Positions 1-64,000 of a stretch of DNA of 64,000 nucleotides are shown here, in pieces. Position 1 is the stretch's first letter. Every line of letters begins with the position of its first letter. Both the position numbers and the translations under genes were made by a program. The stretch is from Styela clava (lineage: Eukaryota; Chordata; Ascidiacea; Stolidobranchia; Styelidae). The notes under the pieces were generated by a model. That model was not told the DNA's origin and made no database searches. It saw only the letters and a program-made list of their open reading frames with translations. The DNA is taken from NCBI RefSeq assembly GCF_964204865.1, contig NC_135250.1, forward strand, positions 14,012,001 to 14,076,000, read 5' to 3'.

Positions 1-1456
1 CGCAATGTTTCTAGCATCACACCAATATGATATCGAATATCGTAAAACTGAAAATCATGGTAACGCAGATTTTTTATCAAAATTTGCATTGTCTGAAAGT
101 TCACATACAGATGATGAAGAATATTCTTTACGTTGCATTACTCGTCACAAGTACGGAAATCAGAAAAGCAACCACTAATGAGCCAATATTGTCTAAGACT
201 CTATAAAGTGATAGATTTGGTCCTGAAAGGTTGGCCAAACAAAATCAAAAATGATGAATTACAACCATATTTCAATAGAAGGCATTAACTCAGTGTTCAT
301 GAAGGATGTTTATTGTGGGGAAACAGAGTTGTAATTCCACCTAAATTACGTTCAAGAATTTTAGAAGAACTACATCCAGGCATAGTCAAAATGAAAGCGT
401 TGGCTCGATCATATGTCTGGTAGCCACAACTTACTAACTCAATTGAAAATAGAGTAAAAGAATGCGCTCCTTGCCAGGAAACGCGAAAAATGCCTGCAAA
501 TGCTGAACTACATATGTGAGAATTTCCCTCAAATGCGTGGGAACGAATTCATGTTGATTTTGCGGGACCGTTCATGGATATGATGTTTTTAGTTGTAATT
601 GACGCGTATTCAAAATGGGCAGAAGTAATCCCTATCACATCGCAAAGAACTCCGAACAACTAGTGTCTGACAATGGACCTACATTCACGTCGGAAGAGTT
701 TGCAAATTTTATGAAGAATAATGGCATACCTCATTCACGATCTGCACCGTTTCATCCGTCAAGTAATGGTATGGTCGAAAGATTTGTCGGAATTTTCAAG
801 AGTTCTCTTCTCCGAGGGGGAAAGGTGATATTTTACACAAACTGGATAATTTCCTACTAGCGTACAGAAATACACCTCATTCGACAACGAACGAGTCACC
901 AGCCATGTTATTAATGCAGCGATCTCTACGATCACGTTTAGACTTGGTCAAGCCTGATCTAGCATCAAAAGTTAATGAAAAGCAAACTAACGTGCAAGAT
1001 TCAAAAAGAAATCGTAAAACAAGATATTTTGAACTTTGTCAAGCAGTCTTGGCTCGTGACTATTCTAGCAAAAAGAGAAGATGGGTCAGTGGCACAATTA
1101 TTAAACATCTTGGACCACTGACATACCTTGTCAGAATTTCTAATGGTGTAACTTGGAAACGCCATATCGATCAGCTGCTGAAAGCTGAAAATGACGAACT
1201 TTGTCGAAGATATGAAAAACCGGAATGGTAGAATTGGAACCGGTCAAGCACATTGACAGATGACAATCCTGTCCAGCCACAGGGTAATCAAGGAGCACAG
1301 CAGCATCCTATACCCAGGCGCAATCCTCTCAGAAACAGGAGACCGCCTGACAGATTAAATTTATAGTGATATTGATAATGAACATTGAATTGAGAGGGTT
1401 CACTGTAAATGTGTTAATTTAGTGACATTGTTCATTTCTTCCTAAGGGGAGAGGGG
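1..1456 (+). pseudogene. Decayed Ty3/gypsy retrotransposon pol fragment (RNase H end and integrase)
   Basis: Host-genome LTR retrotransposon remnant whose 5' part lies outside the window. Frame 2 from base 2 to a stop at 177-179 gives the end of an RNase H-like region, including the motif EYRKTENHGNADFLSK. From about 290 to 1231, pieces in several frames give an integrase: a zinc-binding region (CAPCQE near 470), a first catalytic Asp in HVDFAGPF (about 550-575), VSDNGPTF with the second Asp (about 663-690), and a C-terminal segment at 905-1231 with a GTIIKHLGPLTYLV-type chromatin/DNA-binding fold. The frame is broken by in-frame stops near 421 and 517, by a shift with loss of catalytic-core sequence near 640-660, and by a shift near 830. 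The copy is therefore dead. Similarity is by eye; the clade within Ty3/gypsy is not resolved. Confidence 0.88.
1444..1456 (+). other. Polypurine tract of the gypsy element
   Basis: The purine run AAGGGGAGAGGGG lies directly before a TGTTGTG start. This is the normal plus-strand primer site next to a 3' LTR and fits the orientation of the pol fragment. Confidence 0.8.
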
Positions 1457-1690
1457 TGTTGTGTATTTACGTCATAGCTTGTTGTTTTAACACCGACTAT
1501 ATTTGTGAATATGATGTCATAATTGTTTTCTCGTAATTGCTCCTTGCTTTTACCTGTCTGCGTGCTTGTTATTCATTCTTGTGTTTTGAACTGTCTAGCG
1601 TTAAGCTGTGTTATACTGACGTCATACTTTGTCGTATAATAAACAACGAAAATCGATCGAATATCATGCCCAACGCCGTGATATTTTACC
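1457..1690 (+). repeat. 3' LTR of the gypsy element (right end uncertain)
   Basis: The LTR begins TGTTGTG right after the polypurine tract. It contains a polyadenylation signal AATAAA at 1638-1643. A possible end is the ...TTTACCA near 1690; an alternative is the ...GTTACA near 1960. The end cannot be fixed because the 5' LTR and the left target duplication are outside the window. Confidence 0.6.
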
Positions 1691-3263
1691 AAATTTTCGT
1701 TCAATTGAATGGCAATCTTTCCCCGCTTCATGGCTTTTATTGTGAGTTTCATTGTGTAATATATAATAATTGTGTTATTGTGCGTATATTTTTAGAGTGG
1801 CATTTTATTTCTCACCAGCAACTTCGAAATTTCCCAACGGTTGGGAAGCACTGGTCTAGATTCTCTTGTGTTCGTCTGAAATCAGAAAGTGCGTTGTGCA
1901 ATGCAAGCGTTTGGTTCAGCGACGCGCAACCAACGTGTCATGTGCAGGTCACGTGTTACAGCAGGTATTTCGAATAGTGAGCCGCTGCATATTCGAATAT
2001 TTCTCCCAGTCCTTCTCAGTAATCATTGAGTTTATGTAATTAAAATGTTGTAAAGCTGTTGGGTAATATGTAAATTCTCACGTAAGTCCGCTGTTATTTC
2101 AGTTTGTTGAAAACGTTCGCAGCCCGCAATAAATTTCTTCATGTGAAATGGCCCGCCGCACTAAAAAGGTTGGGCAGTCGAGGTCTATTACGTATATGCA
2201 GTATTCTAATTGATTATGGAATCGAAATAAACGTACACTTATACTAAATACTTCACTTTCCTTAACGAAACACTTTTATTTCATTGATTATGATTCATTC
2301 AACGAAACAAGTAATTGGTATCGCCGGGCGAAGTGCCTGCAAGTCCAAAAGTATGCAGGTGTAGATATTCAGAAAAAGAACTCTGGTGCAAAAATAATGG
2401 AACTCTACGCACAGCCAAGGCAAAAGGTGTAACAGGGGCGCGGCGACTCTGTGGGCGACGCGTGTTTCGCTTGTGCTGTTAAGCATTGGCGTGTGCAGAT
2501 GTGCAGCATTTTTATATTGAAACGCACAGGCACTGAAATATTTTATTGGCATGGTAGGTCTTCAGGTTTGCTGTCTAATCTTTGTAGCCTAAATTTTGTT
2601 TTTCCACGCTCATATAAAATATTTAATCATCTTCACCATGATAACATTCGGGACAACAATCGAATGGAAATACAATGGTCAATGGATTGTCAGATTGTTG
2701 ATATTGAAAATATGAAATACGATATAATTTAATGTGGGTACCATACCTGTAATGTATATTAATTTTTCTTCGCTTATCCAGAACTTAAACCAGGAAATTG
2801 GAATTGACATACAAATAATTTCAATTCTTGAATTCACTTTATATGGACAAAAGTAACAAATTCCATTTTCAGATATTGGCACTGGAATTCAATTTGGCAA
2901 ATAAAGTGAAGAGCAGCACAGGGCACCAATAGCAGTATAACCCAAATGAATTTATTTGTTTATTATTGCTGTATTGTTTCCTGCCTTAATGTTTTTAGGG
3001 GTTAGGTTGATGATCAAATCATATTGTCAATCATACTTAAGCCATTAAAGTTGACAGCTTGATTGCCTGATTATGAATTCAGGTATGTGAAATCAAAAAT
3101 CAGATAATATAGCAATTTATAAACTACCTCAAAGGCTATTTTTATTTCAGAAGATAGATTTAAACACCTGATAGTATCACAACCACATAGAATCTGGTAC
3201 CTGAATGTGTTCCTGTTATCAATACACTATCTCACTATTTGGCTTACTAAATAGCTTGGTTTG
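1691..3263. other. Non-coding spacer upstream of JMJD4
   Basis: No gene can be supported. There is a perfect short palindrome TTCCCAACGGTTGGGAA at 1831-1847, followed by GCACTG. It resembles abutting ends of hAT-type elements, but no complete element could be closed. Open frames here are short and unrelated to known domains. Confidence 0.5.
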
Positions 3264-4697
3264 ATGCATATATCACAGAAAAAATTATGTGAAATACTGC
3301 AAAAAACGACTGAAAGACATTCTGACGATAATTCAGAAACTTATCACATAGATAAAGTAGACAGCCAAATATCATATGATGACTTTTTCTGTAAATACCT
3401 TGTGAGCAACAGGCCTTGTCTTTTTGGAAATTTTGTCACAAGAGATTGGAAAAGTGCCGTTGAATGGACTAGTAGAAAGACTGTGAACAATTATACAGAG
3501 GTTTTGCCTAATTTTGAATATTTAAAACAACATTTTGGAAATGCCAAAGTCCCAGTTGCAGATTGCAACAAAAAGTATTTTAACAGCCAATGCAAAACGG
3601 AAACTACTTTTTCAGAGTTTATTACCTATTGGGAAAATTATATTACACAAGGCTACAAGGAGAAAGACCCTTGTTTGTATTTGAAAGACTGGCATTTCGT
3701 GAAATCATTCAAAAATTACAAACTATATAATGTGGCAGAATATTTCCACAGTGACTGGTTAAATGAACTGAGTGATGATGAAATTGAAAGTGATGATTTC
3801 CGCTTTGTGTACATGGGCCCTAAGGGCTCTTGGACACCTTTTCATGCAGATGTCTATCGTTCATTTAGTTGGTCTGCAAATATTTGTGGTATTAAAAAAT
3901 GGTTATTATTTCCTCCAGGTGATGAACATTATCTAAAAAATGTAAATGGCGAACTTCCTTTTGATGTAACTGCTCCTGAAATGCAGGACATGAATATTTA
4001 CCCCAATGCACAAAAAGCTCATTGTCTGACAATAGTACAAAAACCTGGAGAGTTGATATTTGTCCCTTCTGGATGGTATCACCAGGTTCATAATCTTGAC
4101 GATACAATTTCTATTAACCATAACTGGTTGAATGCCAGTAATATTGATATCGTTTGTAATTTTTTATGCTCAGAGTTTGAATTGGTTAAAAAAGAAATTA
4201 TTGATTGCAAAGAATTAATGACTGAAAAAGAATGGCTAAACCAATGCCTAATAATAATGAAAGCAAATAGTGGAACAGATTTAAATGATTTTGTTCAATT
4301 CCTAACAAAAATATCTAATCCACGTATAATATCACTGCAAAATCATTTGCAAAAACATCCCAAACTAAAATTCGCCTGTGAATGTTCAAATACAGAATAC
4401 CAAGACAATATGCGAATATACAGTGTTCTCAAGACTTTTTTAGATAGAATAAAATTAAAAAATGAAGATGATACAAGTTTTCATGCTACATACTGTGAGC
4501 TTGATAATGACAAAAATCATGTTTTTATGGAGTATTGTATAAATCACACAATCTATGATCTTTGCATGATATTGAATGCTATTAAAATAGTTTTGAAAAG
4601 CAGTGAATATGAAATTTATGGAAGTTGCGATATAAAAAAATTGTTTCACAATGTTTTTAACAGTATCTATCTGTTTTGTGAGTGTCCATCAATGTGA
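3264..4697 (+). CDS. JMJD4: JmjC-domain lysyl hydroxylase JMJD4
   Basis: Predicted 2-oxoglutarate/Fe(II) oxygenase of 477 residues in one uninterrupted exon. The family enzyme C4-hydroxylates a lysine in the NIKS loop of translation release factor eRF1 and supports accurate termination in the cytosol. Visible signatures are LYLKDWHF (about 138), the PFHADVYRSFSWS block with the first iron ligands H194 and D196, GIKKWLLFPPG, and GWYHQVHNLDDTISINHNW with the distal iron ligand H273. Length fits animal JMJD4 (about 420-480). The first ATG is at 3264, with an in-frame stop TAG at 3252, so the coding start is here. The bases before it (TTACTAAATAG at 3244-3254) look like a branch point plus 3' splice site, so a 5' UTR intron or spliced-leader acceptor is possible. 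TYW5, another JmjC protein, is less likely because the HNLDDTISINHNW block is JMJD4-specific. Confidence 0.95.
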   Translation: MHISQKKLCEILQKTTERHSDDNSETYHIDKVDSQISYDDFFCKYLVSNRPCLFGNFVTRDWKSAVEWTSRKTVNNYTEVLPNFEYLKQHFGNAKVPVADCNKKYFNSQCKTETTFSEFITYWENYITQGYKEKDPCLYLKDWHFVKSFKNYKLYNVAEYFHSDWLNELSDDEIESDDFRFVYMGPKGSWTPFHADVYRSFSWSANICGIKKWLLFPPGDEHYLKNVNGELPFDVTAPEMQDMNIYPNAQKAHCLTIVQKPGELIFVPSGWYHQVHNLDDTISINHNWLNASNIDIVCNFLCSEFELVKKEIIDCKELMTEKEWLNQCLIIMKANSGTDLNDFVQFLTKISNPRIISLQNHLQKHPKLKFACECSNTEYQDNMRIYSVLKTFLDRIKLKNEDDTSFHATYCELDNDKNHVFMEYCINHTIYDLCMILNAIKIVLKSSEYEIYGSCDIKKLFHNVFNSIYLFCECPSM

Positions 4698-5534
4698 TGT
4701 GTCTTAAATTACGTAATTTGAAGCCATTGCTCTTGCATTGTCTCTGAACCAAAGGTCAAGTCAGAATGTTCGCAAATTTTAATTATTGCCGAGTCATAAT
4801 ATGTTTCATAAAACAAAAATGAAAAAGATAAATACGTGGCTCAGTGGCACTATTAACATGGAAGTCACATGAAAACAGGGGTTCTCCTCTTTTATACTCT
4901 CATTTACCCCTTGGCAAATTTCAAAAGTAAACTTTTACCTTCTTATCTTTGTATACTGTCAATTTCATGTGTGCTGTAAGTAAATTATGACTACAGTTAC
5001 GCTGAGCTAACTTGAGTCATTGACCCACCTTGAGTATCATTTTTCAACTAGACTCTAACAACCACCACTGTGAAGGGCTTTTCCACCGGCTTTTCCTCCT
5101 TGTTTTTTGAATTTAGCGGATAAGTCAAAGTTGACCCCATAATATTATCATTGTGTTTTAAATATTTCACTGAAACCATCATAACATATGAATAATCTAA
5201 ATTATTTATTCCAAGTTCTAAATTACTATCTAATTTGTTTATGTAAGGCTGAGATTGCTTATAATAATAGTGTCCCGCTATTAGCAACCTGGGTGAGAAC
5301 AGTTGCATTTACAATATTTTTCTTTGTGATAAATCATGAATAATTTTACAGTGGTATGTGTTGATCTAACAAATATTTCAATTACTGATATTTATTTTTA
5401 AATTTTATTTTCAAGATTCCAAGTAGATTGTTTATTATAAAATGCTTAATACTTCTATGAGAATCATCTGTCATATGCTTCTTGTTTACTACAGTTAGTG
5501 CTTGTTATAACTGACATAGTTTTGTTGTGTAAAG
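4698..5534. other. Spacer between JMJD4 and TYW4
   Basis: AT-rich stretch with no supportable gene. No canonical AATAAA was found soon after the JMJD4 stop. At about 840 bp it is too long for a typical trans-spliced tunicate operon spacer. Confidence 0.5.
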
Positions 5535-8500
5535 ATGAATTCTGAACAGGTACTATTTTTTTGGTATATTTTTCATTTTCTGTTATATCTTTCATTTTTG
5601 TGCTATTTTGTTGCTGATAATAGATTTTAATGAAAGTTTGATTTCATTATGGGCTATTTAATTTTTGAATGACTTTTTTTGAATAATAGTTTTTTATTAT
5701 AATTTACCAATTTTTTCTAACCATGCACTACTACTAACCATAACATTCTATTAACATGCTGAATTTATAGTTAGCCTCAGAATACTGAAATGAATTGTTA
5801 TAAAATTGTATGGTTTTTACATATTATCTAGCCCAGGAGTGTGCAACCTTTGATACAGGAGGGCCAGATAGAAATGACTGGATGAAACCGCGGCATTATT
5901 TAACATAAGTTTTCTATTAGTTGCTGGCACACAAATTTTGGTTTTTGATCTTAAGACATGAATTATTTGCTTCTCACAAGCTAGCTGTTAGAGCATTGTA
6001 TCGTCATAGGCATAGATAATAAATTGGACCCAGGTATAGGCTTCGCAATGCAAAGGGATTGGAATTACTAATTTGAAAACACGTTTCGCGGGCCGCACAT
6101 CATTCAAAATTGGCACTTCTCCCCGGGTCACACAATTTTTCCGTGGAGGGCTGCAGGTTGCCCACCCCTGATCTAGCCTATATATTTTAATAGATTGTCA
6201 TACAAATTTCAGGTGCAAGGTACCAATGACAGCAGCATAGTTAGTAAGCTTTCTATGGTACAGAGGGGATATTTTGAGGATGATTTTATCAAATCTTTTG
6301 TTGAGAAACCGTCACGTAGATCTCCTCTTATAAATAGATGTTATCATGCAAGAGCAGCAGCCGTATCATACTGTGTCGAAAAATTTGTTACAAGTGAGTT
6401 AAAAAAACATTCTATGTCGAATGAATCGAATATTCGAATATATTCAAAATTCGTTATATGGATATAAAAAAATTTAAATTTAGGAATAATTTATTTGAAA
6501 ATTGAGCTGTCAGACAAGCAGATCAAAAAATAGTGATTTATGCAATTTTCCACAACTTGTCCCCCATTTAGAGTGTATTTGATAAATCATATATTGAGTA
6601 ATTTTTTTGTCAGAATGTATTCCAAATATTGGAATACCGGTATTTGATTTTGGCCATCCCTGTTCCAGGTGACCAGGGTTACATATAATGAAACCAAATA
6701 ACAATTTCGAAGGAGAAAATCAAAAGAACATTTTTTATTTTGGGCCATATTTTAAAGTATGAGATGCCTAATTCTATGTATGTTCTCAGAGAAAGATGTA
6801 TTGCAAAAAGAAATGTCTTGAATGGTTTGAAAGACTTCTGGCAATCGTCAAATTTTAAATAAATCTGAAATTTTGTGATTCATCGAAGCCAACTATTTTT
6901 TGAATGTTTTTAATATTTTGCTAAATTATTGCAATTCTGATTCTATCTGGTATAGGCCTAAATATTTAGTTTTAGTTTAACAAAATAAATTATATCTTTT
7001 TTCCAGGTGACAAAGACATGAAGCAAATCATTTCACTTGGTGCAGGATTCGATACAACCTATTTTCGTTTAAAGCAGAAGGGTTATATGAAAAATATTCA
7101 ATATATTGAAATTGATTATCCAGCGGTCATGAAACGGAAGGTAGCACTAGCAAAGAGAGCAAATCTGATTCTGGAAGATGATGAATTAGAACACAGAACT
7201 GAAAGAGAGCTTGGATTTCTAATCTATAAGTAAGCTACCACCAAATATATTTACTGATGACATTTTCAAACAATTTGGCTCTGTTGTTTTGAAGTATGAA
7301 CTTTTTAACTATGATTTTTTAGAAGCTGTTTTCCATTTTGTATTTATTTTTCAAGTATAAAATATCATTGAATTTCAATTCTCCAGAAACCTTCATTGCG
7401 GTTATTGAACTGATATCAAATAATTCACAGATGTATGTATGTAGACCTAAACATAATCAATGGATACATTTAATTTTTTATTAATTTTATATTTTTACTT
7501 CAGAATGTGATATTGTCTTTTGTGTCTACTCTATACCCTATATTTTCAGATCTGAAGAATACATATGTTTGGGATATGATTTGCAGTTAGTTGGGAAGCG
7601 ACTACATGCATTGCTTGAGTCGGTTAATGTTGATTTCAAGAAACCAACATTGTTTCTCTCTGAAGTTGTGTTGACAGTGAGTCTTATTCCAGTGTTCTAC
7701 GATATAAACGAAGACAAAATGCAAAATTAGTTTTAATCCTCTAAATCAGGGGTGTGCGACCTGCGGGCCAAATGCGGCCCACAGGTAAAAATTGTGTGGC
7801 CCTCGGAGAAGTGCCAATTTTGAATGGTATGCGGCCCACAAAACAAGTTTTTAATCTGGTACATGCGAGCAATTCGAATTTCATTGCGTTGCAAAGCTAA
7901 TACCAGAGACCAATTTATTATCTATGCCTATGGCGTTACGATGGCCTAACATCTAGCGTGTCCGAATCGAACAGCGCATGTCATTAAGATCAATAACCAT
8001 AATTAAAAGCCTATGTTATTTAAAGGTGCGGCCCACGGTTTCACCCAGTTATTTGTATCTGGCCCTCTTGTATTAAAAATTGCACACCCTTGTTCTAAAT
8101 GTTAGACAAATTAACCAGTATTTTATATTTTGTACAACATTTTCACAGGTACCCATATTTAAACAATTTCATTTATAATTGATTTGAAAATCTTGAATTG
8201 TTAGATAATCAAAATGTTAATCTAAAAGTGTAGATAAGTGTATTGATTTATTGTTTTTCATTAACAGTATTTACCAGCCAAAAACTCATCATTGGTTTTA
8301 CAATGGATTGCAAAAAACTTTTACAATGCTGTAGTTGTGGTATTTGAGCAAGTTAATCCTTGGAATAGTTTCGGAAAAGTCATGTGCAAGTATGAGAGAA
8401 TTATTTATACAATTCATACCTTTGTCACTCTGTGTGGTACTTATGTTAAAAATATTTTAAATTTGTTTATTTTTGATAAATTTTATTTGATAAATAAAGT

Positions 8501-11500
8501 TATTATTCAAGATCGGAGCCAATATTGAAACTGGGTATTTAATTTGTCTTGTTTCTTATTTATTTCCTTGCAGACAATGCTTCCCAATGGAGGAAAGTTT
8601 TCATAATTTTTTATTATTACTTGAGCTGAAACTAATCTAGCAATGCAATGGTCATTTAATAGAATTTTCTACCCTAATTCTAAATTCTTTTGTCATATTT
8701 TAATACTTTCACCCCTGTTTGCTTTGTTGTACAAAATAGGTTTGATCAAATTTTAACAGACATTTTAAACAGATTGGAAGTCCATTGCTAACCATTGATG
8801 AATACCCGACGATTGCAAGCCAAGTGGAACGTCATTGTAACCTCGGTTTAGCTTACTGTAATGCTACAAGTTTGGATCGATTTTACTACTCTTGTGTTCC
8901 TGCTGAAAAAAGAAAATTATTGGAAAATTTAGAAATATTCGATGAATTTGAAGCATGGCATGAAGCTTGTCAGCATTATTTCATTTTGTGTAGTACAAAC
9001 AGCGAAAGTGAAAAATACAAAATATTCTGCAAAATGCTGTTCGAAGATGCAAATGCAATTTTTAAAGGTTTGTACATTTCATTCCTGTATCATGTGTTCA
9101 AAAGAATAATGATAGGAAATTGTGTTACAGTCAATAATATTTGAATATTTAAACATACCTAAACTCTACTGATGGCCAGTCATGTTTCATTCTTGATTTT
9201 ATTTTTTATATCTTCATTCTACTCGAAACTACAGGAAAGTCTCACAGGCTAAATTTGGTAAATCCTGGGCTAGGCCAATCAATGGATTGAGTATAACTCT
9301 ATTCCAAAACATATCCAAACATATCCATTTGATTTATTGAAAAAAAGTTTTCAAGTACCGGTACTCTTCTCCTATGTGTATTCTCAGGTCAAATATTTTT
9401 TTTTAGAGAGTCTCCCTGCAGCAGTGATTTCAATGAATGCCAAATATAGTGTTGAACCTTCAGTTAAAAGGTTTGGTCATAGTTCTTCACTTATCAAGGT
9501 AAAGAAAAAGGATACTGGTCAAGAAAGGGAGGTTAGTAAAATATAGCTTCTACCAAAACAAATTGTCACTCAATATACCTTTTGGCTCTACACCCAATTC
9601 ATACAGTACATCGTGATATTTCCATAAAGTTTCAGTCGCTCTTGGTCTTTCCATGGTAACCTGCAACTCCACTCGGAGATTAGTCTCTTTCATTCACAAG
9701 TTGTGTGTGACCTTGTTTTAAACAAATTTTCCTGAGAAACAATTCTCTACAAGGTTTACTGAGATGGGTGTTTCTGTAGTATGTGTACCTGGTTAGAGTT
9801 AGGCCTTAATTTTATTTTGAATTTCCTTATTTTAGTTCTATTACGAGTTCGGGGACTGTCTGTGTTAGCCAAGTGAATATACTCCCTGCCCATAGGCTTC
9901 CGTCCCTTAACACAACTTGATGTAAAGTAGGCGAGCAAATTTAGTTACCTCCATATTGGTACACATACTTCTGGAGCAACAGTGTTTCTGATGTTTGGCT
10001 GATATACAGTGACTCTACATGTTCATGCTAAAATGGTTGATCTTGTGTTTTTTCAGTTTATCATCGTCATTGGTGGATTTGGCATTCCGGCTGACAGTCT
10101 TGCACACCAAAGGCTACATAATAATGTAACAGTGGTTGATATAGCTACAGGCAAATCATATAAGTGCAATGAAACCGATCAAGCAATGGATGGAGCTGGT
10201 GTATTTCCATTTCCAATGTTTGGGAGTAGTGTTGCTTGCCAACACCATGAAAAATCTATAATATTAGTTTTCGGTGGTAGAGCGTCGCCTCTCAAATGCA
10301 CAAATTCTTTAGCATTTCTGGTATTTTCTAATGAAGATTTACAAGAAGACTGTGATTGGCAGTATAAAGTGGAAGTTATAGATGTCAAGGAAGGTGAAAA
10401 TTGGCCTGCGCCAAGGTGGAGGCATGCCACTGAGATTATTCCTAACAATCAAATGGAAAAGTATATGATTTTGTTTGGAGGTCGAGATGACCGATTAATT
10501 TTTGATGATATGTGGGTATATGATATTGAAAGTAGGAAATGGAATCAATTAACGCTGCATGGGAGTGGAATTTCACCAAGGTATGTATGTGATGGAATGT
10601 CATTTTGTCTAATATGAACACTCTATCATGTTTCAGGAACTAAATTTAATATCTATCTATGTTTTTTTCACTTCATTTCGGTAGTATATTCATGGTTATT
10701 GAAAACGATTGAATTGTGATTCAATGTTCATGGTTTCTGAGATTATTTCATTTCTCAACAGACATTCTCATTCTGTATGTGCAACAAATGATGGAAATAT
10801 TCTGTTGTCTGGGGGCATTGGTGATGGCAATGTCATCTTTGATGATTTATACATGATTGGCATCGATACAGAAAATCTTGAAGCAAGTGTGCAAAGGTAT
10901 CTTTTGAACATTTTGTATTTAGTATGTGTGTTCACAGTCGCATCATATCCAGGTCACAATCTCCAATTTTGAACTTTAATCGGCGCTCTACAGAAGTATG
11001 TGTACTAATATGGAGGTAACTAATATTGTTCGGCTACTTTACATCAAGTTGTGTAAAGGAACAGAAATCTATGGGCAGGGGGTATATTCACTTGGCTAAC
11101 ACAAACAGTCCCCGAACTCCTAATAGAAATAAAATAAAGATAATCAGAATAAAGTTATGGCCTGACCCTAACCTGGGACAAATACTACGGGAGTACCCTT
11201 TAATCTGCCTTGTTTTTTGAAAGGACTGTTATTTTCTCAGTTCTTCCTCAAGTTTGAAACTTTAATCCACTGCTTTTTTCTGTAAGAAAATGATTTTTCT
11301 GTGCAACATATAGCTTACTTGATTATACTCTGTGTCGAAGTTTTGACTGTTATACTAAAGAAAGTTGATCAAAATACCACCAACATTGTGCCCATTGCGA
11401 TTCTTTATTCGAGGCAATGGCTTGCAAATGAGTTTGTACAAATTATAGCGGTATGTTTCAGTCTAGTCAGATCTAGTGGACTGATTTTTCAGTATGTGAT

Positions 11501-11859
11501 AACATTTCAGGATCATTCTATACTCTCTGCCTCCGCTGTTTTCTCACACTTCTCATTGCTATGGAGATTTGTTAATATTGGTAGGAGGTGTAACATCTCA
11601 CATCAACTCCAAATTCGGCGATGAAAGAGAGCGTGGTATGATAACAGTATTGAATTTGCAAAATGGAAAGTGTTCATCTTATACTGTAAATGATATATCA
11701 AATGATATCATAATGCTTCACAATCATACCAGCATTTTTTCGGTATTACAGCAGACTTTGTTTATTGTTGGCGGTGGTGATAACTGCTTTTCTTTTGGTA
11801 CATGGTTCAACATTTCACCTATGCAGTTAATATTTGATCAATCTTTAGAAATACATTAA
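5535..11859 (+). CDS. LCMT2: tRNA wybutosine-synthesizing protein 4 (TYW4/LCMT2), ten exons
   Basis: Predicted S-adenosylmethionine enzyme that methylates and methoxycarbonylates the wybutosine side chain at position 37 of tRNA-Phe, in the cytosol. Exons by GT/AG and phase: 5535-5549, 6213-6393, 7007-7229, 7550-7676, 8268-8389, 8760-9067, 9407-9498, 10057-10580, 10762-10896, 11511-11859. They total 2076 nt, or 691 residues; human LCMT2 is about 686. Residues 5-350 form a leucine-carboxyl-methyltransferase-like domain with NDSS near the start, the SAM loop SLGAGFD (75-81), EIDYP (100-104), FLSEVVLT, VVVFEQVNPW and PFDEFEAWH-like IFDEFEAWHEACQHYF. From about 357 a kelch propeller follows (IGGFG, LVFGGR, ILFGGR, LLSGGIG, LILVGG, LFIVGGGDNCFSFGT). 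The five-residue first exon is the weakest part; all other joins keep frame. Four small transposons lie in introns 1, 4, 7 and 9. Confidence 0.93.
5834..6170 (-). mobile_element. hAT-like miniature element in TYW4 intron 1
   Basis: 337-bp element with ends CAGGAGTGTGCAACC and GGTTGCCCACCCCTG. A perfect 8-bp target duplication ATCTAGCC flanks it at 5826-5833 and 6171-6178. CA...TG termini and 8-bp duplications are typical of hAT transposons. It is non-coding, and is an inverted homologue of the element at 7747-8092. Confidence 0.9.
7747..8092 (+). mobile_element. hAT-like miniature element in TYW4 intron 4
   Basis: 346-bp element starting CAGGGGTGTGCGACCTGCGG and ending TTGCACACCCTTG. The flanks are CTCTAAAT (7739-7746) and TTCTAAAT (8093-8100), a 7/8 target duplication. 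Its internal sequence matches the reverse complement of the intron-1 element along its whole length, so both belong to one non-autonomous family. Confidence 0.9.
9767..9980 (-). mobile_element. Merlin-like MITE, degraded copy in TYW4 intron 7
   Basis: About 214 bp related to the copies at 10982-11197 (same family, opposite orientation) and 52802-53010. Diagnostic blocks are TAGTATGTGTACCTGG on the left and ACACATACTTCTGGAGC on the right. No convincing target duplication remains. Confidence 0.75.
10982..11197 (+). mobile_element. Merlin-like MITE in TYW4 intron 9
   Basis: 216-bp element starting GGCGCTCTACAGAAGTATG and ending CTACGGGAGTACC, with imperfect terminal inverted repeats of about 24 bp. 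It is bracketed by a perfect 8-bp duplication CTTTAATC at 10974-10981 and 11198-11205. GG...CC termini with 8-9-bp duplications are known for the Merlin superfamily; this assignment is inferred because no transposase is present. Confidence 0.82.
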
Positions 11860-12729
11860 CATTTCGTTCATCTTTAATGGTGTGCCGAGAGTCTCTGGGA
11901 GCTGGGTTACTGACAAGTCCACTTTGTTAGGTCCGTAGTCGTTGAAGTATAAAATGTACAAGGAATGTAATAAGTTGGTCAAATTAGTGTAACATGTCTT
12001 CCATACGCTTGTATGTGAAAAAAACTCTGTCAACATCCAATCAGTGGATTCGAAATAAATGTAAAGGCATACGTAATTCCGTCACTTATATTATAAAGCC
12101 AAAGTCTGATCCAATGAATTTTAAACCATGTGCAACAAACATAAAAATCCGATATTTGAAGTTATTTTAATCTCTCGCCACTTCGATATTAGTTGGGGCG
12201 ATTATTACGGATTGGTAGATACTAACATATTGGAATGTTTGAGAAGAATTGAAGTCGAAAGCATCTTTACATAATAATTAGTAATAGATCAATCGTTGAT
12301 ATAGTACCGATTCAGATGCTGGGAGAAACATTGAACCCATTGCGTTAACATCTAATGAGTTCGAACATACTGAATTATAAACTAAACTATCCGCAACAAA
12401 CATTAAAATCCATCTGAGTGCATTTTTATTATGGAAACATTATAACCCACAAAGATTTTAGAAAGTAGATTGAGTACGAGCTGGATACCTTGATATAAGG
12501 CTGATACAACTTAAATCTAAAGCACATTTAGAATGAATCTAAAGTAAAATACAACACAAGTAAATGTTACCAAGTAAAGAAAACAAATACGTATCGAATT
12601 GCTGATGCCAACATTGAGTGGGTCGATGGTGAAGTTGAATGAAGTGACAACCCACTACAGCACAGCAATTATTGCCGAATGATTTTAAACGTGCTACAAC
12701 AATCTTCGCTGGTCTGCATCTGTGTAGGC
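11860..12729. other. TYW4 3' UTR and spacer with a dispersed repeat segment
   Basis: Starts with the probable TYW4 3' UTR. From about 12167 to 12330 it holds a segment related to 14718-14830: both contain a GTTAGGGCGATT-like block, followed by ATCGTTGA and then ATGCTGGG. They are therefore two copies of an unnamed repeat in direct orientation. Confidence 0.5.
12054..12059 (+). promoter_or_regulatory. Polyadenylation signal of TYW4
   Basis: AATAAA lies 195 nt after the TYW4 stop and is the first canonical signal downstream. Confidence 0.55.
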
Positions 12730-13583
12730 CAGCGTTTCCCAAACTGTGTTCCGCGAGTGTTCTTTGGAAAAGGGATCAAAATAACGACTAAATTGGTCGC
12801 CATGGCGATTTCGGGATCGTGGAATTGTCGACCAACTGGTGATTGTTCAATGTCACCGTCGACCTAATGCGGACTAACTTTCTGAGGGCAGTGGCATTTT
12901 CATTAACACTCAGCATAGAAAGGTAAAATTAATTTATTGATTCATATACACAGCATTTAAAATAGGAGACAAAAAACTATATATATATAGATGGATATTT
13001 TATTTCGGAATCTTCACAATCTTACAATACAAACAAAAAAAAATGGAGAATTCTGGAGAGCGAGCAAAACCTTTAAAAAAGTTTAAAACACGATGAGTAT
13101 CATGTGCCCGCTCACCAACACGCATTCACAAAAAAAAACTTTGTTAAAACAAGGCTTGGGCATAAAAATAAACACACAAAAAATACGCGAATGTAATAAA
13201 TTTTCGGGCTGTTGTCTACTTTAAAATACTCAAGCTAAGGACCAATTCAATCCGATGTGTGGGTGTAATGTAATGTGATAAGTTGCCGAGAAGGGTCAAA
13301 AACCATGAAAACTACATTGAGTAGGCATTGATAACAATGTGATACAGAGAATCAAGACGCATATAAACGAATCAAAACAAACAATGCAATATATATGTAA
13401 AATATTCAATCATATTTTAGTTCTGTTAGTTTTTGCGGCGCATTTGACAACTCGCCACCCTTTTGGGAATCGCTGCACTACACCCTTTTCTTTATCAATT
13501 TTACCCTTTTATTTTTTGGTGTTCCGCGAGGCGGGATTAAATTGTGTAAGTGTTCCGTGGCCAAAAAAGTTTGGGCAACGCTG
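12730..13583 (+). mobile_element. Non-autonomous hAT-like transposon, 854 bp
   Basis: Ends are CAGCGTTTCCCAAACT and AGTTTGGGCAACGCTG, a 16-bp inverted repeat with one mismatch. The flanking 8-mers are GTGTAGGC (12722-12729) and GTGTAGAC (13584-13591), 7/8 identical. Internal sequence keeps matching subterminal motifs (GTTCCGCGAG at both sides) but no transposase frame. Confidence 0.88.
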
Positions 13584-13961
13584 GTGTAGACAAACAGTTA
13601 CATTGATTTTCATTCAGAAATGATTGCACCAAGTTATAAATTTCATATTAGTAATATTTGTCATCCGCGTGGACACGGAAAATTGGTAACTGGTTCTTCG
13701 CGTTTGCAGAGTCGCAGTTCTTACCACTTGAGGGCAGCTCCTGCCACGAACGAACCGCGACGTCTCTCGTCATAATTTTATGGCGCGATTCGGTAATCAG
13801 TATTACGTATGTTAGTCGTTGGTATTACCGGTATATTCACAAAGTCATGTACCAGATTTTAGTTTATCATGCAGAATTATACATACTTAAACCTGAAACC
13901 TAACCCCAAATCTTTAAAAACTGTATCCATAAGAAAAATGTTCCAACATACTCAATATTTA

Positions 13962-14300
13962 GAGGATAGGATAGGATTTACATATTTATCCCGGGGGAGA
14001 GGAAAGCCGATATGACGGCTTATCCATATGGCGAACCACGGCCTCTCGTCCGGTTACCATTCCAAGTCGGGTATGGGATTAGTTATATTGTTTGTTTTCG
14101 GAAGCATGGACTTGGTGGTGGAGGAAGCCGTAACCGACCAGCGGTTACGTGAACCACCCAACGACGGCGAGGAGTCCAGCAATCCTCTCGCACATAACCA
14201 TCCCTGCCTGGGATTCGAACCTGCGAACCCACGCAGAGTAATTAGAGGTGCGGTGGCGAGCGTATTCCTAACGCTTAGCCCGTTGAGCCACACCGCCGCG
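13962..14300 (-). repeat. tRNA-derived SINE
   Basis: Read on the minus strand, the head starts near 14300 with GGCGGTGTGGCTCAACGGG, holding an A-box-like TGGCTCAACGGG (14279-14290). A B box GGTTCGAATCC follows at 14211-14221. These are the internal polymerase III promoter boxes of a tRNA. A tRNA-unrelated body follows and ends near 13962 in an ATCCT-repeat tail. A functional tRNA is unlikely because the anticodon-arm region does not fold into a standard cloverleaf by eye. Confidence 0.8.
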
Positions 14301-15338
14301 CCGAATGTCACCCTGCTATTACAGCCGACATGCCTTGGTTGCGGCAAAGTGACCATAGCCACTTTGGGTTGCGACAGCAAAATTTTACCCGTCATTGGTT
14401 TTCAATTTGCTGCCATGGTACCGGCATCTCGCCATTGGTTTGTGGCAGCTAAAAAGTCGTGGTTTGGCTATAGTGGCCATGGTTTGAAATTCCGCCATCG
14501 TTTTACGGTAGCTTCAGACATCACAAAATACTTAAAACTGCACTTGCGTTTGCAAGAAACCGCTGCCGAATATGGACGATCTGCTTCGGTGTTGGGATTT
14601 CTCGTCGGGTTCAGTCTCATGTGAAGTCATCTTAATTTATATCTGACTATTGTAGTTTTCCTATATCCATGTTATGTATTCAACAAACTTGTACATTCCG
14701 AATTAGTTCGATCCCACGCCATTTAAATATTAGTTAGGGCGATTGTTACGAATTGACAGATACGATACCATTGAAGAAGAATGGTCGATATTTAATAGAT
14801 AAATCGTTGACACAGCCCCGATTTGAATGCTGGGCAAATCGCGTGCTATCCCATGCCAACAAGCAAAAAATCGAATCTATAGCAACTAACGAACAAAAGA
14901 ATACTAAATGCTTCCAAAACTTAACTTGTTCACCACTGGCGTAGCTTCCACTCGATCCCAAGTTACTCGTGAGATCCCCAACGTATATATCCATCGCAAA
15001 TCAACAATGCTCAAAACTCAGGTTTGGCGGTTATTAAGAAAACAACAACATCCTAACAAAACGATCCATATGTTAATTCCGTGTCCAATAATGGGATCAA
15101 CCTCCAAATTCAATATATATAACACTGATATCACCTCGTATATATATAGTGTTGCTGTGTATATATGCAATAAACGTAATATAAACAGCAAACAAGTTAC
15201 AAAATAGTAAAATTCACAGTATATTACGCATCAAAATATTAAAAACAATAGTACATAATTTTCAGAACTCATTTTATATATACAGTATTTGTTTTGGTGT
15301 TAATATTTTTGAAATTCAGTGCATTGGCGTTATTTCTC
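14301..15338. other. Spacer with repeat segment, no gene
   Basis: Contains the second copy (about 14718-14830) of the repeat seen at 12167-12330. The remainder is AT-rich. This is the downstream side of the TMTC gene, but no canonical minus-strand AATAAA was found close to its stop. Confidence 0.45.
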
Positions 15339-17507
15339 TTAAATGTATTGGATTGATTCAAGAGTGACAGATCGCTCTAATAAAATACTCAACTCCTTCG
15401 GAGTAAGCTTTTTTGTTGCGATCTTAGTATATAAAGTATATACGGTATGTAGCTCATTTGTATTGGATATGCACGAGGAGGCCCGTTTAAAATTTTGACT
15501 CTTAAATATTATGTTTATGATTTCACCGTCCTTCTGTACAGTGCAATATTGTGATAGTACCCTCGCTAGAAGTCGTTCGGCTTGATTTGTCAAATTGTTC
15601 TTGTACAACATCTCTGCAAATGAGATGACGTGTGCTACATGAGTTCCGAATTCATCAAAAATACGTGAATACACATCAACTGCAGAATCGTATCGCTTTT
15701 TCCGCATGTGAAGATCAGCTAGGTTTTTGTAGGAATCAATCCGGTTTGGTTCCAGTCGTATTAATCTTACGTATAGCTCTTCCGCCCTTGCGCAGGTAGA
15801 GTGGTTCATTTCCAATATGATTGCCAAGTTGTTTAGAGCTCCAGCGTAGCTAGGGTACAACTTCAAGGTTTTTTCGTACTCTAACATGGCGTCTCTGTAC
15901 CGTCCATTGTCTCGCAGAAAATTTCCCCAGTTGTATCTGATTTTTGCATTCTGTGGTGCTGTATGCACGCCGGAATTGAACAATGTTTCTTTATTTTGCC
16001 AATCCTGGTTCCGAACCCACGTTCTTATGCCATACAAAAGCATTATTGAAATGATTATCGCTTTCAGAACTTTATGAATATTATGGAAGCGGTTATAGAT
16101 ATATTCCCAGAAAACGACAAGTAGAAGAATGTAGCCCATGCTAGGCATGTACAGAGTTCTTTCTGCAATGACGAAGCCGACAGGAAAAAAAAGGTTTGAT
16201 GCAGGTAGGTAGGGAATAAACAACAAGAGATATCCGTAACAGGATGGATTGATAATGCCCGTTTTCCACGTAGCAAATGCTATTCGAAAGGTTATAATAA
16301 TTATAGATATCCCAAACAGTAACGTGACAAAATTACGAATATCGAATATAGATGTTATTATCGGGACAGTGCCGTAAGACCAGTCATAAAGTAAATAAAC
16401 GGGTGCAACCAATAGCTTGAAATTAATCCAAACCAGATATGAATAAGTAAGAAGTCGAGTCATAAAATTACGACTTTGGGAAGCAGGGTTATCAGGTTTT
16501 GCAAATATTGGCTGCGTCCAATTCATTACTGCTAATCGAAAAATAAGGAGCAATGTTATCCAACATATAACTGCTATTGCGCGATAAACATGCAATACTA
16601 CTTTTCCTGAACTTTTTATTGTTGATCCTCTCATGTGAATAAATTCCATTACAAGCATTATACCCAAACTTGTTATTCCACTTTCTTTCGATAGCATCGC
16701 AAATGTGACTAACAGTAGTGAAGAAAAGAAATATATCTTCAACCAAACTTTACAGCTCATGGCATTTAGTAATACTCTTATTCCATCATTCTTCTCATTG
16801 CCGTTTTTATCCCCTTTTTCGTCGGTAATTTTACATCCATGCTGAATTTCTCGCTTCAATGATATATTATAGCACAGAATCGATAGTAGATAGAAGAGCG
16901 ATGACAAAAGCTCAGCTCTTCCGACTATATTTGCTACAGCTTCCGTGTGTATTGGATGAAGCGCAAACAAAATTGCGCTTACAAAAGATAAAATTTTGCA
17001 GTTCGTTTTGGACTTGAATACTACATGATTGCAAACAATCCAGAATAGAACAGACACCACTGAATGCAGACATACATTTGTAACATGAAAGAAAAATTGG
17101 TTGTATCCAAACAGATAATGTTCAAATCGAAACATAAGAATGCAAATTGGCCTATAAGATTTGTGACTTGCGTTGCTTGACATCGGTGTCCCCCAGAAAT
17201 CGTTTTTGAAAACACTCAGTAATCTATTTGATCCCTTGACATCCGGATTCCGTAAAATAGCAGGATTGTCATCATGTATAAAGTCCCCATATAATGTATT
17301 AGAATAAATTCCAAATGCAACGCCAAATATTCCGACACACTGCAACAGACATACAGAATTTATTTTTGGCGTAGTGTTGGCTGATGCTTCCTCTTTTCCG
17401 GCCATAACTTTTTCCGAGCCATCTCCAAATTTGCAGTCGTTACTGCATTCATATTCAAATTTTCTGTCATTCCGTTTGCGGATAGACAATTCATTAACAG
17501 GAACCAT
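15339..17507 (-). CDS. TMTC1: TMTC1-like protein O-mannosyltransferase with TPR repeats, single exon
   Basis: 722-residue multi-pass ER membrane protein. TMTC enzymes O-mannosylate cadherin extracellular domains. After a short cytosolic N-terminus and a first membrane segment (about 51-70) comes the lumenal acidic motif DFIHDD (75-80), proposed catalytic in this fold. Then follow NDFWGTPM, SHKSYRP, ALHPIHTEAVANIVGRAELL, LLTYSYL, APVYLLYDW and PASNLFF..GFVIAERTLYMPSMGY, all typical of the TMTC domain and closest to TMTC1. From about 520 to 655 there are only about four TPR units (NAKIRYNWGNFLRDNGRY, AGALNNLAIILE, DSYKNLADLHMRKKRY, and a weaker fourth). Vertebrate TMTC proteins carry more (roughly eight to ten). 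The gene has no introns, unlike most neighbours. Start is the first ATG (17505-17507). The family is certain; the paralogue is likely. Confidence 0.93.
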   Translation of the reverse strand: MVPVNELSIRKRNDRKFEYECSNDCKFGDGSEKVMAGKEEASANTTPKINSVCLLQCVGIFGVAFGIYSNTLYGDFIHDDNPAILRNPDVKGSNRLLSVFKNDFWGTPMSSNASHKSYRPICILMFRFEHYLFGYNQFFFHVTNVCLHSVVSVLFWIVCNHVVFKSKTNCKILSFVSAILFALHPIHTEAVANIVGRAELLSSLFYLLSILCYNISLKREIQHGCKITDEKGDKNGNEKNDGIRVLLNAMSCKVWLKIYFFSSLLLVTFAMLSKESGITSLGIMLVMEFIHMRGSTIKSSGKVVLHVYRAIAVICWITLLLIFRLAVMNWTQPIFAKPDNPASQSRNFMTRLLTYSYLVWINFKLLVAPVYLLYDWSYGTVPIITSIFDIRNFVTLLFGISIIIITFRIAFATWKTGIINPSCYGYLLLFIPYLPASNLFFPVGFVIAERTLYMPSMGYILLLVVFWEYIYNRFHNIHKVLKAIIISIMLLYGIRTWVRNQDWQNKETLFNSGVHTAPQNAKIRYNWGNFLRDNGRYRDAMLEYEKTLKLYPSYAGALNNLAIILEMNHSTCARAEELYVRLIRLEPNRIDSYKNLADLHMRKKRYDSAVDVYSRIFDEFGTHVAHVISFAEMLYKNNLTNQAERLLARVLSQYCTVQKDGEIINIIFKSQNFKRASSCISNTNELHTVYTLYTKIATKKLTPKELSILLERSVTLESIQYI

Positions 17508-18350
17508 CTTGTTTGTGCTACATGTGATCCTACATGCTTTTCATTTTGTAAACAGATAGCATTGGTATATTATTAACTCTCCTTTTCTCCTGACACAAAT
17601 ATTAAAATAAAGTATATCAAAATAATTAAAATAGATAAAAGGTATTTCTGTACGTACGATGAGTAGTGGAAATAGGGCACGCAGAATATGAGACAATTCG
17701 CCGTAACGGTGCCTGATTACCTATTTCTGCGTCACATTCATCTGGTTATACCTACCCGATTGGCGGCAGGCGAATGGCTTCGCGATGGATGATAGTCAAA
17801 CTTTATAGAGAATGTAATGCGTAAGCATTATTCGAATAATGATGACACGAACAGTAAATGTTTTATCAAATGTGCTGGCATCTGAATGCAGCTGTATCTC
17901 TGCAGTTTTTAAAATTCTATATGAAAATGGATAAAGTGGGATGAGTCAACACCAAAACGTATCAAAATGATCTTTCAAGTCAGGATTCTTCAAATTTGTT
18001 GTTGTTGTTTCTTTGTATCATTGTGTTTAATTAATTAAATGCTTAATATTCCATAGTCAGTGTGGCATCCCATAGTTTATTTTGAATTGTTTCTTGTTCT
18101 TTTTTTTCACGATTGTGTTTATTCAAATAAATATTTATTATTGAGTTGTTCCGTTGCTATATTTGCTGTTTCAATTCAGATACAATGTGTCGCTGATTGG
18201 ATGACTCATTGAGTTTTTCGCGACCCCGCCCCTCATCAACAACCACAAGCCGGTATCCGCTTTTGTAATTAGTGACATGTAATTTATTATTTCATAGCGT
18301 GTATTGGTTTTGCATGACGAAAATAAATATCAAAATCTGAATCTGCCACC
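17508..18350. other. Upstream spacer of TMTC
   Basis: No gene seen. Mostly AT-rich; would include the TMTC promoter, but no clear core element stands out. Confidence 0.4.
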
Positions 18351-18609
18351 CAGTGGCGTATCTAGGGTGTGGCAAACGAGCCATGGGCGCCGTTTGAACA
18401 GGGGCGCAAAAACGGCGAAAAGTATCAATAATAAAACGTTTCAATGAAATAAATTCAAATTGGGAACAACTGGAACTCGTATTTTTACTCAAATAATAAC
18501 GTAGAAGTATCCTAATTCATTAATAATCATTATAAATTGTCAAACAACTATCAAGGGGGCGCATTTTTAGACTTTGCCATGGCCGCCATTTTAGGTAGAT
18601 ATGCCACTG
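18351..18609 (+). mobile_element. hAT-like miniature element, 259 bp
   Basis: Starts CAGTGGCGTATCTAGGGTG and ends TAGATATGCCACTG. A perfect 8-bp duplication CTGCCACC occupies 18343-18350 and 18610-18617. Non-coding; termini and duplication length fit hAT. Confidence 0.9.
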
Positions 18610-18617
18610 CTGCCACC

Positions 18618-20589
18618 TACTCGATTTTTCGACTTTTCTCGGCTCCTTCATCTTAATCAATGTTTAAATGTTATTTGATTTATCGATAAGTGACGCTTTT
18701 TCTCATTATTTTTCGTGAAATGATCTAAATCAGAACTATCCTACTGATCGAACTTTTCCTGGTTGCCTTACAGTCCTGTCAAAATCTTATGAAGTTTGTT
18801 AACGCGTATAAGTCCGTATTGCAGCTGAAGTGTTTTTTTTCAATAGCACGAATGGTACGATAAATCGACTTTATTGTGCCCTCGGGGTATGTAGTCGTAG
18901 CAAGATGAGCTAAAAGTAATTTATTGTGCAATACATTGTTGAATGATTCAGCCTTTTATGGAGGGGTAAAGTAATCGAACAAACAATGCTAAACAAATTA
19001 CGTGATATATATCATGAAGAAACGGAAATGTTTATCGTTGTACTATAACAATCATGATAATATTTCACTTCGAATTATTTTTATGTGAGAATATATATAT
19101 ATATATATAATTTATGTTCAGTTGGCAGCACAGCAGGTTATAGTGTGGGCTATTTACTTTGCTCCTGACTGGACTGTAATGAAACGCGCCTTCTATTCAA
19201 TTAATTATATCTCCAAGAAAGACGTTTATTTTAGCGCTTCAGGCAATTGTTATTCATTATCTTTGCTGACTATTATGCATAATATAACATCGCAGTAACG
19301 AAAAATGCTTACTCAAATTTGAGAAAAAGATGCCAGAGATATACTCGGAGGTTCTCAAGTAAGTGTGCTGGTGAATTTACATATACTAGACTAGAGAACA
19401 GTGATATTGATTGTCAGATTGTAAGCTAATATTTTAAAAATATAGAGTAACTGACTGACTGGGAATGATCATGAATTTTTTCGCGATCATGCATTCCAGC
19501 AAAGGTACTTACTTGAATTACAATTTGCGTATACTTTTCATCTATTGTAAGACATAATAGCCTCGCTAGCATAAGATATCAAAAGGTTATTGAGTTAGCT
19601 GTAAATTTCTTCCTCTTCATTATTATTATATTCAAGATAGCAAGACATGCTAGTGTGATGACGTAATGTGCTCCCCGGTACGTACCGCAGTTCAATCGTA
19701 CCGATCTTGTTAAATGCGTTACCAAACAAATTTTACAAATTCATTGAGTTGATGATTATAAAAATCGAAGACCAATGCTCAATTATATGTACACGATGAC
19801 GAAATAACTATGTCAAAGAGCCTAACTTAGGCGGAAATTTGGCCTATTATCAAACCCCATATTCCCAGACGCCCTCGTTTCACAGACAAATGTTGTGTTT
19901 TCTTTATATCTAAATATCAGCATAATCTTGGAATGGCAGAAGTGCGGGATATTGCCGTAATAAATTACGGCATATTGTACATGCGACGTCAAATTTATAT
20001 AAATATTTGGAGCAATTTAATACTTGCCATTGAAATAAGTGGGCTAATAGATTAGTCATTTTAGTCCAGTAATACAGACTTGTATTTCCATCCGCGGTTA
20101 GGAAGCATCCGAAGTTATTGAATTTGACGACAATATGAGGTGTAATTGCTCAAGTACCACTGTCTTACTATTTTGTTGTCATTTTCGTATTTCCTAATAT
20201 TATATTTGTTTCATTTCTATACACTAATATTCGATCTGTTCAAATTCTATATTCTATAAACTTTGACAAATAACAAGACATGCCGCATCAACATCGATAC
20301 TGATCATCGGTTATCACGGCTCAATTGAATAAAATGAGGTGTTATCATGAATTAAATCAAAACATCAAAATGCTGAGTAAAATATTGAGTCCCTTTTTAT
20401 GAGTTATGACACAGAGTTAATTCGAGAAAAAGTACTGAAGGTATTGTCAAGGACTGAAAATTTGAAATCGTTTGATCCATTAGTTGCGGAAAAATGCAAT
20501 TTCTCAGAACAGGAATAACGCCAACAACAAAAACAAACTTTTCAACAGCGATTCACTGAAATCTCATATTGAGCTTGTTTTTGATACAG
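18618..20589. other. Non-coding stretch before sulfotransferase 1
   Basis: About 2 kb without a supportable gene. Contains a short (TA)n run near 19091-19109. An ATG-initiated open frame at 20399 could belong to an upstream exon of the sulfotransferase, but no donor with matching phase was found. Confidence 0.4.
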
Positions 20590-23500
20590 GTGCAAACCCA
20601 AACTAGCAAATACAGCTACAAAAATTTTGGTGATTTCTTGTATTTTTACAATTATGTTCTACGTTTACGGCTCCATCCAGTTGACGTGGTTGCAGTTTCC
20701 AGTAAAAGAATTTCCCTCTACTAGTAAGTAAAATTTACTTTCATTCTGATTCAAATAGAAACGTTGGTACCACATTAATATGTATTATAATGGCAGTTTG
20801 ACACTCGGCAATTCGTTTGTCACTCTCAGTTTCACTATATATGCAATACATATTTCGGCATGAAAAATGGCAATATAAGAAATGTATAGCTCCAGATCAG
20901 AATTAATTAGAAAAAATGTTCATCCTATAGTGGTTTTATTTAGGAAGGAGAAGAACATGTATTCTTATTGCTGATGTAATGACACCTTCTTATAATTTAT
21001 ATAACAATAAACAAAATTTTGAGAGTATATTTCACGCAGATGTAGAACTCGATAATGAACTGAAACACCAAGTGGATGAAATTTACAGCAAACATTGGAA
21101 TTTATTATCTGGAATCCAGGTTGATAAACTAAATGATACAGTGAAGTCACGAACGCATAGCAGTATTGCTGATGAAGGTAAGTTCATCGAAATACCGAAT
21201 GATTTACATGTAATGAGTGCATGGTCTGACTTTCATTTCAATTAAATATATTTTTTGGATTGGAGATTTTATCTCAAGGTAATTTTTGTGATGCTACCTT
21301 TTCAGGAAGCCGAACACATAATGATTCGGGTTTCGTTTTACTGTCGCAAACGGCTAAAGTTTTTGGCCTAACAGAAAAGGCCAAACTTGATTTTGAACCT
21401 ACCTCAACACCAAAAACAACAACGGTAGAAGATGAAATTACTACAGGCTTTACTATTATATATGATGAAACAACGCCAAGAGAAATCGAACTTACGAATG
21501 ATACGAATCTTGTGACCACCGAAGATCCAGATGAATTTACGATGCCCGATTCAGCCGTTTCTGAAAATACGACACCGATAACAACGACGACCAAGAAACA
21601 TCCAAATAAAAAAATGCACGAAAAAAATATAGAGACTACGGCAAAGAAAGTACAAAAAGGTAACAGAATATTGTGCAATTTTAAAATAATGATTATGATA
21701 ATCCGTTAACATATTCCATTTTATTTCAGACCCTGATCGATATAGTACAGTTGTGCAGATTTTCAATCCACAAGATAAAGCGAGAAATAAAATGAGAAAA
21801 GACGTTGGCGAGATTTTTAGTAAAAGACGAAGAAACTTAAGAAATGTGTGTGGGTAGTGTGGCAGATGATTTTTTCTATTTTGTTTGAGTTCGAAACCTA
21901 TTACAGCAAATTATTTATTTAGTATTGTGGGCCGAATAAAGGCTGGATGTGGTCGGATGCAATGCAAATGTTAGCGGTACCGGAACGTGATTTTGTGGTA
22001 TGTACAGTACAAAAAGCTGGAAGCACTTCTTGGTAAGATTTACTTACAGAACACATACATTGATCTTAATACTGAATATTAAATATATCAATGTGACATT
22101 CTGGTAAATCGATGTGTTGAATATTCACGGATGCTGTAAAAAGTGTCCAGGTTACAAGAAAGGCCATAAAATGTATGGAGTTCAGAGTATGACTAAATCC
22201 GAATCTGACTAATACATTTTACATCTTCATCTTGCCATTGCGTGATAATGTTCTTATTTAGGAATCATTTTTCGCATTTAGGCACAAACTGGTTCACGAT
22301 ATGCGATTTCCAGACCAGCAATGGGACGGACTCCGAATAAAAAACTGGCAGTATGCAACTGAGCTCGATAAGTCGACAAGACGCAGACTGATCCATTCTA
22401 AGAACTCAGTCAGAGTTATCACTGTCAGGCATCCATTTGCGAGGCTGGTATCAGCATGGAATAATAAATTTCACAAGTAAGTGGAACACAAATTCTGCAT
22501 GTTTAAAAATATTCATAATATACATATGTTGGTTGCATTAGATTCTGCATTAATCGACCAAAGAAAACATTTATATATAACATTTCCCTGAAAAATTGGA
22601 AAGAAATCACAATGATCATGCAATGTATGGATATTGAAAACTCTATAAATTATAAATGAATACTCTGTCTTTGATAACCAAATTTCAGCAAACATTTAAG
22701 TGTTTTTATCGCTCAAGATTTCTATACAGTATTATAACATTAACAGCATAACAGCACTGTATTGAATATTGCACAGACCGATACTATTTTAACTTTGAAT
22801 CCTTCTTTGATCATTTTTTAGACCAATGTCTCAAATCATCTTATCAGTAGCTTGTATGATAATGTGTACTGATAACGAGAAATAAAACGTTTAGCCAGCT
22901 GGTTTAAAATACATCTTCAAATTTAATTTTAATGGCTCACCTTTTGGTCATATTGAATCGCAAATGAATTTACAAAAATACTTTCGCGACTACCATTTGG
23001 TATATATATTAGATATATTTATCATTTGGATATTAATTTAAGAGGATATCAATATACATGAGAAATAAATTAACGTCACCACTTCAAATATGGAGCAAGT
23101 GAATAGAAAACAATCCCGGATGATCATGGTAACACGAATTAATATTTACATCTCGTATATATAGCATCGTTGTGCTTGTAATACTTTGTTTTGATGAAAC
23201 TGAAATAGCCCTGTTTACTTGCAAATTCAATAAAAGTTGATATCCAAATATTGATCGATTTTGTCTTTTTTGAACGAATGAGTAGTACTGATATAATATC
23301 ATTTAATCGAATCTCTTTATATGTTTCACTGTTAGAGATTATGTCCAGCAAAATGGAAACAAGATGATGAATTCCATGCCCGGCTTGAAAGATTATGTTC
23401 AGAAGCATCCTCCGGATAAAGATCATGTGATAGCATTTGAGGACTTGGCACAATACGTGGCCGATGTTGGATTAGATGAAGTTGACGTTCACTTGAAATC

Positions 23501-23831
23501 CATCAGCGAACTGTGCAGTCCGTGTATGTTTCCATATGATTACATCATCAAGGCAGAAACTGCCCCAGAAGACTCTTGGTTTGTTACAGAAAAAATGAAT
23601 GCAACGCTAAATAGTTTTTCAAGGCATGTTCCAAGCTCAGTAAATTTGCCTGTCAAGGGTACAACTACTGCAGAAGAGAGACAAACAGACGAGGCTAGAG
23701 TGATATCTCGTCTTTTCCGAAAACTACCTCGCGCAACGACGCGTGTCTTGAAACAGTTGTATGCAAACGACTTTGACGCGTTTGGTTATACTTTCGATAT
23801 TAGCACTCTGCTGGCGGGTGGCTTGGCATGA
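20590..23831 (+). CDS. Golgi carbohydrate sulfotransferase (HNK-1ST/CHST8-14 family), copy 1; 5' end incomplete
   Basis: Predicted type II Golgi enzyme that transfers sulfate from PAPS to a glycan. Exons: 20590-20723, 20944-21177, 21306-21659, 21730-21845, 21923-22032, 22282-22476, 23336-23831. The first listed exon encodes the signal anchor (KILVISCIFTIMFYVYGSI) but lacks an in-frame ATG before it: a TGA lies just upstream and a 3' splice site (GATACAG) ends at 20589. An upstream start exon is therefore missing. Exon 21306-21659 encodes a Thr/Glu-rich stem with a run PKTTT and ITTTTKK, likely O-glycosylated. The catalytic part shows the 5'-phosphosulfate loop VQKAGSTSW (exon 21923-22032), the 3'-phosphate motif VRHPFARLVSAWNNKF (exon 22282-22476), CSPCMFPYDYIIKAET, and the final YANDFDAFGY. 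Glycan specificity cannot be told. Tail-to-tail with paralogue copy 2. Confidence 0.9.
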
Positions 23832-24121
23832 ACTTTTGAGGGCGATTGCTGAGTGATTTCAAAATTTACATGTTCTAAAACAGATGAGCACGCTCCGGAA
23901 TCTTACAAATTCTGAATGCCACAGAAAAAAAAGAGGATTGCGAACAAGACGATATCACGAAGAACTGTGTATTAAATATAATATCACACCTACACTGTGA
24001 ATAACTTTCGGTTTGAAGACTTGCACGTCCACATTGAATTGTCACAAATTCATCCTATTGTTTCAAATCAAAGATTGATAACCACTACTGATTATATAAT
24101 AATCAGCCATTATACCTTGAC

Positions 24122-24127
24122 AATAAA
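24122..24127 (+). promoter_or_regulatory. Polyadenylation signal of sulfotransferase 1
   Basis: AATAAA 290 nt after the stop at 23831; it is the first canonical signal on this strand. Confidence 0.5.
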
Positions 24128-24311
24128 TGATTAATTTCTGCAAATTTTTGTTGTCCAGTAACTGAACAGCGCTTACAAAGAACTTAATTACTTGTGGTTG
24201 TCGCGAATTCACGTTACTAAGCGTTAGCAAGCATGGCCGTTAAGGCTGAGCATGTTAAGTGACTGCATTGAAAACATTGAATGGTCGCGAAAAAATTAAT
24301 CCTTGTAAAAG

Positions 24312-24617
24312 TGAAAATATATTTATGAAGATGACGAAAGGTAATTGAGTTGAGGTATTGCATAACAATATTTAGTGCTGTAAATAATTAGAATATTTTC
24401 TAACGTAGAAAGAAGTATTATCTACAACACGTTTTTTTATTTTATTTTCCATAATGGAAAAAATAAATCCTTAAATGAAAATATATTTATGATGATGACG
24501 AAAGGTAATTGAATGGAGGTATTGCATAACAATATTTCGTGCTGTAAATAATTAGAAAATTTTCCAACGTGGAAAGAAGTATTATCTACAACACGTTATT
24601 TTATTTTCCAATATGGA
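24312..24617. repeat. Two-copy tandem duplication between the sulfotransferase 3' ends
   Basis: A roughly 140-145-bp segment beginning TGAAAATATATTTATGA at 24312 recurs at 24476 with few differences. The offset is 164 bp. Both units contain GATGACGAAAGGTAATTGA and GTATTATCTACAACACG. The second unit includes the likely poly(A) region of sulfotransferase 2 on the minus strand. Confidence 0.85.
24600..24605 (-). promoter_or_regulatory. Polyadenylation signal of sulfotransferase 2
   Basis: Minus-strand AATAAA about 40 nt past the stop of the convergent gene. Confidence 0.45.
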
Positions 24618-24642
24618 AAATATTTTCAATTGGAAGTTGGAC

Positions 24643-27600
24643 TTAACCCAAATTGTCTCCTGCAATCCTTGATTCTATATCGAACGTATATCCAAACCTG
24701 TGAAAATCTATTTTATACAAATCAAACAACTTCTCTGTTGTTGTTACTGGCACTTTTTCAAAAAATTTTGAAATAATTTTTTGCTCTGCTTTCCACATGT
24801 CAAAGTGTTCGCGTTTGCCTTTGATAAATCCATCTTTAACGGCATAATGTTTTGCAAAATTCGTCATATTTCCTCCCACTCTTTCCAATATGTACCACAA
24901 GTGATGTAAAGATGTTTCAGTTTTACTAATATAGTCATAAGGAAAATTACATGGCCTGCATAGTTGTTCCACTGTTCGAAAATGAGCGTCTATTCCTTTT
25001 AAACCTCTGTCGACGAGATACTGAACAAAATCCTCAAATGCAATAATATGATCATCATCCGCTTTCGAAAGATTGATATATTTTTCAATTCCACGTAACT
25101 CACTGAGAATCCTTGTCGACGATTGTAAGTGGTTTCTGTCGGTAAAATAATATTTAACTCGTGCCAATTGGTTCAAATTATTTCAATTAATGTATACATC
25201 AACGGACACATTTCTCAAAACTTTAAAACAAAAAGTATTACAAATTATATATTTTTTTAATATATCGTACGTGCGTTTATGATACTTATATTTCGTCCAT
25301 TATTCTGCTGAGAGAATTATACTATGATACGACGTTGATTTTATGTTGATTAACTCTAGTATGACAGAATAGTTTTATGGGCGGGTGAAGATTTTTGTTC
25401 ATTTATTTCTTACTTATGAAATTTGTTGTTCCAGCCAGATATTATTCGCGAAAATGGATGTCGAACGGTTAGGACTCTTGTTCCATTTTCGTTATTCATA
25501 AGATCGTATTTGACAATTTCAGGAAGGGACATTCCGTGCTCTCGATTGATACCATGACCAATTCCGCTCCAAGTGGTATTGGGATTTCTCAGATTGTACA
25601 CCACTTTGTGCCTGTGTAAAACAATGAAATTTATTATTTAGTAATTTTTACGGTCACAATTGTTTCTTTGCTTGCAAAAAAGGAATTCAAAATTCTTGCT
25701 CCTAATAATTTTTAGCTTTTTAAAACAGGCACTTTCTTAGTGGTTTTCAATTGATAATATCTGTTACCATTGCTCAGTTAGCAATGAAAATACAAACTTC
25801 GTTCCAGTATAAAAATAGGAAATAATTTTTACTCATTACTTCAGTACATTCTGAAATCAGTAAATTTCATCACGATTTTGTGCCAATCTGTTTATTTTTG
25901 TGAGCATCAAAAATTCAAGTTATGAAATTATTTGTAAAATCAAACGTTTTAAAGATTTTTTTATTTAAGGACATGGTATTAGAAACAATACTACGATATT
26001 TTGAAGGATACATATTTGTAAATGTCGAAAACGATAAACGAACGCCACAAACTTGCGCCGGGACGAGAATGGATTGAATTATCCCAAAAAGAACTGCAAT
26101 TTCAGGGTCGGGTTCCATGTCTTTAACGTCACGATTTGCAAAATGTATAGATAAAATCCAGAAATATCATATCAACATTTTGAAGTTCCGAGTTACAACC
26201 AGTCAATTGATAATATTTCAAAACGCGTTTTGCTATAGCCTAAAGGCTCACAAAAACGCCAAATACCACTCGTAGATTTGACGCGACCCATTACACTTTT
26301 TTCTTTGGCCAAATATTATTCAATGAAAAAACGTAAAATAAGAAGTTCCTCCACAGTATGACAAAAATAAGGTATATAGCAACAAATACGATCAGAAAAA
26401 GGCGCCTAATACTCTAGAATATACAATCATGAATTCAAATATCAATTTTTAGGGCGGACATTATGGGAAATGGAAATACATTTTTGTCAGCTTCGGGGTT
26501 TAATTAGTCTCTTTTAAATATTAATTTGTATTCATATTCTTTAACCAAATAACACTCAAAATATACACGCTTCGAAGGATCCATCGAAAAACGATATTAT
26601 AACGATATGATAACCGTAAACGATATTATAACATCAAAAATTTGGGAGCAATTCAAAATTTTCGCTGGCTTTCGTCGCGTAGAACTTCAACAAGCTTTCG
26701 GTTTTTACAGTTTCCCAACACACAATTATTTTTGGACATAAGGTATACCTGTGGAACGTTTTGCTAAAGTTTGGTTGTTATTCTAAAAGTCGCTTTTATT
26801 TGTATAACTAATGGACCAATCGAGTTCAAATTTTTAGTACCTAAACACGATTGAATACGCTATTATAAACATTCAAAAATCTATGCTTTTCTTAAATGCA
26901 GATTCAAACGTCCGAAAAGTCTTTTAATTCTCTGAGTTTTTTAAAGGGTTTACTTCGTAAATGACTATATTTCCACCAAAGTCAGATACCTATACAAAAG
27001 TACAAGTTTGAGCATTTTAAATTAAGATATTTCAAAATATTCTTCTGCGCTTTTATAACTAATTTGTACTTTTGTCTTAAAATGGTAAAACATCACAGAC
27101 TTCTCACTCATAATATACAGTCGTGATTCGGGCATAAGGTCATGGAATTTCTCTTGCTAGAGGTTTTGCAGTCATGTACGGTTTGAATAAGCAATTATTT
27201 AAATTAATAATATTCGGAAATATGGAGATATATTTATACGTTGACAAATTACGTACCAGCTTGAACTTCCTGCCTTTTGCACCACGCAAACAGTCAATAT
27301 TTGATCTGGTGATGAAATAAGCTGCATATCGTTCGACCATTCCTGTTTCAGATGATCTTCACACGTCTATAGATGCACAATTTACGTTAGATACTAAATG
27401 ATAGTAAATTCCGGAACATGCTAATAAAAAATTGTCTCTGTGATTCTTTTCATTTATATTATTTATGAATTAAATTTATAATTTAAAATAATTTAAAAAA
27501 TTAAAACAATCCAATTAAAAACTTCTTTGGGCGTTGCCAATATGTATCCAATAATAAAATATTTGTAAAAATATCTAGAAATGGTGAAATTAATACCCAA

Positions 27601-30285
27601 GTACCAACGAGTGATTTTTAAAAAGCGAATGATAAAACTGATGATCAATGTTTGCAACAACATACCATTTGAAATGTATATCCTCACGCTAATAACCGAA
27701 TTGCGTAAGTCATTTTTGGCGATTTTGAGTTTTTTTTTATAAAATAGGTATTTATGTAATGCTGCGCACCTGTCTGTTTACTCAGATTTCATTTTAAGAA
27801 TTCTGAACACCATAAAAATGGAGATTGAGTATGACATGCACATTTGTGCAATTGTTTCGACATAATGAATTATCATGGTTCCGCATGACTATTGTGACGT
27901 CACAAAAGTAAAATAGCCTCGGCAAAGTATTTTCGAGTTTTTGTATCTCGGATTCTAGCTTAGCGCGCATTAATTTGAATTTATACTACAGTATAGGAAG
28001 GCGTGCACTTGTGATATTCACTGGCGAAGTCCAACTCACCTTGGTTGGCTTTTATATTGGGTGCATTGCTATTTTATTCTTTATATTTATTTAATTTTAG
28101 TCTTATTTCGGTGGATGTGCAGAACGTGTTATATTGATGGAATATATATTTTTAAACATAAAAGTAATGTAATTGGAACAGATTAGCTATTTTGGGGATA
28201 GACATTGTAGATACTGAGAATTACATTCGTTTTTGGAATGTTTAGTTTTCAGGACTGGTGCTTATAGTAAAGTTGCAAAATTGCGTATGTCCCCAAGTCA
28301 TAGACACATTTCTGCCTAAGTCACAGTGCGCCATTATGACGTCACTTAACTGCGTCATACAAATTAACCTAAATCCGGATACGATCAAAAAATTGGACCA
28401 TGGCAAATCATTGACTCTCAATGGCATAACAATATCATTAGGAAGTATTTTACGTTTTTCTCAAAACTGCTAAAAATGACTTACGCAATTCGGTTATTAG
28501 CGTGACGAATATTATTATAGATTCGTATAGACTCGTTTAAGCCTGACATGAATCGCATGTATATGAATATCGTCTTTTCATCGTCATTTGGTTTGAGAGT
28601 TTGAGAAGATCAAATTGAACCATTGAGCAACTAATACTTATAAATATGCTAAGAAGAATTTCATGTGAGAAGTAAAGAGAGAAAATTGTTTCTGATCATT
28701 ATTACCTCCAACAGCCTTTCTTTTCTTTTTTGATAGACCTGTTTAGCTTGTGTTGTAAGCTCGTGTTTCATATTTTCCGGTGGTTTGGTGATTGACAAAA
28801 AATGTCTAACTTCTCGTATTTCTGAAATAAGTTGACTACTATTTATATCATGACTACCAGACTGGTTCTCCTATACTTTCACATATTACTATCATATGAC
28901 ATGAGAATTCTGAAAAATCTATCCAATCCACATAATATGATATCAATATATACGATTACATCTATCACTTACACTTTCGTGAACTGTTTCTCTCAGTTAT
29001 AAGTAATTCTATATATCAGCTTGTGGATGTAGTTTCTTACTGAGGTATATAACGTTAAATTATGAGTCCAGTCGAAATAATGATTCAAACTTTGAAACAT
29101 CCAAAGTAACCTTCATCATCGCAATGAACAATTGGATAAAAAATATGATGCTTGCATTCATGTCTATAAGCTACCCCCTTTTAGTTGAGGAGACAATACA
29201 TTGATTTAGAAAAAACGTAATAAAAAGAGAAAAACAAAAAGTGATATATAGCAAATATTTCTACTGGCAGTTGGAAGTCCTTTAATATGAAATGTGTTAC
29301 GCCCATCATCCAATTTCTCAACGACAATTTTATTATTTTGTGTAATTTTTGATTGCTGCGATTCTAGAAAAAAAAGAAAGAAATTGAAACAAGAAAAACT
29401 GTAACTTCCAGAGTTATCAGAAGGACAAAATGTCTAGAATTTTAGCATGCATTCCTTGAAATGTGGTAAATACAATGGGCAAAGTACATCTTTAATCTAG
29501 CTGTGGCATAAATTGTACATAATAAAATTTCATCTGTATCATTCACTACAGATTGTTAATATAGTCTCGAGAGCAATGTCGCTCCATTCATTATCAATGC
29601 GAAGTAGATGTAGTTTACGTGTCATCGTTTTATATTTTTATTGGAAAACCAGCTATTTTCATTTCAAACTATCTTTTCAATACAAAAATTTTCTTTGACT
29701 AAATTTCGACTATGAGTTCGATCAATATCTAATGAAAACTCAGATTTTATGACGCATATAATTGAACAAACCCTCATCTGCATTACTTGTGTAAGCATGA
29801 ACGTAAATTTAAAATGAGTCATTCAAAATTACTTATTTTGATGGTGCAATTTTTACTATAGATTGAAAGAGTATCACGTAAGTGAAATATGTGCATGCAG
29901 TATATGGATGTTCATTTTCTTTTCCATCCAATTTTTTATAATATTACATTCGAAAATTCCAATAAGGAATAAGATTACTTTTATATATCGTATATTACTT
30001 ACCATTTCCTAATGAGAAGTATTTTTCATTTGTTTGGTATCTTGTTTCTTCTGAATTCCACGTTGTTTCCTGCGTATCTCCAAATTCCAAAATTTGGTTA
30101 CTGGAAATTGTTTTTCTATTTTTTACAAAACGATTCATGAGGTGGAATGTCGGAAAAATGTTGTAACTCATAAATAGTTTGGTGCTGCATATAAGGAGTG
30201 CAAAAATGCACAACGAACGGATGGATCTATGACGTCTTTTAACTTGTTTTACTTTGGATGGCATAACGTCAAATAATATCTTCAT
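24643..30285 (-). CDS. Golgi carbohydrate sulfotransferase (HNK-1ST/CHST8-14 family), copy 2
   Basis: Predicted type II PAPS-dependent sulfotransferase, 432 residues. Exons on the minus strand: 30285-30003, 29363-29265, 28821-28706, 27366-27257, 25611-25414, 25135-24643. They sum to 1299 nt in frame. The N-terminus has a basic flank KRRHR and a signal anchor (SLCIFALLICSTKLF). The 5'-phosphosulfate loop is VVQKAGSSSW (27366-27257), the 3'-phosphate motif VRHPFSRIISGWNNKFHK (25611-25414), then CRPCNFPYDYISKTET and DFHRFGYTFDIE near the end. The start is the first in-frame ATG (30285); MPSK further in is an alternative. Exon lengths 116 and 110 nt equal those of copy 1, and the next exon is 198 versus 195 nt, so the two genes arose by duplication. 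The long Thr-rich stem of copy 1 is replaced by one 99-nt exon. An 822-bp inverted-repeat element lies in the third intron. Confidence 0.9.
27684..28505. mobile_element. Long terminal-inverted-repeat element in sulfotransferase 2 intron
   Basis: The first about 50 bases, starting TCACGCTAATAACCGAATT, recur as reverse complement at the other end (AATTCGGTTATTAGCGTGA, ending 28505). The arms share the block GCGTAAGTCATTTTT. No transposase frame is present, and no clear target duplication was found, so the superfamily is open. Confidence 0.8.
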
Positions 30286-31309
30286 TTCAGTAGTCTTTTT
30301 ATGAAGTATAGTCACGGAAAGATCATCCACAAATACGAACTCTTCAAAACATTATTCTCTGATATTCTTAAAGCACTTAGTTATTCTCAAAGCAAAATTT
30401 TATTTTACATTTATCTAAATCAGTCAAAGCATATTTTTGAGCGGACGTTCCATAATAATAAAAAAAAATAGTGAGAAATCGCAAGTACTCTCTTAAAATA
30501 GTGTCACAATCTGAGCATTACATACTAGGACTCTATCTTTCCGTTATATGCGGGTAAAGATAACGCCATTGGTAGGGTCTCAAAAAATGAAGGTCTAACA
30601 AGTAAGTTTCCAAGATGAGATTTTGAAAATATTTTTTTAACAAAAAACCTAAAGGTTTTACCAGCTAAAGGTATATATAGATGTCAATTTGATGAATTCA
30701 CTGAACCCCCAGTTCGCGGGAATTAGTTTTTTTTTATTTCAAATTATGTGCCATCGGCTCCTTTAGGTCGGAAAGAAGTTGTTCTCTGGAGTCCACAAGT
30801 AAAGACGTTCGCGATGACTACATTAATTGAAAGTACATTGACTGTGATTTGTTTAATTTTTGACTGTAATGTATTTATTTATTTGTTGTGGTTTGTTGAT
30901 TATTTTGTAAAACTGATGACAACCCTCAATTAAAGCAAAACTAGGTATTTTTATAAAATGCGGGGGCCACGAGTGATTACAGTATTTGGAAATGATTCAC
31001 GGATTACTAAAGTTTAAGAACCACAGAGTTATAGGAACAAAACCATTTGGAATAGTAGCGAACTATCATCAAATGGACACACATTCTATGAATATGAAAT
31101 ACTGAGTAATGTGCTAGGTTTAAACTTGGTTTACAAATAAATAGTGTTCTGTACCGCACAGGCCACACGTTTACCACAGATTGAGTTTGCGGAACATTGT
31201 TCTGTTAAAACACTTCTCGAAGGTATGCTCCATCTTAAGACCTATACAATAACAGTTGTAAATATATCGTATCCTTTACTTTTGCAACTTTTCCATTGGT
31301 AAAATTTTC
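30286..31309. other. Upstream region of sulfotransferase 2
   Basis: No gene seen. The block near 31010-31025 (TTTAAGAACCACAG) resembles a hAT right end, but no matching left end was found. Confidence 0.35.
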
Positions 31310-31512
31310 GGTGACCGTACATTTGAACCCACGGACATTTGGACCCATGTGTATATCCGCGCGTTCAATCTATATGCGGGTGCTAAAACCCATGGGTTAG
31401 GGTTAGTATGAGTTCAACTATCCGAAAAACAAAAAAATTCCCATAGATGCAATAGTATGCAGGTGCAATTGCCATGGGTTCAAATGTACGTGGATTCAAA
31501 TGTAATGGAACC
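31310..31512. mobile_element. Merlin-like MITE, 203 bp
   Basis: Imperfect terminal inverted repeats of about 38 bp. The left arm begins GGTGACCGTACATTTGAACC; the right arm, reverse-complemented, begins GGTTCCATTACATTTGAATC. A perfect 9-bp duplication AAAATTTTC flanks it (31301-31309, 31513-31521). GG termini and a 9-bp duplication point to Merlin; this is a different family from the copies at 10982 and 52802. Confidence 0.85.
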
Positions 31513-31521
31513 AAAATTTTC

Positions 31522-34500
31522 AATACTACTTTTTCAATTCGACATAGCTAAAATGAATAAACTATAGAACTCATCCTTCTCTTCACCGATCTATAATCAG
31601 ACTCAAAAACAAAAATAACTACTTATACTTGTCTTCCCATCATGTACACTAAAAACGTTTCTATTTCCTTTTGCCGGAAGCAGTTGAAATCTATTTCTCA
31701 AACTATTGGTTACAAAACGATTTAGCAAACAAAAAGAGAAACCGCAACCTCCGCAATGACATAAAAATCAGCCCCGGGGGCTTTAGGCCGCATTACAACC
31801 GCTCCACGTTTTTCACTGAAATGTGCTAAAAAAGTAAGTTTGGTGATGAAAACGACAAAGTACAAACGAACGAATCAAGCGCTAAACTTTACTTCTTGTA
31901 CACACTAAGATATTCAGTTGTAAGATTCAGCAAGATGAGTTCGTTTTTTGCTAAGGGTACACTGCTGGGTATTAATTTCAATCTTACGGTATCTTTTGGC
32001 TTCTCATTTTGACTTTCTAGTTTTCTGCTAATAAGAATTTGTTAACAATATTTACAATTTCTTTATAAAGCTATACAATAACACGTTATTCATCTTTAGC
32101 ATATTCATTCTTAAATGTATCAATTTGCATGTTTAGTAATAAATATCTAGGGCTGGAATTGCCATATGTCCGACAAACAACCGCAGTAACAAATACCTCA
32201 CTCATCATGCAACAAGTACAGAATAAATGAATCACTTCAACGACAATAATTGTGACTATTTTAGCGGTAAATTGCCTAAAGCCCGATCAAACTGCCCGAT
32301 AAAAGCTGGTCGTGCAAGGTTCGTCGCAACGAAGCCTAATTCTTTTTTTGCGAATCGGTTAAATTGTCATATATACTGCATCAATATTGAAAACAAAATT
32401 CAATTGATAGCGTTTATTTAGGAAAAAGTAGTCCTACTTCAAACTAAAAAAAGTTTCTCATGGGATTTAATCTGTCCGTCGTTTGCGAGATATCGCACAT
32501 TGTTTATGTTTTATTTCACACCCAGCCATGAGCATTTTTACAATTTTTTGGTTAAACAAAGATATGTACCGGTAATTTAAATGTATGTGGATGATATACT
32601 ATCAATATCTGAAGCCACGGTTCTACTGTCTAAAAAATCCCTATTGCAATCCAATACCTTTGTTGCTGGCATTGTTGAGTGCTTCTTAGATTAGATTCAG
32701 ATTCAGATAATTTATTTTCGTCGTGCAAGAAACATTATGACTATTACTGATTATCTCCCTGTCAATCGCTATTTTCACGTGTTAGGAGATGATGAAAAAA
32801 CATGTTTTATAAAATGTATTTCCAACAATCTTACCAATACATCTTCATAGTAGATTAGGTGTGTTTGTGTGTTTTATGTTTTCATAGTTGAGCTTAAAGA
32901 TTCCTTGCAAGCCTCCGGCATTTGCTATCACAGAATAGTTTTCATAAGTACTAAACATAGCAGATCTGTCACGCAATGTCTGTCAATCAAAATTTGCCAT
33001 GCATTGCGCATCTATGTTTATCTATCCTCATATAAACTAATTTTATTACTTTATCGACTATTAATGCTTAAAAGACATACCGTTACTTCTATTTATTAGA
33101 CATTTGAGCTGCTTTATGCAAAAATAACAATATTTTATATCAACAACAGACAATTTTTTATATTTTCTAGTTTCCATTTGAAAGACAAAAATCAATTTTG
33201 TTATTGGTACATTTAGTATAATCCTTGGTAAACCCACAAGTTTGAAAGATGATTTAATGATTTCTTCGTAAGAAGGAGTAGCAGATCTCAATATTGCTTA
33301 TTTGTACATAACTTCCAACGTAGACAGTGATTGAACGTACTTTCTTATCTAACATTAAATTTGCGTATGTACTTTTTCCCCAGTGATTACTACAAGCGAA
33401 AAATTACGAAAACTACGATAAAGTGACTTAAAAAGGTGGAGCTGCTATAATATGATGATAATATTGTAATGTCAATCCACACCTGTAATGCTTGAACATA
33501 TCTGAAAGATATTTAAACTCAGTTAGCCTCAGTTACCATACATCTCTACGATAAACTGGTTTTGTCCTATACCACCCACATCCAACAACATTTAAGTTTA
33601 ATCTCGTGCGTTGAAAAGTGAGATCTTCAAAACAATGTAGATTATTTTGTCTCGAATTTCTAATTCTAACCGCGATAAGTATCTTCCATATCCCATATGC
33701 CAGTCATGCATTACGCGGACGCGTAGGGTTTAGCGCATTGGTTTAACTGTGTTTAAATTGTCAATTCGGAATTTGGGGATCAAAATCAGTCCATTTTAAT
33801 GCCAGCCCACCACTTCACACTCTGTAATGATATTTCATGATCAGTTAACTTTTTACATCTCAATTGGCCTGAACGTGATCTGAAGTCAATTTGGTATTCA
33901 CAGCTCCAAACCAGATTCCCAAATTATCCACCAAGACAAAAGTCATATATCAGATAACAGGTAGCCGTATAATAATTAAATTATAAAACATAGCCTTTAA
34001 TATTTTTCGAAATTGATTAAATATAATTTACTAATCAGTAATCACCTTGTCAGCTATTCCTATATATGACCTGGATTCTCTGACCGGAGAGCTTGTGGTT
34101 TGCTGCAAAATCACATGCTAAGTTCATTTCATGTTAATTTTTGATTCAGTGAAATGTTATTACAGAATACTTAAATATTATACTTGCTAGATACTTTCCT
34201 TGAGGTTAAATAGCGGAAATAGAAAAGAAGGTTCAAACACTCATGACTCCATAATAATATGAAAAGCCAGTGACTAAAACAAAATTGAGCTTCTAGTTCT
34301 TAATATTTGTTTTTGTTAGATTGGAGTTTTATACCAAATATATAGAAGACATAAAGAATGTAAAAGTTTTTCTTTGAAGGAAATCGTTTTGAAAATGCTG
34401 CCAATATAATTTCTTGAAAATGTTATTTTGAGTTTATAGTGTTGGAATCCACTAAAAACTTTCATTTTTAAAATTTAAGATAACAAATTGATTAGAGTTG

Positions 34501-35165
34501 ATTGTTATGCAACTATTTTCGTGTGGTGGGGTGGATGTGAGATACTATACTATAGTCTGTTTAATATAAGATTATCCTTCGATTTCAATATTTTACTAGA
34601 ATGCACAACAGTATTTGGGTTTATATGTTTTAACACGCAGACATTTTCAACAACAAAAATCTTTAAAAAAGGGTTTAAAAAAGTCATGCAAGAATCGAAT
34701 TTAAATTATGTTACCAAATTATGTTGCAAAACTTGACCAAAGTGATTGTTGTTGATGGGGTAATCGTTTTTCTCCGCAACTAAATGACAAATTGATTTCA
34801 AATTTTCAGCACTAAATGGAAATGGAAGAAGGCTAATACTTTTTGCCCGAATCCTGTGGAAACTTATATTAAACCAAAAATTTTATTTAAAAAAAAAACA
34901 TTTTTTTATTGCTACACCACATCCGTGATACTTGTCTGTCTATCTTTAGCAAACTTGATGCCCCCAGGCCTTACTGATGCGAAATATCCAAAACCGTATA
35001 ATTCAGATATGCTGTCTGGTTATGTGTACCAGCGAGAATGCTTTCTGTCACGAATGTATATCCACTAGCGGCTGTTACCAACCTATATACTAATTGCGTC
35101 AGACAAGCCCCCGAGGTATTTACTCGAAACTGTTGTTTTTATTCATTTATTAGCATAGGTTAGCA
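31522..35165. other. Gene-poor AT-rich stretch
   Basis: Only short, low-complexity open frames with no domain. Around 32688-32745 the reverse strand reads a LINE-like 3' end (CGACGAAAATAAATTATC followed by TCTGAA repeats), suggesting a 5'-truncated L2/CR1-type insertion. This is tentative. Confidence 0.4.
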
Positions 35166-35484
35166 CAGGGATGGGCAACATACGGCCCGCAGGCCGGGTC
35201 CGGCCCGCGACGAGATTCTGACCGGCCCGCTGACTGTACATCAGTATATTATGATATTACATAATTACACTTTTAGTACATTATGATGAATTCATTATAG
35301 ATTTTTGATCTCTATTTTTTTGTAGTTTAAACTTTACTTTTAACGCGATTTATAATTTTGTTTCTTGCATTAGCGAATAAATATGTGATTAAGATATTGA
35401 ATACTATTCATGTTATAATCCGGCCCGCCGAGAACTTCATTTCCCCACATCTGGCCCGCCGACTACAGAAGTTGCCCACCCCTG
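35166..35484 (+). mobile_element. hAT-like miniature element, 319 bp
   Basis: Starts CAGGGATGGGCAACATACGG and ends GTTGCCCACCCCTG. The flanks are GGTTAGCA (35158-35165) and GTTTAGCA (35485-35492), 7/8 identical. GC-rich ends with repeated GGCCCG blocks surround an AT-rich middle. The termini resemble the TYW4 intron elements but the interior is different. Confidence 0.87.
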
Positions 35485-35492
35485 GTTTAGCA

Positions 35493-36690
35493 TATATATT
35501 ACATGTAGTTGCAATTGTTTTCTATTCACATTTAACGGTAATAAGGATTAGGGAATAGAATGGATCTACTTACCACAGTACACATAGCCTACAATGATAC
35601 ATATTACACGCGAGAAATGAGTACTGCTATATACTATTAGTACTGCTAATATATCTAGATACGCTTCAATCGTTTTTGATATCAGGAATCCTGTAATCCC
35701 TTGGAACAAAAATTCAAAAACACAAATATGTTGCATGAAGCTCAAACACTTTTATTGAACTCTCCTGCAAAAACAATGATATTTAATATAGGAATAGAAT
35801 GCAAAAAATTTAATGGTCCTTTTGCTCATTCGTCTCTAACGATATTTTTAAATATTGGGCCCAAATAGCTCAATGCAATTCTTATGCAAATTTAAACTTC
35901 AATCAACTTGAAATGATACACAAAGTTCAATGACTCATCCTCCCTCCCTGAACAAAAAAAAATTAGAAAAGTATTGCTGTTTATTTTTCGAACCATTTCC
36001 TCTAAGCTAATATCACTAGATACATTCAGTTGTTCTTATTGCTGTGAAGTGGAAATAAACGTGTTAACTACCACTTGAGTAAACGGAAATTCCAAGATTC
36101 TTCGTATGAAAACACGGGTACAACTTTCTTTCAATATGTTCAAATCTAACATTAATTTTTTCATTACACAAGTAGTCCCAACTTTGCCATCTTTACTAGG
36201 AGATTTGTTCGAAAATTGTAAAAAAGGACGATCAATTTTTGAATTTTTTTTGGCGCTTATCTTTCCTTACAATGCATCAATTCTGAAAAATTTGGAAATA
36301 TATTTGTCTTTTCGTTTGAAGACTGGTGTTGAGAGTGATGAAAATCAGACGTTGTATGAAACAGCAGTACCGGAACACTACATATAGTTTATCCCGACAA
36401 TTCCTAATATGATGATATTCTTTATAAATTCGAATAGGAAATTAAGGGTTTTCAAATTACTATTGAATACATGCATTGTTAAAAAAATTAGTAGTGCCTT
36501 TACAAAAGTCAGAGTATATTTTAGGTCGTCAATGAAACATATATATATATACCTTTTTGGATTGTTCAACTTGCTATTATTTTGACAATTGTTGATGCCC
36601 CTTTCGATATCAAATCACTATCTACAAATAGTTTGCTTAAATCAACACAGATTTACGATTGAATGTCAAAAATACACATTTGCACGTCCA
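35493..36690. other. Gene-poor stretch with one unexplained open frame
   Basis: An ATG-initiated frame of 93 codons lies at 36106-36387 (+). It has no recognisable domain, signal peptide or flanking splice sites, so it is not called as a gene. Confidence 0.35.
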
Positions 36691-38600
36691 CTGCATATCA
36701 CGTTACCAACCTTATCACATGAATCCGATGGGCGAAGTAAAAATGAATCGTAAGAGAATAGAAATTCCAACTCTGAAAGGCTATTACTTTTATTTATTCA
36801 AATATTTCTGTAATCTCTATGGGATTCGTTTTTTTGTGTGTTATGACGTCATCAAAATTAGCGCACCTTGTGGCGGCGATTCCGTGAACGCATATCAGCA
36901 GATATCGTGCTCAGCGAACGCCGGCGTATCTCGTGCTAAGCGAAAGTTGGAAGTTTTTTTATGGGGAACGGTAGACTGTGGGACCGGATTTGGTAATACA
37001 GAAGTGACTCGAATCAGGTTGAAACTGAATTATAAAAAATGAATCGTCGTCACAGAACTTGGAAACGATGGGACAGTCCCTGTACCATTAACTGTGACTC
37101 GGATCACTCGGTATTTTAATTCACGTTGAAACTGAATCAAGAAGAATGGATCATCGTCACCGGACGGGAAAAAGCTAGGACGGCCCCTGTACCGTTAAGT
37201 TACACCATATAATTTTGGGAGAATTGGTGATAAAATATTTCGTTTTGCCTTTCGTGTCCATGTATTTGAGCATGGCTTCCTTGTTCATGTTGGCATTTTT
37301 CTTCCTATCGTTGGGAAAAAAATCGCTTTTCTCTTTTATTACTGGACATATTGCTTTGAAATTTTTCACTGGGTGAAGATTGCATTTTTCACTAGAAGCT
37401 TAACTATTTCAAATATTTCTGCGAGCTCCATAGGATTCGTTCGTTTATTGTGTGCTATATAACGCCATCAAAATATGCGCACCTTGGGGCGGTTCCGTGA
37501 ACGCATATCAGCAGATATCGAGCTCAGCGAACGCCGGCGGATCTCGTGCTTAGCGAAAGTTGGAAGTTTTTTTTATGGGGAACCCAGAAAAGCTATGATA
37601 GTCCTTATACCGTTACCGTACCTCGATACAGATACTGATAAGTTACCGCATTTGGTTTATGGGAAATTAGTGATAAAATATTTGGTTTAGCCTTATGCGT
37701 CCACATATTTGAGCATAGCTCTCCTGTTATTATTACTAAGATATGTAATGTACGTAAATTTTTACGAATAAACCTCTTTTTTTATTTATTAGGATCGTTT
37801 TGAAATATGAGTATAAATATATATATGTTGTTCGTCTTTGCATTCTGGAATATGAAAACAAATGCAGCCCAATGTCACCATGTACAGTCAGTCCACTTCT
37901 GCCCATTGTCATTATCGATGCCCATGAAAAAGGCAAAGGCGTATCGAAAGTGATAAATAATTACGCGATTCCAAAAGCTGAAGTGAGTTTTTGAACACCA
38001 AAATCCAATATGAATATATAGCAACTTACAAGAACAAATATATTGATACATATAAAGGAGAGATTTTTGCAGACAGGACATCAAAGGCTACCTATCAACG
38101 GTTGAATAAATATTGACAAAGAGATTCGCAAAGAATAATATATATATATATATACATATTTATGTAACAATGATTATTACTACAACTATGTGCGTCACTG
38201 CAGCGGCGCTGTTGATTACTCAAAAATGAAACAAAATATGGCAAATGCATTGTCTCGACAGAAAATGATGAAAGGACCTATGTTGAAGTGAACTCTTAGT
38301 CTGTGGGTTCGACGTCCAGTCGTTGCCTTTTTCTTCTTGTTCACTTTTGACCATATTGTTGCTTTTGGATCATCAGCAAATTCCTATACCAGACCTCTGT
38401 ACTTGGTAAGCAAATTAAATATAATAATAGCAAGTGCACCCTTTAATGACCCACAATATATCTGAATTACTCTCAAAATAACGCTCTTCTAAGAGGGAAT
38501 GATTGGGGAGGTTGAATAGAATTGAAACCATTGATTCAAATTAATAAGTTACAAAACTATAAATCTCTTCAATACGTTTTGATAATGTTTATTCCCTCTA
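36690..38600 (+). repeat. Repeat block A of a local duplication
   Basis: Shares many segments in the same order with block B at about 41150-43350. Examples: the AATGGATCATCGTCAC region (37120-37200 versus 41280), CACATATTTGAGCATAG (about 37700 versus 41423), AATATGAAAACAAATGCAGCC (about 37850 versus 41560), TTGAAGTGAACTCTT (38284 versus 41941), and CCATTGATTCAAATTAATAA (about 38528 versus 43305). Inside block A, a segment around GTGAACGCATATCAGCAGAT is itself present twice (about 36885 and 37496). No coding capacity was recognised. Confidence 0.75.
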
Positions 38601-39553
38601 TCTTTTTCGCAAACTCAACACATGCCCGGTACCACGACAATACACTAGAATATTCTACCACGCGGAAAATTTGTAATGTTTATAATGAGCGACAAAAATA
38701 CATACATTATATATTGAATTGAAATCGCATTTATTTTTCCGCGAGATCAATTGAAAAATATTTCAACAAGTAGGGCAATTTCTTCACTTCTAGCTTTCAT
38801 TTATTGTTATCAAAAATTTATTTTAAATTCAACACATTATTCAATATACCCGAGCGTGTCTTGCCTGGGATTAATTTTTTGCGATAGTTCTGAAACTTTA
38901 TTTATGATGCAAAAAGTATTTTACGAAATACGAAATCTCTGTTATGATACCGAAGTGAATTTCATGGAAGCAGTTGATGGCGCCACTATAATTGACCACG
39001 TTGTTTAAAATTCAAACCAATCATCATATTATGACGTAACAGATTTTCAAATATTATATGCCGTCCACCTCACCGAATTTCCGGGTTGGAATAATACAGC
39101 TCCCGGGTCTATATTATAGTGGGTACTATTGGAAACGTTTTGTAACATCACAATATCTACAGTACAATTTATGGAAGTAGAAGCACATCAGGTCGGAATC
39201 AATCGCGATTTACTCGGTTTCAATTTGTATACAATGGGTAGGTGTAGTTTTGCCAACCCCGCATAGTCTGATTGCGAACCAAATGGATTGTCTCACCAAT
39301 CCTTTTATTAAGACGGCAAGCAAAATAAAAGTCCAAAACTTCCTTAATCATCGATAACAGAACGCATCGCATACATAACCGTTTAATTATTGCTAGAATG
39401 CTTCGGAAGTACCTCTGATATTCGGGGTTTTCGAAAATCCAATTCTTCTCATGCCATGTATTTAATACTTATTATCGTATACTTCCAGGATTCCCCATAA
39501 AAACCAATGAATTAATTTTGTAAAAGTTTCGTAATTTTATTATTGAAATACAA

Positions 39554-39584
<31 letters not shown>

Positions 39585-39991
39585 ACATAACAACTCAAAA
39601 GATCGATCCAGATTCTGTTACTTGAAATTCATTGTATTGTCATCTGAAAGAAGAAAAAAACACCAATCTCGTATTTAATGAAGACAAAAATGTCGTTGAA
39701 GCAAATCTATATGACGAAATAACAAAAATATATTTTACTTCTGTATTATCAGATTTTGGGAAGATATATTTATTGCGATTTTGTCGTTATTTTGAATGAT
39801 GTAAATCGAGATGGCCAAATTCACAACACTACATTAACTTAAGCTAATTTGTTATTTCGCTTTCAAAACACGGTGTCATAAACTGAAACTTATACACGAT
39901 GTCATAGACAAGTGTGCACTTCGTAAGACCTACTGGTCATGATGGTGCAATGCCACATGAAACCAGCGGTTTAAAAATGGGCTCTATATCC
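38601..39991. other. Non-coding spacer with (TA)n microsatellite
   Basis: No supportable gene. A (TA)n run of about 28 bases lies near 39553-39580. Confidence 0.4.
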
Positions 39992-40188
39992 CAGTGTTAG
40001 GTATAAGTTCCTGAACCCCGAGTCACAAGTAATATCAAGGCAAAAATTATTATTCAATCACTGAGTTGAGTCTCACAGATGGTTACTTAAGTCCGAGTCG
40101 TTTCATTTAGATAACCCGAGTCAATTTTAATTTTGATAATTGATGACTCGATTCCATTCGAGTCGATGACTCGGGTATCCCGGCACTG
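39992..40188 (+). mobile_element. hAT-like miniature element, 197 bp
   Basis: Starts CAGTGTTAGGTATAAG and ends GGGTATCCCGGCACTG. The 8-mers CTATATCC (39984-39991) and TTATATCC (40189-40196) flank it, 7/8 identical. Inside are several CGAGTC/GACTCG motifs. Confidence 0.75.
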
Positions 40189-40196
40189 TTATATCC

Positions 40197-41149
40197 CAGA
40201 TATTTACAGTCTTTTTCTATTATGTACATGTACTGTACTCGTATGACGATTCATTTATTATAGCTTGAAAAAAATATAAGTAGATGACAATTTGGCTTCA
40301 AATTCGTATAGGTGGGGCAAGCCTGTTTTACTTCTTGTTGACTTTTTGCTGACACGATGAGCGGGCAAAATTTCTGACGGTTATTAATATTTTTCCTCTC
40401 CGATTAAGATCTTTTAACCCTAGAGCACGAAAAAAAATTTGTTTATTTTTATTCCAACTTTTGTCAAATTCGAATCACAGTAACATCAGCTCTAATCTGT
40501 ATCGTATTTATTTCTTTTTGTTAAATATACCTATTCATTGTAAATTTTTAGAAAACAGTTGTCTTTGTGTTTTTCTAATTTACCAAACTTTTCCGAACAA
40601 TTTCAATTTTAAAACGCTTAAATTATATTTTCATCTTAAATCTAACCTAATTTTAGATTCGAGCTTCTATTGGTTATCGGTATGAGGGCTATATGTTAAC
40701 GCTGCAGTTTTATGATCTCAAGGTTTGAGATCAGGCGATGAGGCCACCACTTCACGCAAACACTATATTGTTTTCTTACCTTGAAATCATTATTAGAGAG
40801 TGACTTTGTCTTTTTCCCTTTTCTCTAAAATAATAAATATATACTTTGGGGTGATGCATCCCTTACACTACATTCAAGCCTATTTGCCACATAAAAGAAT
40901 CGAGTAGAAACAATTTCTAACAAAACGTTGTTGAATCAAAATGCTGTAAAAAGACGAAGCCGATTATTTTCGAGCAAGATCAAACGGTGCACCGTTTCAA
41001 TAGTAAAGTAAGATATGAATAAAACAAACCTTGCTTTTACGTGACTTCGGTCGAGCTCTTGCATGATCTTGTAGGCTGGGTAGATTACAATTTATCTCGT
41101 TTACATCACTTCTTTTAACGTCAAATGAAGTCAAAATGCAATTGCTGGT
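40197..41149. other. Non-coding spacer
   Basis: AT-rich, nothing recognisable on either strand. Confidence 0.35.
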
Positions 41150-43350
41150 ATGTCTGTATTCTCCTAAGTTACCGCATATGATTTTGGGATGTTTTTTATG
41201 AGGAATGGCAGTCTGCTGTACCTGAACTGGTAGTACAGAAGTCACTTGATATTTCAATTTACTTTGAAACTGAATTATGAAGAATGGATCATCGTCACAG
41301 GATCTGGAAAAGAGTGACAGTCCATGGACTATCACGGTACTCCAATACAGGTATTGAATATTTACCGCGTATGATTTTCGGGGAATTGTTGATAAAATAT
41401 TTCGTTATCCTTACGTGCCCACATATTTGAGCATAGGTCTCTTGTTATCATTACAAAATATATATAAATCTTAATATACGTAAATCTTTACAAAAAAAAA
41501 TCACGTTGATTTATTAGTATCGTTTTGGAATATGAGTATTTCTCAATATGAAATCTGTAATATGAAAACAAATGCAGCCACATGTCACCAATTACAGTCC
41601 ACTTTTGCCCATTGTAATTATCGATGATCAGAGGAAGGGCAAATGAGTATCAAAAGTGACAAATAATTACGAAGATGAATAGGCATATATAGCTACTTAC
41701 AATAACAAAAATATATAAATGGTGAGATTTTTGCAGACAGGGCATCAAAGGTTATCTACCTATGAACAATTGAATAAATATTGACAAAGAGATTTGCAGA
41801 GATTAATATATACATATTTATGAAGCAAAGATTTTTACTACAACCGTGTGCGTCACTGCAGCGGTGCTGTTGATTACCCAAAAATAAAATAAAATATGGC
41901 AAACGCAATGTCTCTATAAAAAATGATCAAAGAATCTATGTTGAAGTGAACTCTTGTCTGTGGGATCGACGTCCAGTTGCCCCTTTTCTTCTTGTTCACT
42001 TTTGTTCATATTGTTGCCTTTGGAACAGACCTCTGAACTTGGTAAACAAATCAATTATAGTAATGGGTAGCAAACCCCATAAATAAATATAAATATCCAC
42101 AATATAGAGTCTGATCGTAAATATATACCACTACGGTCTGATCTACTATCAAAACAAGAGAGCAAGGCTCAAATATATGGACACGCAGAACAATTCCCCA
42201 AAAATCATGTGCGGTGAGTACCAGTACCTGTATCGGGGACCGGGGTACCGTGACGATACAGTGACTGTCATAGATATTTTAGGTCATGTGACAATGATCC
42301 ATTCTTCTTGATTATATTGAAACATTAATAGAAATATCTCGTGATATGAGTCAACTATGTACCGTATTACCGGATCAGGTACCGAACCACAGTCAAAGCT
42401 TTCACATAAAAACGTTACTAAATAACATGCGTCAACTTAACACCACCTGAATCGGGTTACAAATTTTGTTACAGTGACTGTCATAGCCGTTTAGGGCTGA
42501 TGGACGATTCGACCACACAAATAACTCACCAGGTCTATCTGTAGTCGAGTTGTCTCTGGTGAGTTGTCAGTGTGTAGTCGAGTTGTCTGCCTCCCATTTC
42601 ACATGTCCCGTGACTCCATTATTTGAACAAAATTTAAAAAACAAGCCCCGCTTTTACCAGACAGCTACGAGTTAGTTCAGTGCCACCGCGCTGTGTTACG
42701 GTACCGAAACTGCCCTATCTTTAGAAGTTCCTATATTGTGACAGCGTGAATTGAAATTGCAAGATGGTTCGACTCAGAACTGTAGTAACACCATAGATCC
42801 GAGTCACTACTGTAATTTAATAGAATAACACCAAGTACGGCACTATTCGTCATTCACCATTCCTCAAATCTTAGCAAAGCAAGGATTCCATTACGAACCA
42901 CCGACGTTCGATGGCACGCGATCAGAAGAACAGAAGCGTCCGCAGAACGTTCGGTGACGTCATAGCAAACAAAAACAAATCTCACAGAGCCAACAGAAAT
43001 ATTTGAAATAAATAAAAGTAACAGCCTTCTGGAGAAAAATTTCATCTTTAACCACTAAAAATCTCAAAGCAATTGGTCCTGTAATCAAAGAGAAAAGCGA
43101 CTTTTTAGATTTTCCACTAAGTGTCCAAAAAGTGTCAAAGAACATGAACAACAACAACAACATAATATTGAAACGATCGTTATGTCCACTACCGTGTCCA
43201 ACAAAAACAACAACATAATATTGAAACGATCTATAGGTCCACTGCGTGTCCAATAAGGATCTTCTAAGTGAGCATGGTTGTGAATGTTACGAAGAATTCA
43301 AACCATTGATTCAAATTAATAACTTACAAAACTATAAATCTCTCCATTAC
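41150..43350 (+). repeat. Repeat block B of the local duplication, with about 1.2 kb of extra sequence
   Basis: Collinear with block A up to about 42060 and again from about 43260. The sequence between, about 42080-43255, has no counterpart at the same place in A. It contains an inverted copy of a family segment (about 42160-42320, minus), another inverted segment (about 42930-43130) related to 37309-37450 and 50840-51040, and short tandem units. Confidence 0.7.
43155..43257 (+). repeat. Two-unit tandem repeat, about 52 bp per unit
   Basis: ACAACAACATAATATTGAAA occurs at about 43155 and 43208. Each copy is followed by CGATC, a short variable part, and GTCCACT..CGTGTCCAA. Confidence 0.8.
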
Positions 43351-46300
43351 GTTTTGATATATAACTGTTTTGCTCGACTCTTGGTCTGTCAGAACAGAGT
43401 CGGTGATGAAAATTCACTCACCCGGATAGTAATGTTAATTCTCCCGGTATCGCAACAATATAATGGACTATTCGACCACATGGAAAATAAATTCATCAAG
43501 ATGACTGGGTAAGATGACAGCCATATTATTTTAACGCGCTACAACTTGAGTGCAAACGTAACTTTTTCAATCGACAATGACTAAAACATATGTATGAAAG
43601 TTTAATGTTAGTGTGTCACTTAGCTCATTTCGCATGAATATTGATTAAATAATGCATTTAATATAAGTTATTGAATTTTTGGCGTCACAATTATCAATAT
43701 CCTCAGTTATTTTTATTATAGTCTTAGTTTGTTCATTTATATTTTCAACTTGTTTTGTGTTTTGAAAAATAAAGAAATTTGAGAAGATGTGCAAATTCCA
43801 AAAAAAGTAATTTATATAGTAATAGCTTGGTAAAATGAAAATGATAAAAGTTGACACAAAAGTTGAAGTAGAATAGAATATTCATTATTATTAGGAAAAA
43901 TGGTAAATTCAATCAAACAAAAGAAAAATTACTGATTTTCAAAAACTGAATCCTTCCGCACTGATTGTATTTGTAACAAAAATCTAGTTGATGTTAAAAC
44001 TCTAACCAAAATACTAAACATGTTAATAATTTTGCGTGTATTCCTATTTACACGTACGAGTCTGTAAACACGGAAATTTTTCAACAATTCAACAATACGG
44101 CTTTTCTCGTGAATTTTACACAGCCCGGTTGCGTTCTATAAACACCTGTAATATATATACATGTGTTTAAAGAATTTATATTTATATATTACATATATAT
44201 TTATAGATCTGACACTACAAATCGAGATTGATTTGTATCACTACATTAAGATTGATTAATTAGGATCCGTTTCCAGCGACGTTGACACAAATACGTCACA
44301 AATTTGAAAATTGTTTATTTATTGACATCACCATTCAAAATAAAACTGAATCGTTTTAAAAATAACAGTGTATGTTAAAATTCTCATGAAATAAAAACAA
44401 AGATCACGTTCCAATAATACCAGATATATAATACCATTATCAAAATAATAAAACTGACAGTTTTTGGATAATGACGACAACGGAAACTTCTTCTTGCGAT
44501 AAAAATCTAAATATTTTCAATCAATAACTTGAAAATTGGTCTTTGAAATTAGCATCGTAAAAATGAGTTTTCCGATACTAATGCATTTACCAAGACATCT
44601 TATTAGTCCTCAAGTCGGATGTTCACTTTTGAAAAGAATAATAACTTTTCTTTCAAAGTCTAAAATCTGTTTCCTGCCTTCTTCCATGATGTTGGTTTCA
44701 AAATAGAAATCAAATAGAACCTTATAGGTATAAATGTTTCCTTCGTCCCTAAAAGATTCTCCCTATACTTTATCATTGCAAAATTTTCAACGCTGATTTT
44801 ATGAGTGTTTTAGAGAGTTGGCGCTGTGTGTTCAAAACTATCATTTTTATCCAAACACAATCAAAAACTAACAATAACACGCAAAACTACCAAAAAGAGG
44901 CAATGTTCACAACGCGCTTGAATATCTATCTGAGCGAAAGAAGTGTCTGAGCGACGGCATAAATTCCAATTGTTACGTCATTGTTAACTTATTGTTAATT
45001 TGTTATTGTTACGGAATTAAACAAGAAAATCATGCTCGGGGATACATTCATCAACCTAAAACAACCTAGTGTCCTAAAACCTAAAAGAAACGAAAACGTA
45101 TCGAAAAAGAAATGATTTTAAATGTATTTTATTCGTGATCTCATCTGACCTTCAAAATTCATACCTAATAGTTTGACTATATCTTAAGCAATGAGAGGCC
45201 ATTACATTCGAAAAATACAATACTTTATTTGAAAATAATTCAGCCCAGTACTACATGCAGGTAAGCTGTGAACAAGTCAAAACTCTAACGTTTTGAAAAT
45301 ACTGCAAAATGAACACACACATTTTTACTCAAATTACATTGATGTTTAATTGTTTAAAGCACTAAAGTTGAAATATGATAGATATGACTATTCGTTTTCA
45401 TTTCACAGATTTCCGAAAAAAAAGATACTACCGTAGTATGTGTACTAGATTAGGGTTAGGCCGTAATTTTTTCCGGTTTTCCTCATTCTAGTTCTATTAC
45501 GAGTTTGGGGACAATCTGTGTTAGCCGATGGAATAGATGGAAAATTTAATCAAAAAATATAAAAGTTACCTACCGTTCTGAAACTGAAGTTTTTTGGATT
45601 GATATTAAACCAATATTCTGATTTGTGAAGGAATCATGATTTGCGACGATCAGTATATATATATACCAGTTCATCGATAAAACATAGAGCAATTTATATC
45701 AAAACGATAAATTTTTTGACAACGTAAAAGTACGCTTCTACAGGCACATGAAGTGTTTTTTTTTTTTGTTGTATATTACAGGATATAGATGCGTGCTACG
45801 AAGAAAACCATATCCTTGAAATTGACTGTCTAATTTTTCTACCTTTGCGATGTATTGCATACAACTTTTCATTTGCTTTACATTTTGCATTACAACAGCT
45901 TAATTTTAGCAGAATCACGTTTAAAAAAATTTTGGTTGCCCTGTTTATTTCAAACTAGTATTTTTCAATCATTTGTGGTATTTACATAGTTTCACATTTG
46001 TTTAACGATCGATTAGTTTAGGACTTAGTTATTAGTTTAGGACTTCGACATTTCAGTACGAAATTGACACAGATAATATACCAATTCAAAATCTTTATTT
46101 AATCATTTAGAATGAAACCGATTTATTTTGATAGTATTGATAGAAAATCTGCAAGATAAAAACCTCTTGAAAATTATAAACTGATCATATTCTAAAAATA
46201 ACATATTATAACATAATCAAAATATAAACGACCAACTTAAATATGTTTTCAAGAATATTAGCTCTAATTGTTGTAAGTTGGCATTGTTCAAATTAAAAAA

Positions 46301-47589
46301 GTTAATCTCAATTGTATAGAAAAAAAAAAACATGTTTATCATGTTGATAAGGAGTTATCAATTATGTGCTTAACACCATATATAAAATGTCATATAGGAA
46401 AAATGAATATTTTTCAACTTTAATAATATCGGGTGTCCTCAGCAAAAAACTTGGTACAGTCAATTAATGCCATTATCACACGTGGACAACCTTATAATGA
46501 TAAAATCATTCAAATATCTTCGTCCCCTACGAAATGGTAGATTCTATTCATCTATGTCGTATGCATGGTCACGACAAACTGACTAATAGTCTTTGAGGTT
46601 AAAAATCACCGATTGCTCATTCAACTAATTTAACATCAGTACCGAGCTGAGAACCGGGTTTGCCATGAATATTGACGTTATATTCTGACGACGCATTACA
46701 AGGCCGAAATATATACATACAAGTTGGAGTTCAGTTTAGTTTCAAGTCCCATAAGACTGAAGAATACAAAATTAATAGTATTTCATAAAGACTTATTCCA
46801 TCTTTAAGAGACAAAAGTTTGAAACCAATTGTTTTAGTAGTATATCTCCGGTAACCTGTTCGAGAAATATGCTATGCAACATAATCCACGTATTAACATG
46901 CTTCTGTATTTCATACATTTGAATAATTTGTCGACTGTTGACAGCGGCGAATATTTTGCAGGAGGCATCTGTCTGTACATGCTTTTCATCCTGATGACAG
47001 AATTACATCTAACTCACATGGAAACTGACATGACATGTAGACTGCCTGTAAAATATGTCAGATTAGCCTTTTTTTGTGATTGCGTTTGGCAACAAATTTA
47101 ACAAAATATACAATGATGTTTTTTTTTATTCAGGATACCCTAATATTTAAAGATATTATTATGTCTTATGAAAGCATCCATACATGTTATGTTTATGAAA
47201 TGCTGTTGATCATATCTTTGCAACGACGACAATTCATTTGGATACAATATATGGCATATGCGATAATGCCGAAAAGTCCGGTTTGCTAAAAATGCCTGAA
47301 ACCGCACAATTGATTTTTTCTGAATGTGGAAGTGGAAAGTAACAAGCGTTGGCGTATATCGCGTATTGTAAAAATATTTATCATATCTACAATACTGACC
47401 AATAGTTTCATTACGGATAATAAATCATTGACTATTTTTGTAAATACATATCGAAGATAAGAAAAAACAGAAATTCCTATACATAGTAAGTCTGAAAGAG
47501 AAATTTAAAAATGAAATAAAAATTCCGTCTCCTACGATAGACATGCAATATATAGTAACATTAGAGTGGTTTCTAGAGATAAAATTTTC
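43351..47589. other. Gene-poor stretch upstream of the secreted-protein gene
   Basis: About 4.2 kb without a gene I can support. Holds a truncated Merlin-like MITE copy (about 45424-45540, minus orientation) and a short (TA)n run near 45655. Confidence 0.4.
45424..45540 (-). mobile_element. Truncated Merlin-like MITE fragment
   Basis: About 117 bp matching half of the 209-216-bp family (blocks CGTAGTATGTGTACTAG, TTAGGCCGTAATTTT, ATTACGAGTTTGGGGACA). The other end is missing. Confidence 0.7.
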
Positions 47590-47596
47590 TATATAA
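47590..47596 (+). promoter_or_regulatory. TATA-like box upstream of the secreted-protein gene
   Basis: TATATAA lies 64-70 bases before the ATG at 47660. Transcription would start near 47620 and give a 5' UTR of about 40 nt. Weak evidence in such AT-rich DNA. Confidence 0.35.
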
Positions 47597-47659
47597 TGTA
47601 GCACACTTTCAATACAAAGCCATTAGAGACCGATTACCAGAATATCGCATCAACTAAAG

Positions 47660-48594
47660 ATGAACCACATTAATCTTAAACCCTCGTTTTTTGCCTTGCT
47701 TTCTCTGATAGTGTTCGTCCAGATGTCGTTTTGTTCGCATTATAACAGACCAGATTATTGTATAAAAGCAGAAGTAAAATATCTAGCGAGTAAGATTCTA
47801 CATTCGGTTATTGAGATGGTGAGTTCTGAATCTAATCTATATTACGCATTCAAGGATATGGATACAAAAAGTAATGCGATATCTGTTATTTCAGAATTCA
47901 GGTTCCTATTTATCAACAAGGATAGACATTTTGAGGTCGATTGATAATTTATTTGAAGATGATGAAAATGAAGGAAATGTACAAATAAATCCAAACGTTT
48001 CTCGATTCAAAAAATTAATTGAGTTTGTCCAAGACGGTGTAGTATGATATATATTATATTATAAATATATAGTATTGATATATTCAAAACATTTGCATTA
48101 AATTCAACTTTATCATTTTAGAAATCAAATGTTGTTAGAAAATGCTTTTTTGGTGGAATGAATTTACTAGCTTTAGTAAATGAGGAAATTCTCAAAGAAT
48201 GCACAAAGGTAGTGTTTCTTTTTATTAATTATGACGAAAAATATTATATGATGTTTTAATATTGTTATTATAATAATTTAAAAGGATCGCCAGACCGGAA
48301 AGTGCTTTGTATCCTCACTTCGGCGTAGTAAGGTGAGTGTGTTTCATTATTTTTATTTTTGAAAAAAATATTTAAATGCACGATGAAATATTTTGCTTAT
48401 GTCACAAAATTTTCTTCCAGGATCGTAACACACAACGTCTTAGGAGCATAAGCGATTTAACCGATAAAAGAAGAACTTCTGCAAAAATTGAATTTTTTTC
48501 AGCTGAGTTGGAGAAAAATCCTATAACGATCTGCACTGCTTTCTTGAAAAGAGCTCGAAGAATTATCAATAGCATGCAAAGATGCGCAAAATAA
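47660..48594 (+). CDS. Secreted six-cysteine helix-rich protein, helical-cytokine-like gene layout (unrecognised family)
   Basis: I do not recognise the family. Five exons join in frame: 47660-47818, 47895-48041, 48122-48208, 48285-48332, 48421-48594, giving 204 residues. Residues 1-26 are a signal peptide with core FFALLSLIVFVQM. The mature part has six cysteines (34, 110, 129, 138, 185, 202), enough for three disulfides. Stretches look like amphipathic helices: about 36-52 (KAEVKYLASKILHSVIE), 90-128 (FKKLIEFVQDGV onward to LLALVNEEILKE) and 186-200 (TAFLKRARRIINSMQ), with a basic Arg/Lys-rich last third. All four introns are phase 0, which is characteristic of class I/II helical cytokine genes (IL-10 and IFN-lambda types also have five exons). 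Splice sites are canonical and each intron is short (76-88 nt). Cytokine identity is inference from architecture only; another secreted helical protein is possible. Confidence 0.75.
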
Positions 48595-48746
48595 TTGAAA
48601 CGGATATTTATGCAATTTTACCTATTATTTTTATTCATAAATCTATATTTTTAGACACTACTATAGTCGCCATTAAATATTTTTAATTTTTCGAAAAATT
48701 TACGCATTTGACTTAATGTCTTCAGCCTAAAATTTCTTTATTTAAA

Positions 48747-48752
48747 AATAAA
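48747..48752 (+). promoter_or_regulatory. Polyadenylation signal of the secreted-protein gene
   Basis: AATAAA about 150 nt after the stop. The intervening 3' UTR has ATTTA pentamers (near 48605 and 48739), which in cytokine mRNAs mark unstable transcripts, but they are also expected by chance here. Confidence 0.5.
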
Positions 48753-49972
48753 ATATGATTTTTTATTGTGTATGCATATTATATTTCAGTTTTATAATTG
48801 AATCACTTTTTATCATATTCAGCTCTTCATTCATTTTCATAACTATTTATTCAATTATTTATTTTTATTGTTTAGGATATTTGAATAATCTCAATATTTA
48901 TTTAAATTAGTTGTATAGTGATTGTATATTTTGTTTGCGCTGTTATTTTCTACCGACGACTAAATGATGATTTTGGAATTTTATGTATCGTATATATTGA
49001 AGTAGTATGGGGTATTTATAAATTGTGACTATGAACGGATCAACAAAAAATTATAGATTGTGCGTAATTGTATTTGAAGTAAAAATTAAAGATTTATATT
49101 AAACCATTGAAAGATGTGAAATACCCACATACAGTTTGTTTTGCACAAACTCTGGTCCAGACTTTTATCATAAAGTAGAAAAATCTTACAAAGTTAGTTT
49201 TGTTAAAAAAAATTTAAGCAAATTTATGTCTTTGAGATATTGATCTAGTTACTAGGTTTAGGTATATCACCAGTACCCCAGTTTTTTTTACTAGTTTTTT
49301 TTACAATTTTTTTACGAATCACATTACTGCATCATTTACCCAAAATAACATGGCGAAAACCAATATAGAAGCCTTATTGGCAAAAAACAGCAAGTAAATA
49401 TTCAAAATTATCCCCGATTACGTAGATGAGACGTGAGATACTAATACAAATACATGAGCTGATAACGCGTTTCTTGTGTAATAAAGCAAACATCAAAAAA
49501 TTACATTTTCTCATTTTATGGCGAATGGAATCTAAGAAGGGAATAAATGAAATTATTCAGAATATTGTGGTTGAAAATTTTGCTTGTTATAATTCATAGA
49601 AACAACATCATGAACAAAAAGTTCAAAGCAGTCCCGTGCAGAGTCATCTGCCGCAATGCAGATAGTAATAATAAACAATTACTGAACTTAAATGCGCAAC
49701 AAAATTGACTATGTAACTTTAAAATTTCTAAAAGTACAATCTTGGTGTTCATGTTAAAGCTTTTTAATGCAACTTTGAGTTTTTACGAAGCAAAATAAAT
49801 ATTACAGTTTGTAAACACAACGTGTGAAAACCTGCCCGTTTATTGGTTGATGATAAAGTCCGACAAATGTATCGATTGGAATTGGTGACGGCAGCAATAA
49901 TGATGATATTCATGTTAGTTCTTACTTATCGATCTTAAAGTCGGTAAGTATGTTGATAGGTATTTGTTTGTT
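48753..49972. other. AT-rich non-coding spacer
   Basis: Nothing recognisable; several ATTTATTTA-like stretches near 48842-48905. Confidence 0.35.
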
Positions 49973-50060
49973 TGTTTGTTTGTTTGTTTGTTTGTTTGTT
50001 TGTTTGTTTGTTTGTTTGTTTGTTTGTTTGTTTGTTTGTTTGTTTGTTTGTCTGTCTGTT
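49973..50060 (+). repeat. (TTTG)n microsatellite with TCTG end
   Basis: About 20 uninterrupted TTTG units pass into TCTGTCTG. It is followed by a unique-looking flank (ATGCACGCGATATCTCACGA) that may belong to a mobile element with this microsatellite at its edge. It creates spurious Cys-Leu-Phe-Val and Lys-Gln-Thr-Asn repeat frames on the two strands. Confidence 0.95.
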
Positions 50061-52801
50061 AGATGCACGCGATATCTCACGAAAGCGAGGTTGAATCTGT
50101 TTCAAATTTTGCATGTGCATTCATCATATCTCGGACCATAAGCCCATTGATTTTAGATGAATTATGTCGTATAATTAGCGAGGTATTAATTAATTAGTGA
50201 TGGGACACGCGGTGTCACTATGAAGTCGAATGAATGCGAATAAATCGAAACCACAGTTTCTGTTTTGGGGGATCCCCTAACTTTCGATCGATAAGTCTTC
50301 GGTCTCTGATCGATATTCTCGTTTCCGAGTTTGCTCATTCGAGCACTCATTCAAAAATAAGGGTAAGTCATCTCTTAGTAAATCTACAGGCGACCATGCT
50401 GATTTGCGGTATTAATGATACGCCAGTGAATATAAACTGAGGCAGTAAAAGCAAGTACATCGAAACAGCTTTGGTAGTAAAGTTCGCATAAATGCTTTTT
50501 ATAAAATATAATTTTGGCATAAAATTTTCTTCGTTTAGAGCTCGATCAAAATATATATCTGGGAGAAGGCAAGGTGTATAAGTTCAAAAAAAAAGTCATG
50601 TTTTTTTCTGGCCATAGATGCATAAAGCATACCAAATATTTCAACAATCCTGTTGTCAAACTAAACGTTTGTAATGCATTAAAAATAAGCCCACGAGTAG
50701 CCTCACTGTTTAAGTTGTGTTTGGCCTCATATAATATATATACAATAAGAGAATAGTTTGATTAAAAAAACGATTCATTGAACACATAGTGATCTTTCAT
50801 CATGATCATGGATTTATTTGTTATTTTTATGTTGTTGTTTTTGTTGCTATTTTTCTCTTCGTTGTGATGAAAAAATCTCTTCTCTTTTTAATCACTGGAT
50901 CAATTTGTTTGAAATTCCAGTGTTTAAAGATTGTAATTTTGTTAGAAGACTATTACTTTTATTTATTTAAAAGTTTTCTGAGGTTTCTACGGAATTCGTT
51001 TTAATATTTAATGACGTTATTGAAAAGCATCGCTTTTTGTTCAATATTTGATCCCGTATTTTTGCAACATCTAATATTTTGTAGGATTCATCTGTTCATT
51101 GTTCGTATGCTTTTATCCCTCTCGCAAGCAATCCAACATCTAAAAAATTTGTCAAGGTTTTTCCATAGACACAAGTCGCTTGCAAGTACTGCCATTGTGC
51201 TGAAAGATGGTTCTGCGAAGTAATAACAATTAAATCATCATCTAAGAACAGTTCAAATATTACAGAGGATTCTGCGTTTCTTCTAATCGATGAGGTAAAC
51301 GTAAATCTGAAATTGTTGTCTAGGATAGTGTGTAATGTTTGCATTGTGTTTAACCAGCGTTAGATGATAGGATTAGGTATAAGGTGGTTTTACATTTGTT
51401 ATCTGTAATAATTATCATGAATTGTAATTTATTAGAAGCATGTTCAAGCACAACACTTTCAACTGTTTGCCTTCAATTTAATTGCCGTCGATATATTCAT
51501 CATGTTGTATCGCGTGGAGCAGTGGTACCCCATCGAAATGTTGACATTAAATAAAATTCCTCACAGCTCGGCAATTTTGAAGCGAATGCAATAGCTGCAC
51601 TGTTTTAATAAACACTAACTAATAGGAGCATTCACAATAACGTTAAAATTCATGTGCCAGACAAGCGTAAATAAAACAGAAATTGAAAATTAGTTACAAG
51701 AGGACCTGCTTCTATAGTTAGTTTTGTGATCATCCGACAATGAAGCATTATTATATGTTCATCAAATCCACGAACGCAAAACATATAACCACAACAAAGA
51801 GGGCTGACATATGGCATAGCCTAGCCCTAGGCCCTACTATTGATTTAATTCATGATTTCCTATCTTGAACATTCTACAAGTTGGTATGTTTTGACATTTA
51901 TCCGATCCGAAAAGGCTATGCTGGCAGAAAAAAGAACAAGGCAAGTACCAAAATTTCACGCTGACAGACAAAAAACTACGCGGACGGCAATTGGGAAAAA
52001 GACACCTCATTTCCAAATCTATTGCTCATTTTTTCGCATGATTAGGCTGAATTCTTAAGAGCAGAAAACACTTGATAATTATAACTTTTTGATATAATAT
52101 GGAAAGTGCGAGCGTGATCAAAATATTTTGCACAGATGAGCCGACTAGAGATTTGGGACTAAAATCATGACCTTCTCCAATGATATACCAAATACGATGT
52201 ACTCTGTTACATGAAATTCAGAAGCGGATTATGAATCCATCTACAAATTAAGAAAATAAATATACCTTCAGAAATGAGACAGCATTAAAAATCACCATCA
52301 TATAATTTCATTATAATGTTCCGCTTATAACGTTAGGTGGAGCTACGGAGCCAAATATATAAAATATCGATTGTCACAACAAAAGTTATTCATACTTACT
52401 TGTTTCATACATAGCTGTCTGATGTATAATATTACTGATCTATTCATCGATAAATATTCATCAATCATTGTTAACGTCATATCAGCGGTCTGAAGTTTTG
52501 GATTCAGTTTAAATCTTAGTTTTTGTTTTTGTTTGGAACTCCGAAGCAATCGTTTGTTTTATTTAACCTAATGTTAAAACGGTAACATCTTATTTTCATG
52601 CTGGCCCATGTCACTTGGTTTGTCAGCTACTCACAGCTTCCTTAAACATACTGAGAAAATTACGAAATTAGGTCTAGTTCAACATAAAGAAATAAACAGT
52701 TTTTAATGATTATTAGGTAGTTACAAAGTGTGGTGTATACACAACACATTCCAGGGGCGATATTGATGAGGAATCGTATAAAGGTTTCACATTCGTTGTT
52801 T
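50061..52801. other. Non-coding stretch with a dispersed-repeat copy
   Basis: About 50840-51040 is a diverged copy of the family seen at 37309-37450 and inverted at 42930-43130 (shared TTACTTTTATTTATT and GGAATTCGTT-like blocks). No gene supported. Confidence 0.45.
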
Positions 52802-53010
52802 GGCGCTCCAGAAGTATGTGTATCAATATGGAGGTAACTAATCTTGTTTGCCAATTTTACATCAAGTTGTGTAAAGAGACTGAAATATATGGTATATATA
52901 TTAACTTGGCTAACACCGACAGTCCCGGACTCGTAATAGAACTAAAATAAGGAAAATAGGAATAAAATTATGCCCTCACCCTTACCTGATACACATACTA
53001 CGGGAGTACC
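52802..53010 (+). mobile_element. Merlin-like MITE, 209 bp
   Basis: Starts GGCGCTCCAGAAGTATGTG and ends ACTACGGGAGTACC. The flanking 8-mers are CGTTGTTT (52794-52801) and CGTTTTTT (53011-53018), 7/8 identical. Same family as the copies in TYW4 introns 7 and 9. Confidence 0.85.
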
Positions 53011-56000
53011 CGTTTTTTTGTCGAGAAGTTGGACACACCGGACACGTAAATTGTTAAATATAATCTTATAAAAAGTGTTTACCGAATCAGCGAGTCGCTG
53101 AGGGGTGTCGGACTCGAAATCTTTTCATGAATGAAATTTTTCAATCTGTTAATGAAAATTGAAATAGATGCTTCACTTCCTGCTTGTTGTTGAAAAAAAT
53201 ACGTGAACAGTACAGTTTAAAACCAGAGGAAACTGAAATAGTTTTCCTTATATTTAATTTTTTTCATTTTTGAAAAAGGCTTACCAGCGGTCAACGACAG
53301 GAATACGTTTTCACATTGCGTGTAAAGAAGTTATTACCAATATTCGGGGCGAGAATTTGTCGCAAAAGGTCGTCATGAAAGTTATTACAATTGTGGAAGT
53401 TATTACTGAATTGTTATCCATCCTGATCCCTCAATATATGCCAAGTTTTACGAAAGCCTATAATTACATGCGACGGGGTTGGGTGGTATTAACTGTATAT
53501 AATATTCACTATGGGTGGGTCAGGCTCGAAGCACAAATTGTTGTAACCGTTCTGACGACACGCCGCATATGATATGTACAGAAAAGCGTAGTGATGTAAT
53601 AAAAGATTCAAGTTCGTTGGGTTCTAAAGAACGGACGGTCACTTTCTCCTAAAATGGCTTGTGTTCGTTTGAAAAAGCGAATAGTTGTTACTTGGAAATC
53701 GTCTTCGCACGTGAAACTCTTCAACATAATTATAATTATCATAATCTATCTTCATAAATTTGAATCATCATATATATAAATACAAGTGAAATTGACAACC
53801 ACGAGAATATTCAAAAACAAATTCTAAATCTGGGAAAAATATAAATAGCTTATAAATTTTTGTATATTAGTGAGGATAAATTGTTTTCATATTTGAAAGT
53901 ATAAAAAAACAGACTGTATGTGAAATGTCCTGATATAATTTATATACCTATCTTGAATTCTCTCTCACTCTTGTTTCGCATAGGTAAAAATGAACACCCT
54001 GAATCTGATTCGCTGCTGAGCTCACCATTTTTCATACTCTTAAGTAACATTTTCGGATTTTATTATAGCTCTTTACTTGTAATGAGCAATGCTATTTTTT
54101 GGTGAAGGTAGAGCATTAACAGAAGATTTCAAGCCAAATGATTTTACTGTACCTCATTGGATGTTGATTATGGAGTTCTGTGCATTGAGAGAAAATATGC
54201 TTGAAATTGTGCAATATATTTGAAGTTTAATCTGTTCAAATACGCCCCTATAGATATGATAACATCCCAGTGTATCAACTTATACACAATACAAGAATTA
54301 AATTTTCCATGCAACTTATTTTGTTTAATGAGAGGGTCATTAACCGTTTAAATTTGTCATTATTTGGTTGGTTTATCATTAAATCCAATCTCTCCGCCAA
54401 ACCGAGATGTGATAAAAGTGAAGAGGTTATGAAAACAGAACAGCTAGCTCTACATATACACAAATGGGCGCCGTAATGAGGCCTTGTAATATCCGATGCT
54501 GAAAACAACAAGTATTTTATCCTTTTCATCGCATATGAAAACGACGCAAAAACGATACTGAAACGCTGTTTTGTAATTACGTTCGTGTAAGAGAGATAAA
54601 GTTAGATAAAGTATATAATTTATTCATTGAATTCGTTTTGAAACGTCCACGCGCAAGTCATTTACAACCGGAGATCTTAGAATACCAGACCAAACAGCTA
54701 ATAAATAATTTAATCTGTGGACATGTACGTTTATTTCCAGTGTGAAATTTGCTTTGATCTTTTCACCGTCTTGTTGTTCAAGTTGATAGCAAGAAGACGA
54801 GTGGCATATTCACCTTTTGCACTCGAGAAGTCAGCATATTCATTCGTCAAGTTACATCTTATCTCAGAGTGAAATATATATTTTACATCAAAATAGTAAG
54901 AATAGTATAAGAAAGTATCTATAGTTGTGACACACCTATCTGAATATTGCTTAATGCGACTACATTTCTAACATCCACGGAGCATTACTCGCAAACTATT
55001 GGTGATTACGGGGCCGAGTTCGGCGACGTTACATTGAAATCGAAATAAAATGGTGGCGTACTATCTTTTTAAATGGCTTTGTAAAATCTATGGTTTGGCA
55101 AAAGGTTCATTTGATAGTTTACTTAATGGAGTAACAAATTACAGACTAGCCATACACTTGTGCGAATCATTAATTCACAAATGGAACAAAAGAAATGCTG
55201 AAGACTTTACAGCGTACAAAATATAACGACGAAGGAGTTCATTTGTAATGATAGCGACCAATAAATAGCCTTTGGGCAGAAGTAATTTAGCGTAATGTGC
55301 TATTATTTTTTCAGACATTTTGTGCTTGTGTAAAACATGGTAGTGCGGTCGATTAGTCTTAATGAAATTTAATTAATTTCAAAACAAAAATGACATGAGT
55401 CATCGCTGGAAAGAACAGATGCCCGGAATTTGGGACTATTTTCCCCTGTAAAACTTTAACCGCGTGTGTTTTCAAAAATTAACGTGCCTTGTCGGGTGTA
55501 CCAACATTGACCGGCACAGTTTTGCATCTAAATAAATAAATATTGTTAGACTAGGCCGTAACCACGTTTATTAGATACAAAAACGGCTCGTGGTAAGATT
55601 CGATCAATATCTGCAATAATAACTGTGATAATAAGAAATTGAGGTTAAATTTTTGTGGTCGACGTCGTTTGCATTCATATAACGCCATTAAAGTCGCAAA
55701 GGAACGCATTTATGTCTTTTAAATCTTGAAAATAATCTAGAGTCAATATTCAAGTGTATTTTATCTTAACAAAAAATATATCCCCAAGCAATACTTCTTA
55801 AGATGGAGATGAATCGCGCGTTTGCAATCGGTCCAAGTTGGATAAAGGTTGAGAGTGTGTTTTTAATATTTTTCTGCGTTCGTTAATATTTTAAGTTTAC
55901 TTGTAAACGAAGATATGTTTTGTTACCCTGAACACACTCTAGATTTTTATATGTCACACAACCGTTGTCATTCAGGAATAAATTTCGACTTGGTAATCCG

Positions 56001-58051
56001 AAACGTGATAGTGTCGCATTTCATAGACTAATTATATAGAAAAGTAATTCGCTTCGATATGTATTAAAATGCCGTAATAAAGACTTACAAAATCATATCA
56101 ACTGTTTCCGATATATGATATCGTATTTTGAATGTGACGAAATAAATGTAACAATTCCGAATCACTTTTCAGTGCCTCACAAGTAGTTATACGGTACTTA
56201 TTCATATCGATCAACGTGTGTGAGAATTTAACATGTGAATTTACATGAAAAATCTCGAAAATCACGTGAAAATCGAAACAGAATAATGTTTAAAATTTGA
56301 CCCCAAATTTCCGAATGCTGTTTGAATTTGCCCCCAAGGTTGTACCTTCAAAGTATCCTTGACCAAGCGTGTTATTAACGGTCCATTTTTTTTCGATATG
56401 CTTATATTAAAATGTTTGGATGCGATACAATCAGATGCTTAGATCAAAAAGATAAGAAAATACTTCACTATCCTATTCCACGCACTGCTTTCAATCTCAT
56501 TGACTTGGCCACGTGAGATAAAGAAGAAACACTATGCTTCAAAACGAGTCCAGTGCTGAAATTTTTTCTGTAATCCCTACAAAGATTCGATGTGCCACGA
56601 TAAATTGTCGAGATAAAAGAAATTGCCCAGGCTTTAACGAGCATTTTTAACATTTAGGATACTTGCAGTCCGCAGTTATTTCTTTTGCTACATTCTGATT
56701 GTTCGATTGGTTTTATAATGATCATTTAATTTAGATATCATATCGCACACGATAAAATTTTTGGTAAACTTATTTGCATAAGTTTAGGGGTGATTTAAGA
56801 GCAATTTTTTATAAATTATTGGCGATAATTTTATTACATAAAGTCGACTGAAGTGAATATTATGATAGCGAAAGAATCTTTAAATTTATTTAGTTATGCA
56901 TTCCATACCACCACAGATTTCTAATGACCCCATTGAAGTTAATAGATAGGGCCCCACTGTTCCCTCAATCCAGCTCTGTATAACCCATATCTGAAACAGG
57001 TTGGTTCTATTTACCTATATTACAACATCACGCCACACTTGAGAATTTTAATTATTCTATCGTAGTCACAAGAACTGGAAAACAATCTTCCGTTTGTATA
57101 AATGAAATAATTTTGGCCATGTCGTCAATTATTAATTCTGTAACTATCAACCACAATCTTAAAGTAAATAAATTTGTCCAGGTTTAATTACATAAAACTC
57201 ATTTCTTTACTCTATCAAGTTTTGAAAGAGAATGATCCCTTTTGATACATGCTTTTTTTATTGAAAATGTGCAAAAGAAATAAATGAACAAAAATCAAAC
57301 AAATTCAGAGAAACTTTCAAATATACAAACCAAAATTAATACAATTCAACAAAATATGATAACAAAAATGTATAAATTATATAAATAAACATAAAAATCA
57401 ATTCAGCAGTTTTTTTTCTTCTTACGATGCGACTAATTATGTGATTATCATTTTAATACATACGGTCATTATACGTGAATTAAAAGCTTAAAATCCAAAT
57501 TAAATTTGTTTGGTTAAAATTTAGAGACAATTTTATTTTGCATGAACACCTAATTCGATAACATATTTTCTTTGTGACGTGGAGGTTTATTATAAAATGT
57601 GCACAAAATTAACCAATAATTCACAGTCAATCGGTTACGTAATCCCAATATATATTTATATATTCACTCTAATATGGACCATTGCTAGATCGTTAATATG
57701 GGTTCTAGTATCTATATCTAAACTGAAAACACAATTTTTATTCGTCACCAAAAATGTCAATTAATTGTGGGTGTTTTATTACAGTGTTTTCGTTGACGGT
57801 CGTATATAATATTGTTAGACCAGTCCAAACAATTAAAGTCAATACGAAATGTAACTTTGCTCATTATGCCTGTGTCGTAGAAAATCCGCAATGAACGCCT
57901 TGACATATGCTACTAAAAGTGGACGACTTCATTTCACCTTGATGCATACACTTTGTGAGTTGTATCTCAATTTCAATCAGGCTCCATATACTCATACCCG
58001 CTGTTCTGTTTAACATATAATCACTCCTATTATTGTGTATTATTTAAACCT
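53011..58051. other. Gene-poor region downstream of the Sp gene
   Basis: About 5 kb of AT-rich DNA. The longest frames (for example 53270-53572) start with non-ATG codons and show no domain. A possible minus-strand AATAAA for the Sp gene is at 57775-57780. Such a stretch beside a developmental regulator may hold enhancers, but no specific site can be shown. Confidence 0.4.
57775..57780 (-). promoter_or_regulatory. Candidate polyadenylation signal of the Sp gene
   Basis: Minus-strand AATAAA about 270 nt past the stop at 58052. Confidence 0.4.
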
Positions 58052-61000
58052 CTACTTTGCGCGGCCAGTTACATTTTCAGCTGCCCCAGCCACTGCGGTC
58101 GGTTCAACTTTCACTCCGTTCATTTTTGTGTTTCCGTTCTCCTGACCAGTGGTAGTATGGGTTTTTACGTGTTTGCTGAGATGATCACTTCGTTGAAATC
58201 TCTTGTTGCACACGGGACATGCAAATCTCTTCTCCCCTGTAGTGTAAGAAAATAGCATGGATTACATTTTCCTGGGCGCCGAGAGTACTAAGGACAATTG
58301 ACTTCAATTGGTGTGTTTATTATGATAACGACTTTTGTCGATAGAACACAACGAACAATCTAAATTTCTCAGACGACCGAATTTGATCATAATTCAATCG
58401 ACACAAATTTCAAATACCATAAGTAGAAAACTTAAGTGCGAAAATAGTTCATATATTCCAAGGCTTATATTTGTTATATGATAGCAACAGTCAAAAATAT
58501 TCGAGGTATACTAAATACTTTTGCCCAAGCGCCAACCAAACTACAGATTGGTCTTTTTTATGATGATTTTGATAAATTTACATTGTGTAAGCATATAAAT
58601 ATTTTTCTTCGCTATGCGTAATCGATTATTTATAATTAAAAACTACATCTTCTTGGTTCGCAATTTCAAATTAACTTTATCAAAAAATTGTGAAACTAGG
58701 TTTATTTGACTCTTCTATCATTTTGTAGTACGTTACGTTAAGGCATTAGTAAAATAAAAAATAAAATAACGACGCTCGATTTAATTATCGAACAAGGCAG
58801 TAATTTAAAATTAGTTGTCAGGTGCTTAAGTGTTCGGGTCACACGCTCAAAATGATGTTACAAAGACCAAAGGCGTTAATTCTACCTTCCATTTTTACAT
58901 AATGAAGATCGTTTAAGAGAGAAAATGCCGGAAATTTGAAATAATAGTCTGGGAAAGTTGAACGTCGCGGTTAAAGTGGAATTGTTGTCGTTGGACATTC
59001 TCATAAAATGGTTGTTTTGTCGGTCGAATATTAACTTGATAGAAATAGGATTATAATAAAGAAGACATTTAAATATCTTTCAATCATGTATCATTTGTTT
59101 AAGATGTCCACTTAAATTGCAGACAAAAGTCCTCGAAATATATACGGTTATCCGCAAAATGGTGGTAAACATACTTTTTTGACGCGTAATCACGCCTTTC
59201 ACTTCGAACAAGGCCCAGCATAATACTTCTGACGATATAATTTAACGATACATAAAATAAATAATAATGGTACCTGTGTGCCATCTTAGATGAGCCTTCA
59301 AATGTGATGTTTTATTGTAGACCTTTCCACAACCAGGAATATGGCAACTGTGAACTTTAGGTTTAAATGATGAAGCAGCTGGTCCTAATCGCTCGGCTTC
59401 TTGACAATTTGGGCATTCACAAATCGATCTGAAATAATAATGTTATATGTCAAATCCAGATAAGCGCCATTTTGATTTTCGTATGACTATATTCAATACG
59501 AAATCAGTCATTATATAACGAACACCCATTCTTTCATTCTTATTTTTCAATAGGTATTGTGCTATAAGCAAGTATTGTGAAAAAAAATCCTCAACCAAAA
59601 CCAGAAGCTAAATGCAGGCGACTTATGAAACAAGAGATTTTAAAAATATCACAGATGTTTGGGTAAACGAAATTCCGGAGAAAATAACATCTTAGGGGTG
59701 AAAATTACATTGGCCATGAAAGAAATTTTTTGCTGGCATTTTCACTAATAAAAAACACCTTGCGCTTAAATGCCTGTTCGTGAATTGTCTTTTTATGAAC
59801 GAAAGTGTGTAACAGGATGTAAAAACTAATCCTAATTACAATGGTTTTAAGAATAAACATCTGTAAAGAAATTTACCGTCCAGAATATCGACGAGTTGAA
59901 CGTGTTGGTCCCGGTATTGAAGGAGTTGGGATCATAGCCGGAAGTGCAGGTGGGGGTGCGGGTTCTGAAGAATACATACTTCCAGTTGTGCCTGGAAGTA
60001 CAGGCTTGAAGGTGTCGTATGGGTTGTGATGTTGAGCTAAACAAAAAAATAAATTATTCATGATTCTGTGAAAATAGAAAACTATTATTTCCACACACAG
60101 TACTTTGTAGTAGAAAATATTCTATTCCACGAAACAATGATTCAAAAGGTTTTATTTTTCATACAGAGTTTCGATTTTATAACAAAAATATGAGAAATTA
60201 CATACCTGCTGTGGATAAACTTCCTAGTGATGTTAGAGGTGCGGCAGAAAACGAATGGTGATATTCAGACGGGTATGCTGCCGCTGCCATCTATAAAAAT
60301 ATTATGAACACCATATTACCGACACAAATTTAGAAACGTTTTGCTAGTTGGTAAAACATTTTTGGTAATAAAACCTTTGTTCCGAAAAAGCTCGTTACTC
60401 TTCCCTAAACAAACTTTTATTTATAAAACGATTTACAAATCTAACCTCAATTAAAATATGTTTACATTAGAGAGATTTTTTGTTGTACATAAGTATACCT
60501 TTTACCTCATAATATAATTATTACATATATTGATAATTATGATAACTGGTAAACATCATTAATCACGCTGTGACAATTTTGTGAAGATTCGTAGTTATTA
60601 TTTATCTGGTATTGGAGGCAGAAAAGAATAAAAGCCTCAGAAACCATTTTGCAATCACTGAATAGATGAACAAATTCTTTACCTGCTGGTGATGTTGTAG
60701 ACTTTGCATTTCAAACCAGGTATTAGTTGAATGTAATGCTGCTTCCCATGGATTGGTGTGAGCATACGCTGCGGCAGAAGTTACATAACTAGATGACGTA
60801 GTACTTCCAGTACTAGGGCTTGAATTTGAATAAGTTCCTAATGCCGTATTTGGAGAAGAATTTGTTACGCCTTCTACATTGATATTGTTCGACGGCTTCT
60901 GATACCATACTTCATATGCTTTTGATCCGTATGAACTCGAAACTCCAGGGTAGCTGTTACTGGTAATGAAAATGAAAATATTATTATACATATATCATCA

Positions 61001-62017
61001 AAATTCTAACTAATATAAGATTGAATATTGCCAGAAAATGCATCATCCGTACACCCCCAGTACCATACTATTAAGTAACTGAATATACTTTACCTGTTAG
61101 TTAAAGTTCTGCTTGAAGGTGCTGATGATACAAGGTATGTTGCTGATTCTAATGTTGAGTGTGGATAGAGCATGCCTGGTGGGGAAGTTGGTGGTGGTGT
61201 GATATGATACGGCGAAGATGTTGTGGAACAATTACTTTCCGTGGGCGATCCAGATCCTAAAATGAAAAAACCCGATTCAATTGAGTGGAAGTACATTTAT
61301 AAAAGTGAATTTTTCAACCTACCGGTATATTTTTAATATTTTATCAAAAATGAAATCGTTTTATGGGACTGTACACAGAAGGCACATAGGGTTAAGTCGC
61401 ATTCCATAAATATATCAGATTACCGGAACTTCTTCCGAGGTTTTTTTTTGAAACACTAGTTTATACAACAGAAAAGACACAAATAATGTAAAGTGGTTTC
61501 TTACCTGTATTTTGGCTGTTGCTGGGAGAAACTGGAGATGACGCTGAGTAGAAAAAAACAAAGGGTGTTGAAAGAAGTACAAACTAATGATGCAATTAGA
61601 ATTTAGAAATTATATTTCTTGAAATGCTATGCTATAAAACCTTATTTAATAAAGTTTCATTTTAATCATCTCAAAGTATTCGCAAATTTGAACGATCGAG
61701 TTATTTTTTAACTTACCTTGATTGTGGGTTTTGTGTTGCATTTTGCTCACAAACGCGCTTGCGTGATGATGTTGTAATAACGGTGCTCCTACACCTATAT
61801 GATAAGTAAGATTAATTATTAACAATTATAATCATACTGACTGTGTATGACATCCAGATGCATTACTGAATAGTGAAGAAATAATTCTTTGTACATATAT
61901 TTAAAAACACTTTCAAGTCACAAAATAAATGATAGACTTACCTAAATAATAGTCACCCAGGCTGCCGGTACCTGTAGCTGTAGGCGACTGAAAAAGTGAA
62001 GCTGTAGGTGCGCTCAT
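58052..62017 (-). CDS. Buttonhead/Sp-family zinc-finger transcription factor (Sp8/9-like), nine exons, finger 2 not found
   Basis: Nuclear DNA-binding factor expected to recognise GC/GT boxes. Minus-strand exons: 62017-61942, 61794-61717, 61543-61505, 61256-61094, 60959-60683, 60290-60206, 60036-59877, 59428-59274, 58236-58052. They sum to 1218 nt, or 405 residues. The N-terminal half is Ser/Thr/Pro-rich ([23 protein letters not shown]) with the aromatic [17 protein letters not shown] motif. Just before the fingers is the Btd box [21 protein letters not shown] (CECPNC at 296-301). Finger 1 uses C321, C326, H339, H343; the last finger uses C351, C354, H367, H371 ([21 protein letters not shown]). 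Between them the reading frame joins HLRWHTG directly to EKRFACP: the standard middle finger is absent. A likely sumoylation site VKVE is at 386-389. The ATG at 62015-62017 is chosen; the frame is open further upstream. HVKTH favours Sp8/9. Confidence 0.9.
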
Positions 62018-64000
62018 ATTAATCTTCCTATAAATATTCTTAGTTGAATAGTAAGTGTTAAAAGGTTTACCAATCAAACTGCGAAAAAGACAACAAATTT
62101 CAGAACATTTCAAATTTCATACACTTAATCTATCAAATATGCGACTCCCTAATCTGACCTACTTCAGTTAATCTTCAAATTCGTTGGAATTCTGTAAATC
62201 TCAAACTCCGCCCTCTGCGCTGTGGGCACTTTTCTAAGAGTTGAAGATTTGTAAATCTACGAAATGATTCATTTACTTCTTAGAAATAATATTAGTACTA
62301 TTGCATTTGAATGCAATCGATAGAATATAAATTACAGGTATTACTCGAGTTCGTATTCTTGACTCGTACAATCATTAATAATACTCCTTGCCAATTGCAA
62401 GCTTACATATATCGCATTACGCGCACTTTTTTCCCGCGACGGTTTCAGTTGCGTCCTGATATCTCTTCTCTCGTACGACGTTCTATCTTACAAATTTCGC
62501 CTCTCGTTTAGGCTAATCGCAAGGTTGTAGGCATATCTCATTTTATTAGTCTTTATCATTATCGCTTGCGCTGATATAGAGCAAAATAAAACCCTGTCAT
62601 TATCATCTGGCAAATATACAGATATTGAACTGAAAATCACAATCTATTATCTCCGATAACTGTAATTTTCTTGTTGATTATCGGTCCACGATGCTCTTCT
62701 TAATTGCCATTACTAATATTTATCAATTTACGGAACTACCATTCCTAACAATTATTTTTTGTGTATTTACAGAAAGTACCTCGTTTATTTTAACTACTTT
62801 TTTGGGATATCGGGAATCCTTAGAAAATACCTAACATTAATTTCTGGGGTCTTGGTTTTAATGTGTCTGTTCATGTTGAAACAAATGAACAATATTTCAA
62901 TATGTTTGTCTCCGTATAGCCTACATTTTTATATCTATAAAATGGCGACACTTTTTCGATATGTGCTTGGCAATGCACTAAACCTGATTATATCGTCCGA
63001 TTTAAAAGAGGTAAGTTTCAATATAATGAAATATTATAAATGAAGTAATCCTCAGTTGGTATCGGGTCACTCTTTGGTAGCCAACAATCATTATTGTGTA
63101 GACCTCAATTATATCATTCGGTTTATCACAAAGTCAACAAGTTTGTAATAGTTATGTAAAATACATACAGCTCATTCTATTATAGCCGTCAATGTCATTT
63201 AATTGGTCACGTGAGGATTTTAAATTTCATACTTTAATGCGACACAGACATAGAGAATTCCCACGGCGTTTTGTGGGATTTCCCACCCTTTAACACGTAA
63301 TTCAAGTTCAATTCCAAAGTCGATACACCCTTGGCAACAGAACTTCCGTCTCTATCGTGTCGCTAAGTAATAATGATAATCGCACAGGAGAACGTCATGC
63401 ATTTCGTTCATGCGACTATGGGTGATTTAGAAGATGTGTGCTGGTATACCTTCCTGTATTCAAAAAAAGTATGATACTCTCCAAGTGGAAAATTGGCACC
63501 CTTCTTAATCTGGAGATATGAAAACGTTATATTAGCCGGGGTAGTACGGACATCCGTTACGTAAATGAAAATATGCCAATTTCCATCCGATTTTTGAGTA
63601 ACTTGAAATACCGGAATATTTGAGTTGATCTTCTCAACAGTTTATGGCTAAGAAATTAACAAAGTTCTTTTCAGACTTGAGTAAGTATATAGAAGACATA
63701 TTGGGAGTCGCTGGCCGGCGTTACGTTACTCGCGTTTCGACTTGACGTTAGCTCCACAAAATTGCCAATATAAAATCTTTGTCAAGTTTCCCAATGCAAA
63801 TTATTGATGATAAAACCTTTTTCAATCAACCGCACATCGAAATATCTTTTGAAACTGACTGAAGACGATTCTTAAGATTCTCTTTATTTAAAATATTTAC
63901 CAAACAGTATGTATTTTTTTGTAATTTGGTAATTTATAATCTGAAATACTACTAATCTTTTCAAGCTTTTCTTTGTTGCACCGCTGAATCACTTGTATAA
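62018..64000. other. Upstream region of the Sp gene
   Basis: About 2 kb with no gene supported. A CCGCCC GC-box-like motif lies near 62210. An open plus-strand frame at 62759-63043 has no domain and contains runs of hydrophobic codons typical of AT-rich noise. Confidence 0.4.

Follow-up and report, generated by a model that had tools for sequence, protein, structure and literature searches.

A candidate five-exon gene for a predicted secreted helical protein in Styela clava

Do the short open frames at positions 47660 to 48594 (forward strand) of the 64,000-nucleotide window, the whole stretch of DNA analyzed here, form a real gene, and could its product act as a helical ligand of the cytokine type? 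A sequence-only reading had described a possible helical-cytokine-like gene at this locus, with five small exons encoding a leader and a 178-residue mature chain with six cysteines.

Gene structure and flanking signals

Read directly in the letters, the five exons join without a stop codon into 203 codons (203 amino acids), in sizes of 53, 48, 29, 16, and 57 codons, which bears out the proposed leader and six-cysteine mature chain, with uncertainty at two boundaries. Exon 1 (47660 to 47818) encodes the leader (codons 1 to 25), a helix-prone segment at about residues 35 to 52, and Cys34, and it ends at a strong GTGAGT donor. Intron 1 (47819 to 47894; 76 bases; GC, 0.32) is followed by exon 2 (47895 to 48038, the end possibly lying at 48041), which carries two predicted helices (residues 56 to 77 and 86 to 101) and an N-glycosylation sequon at N87. 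Intron 2 (48039 to 48121; 83 bases; GC, 0.16) begins with a weak donor. Exon 3 (48122 to 48208) contributes a helix-prone segment at about residues 114 to 130 together with Cys109 and Cys128, and intron 3 (48209 to 48284; 76 bases; GC, 0.15) ends in a weak acceptor. Exon 4 (48285 to 48332, the start possibly lying at 48294) comprises 16 codons that include Cys137; its GC content is 0.52, and the introns on either side have GC contents of 0.15 and 0.24. Intron 4 (48333 to 48420; 88 bases) has both a strong donor (GTGAGT) and a strong acceptor (TTCTTCCAG). Exon 5 with its stop codon (48421 to 48594) encodes predicted helices at residues 149 to 178 and 180 to 202, a basic KRR motif at residues 162 to 164, and Cys184 and Cys201. 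Introns 1 to 4 all have GT...AG ends, and all are of phase 0, as had been claimed, because the length of each exon is divisible by three.

Two of the eight splice sites in this five-exon model scored below 0. At the exon 2 donor, the site at 48038 was weak, and the splice scan preferred 48041, which adds one residue; at the exon 4 acceptor, the site at 48285 was weak, and the scan preferred 48294, which removes three. Exon 4 is the weakest-supported exon, and its omission preserves the frame, giving a four-exon variant of 188 amino acids that scored 14.6 bits versus 10.3 bits for the 203-residue model. In every full-length variant (188, 201, or 203 amino acids), the introns are of phase 0 throughout. 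The gene region also yields shorter chains with introns in other phases; its top-scoring chain in the local splice-chain scan was one of these, with 111 amino acids and phases 0, 1, and 2 (18.7 bits).

The flanking signals claimed for the locus were present but not distinctive. The TATA-like box TATATAAT (47590 to 47597, forward strand), a candidate core promoter, contains TATATAA (47590 to 47596), the start and end of which lie 70 and 64 bases before the ATG; the signal is weak, as TATAWA occurs in 9.4% of 40-base intergenic pieces. Three ATTTA motifs lie in the 3' region, a number that is ordinary at a GC content of 0.20 and is reached in 21% of 98 matched pieces. About 150 bases past the stop codon is AATAAA (48747 to 48752, forward strand), a candidate polyadenylation signal, which fits, together with the N87 sequon, a gene for a secreted protein. 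A TTTG microsatellite of about 24 copies (49963 to 50060) lies 1.4 kb downstream of the gene.

Comparison with chance and genomic surroundings

A structural search matched to the model (a hydrophobic leader, four phase-0 introns of 60 to 100 bases, and at least 150 amino acids) retrieved the 201-residue variant from the gene region. Applied to dinucleotide-shuffled versions of the region (2.4 Mb in total, 517 leader-like ATGs), the same search retrieved no match, and it retrieved none from 59.8 kb of real intergenic strand (17 leader-like ATGs). This comparison overstates the case because the criteria were chosen once the model had been seen. Under loose criteria (two to five introns of any phase, 45 to 150 bases each), the gene scored 13.9, and eight matches were retrieved from real intergenic DNA, the best at 9.7; 640 kb of shuffles yielded a single match, with a score of −41.6. 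The region's best chain (the 111-residue chain, 18.7 bits) exceeded those of all 500 shuffles (maximum, 15.1). Gene finding across the whole window was uninformative, as it chained unrelated genes and did not include the gene in its top chains; only the local scans were informative.

Base composition and codon usage were examined separately. The exons exceed the introns in GC content by 0.133, and none of 785 slid placements of the model reached such a contrast. Part of this difference is expected because open frames avoid AT-rich stop codons. Codon usage gave no clear support and is compatible with either the presence or the absence of the gene: 9.2% of 2,000 null chains scored as high. By exon, exons 2 and 3 ranked above 97% of 349 null open reading frames (ORFs), and exon 4 ranked below 97% of them. 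The codon-usage test has little power, as the leave-one-out score for the TMTC gene of the window was itself negative.

These results bear on the alternative that the open frames line up by chance, that they are what is left of a decayed gene, or that the middle exons of the model are drawn wrongly. The weak codon signal, the weak exon 2 donor and exon 4 acceptor, and the higher-scoring versions (exon 4 shortened or skipped, or the 111-residue chain with its other phases) speak for this alternative. When 160 overlapping 1.2-kb pieces of strand were compared, eight likewise had best chains above 18.7 bits; none of these lies at the gene, and most start at 36 to 42 kb, in or near a repeat cluster. 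Against it stand the empty matched searches of shuffled and real intergenic DNA, the exon-intron GC contrast, and the helical periodicity described below. We regard a chance, decayed, or misdrawn chain as decidedly improbable and consider it very likely that the five-exon gene is real.

The gene was said to stand alone, which is a fair description: barring two weak DUF matches, the nearest pieces recognized by Pfam are a sulfotransferase ending at 25637 and a C2H2 zinc finger starting at 58055. Beyond 25 kb there are 115 ORFs that reach 62 codons; 99 of them (up to 58252) went into one joint Pfam scan, and 10 of the other 16 into separate scans. The scan of the 99 ORFs retrieved one sulfotransferase piece and the two DUFs (E values of 1.4e-4 and 8.8e-3). 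Across the window, Pfam recognized a JmjC/cupin ORF (3255 to 4694, forward strand; a single stop-to-stop frame of 480 codons), a kelch ORF (10003 to 10614, forward strand), a TMTC O-mannosyltransferase ORF (15342 to 17540, reverse strand; a single stop-to-stop frame of 733 codons), and two Sulfotransfer_2 pieces. The C2H2 matches lie on the reverse strand at 58055 to 58261 (above the cutoff) and 59245 to 59442 (just below it), within a probable multiexon zinc-finger gene downstream (58055 to 62417, reverse strand) whose extent comes from a rough gene finder. No tRNA was found in the window, nor any Rfam match at gathering thresholds. The gene content of the window points to an animal whose introns are small.

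The repeat cluster spans 36797 to 43359 and consists of diverged copies that are 71 to 87% identical over up to 845 bases (e.g., 37596 to 38428 with 41315 to 42064), with a further copy at 50870 to 50980; these are probably old transposable elements. By eye, an ORF at 767 to 1228 resembles the end of a Ty3/gypsy-type integrase, with no match in Pfam. A transposon enclosing the gene was also considered, and six inverted pairs (18 to 33 nucleotides, 70 to 84% complementary) were found, none of which was convincing as transposon ends.

Leader, helices, and search for relatives

The leader (residues 1 to 25) was recognized by hydropathy only. Its most hydrophobic 12-residue window spans residues 9 to 20, and windows above 1.6 start at residues 6 to 15. 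Judged by eye, cleavage after C25 is plausible and would leave the 178 residues. The six cysteines of the mature part are at positions 34, 109, 128, 137, 184, and 201, and the mature chain is basic (33 Lys and Arg versus 22 Asp and Glu).

Amphipathic, helix-like segments had also been claimed, and the helical character held up within the tests that follow. The mean helical moment of the mature chain was equaled by only 4 of 500 shuffles, and hydrophobic periodicity gave a single peak at 100°, the angle of an α-helix (z = 2.36), with none at strand angles. The count of strongly amphipathic windows did not reach significance (38 versus 20.2 in shuffles; 7.0% of 500 were as high). Among chains assembled from nongenic ORF pieces, 1 of 300 had equal periodicity; z exceeded 2.4 in 3% of 232 single nongenic ORFs, and no single exon was significant alone. 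In five other proteins of the window, z was −2.4 (kelch), 0.4 (TMTC), 1.2 (JmjC), and 5.0 (both sulfotransferase pieces); genuine proteins thus differ greatly in this measure.

AlphaFold2 was run without an alignment on individual exons, a single-sequence mode that favors helices. Exon 5 alone was modeled as two helices (149 to 178 and 180 to 202), with a mean pLDDT that ranged from 73.1 to 87.7 over five models, and exon 2 alone was modeled as two helices (56 to 77 and 86 to 101), with a range of 54.4 to 68.0. Simple helix propensities also marked segments near residues 35 to 52 and 114 to 130. Taken together, the two exon models and the two propensity segments suggest that the protein likely has five to six helices. 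A Foldseek search of the exon 5 model against the PDB returned no match at an E value of 10, a result that applies to this piece and says nothing about the whole protein.

The exon 5 model also bears on whether the product could be a prohormone from which cleavage at the KRR motif would free a C-terminal helical peptide. There are seven dibasic sites in the whole protein, including those at residues 143, 162, and 163, which speaks for such a precursor. The model places KRR within a long helix, and both this and the lack of a Pfam family match count against a prohormone, which we rate as very improbable.

Searches for relatives of the protein agreed with the earlier statement that family identity is not shown by sequence, as Pfam, NCBIfam, and PDB sequences gave no family match. 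In Pfam, the 203-residue form matched no family up to an E value of 10, and the 188-residue form retrieved only DUF1287 (E = 0.16), far under that family's cutoff. The absence of matches in NCBIfam carries little weight because the library covers bacteria and archaea. Among PDB sequences, two chains alone were retrieved (E values of 0.73 and 1.8), both ribosomal and neither meaningful. Pattern searches returned 4 stretches from a viral contig collection and 37 from a prokaryote contig collection, with no relative among them; distant relatives would escape these searches, whose seeds were six short peptide patterns that had to match exactly. No paralogue was found in the window, in which the gene is present as one copy: the best unrelated tblastn match had an E value of 1.7, and one 32-base blastn match (6e-4) fell in AT-rich DNA. 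The gene may well already be annotated as an uncharacterized protein.

A leader, six cysteines, predicted helices, a basic mature chain, and no family match are together consistent with a secreted helical protein that is lineage-specific and not a cytokine, such as a lipid- or odorant-binding-like carrier or an antimicrobial, seminal, or mucosal protein. Secreted orphans of this sort are common in animals. Odorant-binding and saposin-like proteins share the leader, the six cysteines, and the all-alpha tendency with the protein described here, but the spacing of its cysteines (34-109-128-137-184-201) is unlike either pattern; the C2-x3-C3 spacing of the six-cysteine insect odorant-binding proteins is absent, and Pfam gave no match to these families. 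No positive evidence favors any single one of the listed functions. We consider a noncytokine secreted helical protein a serious possibility, though short of probable.

Relation to helical cytokines

The gene structure, hydrophobic leader, cysteines, and helical periodicity were read directly. From them we infer secretion, a bundle, disulfides, and a receptor. In the proposed mechanism, the leader would direct the protein into the secretory pathway, the five or six amphipathic helices would pack as a bundle braced by up to three disulfides, and the protein would then act extracellularly as a diffusible helical ligand, as class I and class II helical cytokines do. The chances are about even that the core of this reading holds, namely, a real orphan gene for a secreted, helical protein. 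The product would have about 20 kDa, be mostly α-helical, and probably be braced by disulfides. The ligand step is tentative, and we lean against it at present. The protein plausibly works in the way of a helical ligand, but we stop short of assigning it to the cytokines, a family defined by fold and receptor, both of which are putative here.

Sea squirts and insects have orphan class I/II receptors, exemplified by gp130-like and CRLF3 receptors. It is quite unlikely, though conceivable, that the protein is an endogenous helical cytokine from an invertebrate lineage with no recognized ligand of this type and hence a candidate ligand for such receptors. If the ligand reading is true, the origin of helical cytokines becomes directly testable; if it is false, this is an orphan gene for a secreted protein of the ordinary sort.

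A helical cytokine that is one by descent would be a divergent ligand belonging either to class II, as an IL-10/interferon-like member, or to class I, as an IL-6/Upd-like one, and would signal through a JAK-STAT-coupled receptor. The features that point to such an assignment are permissive: the phase-0 share of introns is 0.45 to 0.5, so that four phase-0 introns alone would occur in about 4 to 6% of random four-intron genes. The exon proportions (53/48/29/16/57 codons) also differ from the exon-size layout of IL-10 and IFN-λ genes. Five coding exons, introns all of phase 0, and a signal peptide were found here, with no match to a class II sequence profile; for class I (IL-6/Upd type), Pfam likewise gave no match with either the 203- or the 188-residue form. 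We judge cytokine ancestry unlikely on this balance.

The lack of matches is not damning to cytokine ancestry, as such ligands lose similarity; zebrafish IFN-υ is reported to be 4.8 to 23.3% identical to its relatives (PMC8863823). Invertebrate class I helical cytokines are also secreted and extremely divergent: Drosophila Upd3 is described as IL-6-like (PMC8226699), and the amphioxus growth hormone-like protein (GHl) has 208 amino acids and low identity to vertebrate GH (PMC9010856). The interferon response is described as not conserved in tunicates or amphioxus, and an interferon-like protein has been reported in oyster (PMC8218723). Closest in gene structure are the class II genes (the IL-10 family, IFN-λ, fish type I IFN, and IFN-υ), which share with the Styela gene five coding exons, phase-0 introns, a signal peptide, and a product of about 160 to 200 amino acids, as well as multiple helices, which are predicted for the Styela protein. 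IFN-λ genes have five conserved exons with phase-zero introns, and the IL-10 family has the same intron phases and positions (PMC2654155). IFN-υ was itself found by scanning intergenic DNA for a gene split into five coding exons by phase-zero introns, with a signal peptide and multiple helices in its product (PMC8863823). Within the reach of the tests made here, the Styela gene agrees with these features, which makes it a reasonable but unproven helical-cytokine lead.
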